Assembly: GCF_905475395.1 (NCBI RefSeq)
Contig: NC_058338.1
Coordinates: forward strand, 43,683,935 to 43,747,934
DNA length: 64,000 bases
Direction of reading: 5' to 3'
Source: Chrysoperla carnea
Lineage: Eukaryota; Arthropoda; Insecta; Neuroptera; Chrysopidae
In this document: one piece after another, positions 1 through 64,000 of the stretch
Position numbering within the stretch: the first letter of the stretch is position 1
How the letters are laid out: every line of letters starts with the position of its first letter
The notes under the pieces: generated by a model
The model's input: the letters and a program-made list of their open reading frames with translations, nothing else
What the model was told of the DNA's origin: nothing
Database searches by the model: none
Made by a program: the position numbers and the translations under genes

Positions 1-230
1 TGCACTTATTAAGTACTTAATTTTTATAGCGTGCTCAGGCCGTAAAAAAGTGAATTTGAGTTCGTAAATGAGCAACATAGGTCAATTTGATCTTGAGTCC
101 GCAGGACCCGTCTTGTAAGCCGTTAGAGATAGAATTTAATAAAAGATTAAAATTAAAAAATGTTCCTTATAAAAAAATTAACAACTTTCGCTTGAAACAT
201 TTGTCCGTACTGGAAGCTGGCAGTGAAATC
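1..230 (-). repeat. Dispersed repeat family, partial copy A
   Basis: This stretch matches, on the opposite strand, the repeat at 40380-40985. Shared blocks include AACGGCTTACAAGACGGG-like sequence, the block reading 'gttcgtaaatgagcaacatag', and a run around TTCCTTATAAAAAAATTAAC. It looks like a non-autonomous dispersed repeat cut by the window edge. No coding potential is seen. The class of the repeat is not recognised. Confidence 0.55.
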
Positions 231-862
231 TTTTGAAAAAATCTTACAGTTTTCCAGAAAATTGTACAAATTCCAATTTCACACAAGGGTATCTTAAAAA
301 AAATGGATAATGGGAGTTTATAAGGTTGCGAGTGGTATCAAAATTTCGAAATACATTACAGCTGTCTTTTGTCATATTTTTCATTTTCCAAAAATTAATC
401 GTTTCCCCAAAAATTCAAGAAAAGAACTTTCCGCAATTTTCAACAAAAAATTAAATATGTTAAGAGAATGGTAAAATTTCAAATTTTGAACCTGCCGTAG
501 TTTAGTTTTTACGTCAAGTTTAATCATTTTTCATTTCAAGTTTAAACTGAATACTGATACAAAATTACGTGCCCCAATCCCTTAAGGCGTAAATAAATAA
601 TGTCTCGAAGTTCCTTAAATACAATTGTCAAATTTGACAGAATGAATATTCATATTCAAATTTGGGCAAAACAAGAATCAATCACGATCAGTTTTTGGGT
701 TTTTGTTTTTCTGAATGATTATTGCTTTCTTATAAATTCTTGGTTATGAAAACAATAACTGTTTAGTTTGATTTTGTTTTCAACAATTTCATAATTCTAA
801 CCCCAAGGATACATTTTTTCGAATTTTTTTTGACTAATTTGATACTACTTTTTGTAATTAAA

Positions 863-3741
863 ATGGAAAAAGTTTATACTCGTCAACAGTTGAATTTCTC
901 ACATGAAGTTAATTTGAAAGAACATTTCGAATTATTTTCTAATAAAGTTAATTTTATAAATGATTTTTCTTTAGAAGAATCCGAGCAAGATGAAGAAATT
1001 TTTAATTTAATGGGAATTAAATTGAAACAAGATACTAAAGATTTATTGAAAGATACATGCAGGTATAATTTAATATTATTGATTATTATCAAAAATAGTT
1101 TTATGAGACTTTTCATGAATGTTTACAGTTTCGAACATTTAGCAGAATCAACGTTGAAAACTATACCAAACGACAAAAAGGGCATGAAAAAACTTCATGA
1201 TTCTTCTTTGAAACATATACCATTAGAAGCCAAGTCATTAGAAACTATAAAAAATTTGGAGGCTAATGTTATAACGAAAAACCGATCGGTTAAGGAATAC
1301 ACCGACTTTTATGTTAATGGTTTGAAATACCGATCGCAAGTGGAAATTGTATGATAAATTTATGTTTAAAATTGCATAGTGAAGGCTTATCATTAGGTGT
1401 TGAAAATTTATCTATTAGTCTTAGAGTCAACGATTAGTTTATTTCATACATTTAATTACATACCTAAGCATATTGAAGTCATATTTCCCCTTCATTAGAT
1501 ATTTTTTATTATACCATATACCATGTATATGAAATATATCAAGGTATACTAAGTTTAGTCCCTGTCTGACATTATCTTTATCTTTTTTTGTTAGCATCAT
1601 TGTTTACCCACGAGGCCGCAAATTAGATGCAAATTTTATAGTATGTATTATATGGGAATATCAGTTATGAATATGTGGCTATCTAAAAGTGGATATCTTT
1701 CTTTACTTACGTGTCGTCAAAAAACAAACGATTGCGTCATCAACAATGTCCATACATGGTATTTCAATAATTAACTCAGTCAATTGTTTGTTTTCATTTG
1801 TTGGAATGGAAATTTGTTCATGTTTTTGAACACATAATATTTAAGCTAAAAAATACAATGTACTTCACTTTATTATCTTTAACGAGATAGGGTTTACTTA
1901 ATAGGGTATTCCACTATTTTTGAAAAAGTACTTCAAAATGTTGATTTTGCTAATAAAAAGCCACCAAAAATTTATTTCGGAAAAATACACACGCTTTCTT
2001 ACCAAAAACTTAAATTAAATTTTAAACTGTCAAAAACACGGGCATCCAATTTGATGACGTAATATAGGTATCACTATACGAAATAACACAAATAAGTTTG
2101 ACAAATATATTCATAGACATCTGATTATAATAAATATAAATACTTATTATCTATGTATATATTATACCCAACTATCTACACTGAACTAACTGATGGTCTA
2201 TATCTCATACCGCTATGACATCACAGCAGGGCTTACCAGCGTTTTTGGTCACGTGATATACAGTTTAAAAATTACGATTTTTAATTTTAATATTTTAAAA
2301 GAAAAATGTGCTTTTATGACTCGAAATCAGAATATTTAAGAATATTATTACATAAATTTTAACTTTTTTCAAATTTCATGATTTATTTTTGACTAACGAT
2401 AATACCCTATTATTGTTTTTAATTTTGAAGAAGTTCTTGATTAATATTAGCTAAGTAAATTGAAACTTTTATAAAATGAAGAGTTGTAAAAAATAAAATG
2501 TAGTACAATTTATTATCTGACTACTAAAAATAAATCTTAGGGCTACAAAATTTGAAAGTAATCACCGCCCCGTAGGTTTTAGCTTTGATTTTCTTGAATA
2601 AACGTTTATCTCTTCAACACCTATTGATGGCACATGTTGTATGTACTTTACATTTTAGCGTGCTCTTTATAAATTTATATGAATTTTTATATATGCATAT
2701 TTTTTTAGGATGATACAAATTTTCGTCATTTAGAAAATTTAAAAGAAAATGATGAAATTCTTTTATTTATTCGTATTTATGCACCATTTCGCTATATTCC
2801 TGGTTTTAAGACATCGTGGATACCTAGATTCAGTCATGAAATAATCGTATCAGGTTCAAATACAGTACAAGATTTTTGTAAAAAAATACTTTGCCCATCT
2901 GATGAAAATGTTTCTTATGATATCAGTGAAAATCCTGACAATTTACAACCAACGAAGGTAATCCAAACATTTGTATTAAAAAAATCCTATGCAGTTTTTT
3001 AGTCGCAGACCTGTGTAATTATAAAGAATTTATTTATTTTTTTTAAATAATAGTCCTAATATTTTATAAAAATTAATTTTGTGTTTTGGTATCTAAATAT
3101 GATGATTAATCACTAGAAACATTTATCCAATCAATTTATTCTTAGTGGACAAAAGAGTCCATTTATAAAGTACACACATATTTGAAACAAATGTAAATTT
3201 GCTTTCATAATAAAAATATAATGTAAATTTTATTTTATAGGGCAAATATAAATCCTGTTTAATTTTCATCCATGATACGTTGTATCATAACGCCAAAGAT
3301 TCGAATTATGTAGATTATTCTGAAGTGGTGATGGAATTTAGTAAAAATTTGAATTACGGTGTTGGACCTTTCAAGAAAGAGTTAATGGATAATGTTTTAT
3401 TTAAAGATCTCAAACTCAAATTAGGATATCCATATATGTATCAACATCAAGGGGACTGTGAACATTTGTTTACAATTTCTGATATAAGATTGATACATTC
3501 AAGTGATTCACTTTGTTCAGAAGATTATCCACGCTTTGCTTGTGCTTCAAATAAAATTACTCGACGGTGCATGATGTGTGGAACCAAAGAGGCTTGTTAT
3601 ATCGTACGTAATTGTGATAGAATACCAAGTGATCCAGCTTATATGTGTGAAATTTGCTTCAAATCCTATTTATATATAGACGGTAAAAAAGTTGGAAATT
3701 TCAAAGCATATGTATATTTTGAAAGTTCTTATGTATGTTAG
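863..3741 (+). CDS. SNAPC3: snRNA-activating protein complex subunit 3 (SNAPC3/SNAP50)
   Basis: This nuclear subunit of the SNAPc complex binds the proximal sequence element of snRNA genes for RNA polymerase II and III. Four exons fit by phase and consensus sites: 863-1062, 1129-1348, 2709-2957 and 3241-3741, giving 389 aa (human SNAPC3 is about 411). The last exon is diagnostic: YPYMYQHQGDCEHLF followed by a Cys-rich zinc-binding stretch (CMMCGTKEACYIV, CDRIPSDPAYMCEICF) and a GNFKAYVYF end. The start is ATG at 863 (MEKVYTRQQL); upstream the frame stays open only from a TTG. Intron 1 is 66 bp, a multiple of three with no stop, so retention would add 22 residues. Intron 2 (1349-2708) carries a dispersed repeat and a TIR element. 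The family is assigned from the C-terminal motif; the N-terminal half is weakly conserved. Confidence 0.9.
1490..1810 (-). repeat. Dispersed repeat family, copy B, in SNAPC3 intron 2
   Basis: Reverse-complement match to 40380-40985 with an internal deletion. Shared blocks are CATGTATATGAAATATAT..., GTTTACCCACGAGG, GGGAATATCAGTTATG, GTGGATATCTTTCTTTA and the end TCAATTGTTTGTTTTCA. It is the same family as 1-230 and 53425-53605. Confidence 0.65.
1900..2411. mobile_element. Putative MITE with AATAGGGTAT ends, SNAPC3 intron 2
   Basis: A 512-bp AT-rich segment with no coding capacity, bounded by AATAGGGTAT (1900-1909) and its inverse ATACCCTATT (2402-2411). The perfect terminal match is only about 10 bp, so the element call is tentative. 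It may be a non-autonomous DNA transposon. It would need other genomic copies to confirm the ends. Confidence 0.4.
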
Positions 3742-5682
3742 AATTTAAGAACTATCATTTAAATATTTAAATAAGAATGTGATATATTGTTTTTAAAAAA
3801 TAATATATATTATTTATTATTATTATATATATATTTTTTAAGGCGATTGATTACTTTTGTAAGTTAGTTAAGGAAATATCTTAAATATCTCATGTTAAAA
3901 CTAAAAATCAATATTTTTTTTAATGAAAAAGTAAATACATATTTGTTGTTGATATTGTTTTTTAATATTCCTTAATTATTAGTAATATTTTTTCCAAAAA
4001 TATAGACTTATGTTCTGTATCGCTGGTCAACGGGATTTGTAATACTTAGATACTTATTCCGTAAAATGTTATTTTCTGTGGGATTATTAAAACAGGGTGT
4101 CCTTCACTTGAAAGTCGTTATAGATGTGTCTTAAGGATCATTATTCTGGGATAATAAGGAATCACTTAAGCTACTTTCACTTAAGAAAAAGAATTAGGGC
4201 TCTGTACAAAGTGAAGGCTATAATGCGGTAGTTTTTGTTTTTAAAGTTGAGATTGCTCATTGAAGCGGGTACATTTAAAATGTCAAAATGAGTTTGAATT
4301 CATGCAGATTCTAAAAATGTACGATTCTTTACATTTCTTTTGCAATTAAAAATTTTTCGATTTTCGAAATAGAAAAATTTGAAATTTTTAGGCGGAAATA
4401 AAATTTGTTTCTGACTTAATGACAATAGCTTCTATTCTATCTTTTTTTTTGCAAAATTGGGAATAAAAACTGAAATGATTTTTCTTTATTTGTAACAAAT
4501 TATATGTCGGAAGAAAAAAAACTTTTTTTGTTTTCAGTTTAAATGACACTTCGTTAAAATCGATTTAATAAGCACAAATATAAATTATTCATTAATTTAA
4601 TTTATTCCGATACTTATTCTGATTTAATTTTGCGGTTTTACAACAATTATTTTTTATGTGGATATAATAAGGTCAATATCAATTATCTGTGATTATATTT
4701 CAATTACTTTTTTGCTATTATCCAACTAATCGTAAAGTTACCCAAGACAAGTTATAAGTAATTAGTTATCTTATATATTTAAACGAGCAATTCTTTTAAA
4801 AATATATATATTTATATATATCAACGTTCTTGGAAATGGCTTCCAACGATTTTCATGAAAATGTGTATGCAGGAATTTTTGGGGCGAAAAGTCGATCTAG
4901 CTAGGTTTTATTTTTAAAAAACGTCGTTTTATCCTTCTTTTCATGAAAAACTGAAACACACACTACAAAACATGACTCTTCCTGGCATCTATTGGTGGTA
5001 GTTAACGAAATAAAGTACATTACCGGGACATTTAACGGTTTGCAAGATGGGATATCTCTTCGTTTTTGAGTTATGATGAAAGTTTTCAGAAAAATTTTCT
5101 TTTTCCCAAAAATTAAAGGCTTAGGGTTTATCTTGAGCTTAGCCCCGTATTAAAAATTTTTCACACACTTTTGAGTTCAACTTATACCTACATTATATAC
5201 ACATATTTATTATGGAAAAAATATATATTAATATTTCTTCGATACTGCTATGCTATACTAACTTAATTAACTAATAAACTAAAATAATAAACCGACTAAA
5301 AATCCACCGACTATATTAGATTTAAGAAAATACTTAAATTATTTACTTATTTAATAAAATAATATTTCAGTTACTTAAATAGTTTCTATCTTGCTAGTCA
5401 CTACCCCGATCGTAATGAAAGCAGGGCATTTTGCATTACCATCAGAAATTTGAAACTTAAAGGCAAAATTGAGCTTATAATATAATAAGCTCAATTTTAT
5501 TAAGCTTAAGCTTAATAAGTTTTAATTTTATGTATGTAAAACTTCATGGATATTTGTACCTAACTGTTTTAAATTCTCTGTAAAAATTATTTCTGTATAA
5601 AAGCTCATAATACTATTTCTGAGAGATTAGTTTATTTCATTCTATTAAATCAGAAGTAACGTTTAAAGTATTAAACAGCAAA
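3742..5682. other. Intergenic, SNAPC3 to IR75
   Basis: No gene is seen. The stretch is AT-rich, with a partial match to the dispersed repeat family around 5030-5090 (AACGGTTTGCAAGATGGG and the 'cgtttttgagttatgatga' block). The promoter and 5' UTR of the downstream receptor must lie near the right end, but I cannot point to a core promoter. Confidence 0.5.
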
Positions 5683-8600
5683 ATGCTTAAATTTTTTCTT
5701 ATATTTGCTATTTTTATCAAAATTGCAAATGGTTTTTTCGATGTAAATTTTGTTGAAAATTATTTCCAAATGAAATCCATTAAGAGAATTACATTTTTTA
5801 CATGTTCAAATGGTAATTAAATTGTACATGGTACTTAAATTGTACACTTCTATCAATAATTCTCTCGTGAGCAATTACCTATTACCATCAATTTGTTGGG
5901 GTAGCTTTAGAAATCTGGATTAGCGCATTGAATTCAAAAGTCTCAAAAGGTAATTTTGCTCACAAGAAAATTATTGTTAAAATATATATATATTAAAATT
6001 ACTTTTTACACTTCTGTGCCTTTTTTGTAGTTTTTTAATAAATTTTTTTGCAAGCAAAAAAAAGTTGTACTACCTGCGTAATAGGTGAAAAACTACAAAT
6101 TTTGACTTATTTCAGTTTTTTACCTATATTACGCAGGTAGTACCACTTTTTTTTGGCTTGCAAAACGTAGTTTCACACTCCCCTAAGAGATCCAAATAAC
6201 ATATAAGGAACTTTATATGAACAATTTTAATATTTGTGATATTCAAAATCAGGAACAAGAACGGGAATCGAACCCACAACGTTTGGTTTACCGTATAGCA
6301 GTATAAAAGTTTGGAAAATCAATATTTGGAAGTAGATTAGTATACAGATTATGTAGGTACAACTTAATAGCTCAGAGTTCTGACCCGGTAAATTGGAAGT
6401 TGTAGGATCGATTCCCACTCGCGTGTACTTTTTTTCATATTGATGTGTATTTTTATAGTATTGATGTAAAAAATTGAACTATTCAGGTTTATTGCTTTGT
6501 AGTAGTTTGATCCTATATCTATTCATCTTAGCTCAACCTGTATGTTAATTATATAAACAATGATTAAAAATTAAATAGAAAATTGAGTTCGAAAATTTCG
6601 AAACTTAACAATAGGGTAAGGTCGGGACCCTTCGTACGGTTTTTACATTTTGTTTTTTTGCTTTGACTATTTTATTAGCAATTCAACTGATTACGCCTAG
6701 ACATAGTATATAGTATGTTGAATATATATTATGTATTTAATTTATTTTTAAATTATAAAATAAATTTTCCAAAATTTTAATGTTTGGTACTTTAAATTCA
6801 GATATTAAATATTATCGAACATTGTCTAAATATTTTATGGAACGTCAACTTCAAGTATCATTTCAAAATATGAACAAATTTAAACAATATGATTCATATT
6901 ATTTACCAAAAGTTTATAGTCTCGAAGGGATTGTAACTGACTCAACCTGCCAAGACATTAGAAATCTTATTAAACGGGTAAATACAAAATATATTCTAAA
7001 GAATGTTCAAATGAATAATAAATCATTTACATTTCGGTTAAATTTTTTCATGCTCAGGGAAAAATAATTTAGATAATCCTAGACGACCATCGTTGTAGGC
7101 ACCACACACCATTTTACTTTCAATAATTACGGGATTATTAATCACCTATTAACGAATATTGAGTCACCATGCTGTAACAAATAGAAATTTTGTGCCAGTG
7201 CCTTAAGTTCTAAATAGTTATTGTGAAAATTTAAAATTTATCCAAAAAACAATACCATTTGTTTATTTTACAAAATGACGTATTAAAATTTCCTCACTTT
7301 TCTCTAATAAATAGCAATACGTTGAAGACTTTCAATGCAAAAAGTGCTTGATTTAAAGTTTAAGTGCTTGTTGCCCAAAAATAACTACTTTTCTGTTATA
7401 TACATGCTAGAAAGATGAACAACGAAACCCCCCGGAAAATCGTAAAACACTTTTCCTGATTTTTCAGGGTTTGCGTTGTTCAAAATGAAATTTTTCGATT
7501 TTGTTAATTTGACTTTATTTCGAATCGATTGGTGAAAATCCCATATTTCTAGCATGTATAGACTAGAAAAACGATATTTTTGGGTGGTTTTTCCGCGCGC
7601 TACCTTAACAATTAAAAGTCAAACTTTAGGTTACAAAAAACTTTTCAAAGACTTTTTGAGGGACGAAAATCGTAAAAATCACGTTTTTCAAATTTTACTA
7701 ATTTTGTACTCGAAAATTGGAGGGTCCAAAGCGATTCGGTCAATATAATTTTTTGTTCAAATTAAGATGAGCATTTCTGTGGGCTGTATTATGCATTTTG
7801 TTAAAATATATCCCCTTAAGGACCCACAATAAAAATATTTAGCTAGATTATAAAATTATTAATTAGCTAGACCGGTTTCGATTGCTTTGGCAATCCTCTT
7901 CAGTAGCATTAAACCTCTTAAAATTAAAAAGTCTTAAAATTAAAAAATATTTACAAATCCGAAAAAAGAACCGCATCAATCTGAAACAAATAATAATAAA
8001 ATATTACCCTTAAAATTAAAATAAAATTATTTACCCGATTATAATAATAATAAATCTTTATGTTACACCCTCTGAAATAATGTAACTGCCTGCTTTCACC
8101 TAAAACACAATAAAATATTAAGTTTTAATCCTAAGATAGGATTATCGTTATGAAAATATCAGAAAACTAAGGGATTAAGCCTGAAAATAAAATGTAAGAT
8201 AAGAAACGTTGTAAATATAAAATAAAATAAAAAACACAGAAATAAAAATAAAAATAAAGAGAAAATTAGATTACCAACAAATTAAAAATTTTAATCCTCG
8301 GTATACCTAAAACAGAATAAATAATTAGAATTTAGAAAAACCTGCAACAAACCAAAATAAAATTTAACGAAAATAAGCAAATTACAAACAAAAATTAAAA
8401 AATAAAAATAGAATTAATTAAAGAACAATAGAATAAGTATTACCAAATGAAGTAAAATGGTGTACCTAAAACAGAAGAAATTATTAATTAGCGTACCTAA
8501 AACAGAAGAAATTATTAATTAGTGTACCTAAAACAGAAGAAATTATTAATTAGCGTACCTAAAACAGAAGAAATTATTAATTAGTGTACCTAAAACAGAA

Positions 8601-11600
8601 GAAATTATTAGTTAGTGTACCTAAAACAGAAGAAGTTATTAGTTAGTGTACCTAAAACAGAATAAAATATAAAATAAATAAAAAATGAAAGTGAGCAAAA
8701 TTATAAAAATACAAGAAAATACGTTGAAAAAATAAAAAATTTACCAAATGACAAACTGAAACAAACAAAAAATCAAATTAAGTAAAAATGATAAGCAAAA
8801 ATAAAAAATAAAAATTAAATCAAAAAATAATAATAGGAAAGATAAATAAAAAAGATGAAAAATAGCATAAAATATCGATTCTCGAGACAACACAAATGAA
8901 ACAGGTAACTAAACGAAACCCTGCCCAAATTGTGTTGTTTTTCGATCACCATTCAAATAAAACAGGTAAAAAGTGTACACCACAAGTATAATTAAGCAAT
9001 AAACTTAATCGTCACATGTACTCTAGTTAACTGTTAAAAATTTGGTGATTTTCGCTTGTCTTATATGCTTCGTTCGTTGAGGTACCTGCCCTTGATTGGT
9101 TCTTTTATTTGAATCCAATGGCTGGCCGACCTTTGTTGATTGGCTGGCATCTACACATAGGCTGTACAGGTCAGAGAATGGTACTGGACCTTTGTCGCTA
9201 TTCAAAGCGTTCTTTCCCATTCTGTTGATGTACAAACTTTCGTAGGCATCAAGTTTCGATGGAATGTTGACTAATTTTAACAACTTTATCTCACCGATCT
9301 GATGTCCCGTTTCCATGGCGTGTGATGCCACTGATGACTTTTCCTTCCTTTTATTGTTGAAATGCGCTATATGCTCTTTGTAGCGTACGCTAAGGGAACG
9401 GGCTGTTTGGCCAATATAACCTTTCGAGCAATCTGCGCAATCAACTTTATATATACCTGACTTTTTGTTGTTTGGAATACGATCCTTCGTATTACATAAC
9501 ATTGACCTCAATTTCCCTTTCGATGTATATGCCACTTGTAGGTTTGTGTTATATTTTTGCATGGCCTCCGATACTTGGCTGGTTTTTTTGCCATAAAAGG
9601 TCAATGATGTTCTTAGGACTGGTTCTTCCGTTGACAATGTTGTTGTTTCTTTAAGGGACTTCCGCCATTTCGCCTTTTTCAATAATTGGTCAATTACGTT
9701 GGTTGAATATCCGTTGAGTACCGCCACATTTTTTATGTAATCCAATTCCTTCTTATAGTTTGTTGTTGATAATGGGTATGTTGTTAACCTGTGAACAAGA
9801 AAATTAAAAGCGGCCATTTTGTGGCTCCAATGAGAAAAGGAGTCCTTTGGAATAAACCTATCTACATTTGTCGGTTTCCTGTAAATGTTGAACGCCAACT
9901 TATCGCTATCTCTGGATATTTCGAGATCCAGAAATGGTAATTTTTCATCCTGCTCCTCTTCAACGGTGAACTTGATGCTGGGTTCCGCTTTATTCAAAAA
10001 TTCCAAAAAATCGTGTACGCTCGTTTTCTTAGTATCTATAATTGTAAATATGTCATCTACATAACGATACCAATGTTGTGGGAAATACTCCGCTGCTTGT
10101 TTTAAATTCCTTTCCAATCTTGACATGAATATGTTTGCTAAAAAAGGGCTCAATGGGTTGCCCATACTGGTTCCATGTACCTGCTTATAAAATTTTTCAT
10201 TAAATTGGAAATAAGTTTGTTCCATGCATAATCTGGTTAATTGGAGATATTCTCCTCTTTCCAGTTCAGGCACATTGTTCTCCGTCAACCATTCCTCCAG
10301 GTGGTCCAACGCTTTATTAATTGGCACACTAGGAAAAAGGGCCGTTACGTCAAAAGATACAAACTTATCCCCATCTACTAAATTTACACCCTTAAGTTTT
10401 TCTATGAGTTCCATAGAATTCAAGACACTATCACCTGTCGGCTTGTTGAATTTATTAAATTCTGACACAAGCCATTTCGCGATCTTGTATGTTGGTGAGT
10501 TGATCCCGGATACAATGGGCCGCATACCATCTCCTTCCTTGTGAATTTTCGGCAATCCGTACAATCTAGAAGTTAGTGGGTTTGATGATTGTAACTTCAA
10601 ACGATCTCTGCTTCCAATCAGCACCTGACATTGTTTGATCACCTCTTTTACCTCTTTGATATTCTTTTGGAGTGGATCCTTCTCGACACGTTCATATGGT
10701 CCTTCCCGTAATAGTTTTTCCATCCGTCGAATGTAATCTTCTTTATCTAAAACAACAACAGCATTACCTTTATCTGCCTTGGTGATTGTGACTCCTTTTT
10801 CCGTAAGCGATTTTACAGCTTTGTGATGAGTTATATGATGGTTGATTTCTTTTTCCTCTGGTCGTAGGATGGGTAAAACGTTTCTCCTGATCTGGTGCTT
10901 TACACTTTCTGGAGCCCTTTTGATGGTTGTTTCTACGTCCGCGATGATGTCAATGATCGGTGTTTTTAGGGGTTTCAAAGAAAAATTGAGACCTTTATTT
11001 AATAATTGCAGTTCCTCCGTTGAAAGTTCCTTTGTTGATATGTTTTTAACTATATTCAGTTGATTATGAATGGCTGTTTGTCTTGGTTTATTATCATTCC
11101 TCCTGTCATTGCTGGTCATTTGTTTTGCCCTGGGTTGTTGAACTGAAATGAGCGATAACAATTTCTTGTTGTGTCGATCATATGTCTGCTCCATTTTGTG
11201 GTCAATGATTTCGTTGATTTTCCGGTACCATAATAGCCAATTCTGGAAATCCTTCTCGTTAAGATCTTTGGTCAGCATTAAGTGTAGTTTGTATTTTTCC
11301 GTTTCAATATTGCTGCGTGAACAGTAAAGTTGACTTTTTTCCAAGACTAACCATTTATATTTCGCGAACTCAACTGCTTTTCGAGCATTCGGACTGTTGG
11401 AGCTAGAATTAATACATAAAAATTTTGGAAATACCTTTGCTTTTAAACAATTGTTTAAAAACGATATATCCGCTGAAAGAGAACGAAATTTTAATGATAA
11501 TTTAAAAAACTTACATAACTGCTCCTTTGGTCTGGGCACCAAATTATTATTCAAATTAAGATGAGCATTTCTGTGGGCTGTATTATGCATTTTGTTAAAA

Positions 11601-14600
11601 TATATCCCCTTAAGGACCCACAATAAAAATATTTAGCTAGATTATAAAATTATTAATTAGCTAGACCGGTTTCGATTGCTTTGGCAATCCTCTTCAGTAG
11701 CATTAAACCTCTTAAAATTAAAAAGTCTTAAAATTAAAAAATATTTACAAATCCGAAAAAAGAAAAGAACCGCATCAATCTGAAACAAATAATAATAAAA
11801 TATTACCCTTAAAATTAAAATAAAATTATTTACCCGATTATAATAATAATAAATCTTTATGTTACACCCTCTGAAATAATGTAACTGCCTGCTTTCACCT
11901 AAAACACAATAAAATATTAAGTTTTAATCCTAAGATAGGATTATCGTTATGAAAATATCAGAAAACTAAGGGATTAAGCCTGAAAATAAAATGTAAGATA
12001 AGAAACGTTGTAAATATAAAATAAAATAAAAAACACAGAAATAAAAATAAAAATAAAGAGAAAATTAGATTACCAACAAATTAAAAATTTTAATCCTCGG
12101 TATACCTAAAACAGAATAAATAATTAGAATTTAGAAAAACCTGCAACAAACCAAAATAAAATTTAACGAAAATAAGCAAATTACAAACAAAAATTAAAAA
12201 ATAAAAATAGAATTAATTAAAGAACAATAGAATAAGTATTACCAAATGAAGTAAAATGGTGTACCTAAAACAGAAGAAATTATTAATTAGCGTACCTAAA
12301 ACAGAAGAAATTATTAATTAGTGTACCTAAAACAGAAGAAATTATTAATTAGCGTACCTAAAACAGAAGAAATTATTAATTAGTGTACCTAAAACAGAAG
12401 AAATTATTAGTTAGTGTACCTAAAACAGAAGAAGTTATTAGTTAGTGTACCTAAAACAGAATAAAATATAAAATAAATAAAAAATGAAAGTGAGCAAAAT
12501 TATAAAAATACAAGAAAATACGTTGAAAAAATAAAAAATTTACCAAATGACAAACTGAAACAAACAAAAAATCAAATTAAGTAAAAATGATAAGCAAAAA
12601 TAAAAAATAAAAATTAAATCAAAAAATAATAATAGGAAAGATAAATAAAAAAGATGAAAAATAGCATAAAATATCGATTCTCGAGACAACACAAATGAAA
12701 CAGGTAACTAAACGAAACCCTGCCCAAATTGTGTTGTTTTTCGATCACCATTCAAATAAAACAGGTAAAAAGTGTACACCACAAGTATAATTAAGCAATA
12801 AACTTAATCGTCACATGTACTCTAGTTAACTGTTAAAAATTTGGTGATTTTCGCTTGTCTTATATGCTTCGTTCGTTGAGGTACCTGCCCTTGATTGGTT
12901 CTTTTATTTGAATCCAATGGCTGGCCGACCTTTGTTGATTGGCTGGCATCTACACATAGGCTGTACAGGTCAGAGAATGGTACTGGACCTTTGTCGCTAT
13001 TCAAAGCGTTCTTTCCCATTCTGTTGATGTACAAACTTTCGTAGGCATCAAGTTTCGATGGAATGTTGACTAATTTTAACAACTTTATCTCACCGATCTG
13101 ATGTCCCGTTTCCATGGCGTGTGATGCCACTGATGACTTTTCCTTCCTTTTATTGTTGAAATGCGCTATATGCTCTTTGTAGCGTACGCTAAGGGAACGG
13201 GCTGTTTGGCCAATATAACCTTTCGAGCAATCTGCGCAATCAACTTTATATATACCTGACTTTTTGTTGTTTGGAATACGATCCTTCGTATTACATAACA
13301 TTGACCTCAATTTCCCTTTCGATGTATATGCCACTTGTAGGTTTGTGTTATATTTTTGCATGGCCTCCGATACTTGGCTGGTTTTTTTTGCCATAAAAGG
13401 TCAATGATGTTCTTAGGACTGGTTCTTCCGTTGACAATGTTGTTGTTTCTTTAAGGGACTTCCGCCATTTCGCCTTTTTCAATAATTGGTCAATTACGTT
13501 GGTTGAATATCCGTTGAGTACCGCCACATTTTTTATGTAATCCAATTCCTTCTTATAGTTTGTTGTTGATAATGGGTATGTTGTTAACCTGTGAACAAGA
13601 AAATTAAAAGCGGCCATTTTGTGGCTCCAATGAGAAAAGGAGTCCTTTGGAATAAACCTATCTACATTTGTCGGTTTCCTGTAAATGTTGAACGCCAACT
13701 TATCGCTATCTCTGGATATTTCGAGATCCAGAAATGGTAATTTTTCATCCTGCTCCTCTTCAACGGTGAACTTGATGCTGGGTTCCGCTTTATTCAAAAA
13801 TTCCAAAAAATCGTGTACGCTCGTTTTCTTAGTATCTATAATTGTAAATATGTCATCTACATAACGATACCAATGTTGTGGGAAATACTCCGCTGCTTGT
13901 TTTAAATTCCTTTCCAATCTTGACATGAATATGTTTGCTAAAAAAGGGCTCAATGGGTTGCCCATACTGGTTCCATGTACCTGCTTATAAAATTTTTCAT
14001 TAAATTGGAAATAAGTTTGTTCCATGCATAATCTGGTTAATTGGAGATATTCTCCTCTTTCCAGTTCAGGCACATTGTTCTCCGTCAACCATTCCTCCAG
14101 GTGGTCCAACGCTTTATTAATTGGCACACTAGGAAAAAGGGCCGTTACGTCAAAAGATACAAACTTATCCCCATCTACTAAATTTACACCCTTAAGTTTT
14201 TCTATGAGTTCCATAGAATTCAAGACACTATCACCTGTCGGCTTGTTGAATTTATTAAATTCTGACACAAGCCATTTCGCGATCTTGTATGTTGGTGAGT
14301 TGATCCCGGATACAATGGGCCGCATACCATCTCCTTCCTTGTGAATTTTCGGCAATCCGTACAATCTAGAAGTTAGTGGGTTTGATGATTGTAACTTCAA
14401 ACGATCTCTGCTTCCAATCAGCACCTGACATTGTTTGATCACCTCTTTTACCTCTTTGATATTCTTTTGGAGTGGATCCTTCTCGACACGTTCATATGGT
14501 CCTTCCCGTAATAGTTTTTCCATCCGTCGAATGTAATCTTCTTTATCTAAAACAACAACAGCATTACCTTTATCTGCCTTGGTGATTGTGACTCCTTTTT

Positions 14601-17600
14601 CCGTAAGCGATTTTACAGCTTTGTGATGAGTTATATGATGGTTGATTTCTTTTTCCTCTGGTCGTAGGATGGGTAAAACGTTTCTCCTGATCTGGTGCTT
14701 TACACTTTCTGGAGCCCTTTTGATGGTTGTTTCTACGTCCGCGATGATGTCAATGATCGGTGTTTTTAGGGGTTTCAAAGAAAAATTGAGACCTTTATTT
14801 AATAATTGCAGTTCCTCCGTTGAAAGTTCCTTTGTTGATATGTTTTTAACTATATTCAGTTGATTATGAATGGCTGTTTGTCTTGGTTTATTATCATTCC
14901 TCCTGTCATTGCTGGTCATTTGTTTTGCCCTGGGTTGTTGAACTGAAATGAGCGATAACAATTTCTTGTTGTGTCGATCATATGTCTGCTCCATTTTGTG
15001 GTCAATGATTTCGTTGATTTTCCGGGATATATTTTATTCGGGATTTCGGGGATATATTTTAACAAAATGCATAATACAGCCCACAGAAATGCTCATCTTA
15101 ATTTGAATAATAATTTGGTGCCCAGACCAAAGGAGCAGTTATGTAAGTTTTTTAAATTATCATTAAAATTTCGTTCTCTTTCAGCGGATATATCGTTTTT
15201 AAACAATTGTTTAAAAGCAAAGGTATTTCCAAAATTTTTATGTATTAATTCTAGCTCCAACAGTCCGAATGCTCGAAAAGCAGTTGAGTTCGCGAAATAT
15301 AAATGGTTAGTCTTGGAAAAAAGTCAACTTTACTGTTCACGCAGCAATATTGAAACGGAAAAATACAAACTACACTTAATGCTGACCAAAGATCTTAACG
15401 AGAAGGATTTCCAGAATTGGCTATTATGGTACCGGAAAATCAACGAAATCATTGACCACAAAATGGAGCAGACATATGATCGACACAACAAGAAATTGTT
15501 ATCGCTCATTTCAGTTCAACAACCCAGGGCAAAACAAATGACCAGCAATGACAGGAGGAATGATAATAAACCAAGACAAACAGCCATTCATAATCAACTG
15601 AATATAGTTAAAAACATATCAACAAAGGAACTTTCAACGGAGGAACTGCAATTATTAAATAAAGGTCTCAATTTTTCTTTGAAACCCCTAAAAACACCGA
15701 TCATTGACATCATCGCGGACGTAGAAACAACCATCAAAAGGGCTCCAGAAAGTGTAAAGCACCAGATCAGGAGAAACGTTTTACCCATCCTACGACCAGA
15801 GGAAAAAGAAATCAACCATCATATAACTCATCACAAAGCTGTAAAATCGCTTACGGAAAAAGGAGTCACAATCACCAAGGCAGATAAAGGTAATGCTGTT
15901 GTTGTTTTAGATAAAGAAGATTACATTCGACGGATGGAAAAACTATTACGGGAAGGACCATATGAACGTGTCGAGAAGGATCCACTCCAAAAGAATATCA
16001 AAGAGGTAAAAGAGGTGATCAAACAATGTCAGGTGCTGATTGGAAGCAGAGATCGTTTGAAGTTACAATCATCAAACCCACTAACTTCTAGATTGTACGG
16101 ATTGCCGAAAATTCACAAGGAAGGAGATGGTATGCGGCCCATTGTATCCGGGATCAACTCACCAACATACAAGATCGCGAAATGGCTTGTGTCAGAATTT
16201 AATAAATTCAACAAGCCGACAGGTGATAGTGTCTTGAATTCTATGGAACTCATAGAAAAACTTAAGGGTGTAAATTTAGTAGATGGGGATAAGTTTGTAT
16301 CTTTTGACGTAACGGCCCTTTTTCCTAGTGTGCCAATTAATAAAGCGTTGGACCACCTGGAGGAATGGTTGACGGAGAACAATGTGCCTGAACTGGAAAG
16401 AGGAGAATATCTCCAATTAACCAGATTATGCATGGAACAAACTTATTTCCAATTTAATGAAAAATTTTATAAGCAGGTACATGGAACCAGTATGGGCAAC
16501 CCATTGAGCCCTTTTTTAGCAAACATATTCATGTCAAGATTGGAAAGGAATTTAAAACAAGCAGCGGAGTATTTCCCACAACATTGGTATCGTTATGTAG
16601 ATGACATATTTACAATTATAGATACTAAGAAAACGAGCGTACACGATTTTTTGGAATTTTTGAATAAAGCGGAACCCAGCATCAAGTTCACCGTTGAAGA
16701 GGAGCAGGATGAAAAATTACCATTTCTGGATCTCGAAATATCCAGAGATAGCGATAAGTTGGCGTTCAACATTTACAGGAAACCGACAAATGTAGATAGG
16801 TTTATTCCAAAGGACTCCTTTTCTCATTGGAGCCACAAAATGGCCGCTTTTAATTTTCTTGTTCACAGGTTAACAACATACCCATTATCAACAACAAACT
16901 ATAAGAAGGAATTGGATTACATAAAAAATGTGGCGGTACTCAACGGATATTCAACCAACGTAATTGACCAATTATTGAAAAAGGCGAAATGGCGGAAGTC
17001 CCTTAAAGAAACAACAACATTGTCAACGGAAGAACCAGTCCTAAGAACATCATTGACCTTTTATGGCAAAAAAACCAGCCAAGTATCGGAGGCCATGCAA
17101 AAATATAACACAAACCTACAAGTGGCATATACATCGAAAGGGAAATTGAGGTCAATGTTATGTAATACGAAGGATCGTATTCCAAACAACAAAAAGTCAG
17201 GTATATATAAAGTTGATTGCGCAGATTGCTCGAAAGGTTATATTGGCCAAACAGCCCGTTCCCTTAGCGTACGCTACAAAGAGCATATAGCGCATTTCAA
17301 CAATAAAAGGAAGGAAAAGTCATCAGTGGCATCACACGCCATGGAAACGGGACATCAGATCGGTGAGATAAAGTTGTTAAAATTAGTCAACATTCCATCG
17401 AAACTTGATGCCTACGAAAGTTTGTACATCAACAGAATGGGAAAGAACGCTTTGAATAGCGACAAAGGTCCAGTACCATTCTCTGACCTGTACAGCCTAT
17501 GTGTAGATGCCAGCCAATCAACAAAGGTCGGCCAGCCATTGGATTCAAATAAAAGAACCAATCAAGGGCAGGTACCTCAACGAACGAAGCATATAAGACA

Positions 17601-20600
17601 AGCGAAAATCACCAAATTTTTAACAGTTAACTAGAGTACATGTGACGATTAAGTTTATTGCTTAATTATACTTGTGGTGTACACTTTTTACCTGTTTTAT
17701 TTGAATGGTGATCGAAAAACAACACAATTTGGGCAGGGTTTCGTTTAGTTACCTGTTTCATTTGTGTTGTCTCGAGAATCGATATTTTATGCTATTTTTC
17801 ATCTTTTTTATTTATCTTTCCTATTATTATTTTTTGATTTAATTTTTATTTTTTATTTTTGCTTATCATTTTTACTTAATTTGATTTTTTGTTTGTTTCA
17901 GTTTGTCATTTGGTAAATTTTTTATTTTTTCAACGTATTTTCTTGTATTTTTATAATTTTGCTCACTTTCATTTTTTATTTATTTTATATTTTATTCTGT
18001 TTTAGGTACACTAACTAATAACTTCTTCTGTTTTAGGTACACTAACTAATAATTTCTTCTGTTTTAGGTACACTAATTAATAATTTCTTCTGTTTTAGGT
18101 ACGCTAATTAATAATTTCTTCTGTTTTAGGTACACTAATTAATAATTTCTTCTGTTTTAGGTACGCTAATTAATAATTTCTTCTGTTTTAGGTACACCAT
18201 TTTACTTCATTTGGTAATACTTATTCTATTGTTCTTTAATTAATTCTATTTTTATTTTTTAATTTTTGTTTGTAATTTGCTTATTTTCGTTAAATTTTAT
18301 TTTGGTTTGTTGCAGGTTTTTCTAAATTCTAATTATTTATTCTGTTTTAGGTATACCGAGGATTAAAATTTTTAATTTGTTGGTAATCTAATTTTCTCTT
18401 TATTTTTATTTTTATTTCTGTGTTTTTTATTTTATTTTATATTTACAACGTTTCTTATCTTACATTTTATTTTCAGGCTTAATCCCTTAGTTTTCTGATA
18501 TTTTCATAACGATAATCCTATCTTAGGATTAAAACTTAATATTTTATTGTGTTTTAGGTGAAAGCAGGCAGTTACATTATTTCAGAGGGTGTAACATAAA
18601 GATTTATTATTATTATAATCGGGTAAATAATTTTATTTTAATTTTAAGGGTAATATTTTATTATTATTTGTTTCAGATTGATGCGGTTCTTTTTTCGGAT
18701 TTGTAAATATTTTTTAATTTTAAGACTTTTTAATTTTAAGAGGTTTAATGCTACTGAAGAGGATTGCCAAAGCAATCGAAACCGGTCTAGCTAATTAATA
18801 ATTTTATAATCTAGCTAAATATTTTTATTGTGGGTCCTTAAGGGGATATATTTTAACAAAATGCATAATACAGCCCACAGAAATGCTCATCTTAATTTGA
18901 ATAATAATTTGGTGCCCAGACCAAAGGAGCAGTTATGTAAGTTTTTTAAATTATCATTAAAATTTCGTTCTCTTTCAGCGGATATATCGTTTTTAAACAA
19001 TTGTTTAAAAGCAAAGGTATTTCCAAAATTTTTATGTATTAATTCTAGCTCCAACAGTCCGAATGCTCGAAAAGCAGTTGAGTTCGCGAAATATAAATGG
19101 TTAGTCTTGGAAAAAAGTCAACTTTACTGTTCACGCAGCAATATTGAAACGGAAAAATACAAACTACACTTAATGCTGACCAAAGATCTTAACGAGAAGG
19201 ATTTCCAGAATTGGCTATTATGGTACCGGAAAATCAACGAAATCATTGACCACAAAATGGAGCAGACATATGATCGACACAACAAGAAATTGTTATCGCT
19301 CATTTCAGTTCAACAACCCAGGGCAAAACAAATGACCAGCAATGACAGGAGGAATGATAATAAACCAAGACAAACAGCCATTCATAATCAACTGAATATA
19401 GTTAAAAACATATCAACAAAGGAACTTTCAACGGAGGAACTGCAATTATTAAATAAAGGTCTCAATTTTTCTTTGAAACCCCTAAAAACACCGATCATTG
19501 ACATCATCGCGGACGTAGAAACAACCATCAAAAGGGCTCCAGAAAGTGTAAAGCACCAGATCAGGAGAAACGTTTTACCCATCCTACGACCAGAGGAAAA
19601 AGAAATCAACCATCATATAACTCATCACAAAGCTGTAAAATCGCTTACGGAAAAAGGAGTCACAATCACCAAGGCAGATAAAGGTAATGCTGTTGTTGTT
19701 TTAGATAAAGAAGATTACATTCGACGGATGGAAAAACTATTACGGGAAGGACCATATGAACGTGTCGAGAAGGATCCACTCCAAAAGAATATCAAAGAGG
19801 TAAAAGAGGTGATCAAACAATGTCAGGTGCTGATTGGAAGCAGAGATCGTTTGAAGTTACAATCATCAAACCCACTAACTTCTAGATTGTACGGATTGCC
19901 GAAAATTCACAAGGAAGGAGATGGTATGCGGCCCATTGTATCCGGGATCAACTCACCAACATACAAGATCGCGAAATGGCTTGTGTCAGAATTTAATAAA
20001 TTCAACAAGCCGACAGGTGATAGTGTCTTGAATTCTATGGAACTCATAGAAAAACTTAAGGGTGTAAATTTAGTAGATGGGGATAAGTTTGTATCTTTTG
20101 ACGTAACGGCCCTTTTTCCTAGTGTGCCAATTAATAAAGCGTTGGACCACCTGGAGGAATGGTTGACGGAGAACAATGTGCCTGAACTGGAAAGAGGAGA
20201 ATATCTCCAATTAACCAGATTATGCATGGAACAAACTTATTTCCAATTTAATGAAAAATTTTATAAGCAGGTACATGGAACCAGTATGGGCAACCCATTG
20301 AGCCCTTTTTTAGCAAACATATTCATGTCAAGATTGGAAAGGAATTTAAAACAAGCAGCGGAGTATTTCCCACAACATTGGTATCGTTATGTAGATGACA
20401 TATTTACAATTATAGATACTAAGAAAACGAGCGTACACGATTTTTTGGAATTTTTGAATAAAGCGGAACCCAGCATCAAGTTCACCGTTGAAGAGGAGCA
20501 GGATGAAAAATTACCATTTCTGGATCTCGAAATATCCAGAGATAGCGATAAGTTGGCGTTCAACATTTACAGGAAACCGACAAATGTAGATAGGTTTATT

Positions 20601-23600
20601 CCAAAGGACTCCTTTTCTCATTGGAGCCACAAAATGGCCGCTTTTAATTTTCTTGTTCACAGGTTAACAACATACCCATTATCAACAACAAACTATAAGA
20701 AGGAATTGGATTACATAAAAAATGTGGCGGTACTCAACGGATATTCAACCAACGTAATTGACCAATTATTGAAAAAGGCGAAATGGCGGAAGTCCCTTAA
20801 AGAAACAACAACATTGTCAACGGAAGAACCAGTCCTAAGAACATCATTGACCTTTTATGGCAAAAAAACCAGCCAAGTATCGGAGGCCATGCAAAAATAT
20901 AACACAAACCTACAAGTGGCATATACATCGAAAGGGAAATTGAGGTCAATGTTATGTAATACGAAGGATCGTATTCCAAACAACAAAAAGTCAGGTATAT
21001 ATAAAGTTGATTGCGCAGATTGCTCGAAAGGTTATATTGGCCAAACAGCCCGTTCCCTTAGCGTACGCTACAAAGAGCATATAGCGCATTTCAACAATAA
21101 AAGGAAGGAAAAGTCATCAGTGGCATCACACGCCATGGAAACGGGACATCAGATCGGTGAGATAAAGTTGTTAAAATTAGTCAACATTCCATCGAAACTT
21201 GATGCCTACGAAAGTTTGTACATCAACAGAATGGGAAAGAACGCTTTGAATAGCGACAAAGGTCCAGTACCATTCTCTGACCTGTACAGCCTATGTGTAG
21301 ATGCCAGCCAATCAACAAAGGTCGGCCAGCCATTGGATTCAAATAAAAGAACCAATCAAGGGCAGGTACCTCAACGAACGAAGCATATAAGACAAGCGAA
21401 AATCACCAAATTTTTAACAGTTAACTAGAGTACATGTGACGATTAAGTTTATTGCTTAATTATACTTGTGGTGTACACTTTTTACCTGTTTTATTTGAAT
21501 GGTGATCGAAAAACAACACAATTTGGGCAGGGTTTCGTTTAGTTACCTGTTTCATTTGTGTTGTCTCGAGAATCGATATTTTATGCTATTTTTCATCTTT
21601 TTTATTTATCTTTCCTATTATTATTTTTTGATTTAATTTTTATTTTTTATTTTTGCTTATCATTTTTACTTAATTTGATTTTTTGTTTGTTTCAGTTTGT
21701 CATTTGGTAAATTTTTTATTTTTTCAACGTATTTTCTTGTATTTTTATAATTTTGCTCACTTTCATTTTTTATTTATTTTATATTTTATTCTGTTTTAGG
21801 TACACTAACTAATAACTTCTTCTGTTTTAGGTACACTAACTAATAATTTCTTCTGTTTTAGGTACACTAATTAATAATTTCTTCTGTTTTAGGTACGCTA
21901 ATTAATAATTTCTTCTGTTTTAGGTACACTAATTAATAATTTCTTCTGTTTTAGGTACGCTAATTAATAATTTCTTCTGTTTTAGGTACACCATTTTACT
22001 TCATTTGGTAATACTTATTCTATTGTTCTTTAATTAATTCTATTTTTATTTTTTAATTTTTGTTTGTAATTTGCTTATTTTCGTTAAATTTTATTTTGGT
22101 TTGTTGCAGGTTTTTCTAAATTCTAATTATTTATTCTGTTTTAGGTATACCGAGGATTAAAATTTTTAATTTGTTGGTAATCTAATTTTCTCTTTATTTT
22201 TATTTTTATTTCTGTGTTTTTTATTTTATTTTATATTTACAACGTTTCTTATCTTACATTTTATTTTCAGGCTTAATCCCTTAGTTTTCTGATATTTTCA
22301 TAACGATAATCCTATCTTAGGATTAAAACTTAATATTTTATTGTGTTTTAGGTGAAAGCAGGCAGTTACATTATTTCAGAGGGTGTAACATAAAGATTTA
22401 TTATTATTATAATCGGGTAAATAATTTTATTTTAATTTTAAGGGTAATATTTTATTATTATTTGTTTCAGATTGATGCGGTTCTTTTTTCGGATTTGTAA
22501 ATATTTTTTAATTTTAAGACTTTTTAATTTTAAGAGGTTTAATGCTACTGAAGAGGATTGCCAAAGCAATCGAAACCGGTCTAGCTAATTAATAATTTTA
22601 TAATCTAGCTAAATATTTTTATTGTGGGTCCTTAAGGGGATATATTTTAACAAAATGCATAATTTTTTGTAAAAAAAATTAGTTTAAACAATATCCTACC
22701 GAGTTTGTAAACTGTTTTGAGGCACCAGATTCCTAAATTTTGTCAATGTAATTTTTTGAGTAAAAATAAAAATTTTCACGTTACTCATAGGCATTTTTAA
22801 TTCGATTGAGTTAGCTTATTTCTCTAAATGTTTGAAAAAATTTAACCAAAGTGTAAGAGCTAATCAAGGTGCAGAGACTATTGTGAATAAATAAAAATTG
22901 GCTATTTTTCATACAATTTTAGGCTGGAATTCCTCACCAATTTACTGATCTACAATATTGGATTTTTATTCAAGATTATAAGCTTTATCCTAATAACGAT
23001 ATCACAGTCATAAACTCAACTGATTGTAAAGAACAGGTTTTAAAACATAACATTTTGAAATTAACTAGGGAAAAATTGCATAATATTTATTGGGGTTTTA
23101 CAGCTGTCCGCACTGGGATATGAAATACTATCAAATGTGGATGCTTTTCCAAATAGTCAAGTAATTTGGGCACAAACTCCTGTTTGCCAAGATTCATTGT
23201 CAAATAACCAATACGCTTTATTCGATATATATCGCATTTCACCTACAACCGAAATTCGGTCATTATTTATTGGCTGGTATCCGGGAAAAGGGATACATGA
23301 ACTTTTTTCTATTTTGCCTCCAGTTGGAGAACGCCGGCGTAATTTCTATGGCACATTACTTCGTGGTGGATATGTGGTAAGTAATTTTTATAATTTGAAT
23401 ATGAATATATCGGTATATGCATTCACTTTTTGCCCTAGCATTAGAGAAATGTCTGCCAGTATTGTGCAACGCTTATGCAGTCGTTATGGAAGTTATTTGG
23501 CAAGCGGCAGAATTTTTTTTTTCAATTTTTTACATAAAAGTCTAAGTTTAATTTAATAATATCTGCGGCTTTCTACCGTACATTTTTTCAGCCTGTTTTT

Positions 23601-26600
23601 GTCGGGAAATCACATTTTTTGTGGAATTGCGCTAGTTAGTTTTTTCTGCAGCAAATTGACTGACAAAAGCTGATTGATTTTGAGGATTATTGCCTATTTA
23701 TTAGTTTTTCCGGGTACATAACCTTAAACTCGCACTTGAAACATTGCTAAGAATACTCTCCATTAAATTACCTTTCAAACGAAACAAAATAATAATCCGA
23801 ATCGGTTCATTCGTTTAGGCGCTACGATATATCACAGACAGATAAACACACATAGCGGCCAAACTTATAACATCTCCCGTCCCTGTCTCCCAAAACTTTT
23901 CAAATCTATTTTCTTCATGAATTTTTGTAGATACAATACAAACAAAATTTTACTTACTTATTGGATCTTCACAAACGTGGAATTGAATCTTTTTTGAAAA
24001 GAAGTTATCCAATGATGTTAATTTTAAAAGAGGATTTAAATTTTAGGTAATTGAATTAATTAAAATCAGAAGAACAGTGGTCAGCTTGAAGCTCTTGGCA
24101 GAATTTTTAAACTAAGAATAGTTTGTATTGTAATATAACGTAACCATTGAACGTAAAAGTCATATTTTCCTAGTTTACAGCGGCCACCTGAGAATGAGAC
24201 ATATTTAGACCTCAAGGTATACTATGATCCAAGGATCTGTCCATCCTCAGTCAATTCTTTCTAAATCATTTAAAACTAATCCAAAACGACAAAACAGTTT
24301 CGTCATCAAGACATGAACGATCTAAGAGCTTTTTTACATTTAAAATATATTTGAAGACTAGTTTGCAGTTTGCAAAATATACAGATTATATTGCTGATGT
24401 CTAGCTATAATAGCTGTAGGTATGTCATTTCTGGCGAGCACATCACATCTACAGTCGTCTAGATTCAGAAAGTCCCTGTAATCCAACGATATTTTATATT
24501 TAGGGGCCATTTTATTTCTGGGGTCAGTTAGATTTAGCTTAGTTAGAAGTTTTTTTGGTTTTTGACTCTAGGTATTGAAGCAGCAACCTTACGTATACGC
24601 TTGTAGACTAAGCTCCATAGCTGGCTTTATCCTATAGCTTAGATTCATCAGTACAAAATATCGATTTAACCGATTTTTTTTATCAGAATTTAATTTCGTT
24701 CTATGCTTGCTTGTAATCTTACTTGTAAGCTTTTTTTCTTAAACTTCTGTTCTGAACATCTAAAGAAAGTAAAAACGTACCTAACAACCCATGGTGAAAA
24801 AATATTTGAGGGAAGTCTTAGTAAGTGTTAGAACCTTGAAAAAGTCTAAGGAATTCTGAATAATTCTGAATTTTTCAACTAAATAAGTCTATATAAAGAG
24901 CTATTCAAAGTTTCTAAGACTTTTTCAGAGTCTCTAAGACTTATTAAGGCTTATCCTTTCTTCTTTATCGGAAAAATATTTTCTCCACCAGGGAATTCTT
25001 GGAATTCGTTTCAATTCATTATGACTCTAAATGCAGAATGATCGCGTGAAAGTGCAAAATCAATCGTCTCAGGCTTTTTCGAGGTTTTTATTTTGAATAA
25101 TGTGATCAATATGGATACTAGCCATTGGACAATATAATTCCTTTTAATAAACCTTTTCCAAAGCTGTTCTCCACATTAGTGTCAAGTACAAAAAGATAAG
25201 TTTAATAGGACTAAGGAAACGCCGGGCAAATCATTTAAATCCGTGCGAGTAAAATAATTTTAAGATTTTATACTTCCTGGTGATATTTACCACATTCGCT
25301 TTTCCCGATTTTCTCCCTATATTTTAGCGAGTAGATTATATCATATTTATATTTAAGTTCAGGAAATTTGTCAAAGATTGCAAAGCAGAAAAAAATAAAG
25401 TGAGGAAATTAAGAAAAAACAACCAAGAGCTTTTCAAGTGACCATCCAGTCATTAATTTAAAGAATTAAATCGCCTTATAGTTATACCTATACAATTTGT
25501 ACATATTTCAGGGCAAATTTTTCTATAACAGATAGTTTCGGTTGGGATAAAAATAATAGCGGAATATTTGATGGTGGTTTAATGGGGCAATTTCAGAAAA
25601 AAGAAATTGATTTTGCCATGCAAGAGATTTTAATGCGTAAAGATCGATTGGCAGTATGTGATTTTTCGGCAGAATTGGTTCAAGTCACGTAAAATATTTT
25701 GTATTTAGAAATATTTGATTTAATTTTTCTAATTCGTTTGTTTTAATTTTTGATTAGAGCTCGAGTAATATTTCGTCAACCGCCATTGTCCAGTATTAGC
25801 AACATCTACTTATTACCATTTAACCGTAGCGTTTGGTATTGTTGCGGTGGTCTGATATTGATTGTAGCTATTATAATTATTTTTCAATTTCGGATTATTA
25901 AAAATGGAGATGAAATAGTTAAATTAATTAATGTATTTGATTTGATAACATTTATTAGCGGAGCAGTATGTCAACAAGGTATAATATATATTATACTAAT
26001 GTTACCAACCCAAATACCCACAATATTCTCTCTTGTCCCTTTGATTCCATAAGGCCATAGCCATATTTGGCAGGATTAACCAATAGTTGATCACAAGATT
26101 TCGGCTTGGCATTTTCATTTCATCTAACTACAAAAAAAGGTCGCAATATGGTAAATAAAGATATTGACCATTTTAATCGATAATGCTATAAAGGGATAAC
26201 TTTTAGACGTCTAGAATTAGACGAGAGCTTGTTACTGATAAGAAATACAGTAACACTTTAAATTAGAAACATCCTGTTCCAGAAATTTTGGATCAACCCG
26301 AGATCAAGCCGACGTTCATTATCATTTGAACAGTATAGTATCGTTTAAACACAGTTGATGTTAAACCATTGCCGCGACAATATTTTTAGGTACCATCATT
26401 TGAGTGGTTTCTTCTCCAATGAAATAGTAACAGGCATAATATTTATTAGCTTCAATAAAAAAAAATCGTAGCGCAGAAGCTGCGTTAACGAAGCGAATTT
26501 CCTCAGAGATTAAATAAATAACACATTTTTCTTAGAATCGAATAGGTACTGCATTTTTAGTTTTCCAAGAATATTTAGTTCGAAAACTAAGCATCTAGAG

Positions 26601-28822
26601 AAATCACAAGAGTACTTTTTTGCTTAGAACTGATCAAAAAATACAAAAACATTTTTTAATTTTAAAAAAATTCAAAATTTTGTACTTTGCGCACTCCTCA
26701 CTCCTTGTTTATCTATCGATTTTTTTCATTATCGAACTTGACCTCTCAAATACCAAAAACCTTCTTGATATCAAATCGAACTTGCGACCGCTAGACAGTT
26801 TACAGACACATACGAAACATTTTCAAAATTGATTCTGTTCGATAAAACGTGTAGAACAACTTAATAAGGATATAATGGGGAAACATTTTTTTGAGATAAT
26901 TTATTTACAGGTTTTTCACTGTCTCCCTCAACAATGTCACCTCGTTTCACAATGTTGGTATTTTTTGTATCATCATTATTTTTATTTACTTCATATGCAG
27001 CAAGTATTGTTGCACTTCTTCAAACACCAAGTACATCCATTCAATCTTTGACTGATTTAGTGGAAAGCCCACTTGGTGTTGGTATACAAAACATAACATA
27101 TAATGTGGTTTTCATTACGGTAACGCAGAAAGCTTTTCAAACAATATTCCTTCATTCAAACCTAGAACTTTTTTTTTCATTTTAATAGGAAAGCCAACAT
27201 CCAATTACAAAGAAATTATATGAGCAAAAGGTATTGCCCAAAGGAGTACATGGATTTTTGAGCGTTGTAGAAGGCATTGAAAAAGTTCGAAAAGGAATGT
27301 ATGCTTTTCAAGTAAGTTTTTGTCCCTTTAAAAAATTAATATTCCACAAACTAATCCTATGCCTAGTATAATTTGAAAATGCAAACAAATTCTGCCTGAT
27401 GTAACTAAAAAAATAGAAAGTTAAAAATTTACCAGGGCAATGTGCTGGAGATCCGGCTATGGCATTTTTATTTAATATTCTTATTAATATTATAGAATTT
27501 CTACCAAAAAGATATATCTTTCGATACTTGGTTAAGTTATTCATGTTCTGCAATTATTCAATCTTAGACGTTAGTGAAGTTAACTCGAAATGTCTATATG
27601 AAAATAGCTATCTAAGGATATATACATAAATACTTAATAATCACTGAGTGTTTTTACTCGACGGAAGTCCTCAATAGCAGCTCCGATTTCCAATAGCAAC
27701 GTCAGGGCCCAAAACTTGCGATATGCGAAGCGAGGGAGAATACTGCCAGTAAGTTCCCCTGATGCCCTTGTCTAATCTTTATATCATTGACTGCATATTG
27801 TTTACATTATTACAAATCTCTATGCATCATATGATTATGACATATGATTATGACATGGAGACATCAGGGGAACTAACTGGTAGTCTTCTCTCTCGTTCAT
27901 CATATCGCATCCACTTACAGGCTAGCAGATCCCTCGCGTCCTCTATATGTATCTCTATTATTAAAATTGCAGCGTGCATCAAAAATATTTTTGTTTACTA
28001 CTTTAGACAGTATCATTGGGTTGGTCCTGTTCGGTGTCCCACCACTCAAATGATTTGCGGTTTATATATTACCCTTATAATTGATTCTAAACCATAATTT
28101 TGTTTATATCATGCAACATCAATAATATTTTTTAACACATATATTTTATCTTACTTGTACCTTGCGCAGTACCTGTCCCACCTGTGAATGCCACCGAAAC
28201 TAATCAAACCCTAAACAACTATCGTATTGACGATACTTTTAAGCTATATAACTTGATGCATCAAATCCGGGCTCTAAAATGTGTTATGGGCTCTTGGAAT
28301 AAAAATGGCTATTTTATGTATTCCTTTATGCGACTATAAAAAGAAAAACATTTCTGTTTTTCATATCCATGTACTGCTATACAAAAAACTTCAACGTTTA
28401 CTGTTTTCTAGGTGGACACAGGAGCAGCCTATGATGTTATTAGTGCCACATATACAGAAGATGAAAAATGTGGTTTAGATGAAATTGAATTGTATCAATT
28501 ACCAATGCAAGCAGTGGCATTGGTCAATCATTCACCGTATCGCGATTTATTCACTATACGATTACGAAGACAACGTGAAGTGGGTTTACAAGATCGTGTT
28601 GCAAAAATTTGGGTACCACAAAAACCAAAGTGTGAATCTTCGCGTGGAGGTTTTGTCAGCGTTGGTTTAACAGAATTTGCACCGACTATCAAAGCATTTT
28701 TATTTGGTGCTTTATTCAGTTTTGTAATATTGCTTTTCGAATTTATATTTAAGCATTATAAAAATGTTTGTAATAATATTAAACAATGGCATTCAAAAAA
28801 AATATTTCATAAATTTTTTTAA
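5683..28822 (+). CDS. IR75-clade ionotropic receptor (chemosensory)
   Basis: Ligand-gated cation channel of the variant ionotropic glutamate receptor family. IR75 members are typically olfactory receptors for acids in antennal neurons. Ten exons close in phase to 649 aa: 5683-5812, 6802-6977, 22923-23036, 23104-23376, 23931-24046, 25512-25688, 25758-25978, 26911-27119, 27189-27311, 28412-28822. Residues 1-18 look like a signal peptide. S1 carries ITDSFGW and GIFDGGLMGQFQ (about 275-300). TM1 is near 354-373 (VWYCCGGLILIVAIIIIF), the pore near 389-402 (GAVCQQG), TM2 near 415-437 with SYAASIVALLQTPS, and TM3 near 607-627. S2 is in the last three exons (KPKCESSRGGFVSVGL). Intron 2 (6978-22922, 15.9 kb) contains the Penelope-like array. 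No stop, frameshift or lost splice site is seen in this model. Exact orthology within the IR75 group needs a tree. Confidence 0.9.
6050..6161. repeat. Long imperfect hairpin in IR75 intron 1
   Basis: The left arm begins GCAAGCAAAAAAAAGTTG and includes CTACCTGCGTAATAGGT. The right arm reads back as ACCTATATTACGCAGGTAG then GGCTTGC. The arms are about 45-48 bp with a few mismatches, around a short loop. It may be a foldback element. No terminal duplication was identified. Confidence 0.6.
6240..6310 (-). repeat. tRNA-derived SINE-like module (B-box side)
   Basis: On the minus strand this reads ...CGGTAAACCAAACG TTGTG then GGTTCGATTCCC, which resembles a tRNA B box and T arm. The module at 6365-6425 on the plus strand reads CGGTAAATTGGAAGTTGTA then GGATCGATTCCC. 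The two similar modules face each other. No A box is obvious here. Confidence 0.4.
6365..6425 (+). repeat. tRNA-derived SINE-like head (A and B boxes)
   Basis: TAGCTCAGAG at 6368-6377 resembles an RNA polymerase III A box, and GGATCGATTCC at 6405-6415 a B box. The spacing is slightly shorter than in a tRNA. It does not fold as a clean tRNA by eye, so it is called a SINE-like relic rather than a tRNA gene. Confidence 0.4.
7746..7757 (+). repeat. Left target-site duplication of the Penelope array
   Basis: ATAATTTTTTGT occurs here directly before the array and again at 22659-22670 directly after it. Up to 2 bp may be microhomology with the element end (ATGCAT). Confidence 0.65.
7866..7907 (-). 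ncRNA. Hammerhead-ribozyme-like motif, copy 1
   Basis: In element sense: GCTA (stem I 5' strand), CTGAAGA core, a 6-bp hairpin GATTGC/GCAATC (stem II), GAAA core, a minimal ACC/GGT stem III, GGTC at the predicted cleavage site, then TAGC (stem I 3' strand). PLEs are known to carry minimal type I hammerheads in their pseudo-LTRs. One extra G lies between the core and stem II, so cleavage activity is inferred, not shown. Confidence 0.65.
8461..8662 (-). repeat. 31-bp minisatellite, seven units, pseudo-LTR 1
   Basis: GTACCTAAAACAG recurs at 8462, 8493, 8524, 8555, 8586, 8617 and 8648, an exact 31-bp period, with only a few base changes between units. In element sense each unit contains TTCTGTTTTAGGTAC, which resembles a 3' splice site. 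Confidence 0.9.
9023..11590 (-). CDS. PLE ORF copy 1: reverse transcriptase with GIY-YIG endonuclease
   Basis: The predicted protein of 855 aa copies RNA to DNA and cuts the target. RT motif A is FDVTALFPS near residue 413, motif B GTSMGNPLSP near 470, and motif C YVDD at 510-513. The GIY-YIG domain starts at 712 (GIYKVDCADC, then KGYIGQTARSLSVRYKEH), with the paired cysteines seen in Penelope-type enzymes. The start is ATG at 11588-11590 (MHNTAHRNAH); the frame is open upstream only from a TTG. This copy looks whole and is bounded by pseudo-LTRs on both sides. It belongs to the Penelope/Poseidon-like, endonuclease-bearing PLEs; the exact clade is not settled. Confidence 0.92.
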   Translation of the reverse strand: MHNTAHRNAHLNLNNNLVPRPKEQLCKFFKLSLKFRSLSADISFLNNCLKAKVFPKFLCINSSSNSPNARKAVEFAKYKWLVLEKSQLYCSRSNIETEKYKLHLMLTKDLNEKDFQNWLLWYRKINEIIDHKMEQTYDRHNKKLLSLISVQQPRAKQMTSNDRRNDNKPRQTAIHNQLNIVKNISTKELSTEELQLLNKGLNFSLKPLKTPIIDIIADVETTIKRAPESVKHQIRRNVLPILRPEEKEINHHITHHKAVKSLTEKGVTITKADKGNAVVVLDKEDYIRRMEKLLREGPYERVEKDPLQKNIKEVKEVIKQCQVLIGSRDRLKLQSSNPLTSRLYGLPKIHKEGDGMRPIVSGINSPTYKIAKWLVSEFNKFNKPTGDSVLNSMELIEKLKGVNLVDGDKFVSFDVTALFPSVPINKALDHLEEWLTENNVPELERGEYLQLTRLCMEQTYFQFNEKFYKQVHGTSMGNPLSPFLANIFMSRLERNLKQAAEYFPQHWYRYVDDIFTIIDTKKTSVHDFLEFLNKAEPSIKFTVEEEQDEKLPFLDLEISRDSDKLAFNIYRKPTNVDRFIPKDSFSHWSHKMAAFNFLVHRLTTYPLSTTNYKKELDYIKNVAVLNGYSTNVIDQLLKKAKWRKSLKETTTLSTEEPVLRTSLTFYGKKTSQVSEAMQKYNTNLQVAYTSKGKLRSMLCNTKDRIPNNKKSGIYKVDCADCSKGYIGQTARSLSVRYKEHIAHFNNKRKEKSSVASHAMETGHQIGEIKLLKLVNIPSKLDAYESLYINRMGKNALNSDKGPVPFSDLYSLCVDASQSTKVGQPLDSNKRTNQGQVPQRTKHIRQAKITKFLTVN
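11660..11701 (-). ncRNA. Hammerhead-ribozyme-like motif, copy 2
   Basis: Same elements as at 7866-7907: GCTA/TAGC stem I, CTGAAGA, GATTGC/GCAATC stem II, GAAA, ACCGGTC. It sits about 70 bases upstream, in element sense, of the ATG of ORF copy 1. Confidence 0.65.
12260..12463 (-). repeat. 31-bp minisatellite, seven units, pseudo-LTR 2
   Basis: GTACCTAAAACAG recurs every 31 bp from 12261 to 12447, the same unit number and same variant order as in the other pseudo-LTRs. Confidence 0.9.
12822..15025 (-). CDS. PLE ORF copy 2, 5'-truncated
   Basis: Carries the RT (FDVTALFPS, YVDD) and GIY-YIG parts of the same protein but lacks about the first 120 residues; element sequence stops at the central junction near 15025. 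The reading frame is split between 12822-13394 and 13348-14994 by a one-base length difference in a T run, which could be real or a sequencing error. Otherwise it is identical by eye to the other copies. It is probably not functional because of the 5' truncation typical of incomplete reverse transcription. Confidence 0.85.
15026..15048. other. Central junction of the PLE arms with filler DNA
   Basis: The two arms meet head to head around about 23 bases of filler reading roughly gatatattttattcggg then atttcgg. The filler begins with GATATATTTTA, which resembles the GGATATATTTTAAC that starts the right arm, as if copied from it. The right arm starts about 18 bases before the ORF ATG and lacks its own upstream pseudo-LTR. 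Confidence 0.7.
15067..17634 (+). CDS. PLE ORF copy 3: reverse transcriptase with GIY-YIG endonuclease
   Basis: An intact 855-aa frame from ATG at 15067 (MHNTAHRNAH), with the same motifs as copy 1: RT FDVTALFPS and YVDD, then GIY-YIG. The frame happens to stay open upstream across the arm junction to about 14971, adding residues not found in the other copies; I take these as junction-derived. This copy has a pseudo-LTR only on its 3' side, so it probably lost its upstream regulatory sequence. Confidence 0.9.
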   Translation: MHNTAHRNAHLNLNNNLVPRPKEQLCKFFKLSLKFRSLSADISFLNNCLKAKVFPKFLCINSSSNSPNARKAVEFAKYKWLVLEKSQLYCSRSNIETEKYKLHLMLTKDLNEKDFQNWLLWYRKINEIIDHKMEQTYDRHNKKLLSLISVQQPRAKQMTSNDRRNDNKPRQTAIHNQLNIVKNISTKELSTEELQLLNKGLNFSLKPLKTPIIDIIADVETTIKRAPESVKHQIRRNVLPILRPEEKEINHHITHHKAVKSLTEKGVTITKADKGNAVVVLDKEDYIRRMEKLLREGPYERVEKDPLQKNIKEVKEVIKQCQVLIGSRDRLKLQSSNPLTSRLYGLPKIHKEGDGMRPIVSGINSPTYKIAKWLVSEFNKFNKPTGDSVLNSMELIEKLKGVNLVDGDKFVSFDVTALFPSVPINKALDHLEEWLTENNVPELERGEYLQLTRLCMEQTYFQFNEKFYKQVHGTSMGNPLSPFLANIFMSRLERNLKQAAEYFPQHWYRYVDDIFTIIDTKKTSVHDFLEFLNKAEPSIKFTVEEEQDEKLPFLDLEISRDSDKLAFNIYRKPTNVDRFIPKDSFSHWSHKMAAFNFLVHRLTTYPLSTTNYKKELDYIKNVAVLNGYSTNVIDQLLKKAKWRKSLKETTTLSTEEPVLRTSLTFYGKKTSQVSEAMQKYNTNLQVAYTSKGKLRSMLCNTKDRIPNNKKSGIYKVDCADCSKGYIGQTARSLSVRYKEHIAHFNNKRKEKSSVASHAMETGHQIGEIKLLKLVNIPSKLDAYESLYINRMGKNALNSDKGPVPFSDLYSLCVDASQSTKVGQPLDSNKRTNQGQVPQRTKHIRQAKITKFLTVN
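17990..18198 (+). repeat. 31-bp minisatellite, seven units, pseudo-LTR 3
   Basis: TTCTGTTTTAGGTAC recurs seven times at a 31-bp period, with GGTAC starting at about 18005 and last at 18191. Confidence 0.9.
18750..18791 (+). ncRNA. Hammerhead-ribozyme-like motif, copy 3
   Basis: GCTA, CTGAAGA, GATTGC/GCAATC, GAAA, ACCGGTC, TAGC in order. Predicted cleavage after the C of GGTC (18787) would give an RNA 5' end about 73 bases before the ATG of ORF copy 4. Confidence 0.65.
18861..21428 (+). CDS. PLE ORF copy 4: reverse transcriptase with GIY-YIG endonuclease
   Basis: An 855-aa intact frame from ATG at 18861. RT motif A lies near 413, YVDD at 510-513, and the GIY-YIG domain from 712 with SGIYKVDCADC and GYIGQT. 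It is flanked by pseudo-LTRs on both sides and is, with copy 1, the best candidate for an active unit. By eye it is identical at the protein level to copies 1 and 3. The frame is also open from a TTG at 18828, but the ATG is shared by all copies and follows a constant leader. Confidence 0.93.
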   Translation: MHNTAHRNAHLNLNNNLVPRPKEQLCKFFKLSLKFRSLSADISFLNNCLKAKVFPKFLCINSSSNSPNARKAVEFAKYKWLVLEKSQLYCSRSNIETEKYKLHLMLTKDLNEKDFQNWLLWYRKINEIIDHKMEQTYDRHNKKLLSLISVQQPRAKQMTSNDRRNDNKPRQTAIHNQLNIVKNISTKELSTEELQLLNKGLNFSLKPLKTPIIDIIADVETTIKRAPESVKHQIRRNVLPILRPEEKEINHHITHHKAVKSLTEKGVTITKADKGNAVVVLDKEDYIRRMEKLLREGPYERVEKDPLQKNIKEVKEVIKQCQVLIGSRDRLKLQSSNPLTSRLYGLPKIHKEGDGMRPIVSGINSPTYKIAKWLVSEFNKFNKPTGDSVLNSMELIEKLKGVNLVDGDKFVSFDVTALFPSVPINKALDHLEEWLTENNVPELERGEYLQLTRLCMEQTYFQFNEKFYKQVHGTSMGNPLSPFLANIFMSRLERNLKQAAEYFPQHWYRYVDDIFTIIDTKKTSVHDFLEFLNKAEPSIKFTVEEEQDEKLPFLDLEISRDSDKLAFNIYRKPTNVDRFIPKDSFSHWSHKMAAFNFLVHRLTTYPLSTTNYKKELDYIKNVAVLNGYSTNVIDQLLKKAKWRKSLKETTTLSTEEPVLRTSLTFYGKKTSQVSEAMQKYNTNLQVAYTSKGKLRSMLCNTKDRIPNNKKSGIYKVDCADCSKGYIGQTARSLSVRYKEHIAHFNNKRKEKSSVASHAMETGHQIGEIKLLKLVNIPSKLDAYESLYINRMGKNALNSDKGPVPFSDLYSLCVDASQSTKVGQPLDSNKRTNQGQVPQRTKHIRQAKITKFLTVN
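21784..21992 (+). repeat. 31-bp minisatellite, seven units, pseudo-LTR 4
   Basis: Seven TTCTGTTTTAGGTAC-containing units at a 31-bp period (GGTAC from 21799 to 21985). Confidence 0.9.
22544..22585 (+). ncRNA. Hammerhead-ribozyme-like motif, copy 4
   Basis: Same order of parts as at 18750-18791; predicted cleavage after C22581. It lies about 75 bases from the right end of the array. Confidence 0.65.
22659..22670 (+). repeat. Right target-site duplication of the Penelope array
   Basis: ATAATTTTTTGT, identical to 7746-7757 on the other side of the array. Confidence 0.65.
24788..24993. mobile_element. Putative MITE with CCCTGGTG-type ends, IR75 intron 5
   Basis: The left end reads CCATGGTGAAAAAATATTTG and the right end AAAATATTTTCTCCACCAGG, imperfect inverses of each other. 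The interior repeats AAGTCTTA/TAAGACTT motifs. A related right end (TTTTTTCCCACCAGGG) occurs at about 51020-51040 in CMTR2 intron 2. It is non-coding. Confidence 0.5.
27721..27905. repeat. Foldback element in IR75 intron 9
   Basis: The left arm 27721-27764 contains GAGGGAGAATACTGCCAGT and TTCCCCTGATG. The right arm 27862-27905 reads back CATCAGGGGAACT, AACTGGTAGTCTTCTCTCTCG. The arms are about 44 bp and imperfect. The loop holds a small tandem of CATATGATTATGA. Confidence 0.6.
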
Positions 28823-30586
28823 AGATTAGAAAAATTTTCTCTCGCACGACATAGTCGTTATTTTTGCTTAAATTCTGAGTACGATATAATATAATTTATT
28901 TTAAGACGTAGGTAGATATCTATTTCTTGAGGCACTCATGGCACAAAACCACTTTTCGATTACTAATAAGAAAAAAGGTTTTAATGATGGCTTTATTAAT
29001 ATATTAACGGATGCTAATAAAAAAAAAATTACGCATGGTTTTCTTTCTCACTCCTAATCATTACAGAAAGCTTGATAAACTATAATCAAATAATAAATTC
29101 TGCACTGGTAATAAAAATTTAGTTCTCACCTAAATTTCTAATTCATTTAATGTATCTGATTTTGAAGAAATAAAACTGCTAATTTACTTTACTAAGTAGA
29201 AGTTTTATTTCTTCAAAATCTTAACTATGGAATTCCACAAAGTAAATAGTTCTCTGCAATTAATAATGTATATGAGTATATTTTTAATAAACAAAGATGT
29301 ATATGAAATAAATCATATTTTTATTACATTCTGTGTTTTTGTTTGTTATAAATTCGTTTCATGGGCCCCAGAACAAAATTTATGTGGTTTATTAGAGATG
29401 TCTGATACACAAACTGAGCTAGGGAGTTGAAAACCACATAGGACATAGGGTGGGTAGATGAACTTTTTCGAGATTAAACTCTCTAGCACTTCTACCCTCT
29501 TGTTATACTCAAAAATCATATTTATACTCGGTTTTAAGACCTCCATTGCTCAGTCCTGGATTTAGACTTAGGCACGTGAGACAGTTGCCTAGGGCGGCAC
29601 AATTTTAAAAGCGAAATAATTCAGGAGCAATCCTAATTTTTTCATAAAAATGTATCTATTGAATAATCTAATGATTGAATTTACCTACTTTTTAATTTAC
29701 CGCAATGTTAATTTTTTAATAGATCAATAGGCTTTTATCAATATTAGTCTTCAATAAATACTATAGATTATTAAAAAAAAAAAATGCAAAATTCAAATTA
29801 AAACTTGCCTTTTTGTCAAATAGAATATTGAGGTCCAAACTTATTTTTCTTTTTCCGATTTAGAATATGGAAAAACGTATTTCCTGAAAATTTTTAGCAA
29901 AAATTTTATAAAACAACCATTGGAAAAACTAGGAAAATTAATAGTTTTTCCAAGTTCAAATGTGTTTTTTCGTTTCGTAGTTCAACTATTTTTTAAATTA
30001 AAAAATTCAATTATTTTCTATTTTATAGTCAAAAATAGGTGGAGCTCCTTTTCTGCATTTTTTTTGTCTTTTGATGTATTGTAAGCAATTCATAGCTGGA
30101 AAATAATATTTCTGAATCACCTGTTTTTGTAATAGGTCTATGGAAGAGATAGGACTGAAGGTCTGTATTTTAGAAGTCTTTGTTATACTTCAAAGAGTAT
30201 ATGACAGAGGAGAATCAGAAATGTAATTGTACGTGACATCTGGAGTGTGTGGCGATTTGCTATTAATTTTTCCAGTCTTTGTGGGGCGACTATTAAATTT
30301 GACTACTTTGCAGGAGCGACTTTTAACTGTTAAGTTTGAAACCTTACTCAGTGGAGGCGCTGAAACTCGTATACTACGATTTTACATTATACCTCTTATA
30401 GGCTTCCCCTCTACCCTATACTCTTTGCTCTAGTTATAATATCTTACCGGTTCTGTCACTGTCACTGACACTCTGTCAGTGCTCAGTGAAACTTAAATTC
30501 AGTGAATGACCTTTTGATTGCTTGTTTATGTATTCTTGTTGATTGTGTTTATAAAAGTTTTAAAAATTAGAGAAACGAAAAAAAAA
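28823..30586. other. Intergenic, IR75 to zinc-finger gene
   Basis: No gene is seen. It holds the perfect hairpin at 29158-29220 and AT-rich unique-looking DNA. Just before the zinc-finger gene, 30450-30495 is rich in CACTGAC/GTCAGTG motifs that can pair with each other. Confidence 0.5.
29158..29220. repeat. Perfect 20-bp inverted repeat
   Basis: GATTTTGAAGAAATAAAACT at 29158-29177 is exactly inverted at 29201-29220, with a 23-base spacer. It is about 340 bp past the IR75 stop. It could be a tiny foldback element or a hairpin in the receptor's 3' UTR. Confidence 0.75.
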
Positions 30587-31243
30587 ATGCCTAAATATAA
30601 TTTACGGAAACGTAACACAGAAAGCCTTACAATACTTCCAGAAGAAATACAAATAGAACCACAATATCCTTTTGATTTGGTAATCAAAGAAGAAATACCA
30701 GATTATGAAGAAAATGTTTACGATAATCAAATTGCTTACAATGAATACTACACACTAGAAGATATTAAACAGGAAATTGAAAATGATACTAAAAACATAC
30801 ATCGTTGTCAAATATGTAATAAACAATTTAAATATCGAACATCCTTAATTAGACACAGGCATAGTCATAGTGAACAGCAGAAAGTTTATGAATGTGAATT
30901 ATGCAATAAACAGTATACACGTAAAGAAGCGTTAGTTCTTCATAACTCTGCACACCATAGTAAAAATCCATCACGATCATTTCAATGTGATATGTGTGAT
31001 AAAACATTTGTATTGAAACGTTACTTACATTACCACAGAAAAACTCATTTTAATGATCGAAAATTTGAGTGTGGTATTTGCACCAAGAGATTTTTACACC
31101 GTTGGCATCTACTTCGTCATAATTTACAACATACCGGTGAAAAACCTTTTAAATGTGATGTTTGTAATAAAACTTTTACTCGGAGTACTGGAGTAACCAG
31201 ACATAAAAAAAATACATCCTGCCAATTGGAAGAAAGCATTTAG
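30587..31243 (+). CDS. C2H2 zinc-finger protein, five fingers
   Basis: Single-exon 218-aa protein, probably a nuclear DNA-binding factor. Fingers begin at C74, C103, C134, C162 and C190 with standard spacing. A TGEKPFKC linker joins fingers four and five. The fifth ends with Cys 212 instead of the second His, making it CCHC. Residues 1-70 are acidic (IKEEIPDYEENVYD, IKQEIEND) after a short basic start (KYNLRKRN); no ZAD or BTB domain is seen. The start chosen is ATG at 30587, after a run of A; the frame is open further up from a TTG only, and those residues look like 5' UTR. Poly(A)-type AATAAA sequence follows around 31660. Orthology is not recognised. Confidence 0.85.
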   Translation: MPKYNLRKRNTESLTILPEEIQIEPQYPFDLVIKEEIPDYEENVYDNQIAYNEYYTLEDIKQEIENDTKNIHRCQICNKQFKYRTSLIRHRHSHSEQQKVYECELCNKQYTRKEALVLHNSAHHSKNPSRSFQCDMCDKTFVLKRYLHYHRKTHFNDRKFECGICTKRFLHRWHLLRHNLQHTGEKPFKCDVCNKTFTRSTGVTRHKKNTSCQLEESI

Positions 31244-32820
31244 ATCAAATAAGATTATTGAATGACTGGATTACGGTTTTAGTATATTAGCTAATTGTAA
31301 TGCAATTTTCATATTCAATTGTCAATATTCCGTAAACTAAGCGAGAACTCGAAAAATTTTGTGAATCCATCATCACCGTAATTGAGCCAGATTATTTTTT
31401 TTTAACTATGCATCTTCTAGCCTTACTTTTTTAATTAATGCAATTATTTCTCGCAATATTTTTCTGTAGTTTTGTAATTTTAGGATGTTAAAATTGTATT
31501 TTATATGAAAGAAATAATTAATTTGTGAATAATTCTTCAGTCAGCGCGTGTATGCGTAAACAAATTTTCAATTTTTTCAAAAAATATACGCTGGCTCTAG
31601 TTTTATAAAGTTACTCTATTTTTATAAAGTTAAAATTATACATTATTTTTTATATTTTTTAAATAAATTTAGTTTTTTATTAATTCATATTTGTTTATTG
31701 TTGAAAAATTTTCTTACATTATTAGACGTCCAAAGATTACTTATAGATTTTCAGAAAATGAATAATATTATTTTTGATGCATATAATCTATTGCTAAACA
31801 ATTTGCATCACCCCTTGAGCAATTAAATTCAAAAACTAGCAGTGGTAAAAGTTGTTCTACCATTGACACGTTTAGGAATACAGATATGGGTGTCCAATTG
31901 ATTCCTTGCTCCAAGCAGAGATATCCTTGCCTCTCCCCAATATTATACAGTCAAATTTTAGCATTGGTTTTATGATCATTGTAAACAAACATTATACCAT
32001 GTGGGAGTGGACTGACTCCTGGACAGTGCAAAAGTTCTTCAACGCACCCAGAAGCCACTATTTACTCAGTTCAATTTTGCATCAAGGATGACCCCCAGGT
32101 GCTTAACCGTGCTAATTTTCATAATTTGAACGCCAAATATACAGATCATTCGTTGGGTTTCGGAGATTAACTATAAGAAATCATATTTTGTTTCAAAGTT
32201 AGGTTTTTTGCAAGAAAAATTCCATTTTTATTTTTCAATTATTGTGTTAACAATATTTATATTATCTTCTATTCTCGATTTTAAAAACTAAAATCTAGCT
32301 CTGTTAAAAACCCTTGTTCCATTGTGGCTGCTGCTGATCGATCCATATAAATTATACAAGGTCTATGGTGGTACCGCTTATTACGTAAATCAGAATTTTA
32401 GGTTAGAATTTAAAGGTAAACATTTTTTGAAAAGTTAGATAAAATTATAAATGAAATTTAATTATTAAAATATACGTTCAAGATAAATTATGGAATCATT
32501 TCCAGAATTAGAATGATCTTTAACTACTCCGAAAATTATAGTCAAGTTATTATTACCCCTCAAAAGTGAAAAGAGTGTTACGATCAGAGAATATATCGGT
32601 TTACTGATATAGTCTCTGGTTACGATGGATTAAATTAAAATTTTTTAGCTTTTAAGCTCTTTAATTAAATATTATGGAATTTTAAGAACCTCCTAAAGTT
32701 AAATTGTGTACTAATGACTGTTCGATGAAAATATAAAATTCCTAACAAAGTATGATAACTTTAATATATGTATTAATATAAGTTTTTAGATTGCGTTTAC
32801 CATAGGTAAATGAAATTTAA
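31244..32820. other. Intergenic, zinc-finger gene to TMEM126
   Basis: No coding signal is supported. AT-rich DNA; the first part is probably the 3' UTR of the zinc-finger gene. Confidence 0.45.
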
Positions 32821-35800
32821 ATGGCTCTCAGCAGAAAGATTGATGAAATTCCATCAGATGCAGTTTTACTTAGTCGGGACGAAGTTTTAAAATATGAATG
32901 GAAATTAATTGAACAATGGACTCCAGAATCAGACGTGTAAGATTTTAAAACAATTAATAGCTTTGAGCAGCACAGAATTTGGACTAAATATAAAGAATTC
33001 AATAATAGGTCAGGATTTGACTAAATTTAGTCAAAGTACTTATTTATTATTCACACATTTCTTAAAGCACTCTATTAGCAGAAATTTTTAAATTCATACT
33101 GAACATCCCACTTCTATCACAAAAAAACCGGGATTTCTCGTGACAAATTGATTGAGTTCTCATAGCTTAAGGAAGCTTTATACAATGTCAGTCCGAAGAT
33201 CTTAAATTTGCATTCTCTAAATAAGCAGTAGGTAACATTGTCAATTTTAATGTGTTTAAAGTTTATAATTTACATGATAAAAATAAGCTCGTGAGCAACA
33301 GACCACCATCACTAAGGCAATATTTTCTCCTCAATAGCTGATTCTTTTTATTTAATATTCCTATTGAAATGATTTGCCTTTCCATGTTTTTGAACAAATG
33401 AAAAACTTAAATAAAAGGGTTGGGAAGTCGGCCGTATGTCAAAATTACCAAAAAGCAAAGCTTCCTATTTCCAATTCGCTCGAGTAACGATAATGTGATG
33501 GAGATAATTGTGGTGTCTCACCTACCCTTGTAAAACTTGCTGAAAAAACAGTTTTTAAGAGTCTAAGGCAACACGAGTACAGAAAAGTATCTCCAAGTTC
33601 TCATGATTACTTTGTGTATTTCATTAGCTATTGTGTATTGCATACAGTATTGTTGTTCAAATAAATTCATACAGTTTTATTATAATGTTAATAAGATATT
33701 CCCGAGCTAAGAGGAAAGTGTTGTGGTGAATAATACACTTCGTCCAGCTTTAGCGAAAATCTCCGAGTGAGAGTGGATGGGAGGTAATTCAATGGGAAAG
33801 TGTTGTGGTTAATAATACACTTCGTCCAGCTTTAGCGAAGATCTCCGAGTGAGAGTGGATGGGTGGTAGTTCAATTCTTAGATATTTTATATTTTCGTAA
33901 AATGACTAAAAGAAATATTTGTTTAATTTTAGTGCTCTCCTGACATTAATTTTGTTGCTAGAACGCAAAAACTATTTATGTGTTAATCTGTACTCGTTTT
34001 TGCTTAATTCAATTGACTTTAAATGTACTACATTTAAATTGATGTACACCTTTAAAGAGTTCAAAATTTCTCGGCGTATATACCAATAGTTTGGTATATC
34101 ATACAATTAAATTTTATTCTTTTCGCAGAATTATACATTTCGAATAAAGCCGTTTTGATTTAAAGGACAGTTTTCTAATTACGATCATTTTTTCAATTTG
34201 TCATAAAACCCTAAAATCGCTGTGTGAGTACTTGCTGGTACGGGAACGAATATCCGACACATCACTAATATATGCATTCATAAACTGCTAAACGCATTAT
34301 CTTCTTTTTCTCTATTTGTATTTATGCCATATTCTCTGTGCTGCTAAGTATATATTTTCAATTTATAAATTACTTGATTATTTATTTACAGATGGCCAAT
34401 AAGATATGGCGTTGCCATTTTAGGTGTGGCTAGTGGTTTATCGTCTTTACTAATAAATAACCATTATAGAGTTAAGTTAAGATTAGGTACATATGCTAGA
34501 TTTGCTACATATCTACCGTGTGTTGCAATTCCCACAATGATGTCATGCTTTTCACACAATGAGGTACGATAAATTAAGCGGCAAAATTATAAAATTATTA
34601 AATACATGTTAGGCCGTCTAAAAATACTCTACGTCATACGAAAGTTAATATAAAGAAAGGATACAATCCTGTAAACCGCGGATCTTGGATTAACCTCAAA
34701 ATTTGATAAAAGTACCTTTAAAGATTATTCCCAGTTTAAATTATTTTTCGAAATAAAACAATTTTTTAGTTAAAAAAATTTATTTTTCGTTTAAATTTGA
34801 TTTAATTACACTCAACGAAGGCAAAATCGAATTTCACTTACTGCCAGAAACTTATCTACCCGGATTTAGTGGAGTTCATTCGAGACAAACTCGATTTTAA
34901 TTACTTCAATTATAAATCCGAAACGATCATGAGCTTAGATAAAATTTTATGAATAGACACTTTTATAGACAGTTTCGAACATAATGGGGGGAAAAATTAC
35001 ATTCGAATATTTTATCTAGGTACATGATTGTTTCGCCCGTGGTTATTTTAATTGAAAACAAGGGTTTTAGTATTTATAGGCAGATTGGGAATATTCCAGA
35101 TACCCCGAAAAACCTTAAATGTCGGTTCTTATTTGTAATGCTAATAAATTCTTCGGGTAAAATTTTGTTAATCCAATTTTTTTTTAGTTTATAACCAACT
35201 CGGTTTTATTACAAAATGAATGCCCAGTATGCTTGGAAGTACGTGCTGCTTCATTTCAAACACTTTTAAGTACAATATTTCCGATAGTCACAGTTCCTCT
35301 TGCCACATTCAATGTAAGTTTTTTTTTCACAGATATACTCCAGTAAACGAGACTTAAACCCTAAATTATTTCCTATAGATCAAAATTTATATGGTGCCTA
35401 GTGGTGCTTTTGCATTTTGTAAATTTTTCCGTTATTTAACGTTAAATACTCCGAATTTTAATCACCAATAACTCGGAAATTATTTACTTTTTGAAATATA
35501 CTTAAATGGCACTTAGATTTCATCGCTCTATCGATTTCCGTTGCCATTTTCAACATATTTCTTTCTACCCCTTAGAAGGGGTGGTTACCACTCCTTGGGC
35601 AAATCTCAAATTTTCATCAAAATCGATGCTATAGGTCAAAATTTAGAGATTTCGTCTTTTTTCTCCTCGTTTATTGGAGTAGTAGATATTTTCGTAAAAA
35701 GATTATTAATTACTACTAATGTACAAAACATATAAAACTTTTCAGTTTCCTTCAAATAACAATTACTTTTTACTCCGATAACTTTTACTCAAATTTACTT

Positions 35801-36323
35801 CAAGTAATTTATCAATTAATTGCCTTTTTTTAATTTGTAAATAGTTTATCAACATGCATTTGGTAGCTATTATTCGATTTTAAAAAGTATATTTATTTTT
35901 ACATAATTTATCTACTCATTTCCAACAAATAAAATAAAAAATTGTATAGCCAGGTATTATAGTAATTATCAAGCCAGGTAACGCCATTGTTGTTTGAAAG
36001 AATTCCAAACGTTTTATATGTAAAGTTTGAGACGATTGCAAAATTTTCTACATTTTTAAATCCTATATTGAGACTATAATTTTTTTTAGTTTGCTTTGCG
36101 CTATAATACATATCGATTACCATCGATTACAGAAAAACCAAAAGAAGTATTTAAACTATGGTGGAAATTTACTAAACCAATACGATATCCATTATACTAT
36201 AATATAGCCTTTCAATGTATACTTGCAATGGGTGTTACATATTTTGAAGGTAGATCATTTGAAAAATTACAAACTGCTATAGCAAAATTAGAACATGATT
36301 ATGAAAGGAAACACACATTGTAA
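32821..36323 (+). CDS. TMEM126: TMEM126 family, mitochondrial complex I assembly protein
   Basis: Small multi-pass mitochondrial inner-membrane protein. Vertebrate TMEM126A and B act in assembly of respiratory complex I. Four exons close in phase to 215 aa: 32821-32936, 34392-34563, 35188-35313 and 36090-36323 (human TMEM126A is 195 aa). Visible features are WPIRYGVAILGVASGLSSLL (a membrane segment), a TYLPCVAIPTMMSCFSHN block, the conserved CPVCLEVRAASFQ motif, IFPIVTVPLATF, and a C-terminal segment YNIAFQCILAMGVTYFEGR. ATG at 32821 opens the only suitable first exon. The stop lies 102 bp from the stop of the convergent ALAD gene. I cannot say whether it is the A or the B type; insects usually have a single gene. 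Confidence 0.87.
33713..33876 (+). repeat. 82-bp tandem duplication in TMEM126 intron 1
   Basis: Two adjacent copies (33713-33794 and 33795-33876) share GGAAAGTGTTGTGGT, AATAATACACTTCGTCCAGC and CTCCGAGTGAGAGTGGATGG with about five differences. Function is unknown. Confidence 0.85.
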
Positions 36324-36425
36324 CAGTAATAAAAACAACAACCAAAATTTTATTTATTTTGTAAATAATAATTGTAAATCCAAATATTATGTCATTAATT
36401 ATTAAATTTTTATTAATTAAAATTA
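36324..36425. promoter_or_regulatory. Shared 3' region with polyadenylation signals on both strands
   Basis: The stops of TMEM126 (+) and ALAD (-) are only 102 bp apart. AATAAA lies on the plus strand at 36328-36333 and on the minus strand at 36349-36354. The 3' UTRs must therefore be very short or overlap. Confidence 0.6.
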
Positions 36426-38605
<2,180 letters not shown>

Positions 38606-41286
38606 ATTGGCTTTATTTTTTTTAAAAAGCTTGCTAGTTTGTGTTGTCTCTTTTGTGCAAGGTAATTCAAGAATGCAAATTAGATGTAAAGAATTTTTCT
38701 TAAATGACGTAGTTTTCAATTATAAAAATCAATTTTTCTAAAACTCAATGATATCGAAAAGAAACTTAAATAACGAATTATTTGCAAAAACTGGACTTTA
38801 TACTTCTATATTTCTTAAATTAGCGTTAGAAATTATTTAAATTAAAGACGATTTTAGTAATTTTAGAGAAAGTTTAAGTTGTAAGACAGATAGTAAATTG
38901 ATAGTCATGATATGTTTAATTAATTATTTTATCGAATAAATAAGGATGTCATTGCTTTTGGAGATATTCAAAATCAATTCAATTAACCTACAAAAAATTA
39001 AACAAGTGGTGAATCGGACAAACTGGCTGTTAAGGTTCCGCATTTTCATATTTCTATGCTAAACATTCTAACATAAACAATAAAGAATATAAGATGAATA
39101 ATAAAAGTTCCGCAAATTGTGTAATGAATTTGTTTAAACTATAATAAATATTTAGAAAAAAAAAATTTAGAAAAATAAATAAAATTAATTTGATAAAAAC
39201 AAGGTAATATATCATTAGGGTTCCGTCACCAAAAATATATTTATACGACATTGTGATATTCGCTATACATCGATACATCGAATTCACTCGATGTTTACAG
39301 TACGATGCATCAAATTGATCCGATTCCATGCATCGGTGTATTTTCATAAATCATCGAATCAATGTTAACATGATGTTAACAAAGTAAAACTTTTTGTTGT
39401 TAGAATTTCGAAATTGACATTGGCAGCACTAACTAAATACATGAAAAACGACCGTCCTCTTCTTATCCCCGAAACTACTAGAGATGCTGACTCTCCGGTT
39501 TTGGAGCGGAATCTCCGGTTTTCAAGGTGTGTTTCCGGCCTTCGATTTTCGAAAAATAAGTCCCGGATTTATTTTATATACAAAAAAATTAATATTTAAA
39601 TGGTCAGATATCTCCCAATAAAGGAAATCGACTGAATTTTATAAAAGTCGTACCAATACCTAAAAGTAACGCATTTGTGGAATGAATAATTTATGGACAC
39701 ATGAGCGCAATAGTTTGAGTGTTTAAAAAAAGGATTTATGTTCAGCATCAAATTGTAAAAATGAGCGACAAAAAGTTTATTAATATCCAAAGTGGATATC
39801 TCGAGATATACATATTAAAAGTAATCTCTAATCTCATTTTTAATCAAACACGTGGTAATGAATGATAAATAAACAGGTATGGTAATGAAATGATAAACTT
39901 CGGAGAGTTGCATTGTTTTTAATTAAAATTATATGGAAGCTCGAATTCAGCAACAAGCGTCGCATGAAAATACACATTTAGAAAAAAATTAAAAGATATA
40001 AGGCGTCACGCGCAGTTTACAGTAAAACCTAAGCAAAAATCGAACTCTGATTTTTTAATTCATTTTGGGTGCATTTTTTGAGGAAGTAAACATTTTTCTA
40101 GTGTCTCGTTACATATCTTATAAAAAATTCTTAATGTTTTCTACTGATTTGAGGGGTCGTAGTAATCAGAAAATACAATAAAATAACGACGACTCACCGG
40201 TAAATAATAGGTATGATTGGTCCATAAATGGACATATCGTTTACCGCAAAAAAATAAGTTCCTTTTATGTTAATTTATGGAAATACGAAATAAGCTGCAT
40301 TATTTATAAATTGCAAGTTCAATTACTATTTGCATTAACTCAAAAAAGAGTAAATTGAACAGCAGATTAGCAAATGGTTTTGTTTTTAAATTTTTCTATA
40401 AAACAAGTGAAAACAAACAATTGACCGAGTTAATTGTTGAAATACCATGTATAGACAGATTTGATGGCGCAATCATTTGTTTTTTGACGTCACGTAAATA
40501 AAGAAAGATTTCAACTCTTAAATAGCCACACACACATAACTGATATTCCCATATTAATACATACTACAAAATTTTCACCTAATTAGCGCCCTCGTGGGTA
40601 AACAGTGATGTTTACAAGAAAATGTTTCAAACAAAAGTTGTTAATTTTTTTATAAGGAACATTTTTTACATTTAAACATTTGTTGTATCTCTAACGGTTT
40701 GCAAGATGGGTCCTACGGACCCAAGACCTAATTCACCTATGTTGCTCATTTACGAACTCGACCTCACTTTTTACGTCTTAAGCACACTATAAAAATTTCA
40801 GCTTGATATCTCTTTTCGTTTTTGAGTAATCGTGATGACAGACGGACAGACGGAAATGGACTAATTAGGTGATTCTATGAACTCCTAAACCAAAATTTTT
40901 TTCGTAGCATCAATATTTTTAAGCGTTACAAACTTGGGACTAAACTTAGCATACTATGCATATTTCATATACATGGTATAAAAATTAAATATTAGTTAAG
41001 CATTAAATATGATCGTGTGAATTAGTCATTGTTCAGATTTGTTCTTTTGGCACTATTTAACCAATCACGTATAAACACTAGTTTGTTACTAAACTGATAA
41101 ATGTAACCATATGTCATCGATGTCAAAATACATTTTCATGTTTTCTTGATGTTTTCTGATTATAAAATGGAAAACATGTAAGTGATAGATATTTTTCCAA
41201 AATCCTAAAAAATATTTAAAAAAAATTTATATATAAATAATCAATAATATTTTTAGACTTGTAGAATAGCCGATTATATTTAGAAA
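38606..41286. other. Intergenic, ALAD to SCYL3 (divergent promoters)
   Basis: Holds the 5' regions of two divergently transcribed genes. No further gene is seen. The right half is occupied by a long copy of the dispersed repeat family (40380-40985). Confidence 0.5.
40380..40985 (+). repeat. Dispersed repeat family, longest copy C
   Basis: Begins near GTGAAAACAAACAATTGACC and ends near CATATACATGGTATAAAAAT. It includes GACGTCACGTAAATAAAG, GATATTCCCATATTAATA, AACGGTTTGCAAGATGGG and GATGACAGACGGACAGACGG. Pieces recur at 1-230, 1490-1810 and 53425-53605. No open frame or clear terminal repeat is visible, so the class is unknown. Confidence 0.65.
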
Positions 41287-44200
41287 ATGGGAAACGAATC
41301 ATCCTCAAATTTAACTGGATTCAAATTGGATGATAAAGCAATTGAAGTGACTGATTTTTGGGTACATCATTCAGCAAAAATAACTAAATCAGAATATTCA
41401 CAAGATTTATCAGTGTTTGTTAGTGATTATGTGATATGTGGTACTCTATGGGATAAATCACCATTGGAAAAGTATACAAAGGTTACATTTAAATAAAATT
41501 AAGTGAAAAAAAAACGAACCTTTTACACAGTATGTTTTACCTACTTCTCATAAATTTGAGAAGTAGCTAAATTCTACTTAAAGCAGAAGAAGTTTCCCTT
41601 GTTTAACATGATAATATTATGGAGCTATCGTTTCTGTGAAATGGTAAAAAAAAGGTTAAGCCGGTGTTTTGCATTTATAATGAATCAAACTTACAATTTA
41701 CAATGCACCTAGTCAAAAAAAACGAACGTAATTGTACTGTGGAAGAAACAGCAAGAGGGATAACAAATTAACAACATAGTTATAATTGCGGATTCCCCCG
41801 GAAGTAAAGAACAGAATTTTTGAATAATAACAAAAGGGTTTAGAATAAATTAAGCAGCCAAACTTAATAAAGATTCCAAAAGCTCAAAAATTCTTCGAGT
41901 TAACACGGGGATAATTAAAGTTTTTTTGGGTCAAAATGTTGTGCGTTGAGTTAGTTTACCTTAAAAAGTAACCTCACTGAATTACTTAGTTTTGAAAATC
42001 TAAAAAGTATCTTCTTTGAATGAGCAAAATCGATGGAATCGATGAAGCATCTAACTGATCTAATTGTTTAAATATTCCAAATAGACTATGTTGATTATCA
42101 GTGCTTGCATTATTTTTATTAAATAACCTGATAAGCTTAAAAACACTCGGCTATACGTAGGTTTACAGGTATATCCTACATAATTATAGATTTTCAAAGT
42201 GTAATTCGTTGAGATTTATGAAAAATGTTTCAAACAATAATTGCTTGTTTTACTATACGCTATAAAAATTTCAACTCGCTATCATTTTTTAAATGGTATT
42301 GATAACTGGGAGTTGCAACCCCACCAACTGGCTGTAATACTTCGTATTTATTAAAAAAGAAATTCCGTTCCGTTTACAGTAATAGACCTTTTTCATGAAA
42401 AACAGAAATGCTTTAAATAATTTTTTATGAAAATATAGGTCGAGTAGAGCCTGTAACTCGAAGAATAAAAACACTAAGAAAAAAATTGTAAAAAATTCAC
42501 AATATTTGAAATAATTCAAAACGATTTTTTTTTTGGCTCCACCGCACACGTGATCTGTGATGTCAATCCGACAAGCAATGACAATAAAACATTGTCAACA
42601 GTAGTATTAATATATCAATTATCAAGTTTAAATGACGTCAAACCTACCTTCGTGTAACATCGTGTGTTTCCGAATCGTTTTCGCCAATTTGTATTTTAAT
42701 GATTTTCATTGTCTGTTTTCTCGGTCATATGGCTCCAAAAAAATCGGGGGAAAAATTAGCCCATTTATCAAGACATTTATTTTCATTAAAAAAAAAAAAA
42801 AAAAAGAAAAAAAAATGTGAAAAAGGTCTATTCCAATTTAAACTATCGGATGGCAATTATTGTACCTATCATTTTTAAAGGTCAATAAAAATATTCAAAT
42901 CAGATAAACCCCGCCACCAGGCGATAATGATTCGTACTAATTAAAACAGGAAGTGGACCCGTTTTCTGTAGTTCCAATTTAGACTCAATGGTTACTTATC
43001 ATTTATCAATTGATTAATGATTCATCTATGTTAAATCGTTCTATTAGAATATGCACAAGCACGATATTCGTGGTTCGATTCATAATTAAACGTAAGATAC
43101 CTAAACATTAATACCTTTCAAATACTAAAAATTCTGAAGGTCATGTTCGAAGGAATTCTTCTCTAGCTTTTCAAGGTTCTCGAAAATATCAAATTCTTTT
43201 TAAAATAATTTAAAGTTAAAAAAATACTTGTTGTTTTGTTGTAGAGCTTAATGTTATATCGACATCCATGCATTTTAAAGTACATATCATCGTGGAATAA
43301 AGGATCAAAATATTATTTAGTTGTAGAAAAAGTACGTCCATTAAGTCATGTACTAGTAACACAATCAACAATACAAATTTGTATTGGTTTATATTCAATA
43401 TTAAAAGCATTAATATTTCTTCATAGTAAAGGTTCTGTATCACATAATAATATATGTGCAGCATCCATTTATGTTACACAAGATGGTAATTGGAAATTAG
43501 GTGGTCTTGAATTTTTATGTAAATACGAGACTTTAACGAAAGAATATTTAAGTAAGACACGGAGTCATCGTTATGAGAATGCAATTGATTCAAATGAGGA
43601 TAAATATTTACAAGATGAGAGTGTAGAACCGGATTTTATTGATTTGTATGCGTTTGGTGTACTTGCTGAGGAAATTTTACGCAAACGATTAGATGGTAAG
43701 CATGTATTTCAAATGATATTTTTGATATTTTTACAAGTTGTTAGTGTCGAAAATTATACAGGTCTGTTTTTTCAGCTGCATTGGTTATTTTTGGTAAATT
43801 ATATGTTTAGTAGGGTGCTGAACACAAAAATAATATCCATTTCCTTCTATTACGTCATACTCATTTAAAAAAGTCAAAAATTGGGAATTAGATTAATTGA
43901 AGGGGTTAGTAGGGGACCAGGGATGATGCTAACCTCTATAATTGAATTGGATGACACCTCTGAATTGCCTGTTTAAATTTTTTTGTCTTTGAAATCTTTA
44001 CTTCTTCTAGATGCTTCTTCAAGTTTTTTTGTTTTTCATCTTCTGTTTCCCGCATGCGTGGACACAAAATAATCAGATATCGTTGATTTGTTGAGATATG
44101 AACGACTGACAATTTCTAAGACTGCAAGGTTCCCTCTTGAGCCAACATGCCCCTATTATCTCCTTAATTTCGCTAATTTTCAAAAAGTAAATTCAGCGAC

Positions 44201-46981
44201 TTGCTAGCATTGGAATTGTATATCAATTTCTTTTTGTTTGAAAAAGTTAATTTTTGCAAATCAAAATTTGTTTTAATTTAAAATGTATTTTGTATTTTTC
44301 TAGACGAAATTCTTGGTGGTATAAAAGTATTTTATGAATTTTGTAAAAACGAAATGCAATCGTCTGATATAAAAAAACGACCTAGATTTACAGAGGTCAT
44401 AACACATTCATTCTTTAATCATGAATTTGTAAATATTTATACATTTTTAAATGAATTACCATTGAAAACTGAAAGTGAAAAAGGAAAATTTTTTTCAACA
44501 TTAATTGAAAAATTAAAAACTTTTCCGGAAGATGTTGTTGCGGAAAATTTAGGTGAATTACTATTATCAAGGCTTGTATTATTAGATTATACAGCAAGAA
44601 AAGAAGTTTTACCAATCTTATTATGCCCACGGGGTAAGTGTTTTGATGTATTTCATTTTAATCAATAGACGAGCAAAATTTTGATCATATGGACGTAAAG
44701 AAGTCCAGTCTTGCATTACTATATCTCGATAAAGCAAGCGATATATACACTTACTCTACACAAAAGTGCAGATCGTAAAGGCAGGCTTTAAGTGGAAGAT
44801 TCAAGAACTTCTTGAATAATAAAAATCGAACGTATCAAACTTCTTGAATATTGTATCGCTACTTAAGTAATGTGAAAAATATTATTTTGAAGATACAAGA
44901 ATAGCATAATTCGTAAAGCCACCTTTTACTATATGTAATTGTATTTCTTGCCGATATACACTGATGCCTCAGCACCTGATAAAAAATTTGCTGGTTCTTA
45001 CGTCCTAGTATATTGGATGTAAAAATTATTAATGTCTTTATTACTTTTCTAGGTGAAGGCGATTGTAATAACTCTAGTTATTTATTTTCAATTGAAACAT
45101 TTAAAAAATTTTTAATACCAAAACTTTTACAAATATTTAAAGTAACCGATTTACAAATACGTGAATTATTATTATTGCATTTTACAAGTTTTATATCATG
45201 TTTTTCCAAAGATCAATTAAAAAATTATATTTTACCGGAGGTAAGTTAATAAATTGTATTTATAAATAGAGGCAGATTTAATGCTCCCAAACTGTGAAAA
45301 TCAAATCCAGAAAAATAAAGGCTTATTAAACAGGATTCCTTCAAACATAAATTAAACTTATCCGTATAATTTTCACTTACGCTTACTTTAAGAAATAATG
45401 ATTTGAATTTTTATTTGGTGTAAAACTACTCCACGCTGCTAACGTGGCATTTTTGACCACGGGATACAAATAAAATTAATAAATATAGATAAATAAAAAT
45501 AATATAATATTGAGCTCAGAAACTTTTTAAAGACTGTAGGGGCCTCTATAAAAAGTTTGTGGAGAACTATACTTGCTATATTACTGCATTTTCCGGTAAA
45601 ATAAAAAATGAAAAAATATAAGGTGACACTTTAGCACTGTTAACCCTTATTAATGTGAAGTAAACAAGCTTTCTTAAAGTTAAAGCTAATGCTTTCACAA
45701 CTTTTGATCTGAAAAATTTTATCCCTGATAAATCTCAAGGCCAATCTAAATAGCAATAAATCTCAGAGGTGTATCAAAGACAGGAAGATTTTATAGTTAA
45801 AAATCAAGATTTTTATTAATAAAAAAGGGAAAACCTATTTAGCTTACAGACATATCTGCTACTGGTTATAAAATTTTGAAAGAACTATTAAGGTATTTCT
45901 AACGACATACGTCTAAAAATACTCTTGTGTGAAAAATTTTTAGATGAACAGTTTATGATAGTATTCGTTGTAGTGTTGTTGATTTTTTGAATACAACTAC
46001 TATTTCTAACTATATTTTTTATCGTTCTAAGGTATCGCGTTTTTTCTTATGTAGTTAGAAATACCTTAAGAATAATAATTTTAGCAAAACATTGTGTTAA
46101 AGTAAATATAGCTGTTTATATGGAATTCAATTTCAATGCATGTTATAACTTCATTTAATACTACGCAATTTTAACAAACGTGCGTTTAAATTAGCGATCG
46201 TATAATCTTAATCATCAATAAATTTTTTCAGTTATTACTGGGTATAAAAGATCGTAACGATAATTTAGTTGCAATGACACTACGATCATTAGCTGACTTA
46301 GTACCAATATTGGGAGCAGAAACAGTGATTGGAGGTAAACGTGCCAAATTATTTAGCGATGGACGCCCATTAGCACATAACGAAACAAAACCACCACCTA
46401 CGTTACGATTAACATCACATAAACATCATGTTGAACCCCCATTACCGGTATTATTAGAAATACCGTCCGAAGAGACTGAAGATATGAAAGAAATCAATGT
46501 ACCCGAATCGTTACCCGAACGACCAAGTCCAGATGGCGGAGAGGACAACGATGTATCAACAACTGAAGACGTTGATTCAAATAATATACACGAAGAAGAA
46601 GAATGGTCTGATTGGGATATACATGAATCATCGGATGAAACGATTAAAGAAATTGATGAAAAACCATTATCACCTATTAAAATCGTTGAAAGTAATATAC
46701 CACCTGAAATGAAAAATCGCAAAATTGTTTTACCTGATATTACAGAATTGGACATTAAAAACCAAAGTTCAAAAGTGCTTAGTTCGAGTTCATCGGATGA
46801 TATAAATTTTTTCCAAGATATGGAACCCGTTATTCAGAGTTCAAATAAATATTTAATTGACGATAAAAAAACTGAGGTAGCTCAACCAACGACATTGGAC
46901 AATTTTAGTGTTAAATCAGATTTAGTGATACCAGAAGATGGATGGAGTGATGATTTAGATTGGAATATTGATAATAATTAA
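41287..46981 (+). CDS. SCYL3: SCYL3 / PACE-1 type pseudokinase
   Basis: SCY1-like protein 3: an N-terminal inactive kinase fold, HEAT-like repeats and a charged tail. Vertebrate SCYL3 is linked to Golgi trafficking and binds ezrin. Five exons close in phase to 637 aa: 41287-41481, 43245-43695, 44304-44633, 45053-45240, 46232-46981. The start MGNESSSNLTGF has the myristoylation-type MG of human SCYL3. The catalytic loop reads HNNICAASIYV in place of HRD, and the DFG site reads KLGG, so phosphotransfer is not expected. RHPCILKYISSWNKGSKYYL follows the family. HEAT region: LIPKLLQIFKV, LLGIKDRNDNLVAMTLRSLADLVPILG. The tail is acidic and ends SDDLDWNIDNN, like the vertebrate ELNWEDNNW end. The first intron carries a TIR element. 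Part of the last exon is duplicated downstream. Confidence 0.92.
42381..42832. mobile_element. MITE with AATAGACCTTTTTCA ends, SCYL3 intron 1
   Basis: The left end AATAGACCTTTTTCA (42381-42395) is inverted as TGTGAAAAAGGTCTATT at the right end (to 42832), about 15 matching bases. The 452-bp interior is non-coding and holds a long A-rich run near 42790-42815. It is a non-autonomous DNA transposon by structure; its superfamily is uncertain. Confidence 0.6.
45889..46068. mobile_element. Small MITE/foldback in SCYL3 intron 4
   Basis: TAAGGTATTTCTAAC at 45889-45903 is exactly inverted as GTTAGAAATACCTTA at 46054-46068. The 180-bp unit is non-coding. Inside, CAACTACTATTTCTAAC and TCTAAGGTAT repeat parts of the ends. 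Confidence 0.6.
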
Positions 46982-48336
46982 TTGTGTACAAAAAAAAAAG
47001 ATACATTTATATCGGCAAAGTAATTGGAGCAATATTAAAAATTGTATATATTTCACACTATCAGTGTTATGGAAACTTAAAGAAGTGCGAGTACGATAAC
47101 TTGAATTAGATAAAAGTTGTAACTTTTTATACTGCATTTAAATACGGACAAATTCTGAAAATTTGAGCGATGTTACTGGTGCTTTGAATTATGTATTTGT
47201 TGTCAAATTTCAGGATCTTTTACTTTCTGTGAGATGACGGTTGATGTTGCGGTCAGTCATCCTCTCTTTAAATTTAGCATTCTTTATATGTTTTTTCTAT
47301 AGCAAGAAAAAGATATATAGTATGTGGAAGGAACTAACTCTGTAGAGAAAGCGGCCGCTCACATAAAAATGCGAATACATTTTTAGTTATGCTGATCATG
47401 CTTAATAATATTGATATGTCGCGCTTCTTCAAGCAGCGCAGGCATAATCATTATCGAACCTCGATACAATTTTCTGAGCACCTTGACGAATCGTTTTGTC
47501 AAATATAAATACGTTACATTACATGTATCGTTTCGAGATCTTCAGAATACGAATATTTGCAAATTAGTTTTAATATCGAAAGGGAGGGGTAGTAAAAAAA
47601 ATTGGAGGAAAGGTAAGAATTTAGAACAAAGTGGAACTTTTCTCATTAAATTAGAATTATCAGCCACCTTATTTACGGGTAAACCGTAGAGTGACGGCAT
47701 ATTTTTTTTTTAAAGTACGAATTTGAAAATATTTATAATGTAATGTATCTTCTTCATAAGATCAAATTTGTTTTTATATAAGATTTTATTTTTGTTCTAT
47801 TTTCTGAGCTCACAATGAGTCAGTGTACTTTCAAAATTACCAGTTCTAGAGATGGTTGAACCAATTAAGGACAAATAATGTTATCTTTTTATTCTAATCT
47901 AGTGCAAGTTTATGTTATTTTTTATATTGTATATACAATTTCCAATTTTGTCCGATGTAAACAAAAATATACAAGATTATTATTAAAATTTATCATTTTT
48001 ATTTTAATGAAAATTTCAATTTCTTAATTTTAGAAATATAACAAAGTAATAATGTCCAATGTAATATAGAATGTGTCAATGGTAAAAGTCCGGGAGTTAA
48101 CTTTAAAATGGAACAACTTTCTACAATAAATTAATTTTAATATTTTTTAGACTAGGAGAATAGTTTTGTTGCTTTTGTTTTTACACGATCGCAAAGGAAG
48201 TGCTGTTTTCCGTCGTAACATCAGAACGGCTAGATGGATTTATTTATTGATGTTCTAGACTTTTATTTATTAAAAATCTAGTACATTTAGCCTATCATGA
48301 CAAATATTACGATATCTCAATAAATGAAATCTATTT
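46982..48336. other. Intergenic after SCYL3
   Basis: No gene is seen. Short open stretches, such as 47411-47689, lack recognisable protein features. Confidence 0.4.
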
Positions 48337-48700
48337 AATAATACTATGCAATTTTAACAAACGTGCGTTTAAAACAAAGTGTGTTAAAATCAGCGATTGT
48401 GTGACCTTAGCCTAAACCATCGATAAAATTTTTCACTTATTACTGGGTATTAAAAATCGTAACGATAATTTAGCAGCAACGACACTACGATCATTAGCCG
48501 ACTTAGTACCAATACTGGTCGCAGAAACAGTGATTAGTGGTAAATTTCAAAATAACGGAAAAAACGATAAATTATTTAGCGATGAACGCCTATTATCACA
48601 TAAAACGAAACAAAACTAGCACCACATTACGACATCATTTTGAATCTCTATTACTGGTGTTATTAGAAATACCGGTCGAAGAGATTGAGGATGTGAATAT
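48337..48700 (+). pseudogene. Decayed duplicate of the SCYL3 intron 4 / exon 5 junction
   Basis: This matches 46158-46500 of SCYL3 with many substitutions and small gaps. Shared blocks: GCAATTTTAACAAACGTGCG in the intron, then TTATTACTGGGTAT, CGTAACGATAATTTAG, ACACTACGATCATTAG, GACTTAGTACCAATA and AAATACCG. The acceptor reads CAC where SCYL3 has CAG. The frame carries insertions and a stop soon after the KTKQN stretch. It holds only the start of exon 5, so it was never a whole gene. Being 2 kb downstream in the same orientation, it is probably a local DNA duplication, not a retrocopy, since intron sequence is included. Confidence 0.85.
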
Positions 48701-48806
48701 TACTTAATAATACAAAATATTACATACATAAATAAGGACAAAATCAAAATCATTCCTTTAAATAATTACAGTTGAGTAAAATAAAAACTAATACAAACTA
48801 AAAATA

Positions 48807-48859
48807 ATACAACAGACTTACATCTTGCTAAATATGATTATTTAGTAAGTCTGTTGTAT
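48807..48859. repeat. Short hairpin
   Basis: ATACAACAGACTTA (48807-48820) is exactly inverted as TAAGTCTGTTGTAT (48846-48859), with an inner CTAAAT/ATTTAG pair. Confidence 0.65.
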
Positions 48860-49942
48860 GTTTTTTAATTTTATTGTTTTGAATAAACTTTCTTAATATA
48901 AACTAAAAAAAAAATAAAAATTAATTCATTGTAGAAAATTAATCTTTTTTAAATGGTTTCCCTGAAGGTTAATTGTGCTGTTGTAATACTAGTAGTAAAG
49001 GAGAGGTGGAAGTCTAGCAATAAAAAAATCATTCTATCCTGTACCAAACCTGGTTTGTTTCCTTTAGCTGTGTAATCATTGTTGAACGTTCCTGAGGTTT
49101 ATCATGAGTTATTCTAATATGATCCAGTCGAAGAACATGAAAAACCATTCCCCGTTTGCTTATCTTCTGGCAACTAAACTTTATCTTCATGCAGTTGTTA
49201 TGTCATAGATAGCAGTACCTATATTTCATCCAAAAATTAAAGACTGATCCAAGACACATTGTCTCGAAGGTACATGTAATTCAGAACATCCAAGTTTGAC
49301 CATAGGAAAATATTAATCGATAGAGTACTAGATGTATCGAAATCGTAAATATTTTATTAATTAAATACTTTAATTATTTTATTGAACTATGTACAACACG
49401 CAGATGGTCGCAGACAATGGAATTAAAGGACAAAATTAAAAACAATTTCAAATAGGAAAGTAATTCATTCAGTAATTAAACTTCATTTTATATTACGATA
49501 ACAAACTTACAAATAGTTTATTATTCGTAAAATATGACTGCAGATATAATATTAGGATTTGAAGATTCCCACCACTAAAAAGATCATCATAGGTACGCCT
49601 TTGAGAGGTCGACTTTTGTTTACAAAGTGTTTACACCCTTATTATCTTTACCCTCCATAACCCTTATAAACAACTGTGGATAATTTCAAAGATGCATTGA
49701 TTTTTTCCTTTGATCCTACTCTTAATAAGTTAACTAAAAATAAACATTGTAAAAAATCAAAAAAGCATTCACCAAATTATTCTATTCCGTAGGGTATTCC
49801 ATTCCATAGAATAATATAACCTAACGGATTCTATTCTATGAATGTTTCAATATCTGTGTTTTCATAAGATAAATTTTGGATAACAATAAATATTCAGTAA
49901 TTTAACGGAAAAAATGTAAAACGCAAATAAAATCCAATAAAA
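48860..49942. other. Intergenic before CMTR2
   Basis: No gene is supported. AT-rich, with a local cluster of ATTCTATTC/GAATAGAAT-like words near 49780-49850. Confidence 0.4.
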
Positions 49943-52812
49943 ATGACGAACTTTGTAGCAAATAAATATTTTAATAAGAAATTCATATTTACAAAAGATA
50001 AACATAAACATAATTTTAGGTTAGAAAAGCAACCGATTATCCAAACAAGATAAAATTTTTCGATAAACTCTTAATTTGTTTCAGTTTTGATAATGAAAAT
50101 CTACTGCCTTTCATAGAAAATTTATCAAAATTAAAAGAAGAATTGAATATCGTTAAAACTAAGACTGGAAATTATGATTTGGAATTATGGTCAGCGCACA
50201 CAAAATCTCGGGATATATCCCAAAGTATATTTCGTTATTTTCGGAATAAATTTCAACCTGAATTACTCACTCAAGCCTGGTTGAAGTTCCATGAAATTTT
50301 ATCAAATTTTGATATTGTACAGCGTCGTTATAGTATAGAGGAATTCAAAATGAATTCGATACATTTGTGCGAAGCGCCTGGGGCTTTTATTACATCGCTA
50401 AATCATTTTTTGGCAAATAATTTTACAAATTATAAGGTTTATAAAAAAAAATTCTTAAGAATAAAAATTTAATTTTATCCAATGCTTCAATGAATTAAAA
50501 TCAAAAGAAGTTAAATACATCCAAAATCGCAAATAATTTGATTTGCTGGATAGACTTGACAACCCGAAAATTACTGTTTTTCTATCTGAATGTTGATATT
50601 TCAGAATAACTCAAAAATATATTCTAGAATTTCGTAAGGAATTCATAGTTTCTGGGTGGGCTGGTGATTGAGAGAAAGTCTTACATATAAAAATAGATCT
50701 AATAAAACTTGAGAAATATTTATCTCAAATATAATAGCACAGAAAATTAATACTAAAAAAACTTTTTTTTAAAGCTTTGAAAATGTCAGATCTGGGTATG
50801 ATTTTGGAAAACTTTTATAAATATATGAAAAAAGAATAAGTCTTAAAAACTCTGAATTTACATTTGTTTTTGGACTCTCTGATGCAGACTTGATAAGTCT
50901 GGCTAACTCTGAATTAGACAATTCAAAAAGGTTGACAAATTCAGAATTTCAAAAACTTTTTCGTATTGCCTAAGATTTTTCCAGTGTTTATAAGACTTAT
51001 GAAGACTTATTCTTTCGTCAAATTTTTTTCCCACCAGGGCTAAATTAAAATAATTGGTTAAAAGCAAATTTTCATTCAATGTTAGTTTAATATAATAATG
51101 CAAAGTAATTTTACAAAAGACCATTTTAGTTTTCATATTTGGGCATGACTTTGAATCCCTATTATGGTGGTAATAATTTGAAAGAAATGATTTCACAAGA
51201 TCGATTTATTCTTAATAAATTTGAGCATTGGTATTTTGGGGAAGATGATACTGGTGATATTAAGAATTTTGATAATTATCTTGGTTTAATATCACATTGT
51301 AAATCTAAATTTGAATCTGAGGTACGTTTAATCAAAAAATTATCGCAATTGATTTGCGATAATTTATATATTATCTTATTTGTTGCAAATCAAAAATAAA
51401 ATTATTCTAGGTGAATTTAGTAACTGCTGATGGCAGTGTAAATTGTATGGATGATCCTGGAAATCAAGAAAATATTGTATGGCATTTGATTTTCTGTGAA
51501 ACTATTTCAGCATTAACAATTTTAAAAAAGGGTTTGTAATCATACATTTTTTTGTTCGTTGTATGTAAAAATAGTTTTATCTAGATCTAGAAAAATAGCC
51601 TACAAAATATAAAAAAATATAGAAAAATATTTGAACCAAATTTAAATTTCATGAATATTCCCTATTTATTTATTATAAAAGTGTTATTCAATCGTTGATT
51701 TATTTTTAGGTGGAAATTTCGTGTTAAAAATATTTACAATATTTGAAAATAATTCAATAGCATTATTAATATTGTTAAACGAATGTTTTGAACGTGTTAC
51801 CGTTTTCAAACCGTGTACCTCAAAAGCTGGAAATTCAGAATTATACATCGTATGTGAAAATTATATATATACCATTGAACTTCATGAAAATTATACACAA
51901 TTTTTAGACATGTATCGAAATGGATCTAGTGAAAAATTTTATGAATACATCACGACCAGTAATATTAATTACGAACAAATATATGAATGTGCAAAATTAT
52001 TTACAAACTATCAGATTGAAACTATCTCAAATAATTTATTCACATTTGGATTTAATTTTTTGGATGATAGCGAATTAAATCAATTAAAAAGTAATATTGT
52101 TAAATTTTACACAAAATTATGTAAACCCAAAAAATTGAATCCACAATTTGCTCTAATGAATACATACGAGGATACACTTTTCATAAATCGATGTTATTTA
52201 AAAAGTGTTCCTAATTTTTTTCAAAAAGAAAATGGTGATTACACGTTTTTTAATTCGACAATTAATTTGGATACAATTCAAGTTCATATAACCATTGGCA
52301 AATCTTTTAGAAAAATTTTAAGTTCAAAATTTTGTGATGATCATAATATTACTGATTTTGAAAATAATTTTCTAAAAATTGAAAATTGTGATTCAAATAC
52401 AATTAATTTTGAGCAGATCTTTGAACCAAACAATTATGATACGTCTGATAAACTGGTTTGTAAGAATTTATTAAATTTAGTATGTAAATTTTCTGAACAT
52501 GAAAATTTGTTTATTATTAATTATTTTCCTTTAACAATTTTTAGCGTAAATTTTTTATTTATTTTAAAACAATGTTTTGAGTATGTAAGTTGTAATTATG
52601 AAAAACGATTATTAGTTTTTGAAAATTTTATTAAAAATGATAATGCAATAAATATTTTACAAACAATATTAAATGAACAAAACAATTTAATTAAATTGAA
52701 TGATAATAAAACTATTACACGTTTTTTAAATCCTAAGATTATATTTTTAGATATTTTTTATGAATTTGTTAAATTTTTTAATAATAATAGTTTTAATTGT
52801 ACAAATGATTAA
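49943..52812 (+). CDS. CMTR2: Cap-specific mRNA 2'-O-methyltransferase 2
   Basis: Methylates the 2'-O of the second transcribed nucleotide of capped mRNA (cap2), using S-adenosylmethionine. Five exons close in phase to 614 aa: 49943-50019, 50085-50436, 51130-51321, 51411-51531, 51710-52812 (human CMTR2 is 770 aa, so this is shorter in the C-terminal half). The methyltransferase domain is clear: TQAWLKFHEIL with the first catalytic Lys, HLCEAPGAFITSLNHFL for SAM binding, TLNPYYGGNN, HWYFGEDDTGDI, LVTADGS with the catalytic Asp, GGNFVLKIFTIFE with the second Lys, and VFKPCTSKAGNSELYIVC. The C-terminal half corresponds to the degenerate second fold and is very AT- and Asn/Lys-rich. The first exon (MTNFVANKYFNKKF) is inferred from splice phase and is the least certain part. 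Confidence 0.92.
51615..51665 (-). repeat. Fragment of the CCT3-intron MITE in CMTR2 intron 4
   Basis: Reads, on the minus strand, as the left end of the element at 57630-58004: AATAGGGAATATTCATGAAA then TTTAAATTTGGTTCAAATAT. Only one end is present. Confidence 0.7.
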
Positions 52813-53761
52813 ATTCATGGATTAATCCAAAAAATATATTTAATTAATATTATGAAAGTTGTTTTAAATTTACTCATTATTATTAACCAAGTGAAAACTT
52901 TTTGAATAGGGCTCAAATAAAAGAAGCGGGATCCACGACATGTTTGAAATAATTATGTGATAAGATAAAATTTAAATTAAATGGTATTTATTCTAAAATT
53001 TAATTAACAGAATATTGTAGCTCCTATTAAAATTTTAGGTCACATAATCGCATGATTAAATCCGAAAATATTACAATATACAGAGAGAACCGAAAACTAT
53101 GAAGAATCAACGTAGAAGGGTATGTGTATAATGCTATTGATACACCTAGTACCCGTTAGGGTACTAGGTTCTATTATTCTTAACTATCTTAATATAGCTA
53201 ACCAAATTAAAGGAATATACTTTGATATCTCTCTTTGAATATGCACTACTGTTACATAGATATTTCAAAATGTTTTAAGAAACATTTTTTTTTGAGGAGA
53301 AGCCATACAAAATATATGAGAGTAACAGCTTTCGTGAAATCATTCGTGGGTTTTTTTTATTTCGATTATCGTGATACTTATAGCCATGGGCGTACCTAAT
53401 TTTTGGTCCAACGGTAGGCAAAACAGTATGTATTAATGTTAGTATGTATTAATATGGGAATATCAGTTATGTGTGTGTGGCTATTTAAGAGTGGATATCT
53501 TTCTTTATTTACATGACGTCAAAAAACAAACGATTGTGTAATCAACACTGTCTATACATGGTATTTCAACAATTAACTCAGTCAATTGTTTGTTTTCACT
53601 TCTTTTTATTAGTATGGACTATTATTTGGTAACTATCTATGACTTGGATACAAATATATGTTACACTCTGTATTTTTAACCAAACTAATTGACCTTGTAA
53701 ATTCAATATGATTCATCGTAATTTCACTTTTAAATAAATATTAGGTACATGTAAAAATGAA
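52813..53761. other. Intergenic, CMTR2 to sulfiredoxin
   Basis: No gene is seen. Contains copy D of the dispersed repeat family at about 53425-53605; the sulfiredoxin promoter must lie between this repeat and 53762. Confidence 0.5.
53425..53605 (-). repeat. Dispersed repeat family, partial copy D
   Basis: Matches the reverse complement of 40400-40570: TATTAATATGGGAATATCAG, GAGTGGATATCTTTCTTTA, GACGTCAAAAAACAAACG and TCAATTGTTTGTTTTCACTT. It ends about 155 bp before the sulfiredoxin start codon. Confidence 0.65.
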
Positions 53762-54142
53762 ATGATCAACATTTTAAAATTGTCATCTCAAAAACAAATT
53801 TTTACAAAAATGTTTAGTATTCATAGTAATACAATTTCTGAAGTGCATGATATACCAATGAAAGTATTAATTCGACCATTTCCACCTGAAGTTGATGAAA
53901 ATAAAGTACAATCGTTAATGAAAACAATTTCCGATCCAAATGAAATTCAAAATGTACCACCAGTTGACGTACTCTGGATAAAAGGCCGTGAAGGAGGTGA
54001 TTACTATTATTCATTTGGTGGATGCCATCGATATACAGCGTATAAACGGTTAAATAAATCAACGATACCAGCGAAATTGGTTAAGTCAACAATCGAAGAT
54101 TTGAAGTGTTATTTAGGTTCAAGTACACCTGATTTAAAATAA
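53762..54142 (+). CDS. Srxn1: Sulfiredoxin
   Basis: ATP-dependent enzyme that repairs the over-oxidised (sulfinic) cysteine of typical 2-Cys peroxiredoxins, restoring peroxide defence. A single exon of 126 aa covers the full ParB/sulfiredoxin fold: [26 protein letters not shown] in pieces, [28 protein letters not shown] with the catalytic Cys at 88 and the phosphate-binding [20 protein letters not shown], and the family-typical end [10 protein letters not shown]. The start at 53762 gives about 25 residues before the conserved core; they are basic and hydrophobic ([15 protein letters not shown]) and could be a weak mitochondrial leader. A second ATG, M17, would give a cytosolic form. AATAAA signals follow at 54221 and 54233. 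Confidence 0.95.
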
Positions 54143-54790
54143 ATTTTTGAATTTAGGAACATTAAAAATACTAAGTTGTGTTTAAATTAAAAAGTGTTTG
54201 TAAAACAGATTCTAATTTTAAATAAACTTTGTAATAAATAAAAATAGTAATTTTCAATACTTTATTTTTAATCGTTACCCCAATAAAAGTTCAGTTCCGT
54301 TAGGCTATATGTTCATTTCATTTTCAGTCTGGTAAATTCAAATAATCTTTGTGAGGCGGGTTATTTCAAAATGAGTCTTATTTACTTGATACTTTTTTGG
54401 CAAATGAAAAGAAAATCTTACGGGAATCCACCACCAACAATATTTTTATTGTACCACAATTGATTATTTATCTTGAGATAGTTTACTTTAAGTAAGGTTT
54501 TGAAATCCATTTATATTATTTTAAGAATTTTTTGGCTTTTAAGTTTGGACAATGATTATTTTGGAACCTTTGAATATGGAAGTAGTAAAAAAATTGCTGC
54601 GGTAATACAAATATTCTACCATATTTTTTTCCAACAAGAAATGAATAACGGGGTCTCAATAAAGAATAATATATCTGAAATCCAGTCGTCTTAAAATAAA
54701 CTCTCAAAAACATGACCAGTTCTCGTATCATTATGAAACCAAACTGAAATTGTTCCACAATTTTAGGCTGAGACCTCATTTATTGCGTTT

Positions 54791-54882
54791 AGCTGAAGTT
54801 ATCGCTCCATTTATGGACAATCTATTTTTACTTTAAGATAGATATATGGAGCGCCGAAACTAACCGAGCGATAACTTCAGCT
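54791..54882. repeat. Hairpin with perfect 17-bp arms
   Basis: AGCTGAAGTTATCGCTC (54791-54807) is exactly inverted at 54866-54882. An inner GCTCCAT/ATGGAGC pair extends the fold with an offset. It is probably a foldback element. Confidence 0.7.
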
Positions 54883-55189
54883 TTATTAATTCCTTGTATG
54901 AAATTCTTACAAGAAGTTTTTATGGAGAAGCAAATACGCTACACTTCATAATATATTATACATTTCCTGCTGTCATAAGTAGAGGTTGCATAAGATGATT
55001 TTAATACTTCAATCAGTGATGAATTGTTAAAAAAAACTCAAATGAGTGAGATTTTTTTTGTGGGAAAATAAAAAACCTTTAACAAAAAAGCACTCTTTAT
55101 TATTAAGTAGCCAATAATTTAATTCGTGTGACATTCAAGTTTTACTGACTCAAAGTTGAATGCAGATAGATTTTAATTTTTTTCAATTT

Positions 55190-55400
55190 ACTGATGCTTC
55201 GATCATAGCTTACGGATGTCGTTGGTAAAGCGTAGTATATTTTTAAAGCTGTACTAACATTAGGAAACGCTTCTTGCAAATCATGCTTTCACAGATGTTG
55301 TAACAGATCGAACGCAAGTTCTTCGCAAAAATCAACAGCATCCAAGTCTTTAGAATATTTTCGTACTAGATGGATTCCATTCATCAGCAAATCCTTGGGT
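55190..55400 (-). pseudogene. Decayed hAT-type transposase C-terminus
   Basis: On the minus strand the translation reads SKDLDAVDFCEELAFDLLQHL, a stop, then LQEAFPNVSTALKIYYALPTTSVSYDRSISKLK. The second block matches the hAT dimerisation region (normally ...FPN...ALRIxLTLPVTVASxERSFSKLK), as found in hAT transposases and TTF-type/MYM-like zinc-finger proteins derived from them. There is a stop within the region and substitutions at conserved sites (SYDRS for SxERS), so it is a relic of a plain DNA transposon. Confidence 0.7.
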
Positions 55401-56130
55401 CCAACGTAGGATATATTGATAAATCAGCAAAGGATATGCCCGAAAACCAACTGGGCACCAACACATTATATTATGATTTCGAGGGAAAGTGGACAATTTT
55501 AGGAGGGTTCATCGATTATTTAAATTAAAACCTTAATAAATTATTGAAAACAATAAAACCCGTTGTGCCTGGACTAATTAAGGATGTATGAGCACGGTAG
55601 TGTGGACAAAATGTAAAAAAAATATTTATTTCCTATTTTGATGGTGAATTATAATTTAAGACGAAAGGTAAAAATCAAATTTTTCGATATCTGGAGTAAT
55701 TTTCAAAATATCGAAAAATTGTATTCTTATTTTTCGTCTACATTCATGAAGTTATAACAAAATTCATCATCAAAGTTCAAAATAAGGTATAAATAATTTC
55801 AACCACAAGCCTAAACTTGCCTTGACCCTCGTACTACCTTAATATAAATCTTTTTCTTTATTGTTTGCTCTAGAAAATTTTGTTTGCGTAAGTATTTCTA
55901 CCGAATAATAAAATAAAAATATTAACCTAATAAGTATAAATTTTTTTTATTAAAGTTACTAATTTTACAAAAAATAGTGAACAATAAAAATGTAACGAAA
56001 AAAAAATGCAGAATGTTTAAAAAGAATAAGCTTTGAATTAATAATACGTGAATTAAGGTTAATAATTTAAAGCGGTAGTGTGAATCTTTCAAAATAAATG
56101 ATTAAGTTACTGAAAACAAGAAAAATATAT

Positions 56131-58835
56131 CTATTCTTCAATCGCTGCTTGCTGGGATTGAACTTGTGGTTGATCTTTGTTACCATCCCTCTTTTTACTA
56201 CCAGATACTATGTCATCAATTCGTAATAAAAGAATAGCGGTTTCAACAGCTGTTTTATACGTTTGCAACTTAACTGATAATGGTTCCCATAAACCTTTCT
56301 CTTGCATTTGAACTAATTCCCCGGTTTCACCATCGATACCCCATGTGCAAGGGCCAGCGTCACCTTGGTACGAAGCATGCTTAGCACGTAACGAAGTTAA
56401 AGTACGAATTGTATTCGCTCCACAATTTTGCGCTAATGTTTTAGGAATAATTTCAAGCGCAGTTGCAACAGCTCTGTAAGGACCATGTTTAGATTTTTGG
56501 GATAATGCTTGAGAAACAGCCATTTCGATAGCACCTCCACCAGGCACCATACGTGGTGATAATACTAAATTTCTAGCTACATGTAAAGCATCTTGTAAAT
56601 TACGTTCGGTTTCATTGAGTACATCTTTGCTGGCTCCACGTAACAAGATTGTACACGCTTTTGGATCTTGACATTCAACGATAAATGTGAAATATTCATC
56701 ACCAATTTTTTTTACTTCGAACAGACCACATTTGGTACCAACATCAGATTCACGTAATTCTTCGGTACGATTAACTACAATTGCACCACAAGCACGAGCA
56801 ATACGATTGTTATCAGTTTTACGCACACGTCGAATAGCAGTGATACCAGCTTTTAGTAAGAAATGTTGAGCTAAATCGCTTACGCCTTTTTCAGTGATTA
56901 CAACATCGGGTTTAACAGCGATTATGTCAGCACAAATACGTGCAACGTGCTCCTCTTCTAATTCTAACATTCGCGTAAAATCCTGCAATAAAATATACAA
57001 ATTAAATAGAAATTAAAGGCAAATGGGATACCCCAAAAGTGTACAGTCGATAAAACTTAGCTGTTTCGAATAATAGCTGAAACTTCATTTTATAAGACAA
57101 ACTAATAGTTAAGTTCTGAATTAAGAAATAATAATGAACTCAAAAACTTACTTGTTCTCCCATAATTTCAACATTTGTTTGACTTTCTCCTTTCTTATAT
57201 TCTAACGGGCAATCTAACAACACAATTCGAGGATTCTTAATTAATCGTCTCATTTTAGAATGTGTTACATCTTTGTTGATCATAACACCATTAAGTACAG
57301 ATGAATCATCAATTGTTCCACCAGGAATCTTCTCGACTTTGGCATAACGTTTAATGTCGACTTCAGTACGACCACCTTCAGTTAACGTGACCTTTTGTAC
57401 GGCATCTAATGCTATATCCACAGCTAAGTCAGACCAACGCCCAATAAATTTCGTTCCAACACAAGCACGAACCTTAAAACAAATTTTGTTATTATATATG
57501 AGTGAGCTTTTCGCTACGAAAAAACTCGCTTTGAAAATCGAATCTTCGGTAAAATTCACATTAAATTTGTTTTTACCCATCCAAAAAACATTGACAAATT
57601 ATATTGATGCTATCATTTTTATTTATTACAATAGGGAATATTCATGAAATTTAAATTTGGTTCAAATATTTTTCTTCCGTAACTTTATTGACTGGACATT
57701 TCAACTAAACCATTATTTTAGTAATTAATATCTTTTTAATTACTTAAAATTAATTAATAAAAGAACATTCAGTGAGGGCATTTAAAAATTTCTAAAACGG
57801 AAATTCAAACTTTTATACGGACTTCACATCTTCACAGAGAGCGCAAAAAAACTGCGTTTAAATATCTCAAAATTATAATGTATTTTAAATATTTTTTTAC
57901 ACTTAAATACAGCATTTTTAAGCAGTATTTATATTTTTTACTTTGTTATAACGGTGTAAACAATGAATTAAAAATATAAAAAAAATACATGAATATTCCC
58001 TATTAAGACTAAAAAATTCGTCATCGCTTTACTAAAATTTCATCGAATCTCCTTTACAAAAGTTATTTTAATGCCAAAAAATCTTTATCATGCCGGCATA
58101 AATGTGGCGTTACGATTTGGCGACGTTTTTTGTGTTCATTCCTCCGAGTTTTTATATTAAAAATAAGCTATTACTTACAACTTGAGCGAGTTGTTTACGG
58201 TCGTTAACATCTAGTGGTACACTTAATGGCCCTTCTAAAAGTTGAATCATGTCTTCTAAAGCTTGGCGATAGTCTCTAATAATAACTGTCGGATGCATGT
58301 TCTGTGCTAAAAATTGTTCGGCTGCAGCTAACATTTCTCCAGCTAAGACAATTACCGATGTAGTGCCATCACCTACCTATTAAATAAAGAAAAATTTAGA
58401 ATGTTTCAATCGAATAAAATGGTATCGGCTCTCACCTCTTCATCTTGTGTTCGAGCAATTTCAATCATACTCTTTGCTGCGGGATGTTGCACAGTAATTT
58501 CACGTAGAATTGCGTTACCATCATTAGTCATTACTATTCCACCCATTGGATCCATCAACATTTTTAACATAGCTTGAGGTCCTAAACATGTTCGAATCAC
58601 ATCGGCAATTGTCTAAAACAATAAAACCGTAAAATCAAAACTAACAATTTCATATTATGTATAAAAAAAAATTACCTTTCCGGCATTAATATTCTCCAAC
58701 TGTACTTTTCTACCTGAATCACGTTTCGTATTTTGGCCTGAACAATAAATTTATTAGTCATTATGAATTCTAGTGCAAGAAAAAATGGATTTACTTACTT
58801 AATACTAATATTGGGGCAGCTCCCGATCCAAACAT
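56131..58835 (-). CDS. CCT3: T-complex protein 1 subunit gamma (chaperonin CCT3)
   Basis: Subunit of the cytosolic TRiC/CCT chaperonin, which folds actin, tubulin and other proteins in an ATP cycle. Six exons on the minus strand: 58835-58799, 58737-58676, 58612-58436, 58376-58179, 57472-57152, 56982-56131. They give 548 aa (human 545). Motifs: [25 protein letters not shown] in pieces, [30 protein letters not shown] (the ATP-binding GDGTT), [64 protein letters not shown] and a C-terminal [24 protein letters not shown]. The short first exon encodes [12 protein letters not shown]. Intron 4 carries a TIR element. Nothing essential is missing. Confidence 0.96.
57630..58004. mobile_element. MITE with AATAGGGAATATTCATG ends, CCT3 intron 4
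   Basis: AATAGGGAATATTCATG (57630-57646) is exactly inverted at 57988-58004: a 17-bp perfect TIR around 375 bp of non-coding AT-rich DNA. A second, partial copy lies in CMTR2 intron 4 (51615-51665). The target duplication is not clear. Confidence 0.72.
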
Positions 58836-59912
58836 TTTAATTTAATTTTCTTGAAAAAATTCACGTGCTATTCAATTATAATGTATTTTGGTGTAGGATG
58901 ACTTTTGATGAAGATTCGAATACCATAGAATAATCAAATGTGTAATAATCACCATAGAGAATGATTATTATAAAGAGCGCCATGTTTTAAAAAATAATTA
59001 TTAAAACAATGTTTTTAATTGTTTGAAATATTTATTAATGAATTTATTACTTATAAAAGATAAAGTGAAATCATGAAACGTTTTTTTTTTCGCTTTTCTT
59101 TTCAAGTAAAAATTCGATTTGCATAAAGCATTTCAATTCTTTCCCAGACAAGGGGTAAGTAAAAATTAATTATCTTAGAAGCCTTCCCACTGTTCTTGTT
59201 CATTTAAATTCTATAAGAAATGCATAATATAAATGCAATGACTTAAATAGAATCGCAACTACCGGATAACATTGCTTCTTTTGTGTTTTTCGACTCTCAG
59301 ATATGTGGCTCTGCTACTTACATTTCCGTCAAATGTCGAAAATCTATGAACTTTGTTTCGAATTTTCTTGAAAATGCCGATAAAAAAGAAAATAGGAGAG
59401 ATGTAGCAAATTAACTTATATAAAAAATACATACACATATTCAAAAGCAACATCACCGCTCAAAAATTAAATTAAATTTTTAAAACTGTCTCAATCAATA
59501 GGGTAAGATGAAGCACTTAAAGTCAAATGTACCTTGAATCATTTTATTTTTCTCGGCAGATGTTGATATCTGGTCTAGAAATTAGAAGAAATCGATTTTT
59601 TTGCATATATTAATAGATTAGAACCATAAAGAATAATATGTCCTTAAACGGATTTTTCAAAATTAGAATTATTTTCAGAGATGCATCGGATTTTTGGTAG
59701 CGAAGTTTGAATTGATCGCTCTGTACGGTGAGCTTCTGCTGCTTCAAAAGAAGGCAAAACAGCACGGCTAGCAGAAATAACTTTGCAAGACATTATAAAT
59801 GAAGTAGAAGAGGGCCAATTTATGGATCTCGGATCCCCGAGTAATCCTAAGTGAGTTATATTATTACCCGAGTAATCCTAAGTGAGTTACTCTGCTGGAA
59901 CTGTATAAATTT
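58836..59912. other. Intergenic, upstream of CCT3
   Basis: Includes the CCT3 promoter, not resolved further. No other gene is seen. Near 59838-59890 a segment of about 30 bp containing GAGTAATCCTAAGTGAGTTA is present twice in tandem. Confidence 0.45.
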
Positions 59913-60276
59913 TAGTGTCCGACCGAAGCTTCGGCTTCGGCCACCTTAGGCCAAAAAAACCACCTTCGGTCAAACATTTTGTTTGGCCGAAGCTTTGGCC
60001 GAAGGTTCTTAGCAAATGTCGGAATTGAACGAATTGTTCTAAATGTTATTATTTTGAAATAAATTTCAAGGTAATTTTTTTAATCATCTTTAGATTGACT
60101 TCTAGATCAACTTCTCAAGATCATAACCTCTAAATCAACTTCTAGAGATCAACTTTAATATTAAAGTTTTAAAATCATGTTTTTAAACCTTCGGCTTTGG
60201 CTTCGGCCGAAGGTTGTGGCGATAACCGATTAATCGGCTTCGGCTTCGGCCAAAAATCGACCTTCGGTCGGACACT
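59913..60276. mobile_element. MITE with TAGTGTCCGACCGAAG ends
   Basis: TAGTGTCCGACCGAAG at 59913-59928 is exactly inverted as CTTCGGTCGGACACTA at 60261-60276. The outer TA on each side may be a TA target duplication. Subterminal regions are packed with GCTTCGGCTTCGGCC-type repeats in both orientations, so the whole 364-bp unit can fold back. It is non-coding and probably non-autonomous, of Tc1/mariner-like type if the TA duplication holds. Confidence 0.75.
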
Positions 60277-62979
60277 AATAAATTTAAAATACGTTTTTCT
60301 TGAAACTAGATTTTTGGAGGAGGTTGACATGATATCTGAAGTTCTATTCAACCGATTTATTTGAAATTTGTTGGGAATCTTCTTTATAAATCTTTCAATC
60401 GTCTGAAATTCGGATTTAAAAAATATCAATTTTAAATATTTCAAAAAGGTAAACAAAGAAGTGGTAAAAATGATTTTTTTTTTTTTTATTTCGACGCCAC
60501 TTTGTATAACAACATCTTTATTAAATAAGAATTTTTCAAATTTTTTTGATTCAGATCGCTACAAGTGCTGTAATTGTGTCCATCAGGGTACCGTGCTTTG
60601 TAGTCCCTATTGATACATAGAAATATGTAGGCACCAACTTTTACAATTATATTCCTGTTTGGTTACCAAGTGTAGATAACTGCCTAAGCGAAATATAAGT
60701 GAAAAACCAGTTGAAGCGGTTGCTGGTCTCAGAGTAATTGATAGTAGATGCCTATAGAATGAATTTTCAATGATTTAATCACATGCATATGATGCTGTAT
60801 TGCTGTTAAGTAGATAGAGGGATTCTAGGTGCTTTAAATTGTGAACCATTGTACATGACGATGTTTCATCCTGGTTCACATATCAGGTACTAGTATAATA
60901 TAAATATTTATTATCTATGTCAGGTACTATGTGGTTTACAGGTTTTTGTCGATAAATGTTAAACACTAAAATTCCCCCCAAAAAAAATAAAACATACCCT
61001 TGAGGAATAACAGAGTTATAAACAGGGACAATTTTCATTGTTATATTACAAGGGTGGCCAAGCTCCATTGATATGTCCGATCTATTTTTAATTTTTTTTT
61101 TTACAGAAATTATATTTATTGAAAACATAACTTAAAGTTGAAAATAAGTGTATTGAATTTAAATATTATAAATTAATCACATATAATTTAACTTCGCTTG
61201 ATAATTCTTTAAAATCTGGTGAATAATAATTGGTGATAGCACTTTTCAGTATTTATATTTCACTAATTTTAAAGTGGAAAAAGTACGTTGTTCTGAATAT
61301 TGAAAAAATTCGATAAGCCGCCCTTTTTAATTTAGGATACTTCGATTTCAGATTACAAATTACAACTGTTCTGTCCATTGCAATGAAAGTTTACAAATTC
61401 AAAATAGGTCTGGACTCGGTCGATTACGGATCATTATGCCACCATTTATGTTCTTTCGCGCAGTTTTCGATGACTCATATCATTGTTAATTTGGACGGAA
61501 ATGAAATTTGTTACAACGTTGCACTTAGTCTTTTATATTTGTTGTCAGTAATTTAAAAGACATATTGAAACACACGCGGAACGGTAATAATTTTTTTAAA
61601 TAACACAAAAATGAAAAGGGAACTCGGGTACATTTATCGAGAGGCACAAATAATCCTTGAAAGAGCCGCATGTGTCTCGACAGCCGTAGGTTATATTATA
61701 ATGGATATTACCCATTATATTATTATGTTCCACACCTTCCCCTATTACATACAAAGTATCTTTTAAATAAAACAAAACAAAATTTTTTTTAAATCTTTAA
61801 CCGTCACTTTTTTCAATATTTTACTGAAATACTATACATTTAAGAGAAGAAATAGTTTAGCCCATAATAGGGGAGCGTTAAATTTCCTACCAATACCCAT
61901 GGCATTTTTATTTTTTCCAATCTTTGGCATTTTTGCCGAATTTTTTTAGAATTCTTTCAAAAACTATGTATTTAAGGTAGTACCAGCATGAAATCACTTT
62001 TCGACAGATTTGGCCGAATTTTTTTTCTCGGGTTTATAATAGCTTTATTTATGAATTCCTAAAATTTCATAATTTTTGACCGTTTAGATTGCGAGATATT
62101 TAAAGACAAAGTTCGCGATTTTGAGGGTCATGTCCCATTTAAAGCATGTAAAATGTCCGGTCTCTCCAACTATTTTTTATGATATTATTATATATTGAAG
62201 AAAAAGTAGAAAAAAATGTTTATACAATACAATTCTAAAAAAAAAATTTAGAAATTAATTTTCACTTTCGAGATATTAATTTTGACGTAAATTGATCGAA
62301 ATTGGGACGTTGGCATAATTATTTCCCCTTTTAAACGGTCAAAATTTCTGAAACTTTGGGAATTAATAGTAAGCATTATTAAATTCTTAAATTTAATTTT
62401 TCGTTAAATTCTGTCGAAAAAAAAATTGTACCATTGCTTTAACATAGAAACTGCAAATACCATGCTGGAACATCGTTAAGCAAGAACACTCCAGTCTAAA
62501 GATGTAGAGTGTAGTGTAAAATTTCCTATCGTTTTGTATATATTGTTTTTTACGGTCTATAATTTTCGTCACTAGAGCGCGCAAAACAATTATGTATACG
62601 TCGTATAATGTTAAAAAATAAAATCACAAAACATCATAAACTTGAAAAAAGTTTGTATTTTTCATTGAATTTTAATCGAAAACAATTGAATTTTCATTTC
62701 CCATTTTCACCGAAGTCTGTCGTCATTGCTAGTAGTAGTTAGAAAGAACATAGATCAGGCAAAGGAAGTGTCCAAGCGCTTCAGGAAAAAAACCCAAATG
62801 TCATTAATACAAAAAATAATAATATTTGAAAAACATTTTTTGCTAATAAAATCCGACCAAAATAAAAATTTACTTAGAACATTTGAAACCTTCGACTACT
62901 TAGTACATTTAAATAAGAATATAATTTAAAAAAATAAAAAACACGCTTGTTGCTTGTTCTAAGTACAAGCAACACTTTA
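60277..62979. other. Intergenic, no gene recognised
   Basis: AT-rich DNA with poly-T and poly-A runs (60474-60488, 61091-61104). No open frame here shows protein-like composition or known motifs. Splice-bounded short exons cannot be excluded. Confidence 0.45.
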
Positions 62980-63523
62980 CTGTGTCCAAAAAATAAGGGG
63001 ACATTTGAATTTAAACTGCACGCGTTTGTTGTGCATTATGAATTCCTTCCGACCGGCCAAACAGTCAACAAAGAATATTACTTGAAAGTTATGCGTCATT
63101 TGCGTAACGCTATCCGCCTAAAAAGGACGGAATTGTGGAAAGACAATTCATGGTTTTTACACCACGCTAATGCACCATCCTATACTGCACTCATAATTCG
63201 TGATCATTTCGTCAAAAACTCAACCCATATCGTTCCGCAACCACCTGATCTGGCGCCGTGCGACTTCTGGCTGTTTAGCAAGCTCAAAAACCGCTCCGGG
63301 GACACCATTTTGATACGACAGAGGAGATTCAAGCCGCAGCGAAGACGGAACTGAAGGCAATCCCGAAAAGTGACTACAACCAGTGTTTCGAAGATTGGAA
63401 AATCCGTTGGCATAAGTGCATTGCATCGGGAGGGGACTACTTTGAAGGGGATGCAGTTGATTTGGAAGAATAAATAAAGAATTTTCAAAATAAATACAAT
63501 GTCACCTTATTTTTTGGGTACAG
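62980..63523 (+). mobile_element. Internally deleted mariner element
   Basis: Imperfect TIRs: CTGTGTCCAAAAAATAAGGG at the left and, inverted, CTGTACCCAAAAAATAAGGT at the right, with TA on both sides (62978-62979, 63524-63525). The left TIR runs almost directly into the middle of a mariner transposase, so the N-terminal DNA-binding half is gone. Visible protein: HYEFLPTGQTVNKEYYLKVMRHLR, ELWKDNSWFLHHANAPSYTAL (the usual catalytic HHDNAPSHTA has Ala for Asp), PDLAPCDFWLFSKLK. After a frameshift near 63295-63310 it continues with TTEEIQAAAKTELKAIP, CFEDWKIRWHKCIASGGDYFEGD. It is dead as an enzyme source, though the ends could still be mobilised. Confidence 0.88.
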
Positions 63524-64000
63524 TAGTATATATGTATAGTATGTTTGTCGGTAGTATAATAAATGTATATAACTGATGATATCCTATGCTTGGGTTTGAT
63601 ATTAGAGAGTTACATACAAACATATAAACATACATTCATACATACAGGTGAAGCTAATATAAGCGTGTTAATAAAAATAGAACATTTGAGCATTAAAAAT
63701 GGTAAATTTTTTTTATTTTATTATTAAACAAACTTTTATTATTACATATTTTCTTATTATATCTTAGTTGTTAAGAATTTAACTTGACTTTATTGTAATA
63801 TTTCAGACCAGCAAATATAAATATTCCCGATGTTCAATTGTAAGTAAGAATAGATTTCTATCACTCTTAAATCAACACTATTAAAAGTAATGCGATGTGA
63901 AATAGGCATAGTACTTAAATAGAAAATTGTAACTTTTCCGTGGCTATTCACTAAGGTTATGCAAGTAACTAATGAAACTATACGGCTCGAATACGTTTAT
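63524..64000 (+). other. Right edge, possible start of another gene
   Basis: A 33-bp segment at 63807-63839 has an exon-like frame: TTGTAATATTTCAG before it and GTAAGTAAG after it. An ATG at 63699-63701 is followed at once by GTAAAT. Joined, they would read M-TSKYKYSRCSI in phase. This is too short to identify, and the rest would lie beyond the window. Confidence 0.2.

What the first reader, a model, noticed from the sequence alone, without database searches (positions are those of the whole stretch)
7758..22658. Head-to-head double tandem of Penelope elements inserted as one block
Seen: two arms, each with two element bodies and two pseudo-LTRs, pointing outward from one junction, with the whole 14.9 kb bounded by 12-bp direct repeats (7746-7757 and 22659-22670). 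Known: PLEs form tandems with pseudo-LTRs, and often have a 5'-truncated inverted partner. Inference: a symmetrical four-copy array with one target duplication implies a single integration of a multi-unit template, or template switching onto a second strand during target-primed synthesis. This would be informative about how PLEs integrate.
Basis: partly seen in the sequence, partly recalled or inferred. Interest (0 to 1): 0.82.

Follow-up and report, generated by a model that had tools for sequence, protein, structure and literature searches.

The report
Two-ended jumping-gene insertion, Penelope type
A young Penelope-type jumping gene sits in this genome as a 14.9-kb mirror-image double copy, and its sister copies follow a regular pattern, each seemingly copied from both ends of one DNA break using two neighbouring start points, which helps explain how these poorly understood elements insert themselves.

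Summary
The array is real. Right arm: two full 3794-bp Penelope-like (PLE) units. Left arm: one full unit plus one lacking its first 384 bp. They are joined 5'-to-5' by a 22-bp filler and bracketed by one 12-bp duplication. It is not a freak. Of 69 fetched loci, 53 plus the window could be scored as head-to-head pairs; all 54 have one 'long' outer end (60-75 nt past the unit start) and one 'short' end (15-34 nt). The arms often stop at the same 5' point (within 10 nt in 31 of 54; 5.4 by shuffling) and share private variants (28 sites, against 5 in one arm only). Best reading: both 3' ends of a staggered break prime reverse transcription at two adjacent RNA sites, probably on one RNA, and the cDNA ends are then joined by microhomology. 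In eleven loci an arm ends, or jumps, at a hammerhead-like cut site that I had noted beforehand; the ribozyme itself is unproven. Head-to-head PLEs, tails and two start sites in vitro are published. I did not meet the strict one-of-each rule, co-terminal arms or ribozyme-site ends in what I read.

The parts
7745..7756 (.). left copy of the 12-bp target-site duplication ATAATTTTTTGT
7756..7815 (-). long tail: first 60 nt of a third unit (outer end of left arm, 'Long' start site, mode +63 in the family); position 7756 is shared with the duplication
7816..11609 (-). unit L1, full length 3794 bp, identical to R1/R2
9023..11623 (-). L1 ORF, 866 aa from TTG (855 aa from ATG), RT plus GIY-YIG
11610..15025 (-). 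unit L2, 5'-truncated at unit position 385, with private +1 and +5 slips; ORF split by frameshift at about 13388
15026..15047 (.). 22-nt filler at the head-to-head junction, partly a repeat of the unit start (GGGATATATTTTA)
15048..18841 (+). unit R1, full length, 5' end exactly at GGGG (unit position 1)
14971..17634 (+). R1 ORF as listed (887 aa, the reading frame runs in from upstream of the unit); ATG of the element ORF at about 15067
18842..22635 (+). unit R2, full length
18828..21428 (+). R2 ORF, 866 aa from TTG
22636..22663 (+). short tail: first 28 nt of a third unit (outer end of right arm, 'Short' start site, mode +24 in the family); last 5 nt shared with the duplication
22659..22670 (.). 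right copy of the 12-bp target-site duplication
18744..18799 (+). hammerhead-like motif in R1 (unit 3697-3752), cut predicted between 18787 and 18788 (unit 3740|3741); same motif at 22538-22593 (+), 7858-7913 (-), 11652-11707 (-)
   Evidence: found by eye, noted; position; Rfam negative; core found in 50 of 51 arms
17987..18197 (+). 31-bp tandem repeat (6.8 copies) in the 3' part of R1; also 21781-21991, 12259-12469, 8460-8670

Best explanation
A young GIY-YIG-type Penelope-like retrotransposon that integrates by two-ended target-primed reverse transcription. Inferred: the endonuclease makes a staggered cut leaving two 3' overhangs of about 12 nt. Both 3'-OH ends prime reverse transcription near the 3' end of element RNA, one at the 'Long' site (about +63) and one at the 'Short' site (about +24, often with CA/CAT microhomology). 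The two cDNAs run toward the RNA 5' end and often stop together, so most likely one RNA is read twice. Their 3' ends are joined to each other by short, often palindromic microhomology or templated filler, as in alternative end joining, and filling in the overhangs makes the single 12-bp duplication. Here the template spanned about two units, giving the double tandem. Shown from sequence: architecture, duplication, the one-Long-one-Short rule in the scored pairs, co-terminal 5' ends in about half of them, shared private variants, fillers. Inferred: order of events, one RNA, joining pathway, nature of the multi-unit template.
For: 54 of 54 scored pairs have one end at +60..+75 and one at +15..+34. 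Close pairs found with a pattern that stops at +23 and so does not favour an end type (first 100 of 160 places listed): I count 22 by eye, 21 are sequenced (window) and all 21 are Long/Short. Complete set of exact long-end places on contig C1 (23 places, 21 loci): 15 scored pairs, all Long/Short. Duplications of 11-16 bp in 42 of 54 by script. Inner ends within 10 nt in 31 of 54 (shuffled mean 5.4, 0 of 20000 reach it); in the 26 pairs joined without overlap, 15 of 26 (mean 1.8, 0 of 20000). The Short arm reaches further 5' by more than 20 nt in 11 of 54, 8 of them single-unit loci, while only the Long arm has the tail, so neither arm is a copy of the other there. Arms share 28 private sites against 5 found in one arm, 20 pairs. 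Fillers that repeat nearby arm sequence, by eye, in the window, L013, L014, L022. One-armed insertions with duplications for both end types: L043, L055 (Long), L072, L077 (Short). In vitro precedent: a PLE protein cuts and extends both strands and starts at two adjacent sites that bound the 'tail' (PMC11167929, parts 1-2 of 4 read).
Against: The in vitro paper saw no difference of start site between strands, so strict alternation is not explained by it. Arms differ by about 3.4 kb in reach in L010 and L011, which one RNA read twice does not predict. Loci were chosen by an end motif, so old copies are under-sampled, and 16 of 69 fetched loci could not be scored as pairs; a pair with an unusual second end would fall among these. 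L026 shows one arm only in 9.9 kb, with no duplication found. Of the 8 loci used against foldback, L018 and L023 have an inner end in or at the 31-bp repeats and L070 differs by only 21 nt. Palindromic joins can make inner ends coincide by themselves (hence the 26-pair subset). Identical arms could also come from two RNAs of one source copy or from gene conversion.
Confidence: 0.8

Rival explanations
1. Self-priming or foldback: one cDNA (or antisense RNA) snaps back at its end and is copied, giving mirror-image arms; proposed for rotifer Penelope elements (PMC3846280, passages read).
For: Arms are identical or nearly so, many stop at the same point, one join is a tight hairpin (L019, 2-nt loop) and some contain palindromes.
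Against: The second arm's outer end would be arbitrary or run into flank, not sit at a second site about 39 nt away in 54 of 54 scored pairs. In 8 single-unit loci the Short arm holds 5' sequence that the Long arm lacks, while the Long arm holds the tail that the Short arm lacks.
Confidence: 0.08
2. Two-ended priming, but on two separate RNA molecules, one per break end.
For: Compatible with the end rule if each protomer of a dimer is fixed to one site; explains very unequal arms (L010, L011).
Against: Random-looking 5' stops coincide (574/577, 2505/2505, 2675/2674), and arms share private variants.
Confidence: 0.3
3. The tandem units within an arm come from a circular monomer RNA (hammerhead-processed) copied for more than one lap, rather than from a linear tandem transcript. 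(A refinement of the best explanation, not exclusive of it.)
For: Within an arm the two units match closely (right arm here 0 of 3794, L009 0 of 1489 and 1 of 1548) while unit length differs between loci (3794, 3785, 3734, 3775); ends at the predicted ribozyme cut exist in this family.
Against: R1 begins exactly at GGGG and the filler restarts there, as if the RNA had a 5' end. L2 differs from L1 by two slips and L011 units differ at 8 of 1640 sites. A young source with identical units, or an end-to-end jump through the 63-nt redundancy, would look the same. No RNA data.
Confidence: 0.35
4. Assembly artefact or later inverted duplication of a single insertion.
For: Near-perfect palindromes are typical of chimeric reads (recalled); another locus of the family (L032) shows an inverted duplication that includes flank.
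Against: Here the inverted repeat stops at the element ends, the flanks differ, a 12-bp duplication brackets the whole, and 53 other loci on several contigs have the same plan.
Confidence: 0.04

Closest known systems
PAc, Poseidon from Anolis carolinensis (Frangieh et al. 2024, PMC11167929; parts 1-2 of 4 and passages read)
   Same: RT+GIY-YIG ORF, tandem units with pLTRs, hammerhead motif, both strands cut and extended, two adjacent internal start sites that bound a 30-40 nt tail
   Different: There no start-site difference between strands in vitro and no reads at the ribozyme cut; here each scored insertion uses each site once, and some arms end at the predicted cut
Penelope families of Adineta vaga (2013, PMC3846280; passages read)
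   Same: Head-to-head inverted pLTRs, partial tandems, short TSD, 31-bp tail on one of the inverted pLTRs, palindromes at the inverted junction
   Different: Tail called optional and self-priming proposed; here the tail is on exactly one end in 54 of 54 scored pairs, and simple self-priming is contradicted in several loci
Penelope of Drosophila virilis (recalled; mentioned in PMC12910113, passages read)
   Same: Founding EN-containing PLE with pLTRs, tail and inverted partners (recalled)
   Different: Not compared here
L1 twin priming (recalled)
   Same: Both target 3' ends prime on element RNA and the cDNAs are joined by microhomology
   Different: In L1 the second priming is internal and the two cDNAs cover different parts (recalled); here both start near the RNA 3' end and copy the same part

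Membership tests
Penelope-like element, EN-containing | Reverse transcriptase domain | tested here: met
   Pfam RVT_1 E=3e-14, residues 349-531
Penelope-like element, EN-containing | C-terminal GIY-YIG endonuclease | tested here: inconclusive
   Pfam GIY-YIG E=2.1e-4, 22.0 bits against a curated cut-off of 22.6, but profile positions 2-75 of 78 aligned at residues 711-794; accepted in context
Penelope-like element, EN-containing | Tandem or partial-tandem units with pseudo-LTRs | tested here: met
   window, L009, L010, L011 have more than one unit in an arm
Penelope-like element, EN-containing | Tail of 30-40 nt at one end | tested here: met
   Long and Short ends, modes +63 and +24, in 54 of 54 scored pairs
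Penelope-like element, EN-containing | Short target-site duplication at an AT-rich site | tested here: met
   11-16 bp in 42 of 54; AT-rich, no G at the first or last base of 39
Penelope-like element, EN-containing | Position in a PLE phylogeny (Penelope/Poseidon, Neptune etc.) | not tested
   no tree built
Minimal type I hammerhead ribozyme | Conserved core CUGANGA...GAAA...UH and three stems | tested here: inconclusive
   Core by eye (recalled motif), stem I 4+5 bp, stem II 6 bp, stem III 2 bp; one extra G before stem II; Rfam found nothing up to E=1; free fold does not show it
Minimal type I hammerhead ribozyme | Self-cleavage at the predicted site | tested here: inconclusive
   Indirect: 16 of 49 inner ends in unit 3730-3800 fall at 3741 (one of them set by hand in L033, one ambiguous in L040); not tested in vitro

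The most novel reading that the evidence does not exclude
A PLE protein dimer engages one RNA at two adjacent start sites, hands one to each side of the break, and reads the same RNA twice, the second enzyme displacing the first cDNA. Self-cleavage by the element's hammerhead sets the RNA 5' end in a large class of insertions, and circularised monomers copied for more than one lap give the double tandem.
Probability: 0.3. Interest if true: 0.88.

Novelty: new member of a known kind. Interest (0 to 1): 0.72.

Why it matters
[quoted passage not shown] This genome holds a young family with 201 end-motif places in which the inserted DNA itself records the event: both ends of the break appear to be used, with a fixed division between two start sites. 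It also offers indirect genomic evidence that the hammerhead may cut template RNA in vivo. Both claims can be tested with the published in vitro system.

Tried and rejected
Rfam at E up to 1 on 7000-23500 and at gathering cut-offs on the whole window: no match, so the hammerhead rests on a core read by eye. Free folding gives no hammerhead (z 0.43). Scoring the hammerhead structure failed; I think because of its 2-nt loop.

Control for the 3741 pile-up: joins through the identical palindrome TAGCTA at 3765 also exist (3 places, one of them without the TAGCTA centre, against 5 for 3741), so palindromic joins alone are weak evidence. I rely on seven loci without such overlap: L033, L043 (exact to 2 nt, its duplication starts with the same TA), L057, L059, L061, L063, L075. 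L040 is discounted as an alignment effect of the local hairpin. L036 and L065 end at 3740.

A 'trailing enzyme' rule (Short arm always longer) was rejected: Short further in 11, Long further in 9, within 20 nt in 34 of 54. Arm identity alone was rejected as proof of one RNA because several loci are near-identical to each other. L032 has a second, apparent Long/Long pair; it includes inverted flank and I left it out as an inverted duplication.

Dropped before counting (16 of 69 loci L009-L077): one-armed with duplication L043, L055, L072, L077; other end not found in the stretch held L026, L045, L047, L052, L053 (these two near-identical), L056, L065, L069, L073; decayed or complex L061, L071, L075. 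By eye L061 is Long/Short. The arm table was entered by hand; the L033 Short inner end was set to 3741 after reading. The script missed duplications of L012, L031 and L034 that searches show. One search was translated in a wrong frame and not used.
Full report
What is there. The window lies at G000:C2:43683935-43747934 of a 559-Mb genome in 337 contigs. The interval holds two near-perfect inverted arms. The unit is 3794 bp; I number it from GGGGATATATTTTAAC, at 15048 on the + strand. The right arm is R1 plus R2, identical over all 3794 positions, then 28 nt of a third unit. The left arm, on the - strand, is L1 (matching R1), then L2, which starts at unit position 385; at its outer end it runs 60 nt into a third unit. 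L2 differs from the others only by a +1 slip in a T run and a +5 slip (TTCTT); none of the other matches to that site in the fetched loci has the +5 form. A 22-nt filler that repeats the unit start lies at the centre. ATAATTTTTTGT occurs in the window only at 7745-7756 and 22659-22670.

What it encodes. The ORF is 866 aa from TTG, 855 aa from ATG, with a reverse transcriptase domain and a GIY-YIG match that is nearly full-length but 0.6 bits under the curated cut-off. The only solved-structure hits by sequence are two weak ones to reverse transcriptases, one of them named as the antiviral Drt2. With tandem units, a tail and short duplications, this is an EN-containing Penelope-like element.

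Family. A 45-nt end motif occurs 201 times at up to 3 mismatches, 0 in the reversed control; the count includes internal unit boundaries. I fetched 69 loci by place (L009-L077): 20 stretches around top end hits; 14 around close motif places; 11 that complete the exact long-end places on contig C1; 12 long-end places on C2 and C3 in short stretches; and 12 places without a listed long motif. 53 of the 69, plus the window, could be scored as head-to-head pairs. For C1 the set of exact long-end places is complete: 23 places in 21 loci, of which 15 are scored pairs, one is one-armed with a duplication (L043), and in five (L026, L045, L047, L052, L053) I found no second end.

The end rule. In 54 of 54 scored pairs one outer end lies at +60 to +75 (mode 63) and the other at +15 to +34 (mode 24). 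The pattern stops at +23 and so does not favour either end type. Among the first 100 of its 160 places, which are all that was listed, I count 22 close, properly oriented pairs by eye, leaving aside the L032 group; 21 are sequenced and all 21 are Long/Short. If each end chose a site independently and equally, the chance would be 2 to the minus 21 (my arithmetic). One-armed insertions with duplications exist for both types: L043 and L055 are Long, L072 and L077 Short. Duplications of at least 11 bp were found by script in 42 of 54, mode 12; 6 have a repeat of 6-9 bp and 6 none, of which three are visible. Among 39 duplications of 11-13 bp, the base next to the Short arm is A 19, C 14, T 6, and next to the Long arm T 28, A 9, C 2; 14 of 39 start with CA, which matches +23/+24 of the element. 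The script takes the longest exact repeat, so part of this match is built in.

Two starts, not one copied from the other. In 11 of 54 pairs the Short arm reaches further 5' by more than 20 nt, in 9 the Long arm does. In the 8 single-unit loci of the first kind (L015, L018, L021, L023, L041, L066, L067, L070) each arm contains sequence missing from the other. That speaks against simple foldback there, less firmly in L018 and L023 (ends in or at the 31-bp repeats) and L070 (21 nt). Published self-priming (PMC3846280, passages) was inferred from palindromic junctions; such junctions occur here too.

Probably one RNA. The two arms stop within 10 nt of each other in 31 of 54 pairs (mean of 20000 shuffles 5.4, none as high). 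For the 27 pairs with at least one inner end before 3690 it is 7 against 1.4, none as high. Without joins that overlap it is 15 of 26 against 1.8, none as high. Over unit 3211-3794, 20 pairs have 28 sites where both arms share a base found in no other sampled locus (13 of the 20 loci), and 5 sites where one arm does; 7 of the 28 are in the window. Against a strong claim: five of the 20 have a zero-difference neighbour at another locus, and L010 and L011 have arms that differ by about 3.4 kb.

Joining. By eye, fillers copy nearby arm sequence (window, L013, L014, L022), or the ends overlap by palindromes such as TAGCTA, GTTAAC and AAATATTT. That is what microhomology joining of two like 3' ends would give; which host enzyme does it is inference.

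Ribozyme. I noted a hammerhead-like core with the predicted cut GTC|TAGC, before I had mapped any inner end at another locus. The cut is unit 3740|3741. In the pair table 16 of 49 inner ends in 3730-3800 are at 3741, in nine loci, one of which (L040) I discount. L043, L061 and L075 add three, so eleven loci remain. Seven of these eleven have no palindromic overlap at the join. A second cluster at 3769-3774 lies at the base of a predicted hairpin, 3741-3770, as expected if the enzyme sometimes stalls there (inference). L075 goes from unit 2455 straight to 3741, as in a jump at an RNA end. Against: no Rfam match, no supporting free fold, one extra G before stem II, and palindromic joins at the second TAGCTA. 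Frangieh et al. found no reads at the ribozyme site in Anolis.

The double tandem. Four sampled loci have more than one unit in an arm: the window (1.9 and 2.0 units), L009 (1.4 and 1.4), L010 (1.4 in the Short arm), L011 (1.4 in the Long arm). Within an arm the units agree closely (right arm here 0 of 3794; L009 0 of 1489 and 1 of 1548; L010 one internal 1-nt indel in 1461; L011 8 of 1640, whose two arms also differ, 9 of 2119), although unit length differs between loci. Boundaries are seamless. A circle, a linear tandem RNA with identical units, or a jump through the 63-nt redundancy all fit. R1 starting exactly at GGGG favours an RNA 5' end there.

Target. The joined flanks hit a dispersed repeat (45 matches listed, two of them the locus itself). 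Two paralogues, L078 and L079, cross the site with two and one gap positions against a join that was one base too long, so the pre-insertion site looked uninterrupted; their 12-mer region is diverged. This is a paralogue test, not an allele test.

Literature. Seven searches. I read parts 1-2 of 4 of PMC11167929 and passages of it, and passages of PMC3846280, PMC12910113 and PMC7229834. In what I read, none states the one-of-each rule, the co-terminal arms or insertions ending at the hammerhead cut. The original Penelope papers and the 2014 paper on hammerheads in PLEs (both recalled) I did not look up by id; the 2021 survey was not held. So novelty is provisional.

Verdict. Real, young and regular. 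As an object it is a member of a known kind; as evidence on how PLEs integrate it is informative, because the array is one of many insertions that follow a simple two-ended rule.

Noticed in passing
G000:C3:87883700-87892388 and G000:C2:5087293-5093862: Tandem satellites with a unit of about 225 bp made from a piece of the PLE ORF (query about 1659-1883, 80-82% identity); related PLE pieces lie 20-165 kb from contig ends of C1, C2, C3, C4 and C6.
   Followed up: no
L033 (G000:C1:124009170-124010640): An insert that looks like an hAT transposon (by eye) sits exactly in the centre of a PLE pair that ends at 3741, with an apparent 8-bp duplication TATAGCTA.
   Followed up: partly
L032 (G000:C1:121241300-121243000): A Long/Short PLE pair next to an inverted duplication that includes the flank; biology or assembly fold.
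   Followed up: partly
window 7640-7757 and 22671-22760: The array sits inside a dispersed AT-rich repeat; 43 other matches listed, some of them pieces of one copy.
   Followed up: partly
window 30518-31243, 43251-43868, 51721-52812, 56131-57000: Host gene pieces by Pfam: C2H2 zinc-finger protein, kinase-like protein (below cut-off), FtsJ-like methyltransferase, TCP-1/cpn60 chaperonin.
   Followed up: no
window 33713-33875: 82-bp unit repeated twice in tandem, 95% alike.
   Followed up: no
unit positions 2573-2581 (L014, L017, L018, L023, L025, L035) and 2667-2677 (L021, L022, L024, L027, L034, L050): Recurrent 5' ends at and after the ORF stop in separate insertions; possible RNA 5' ends, RT stops or a short non-autonomous form.
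   Followed up: no
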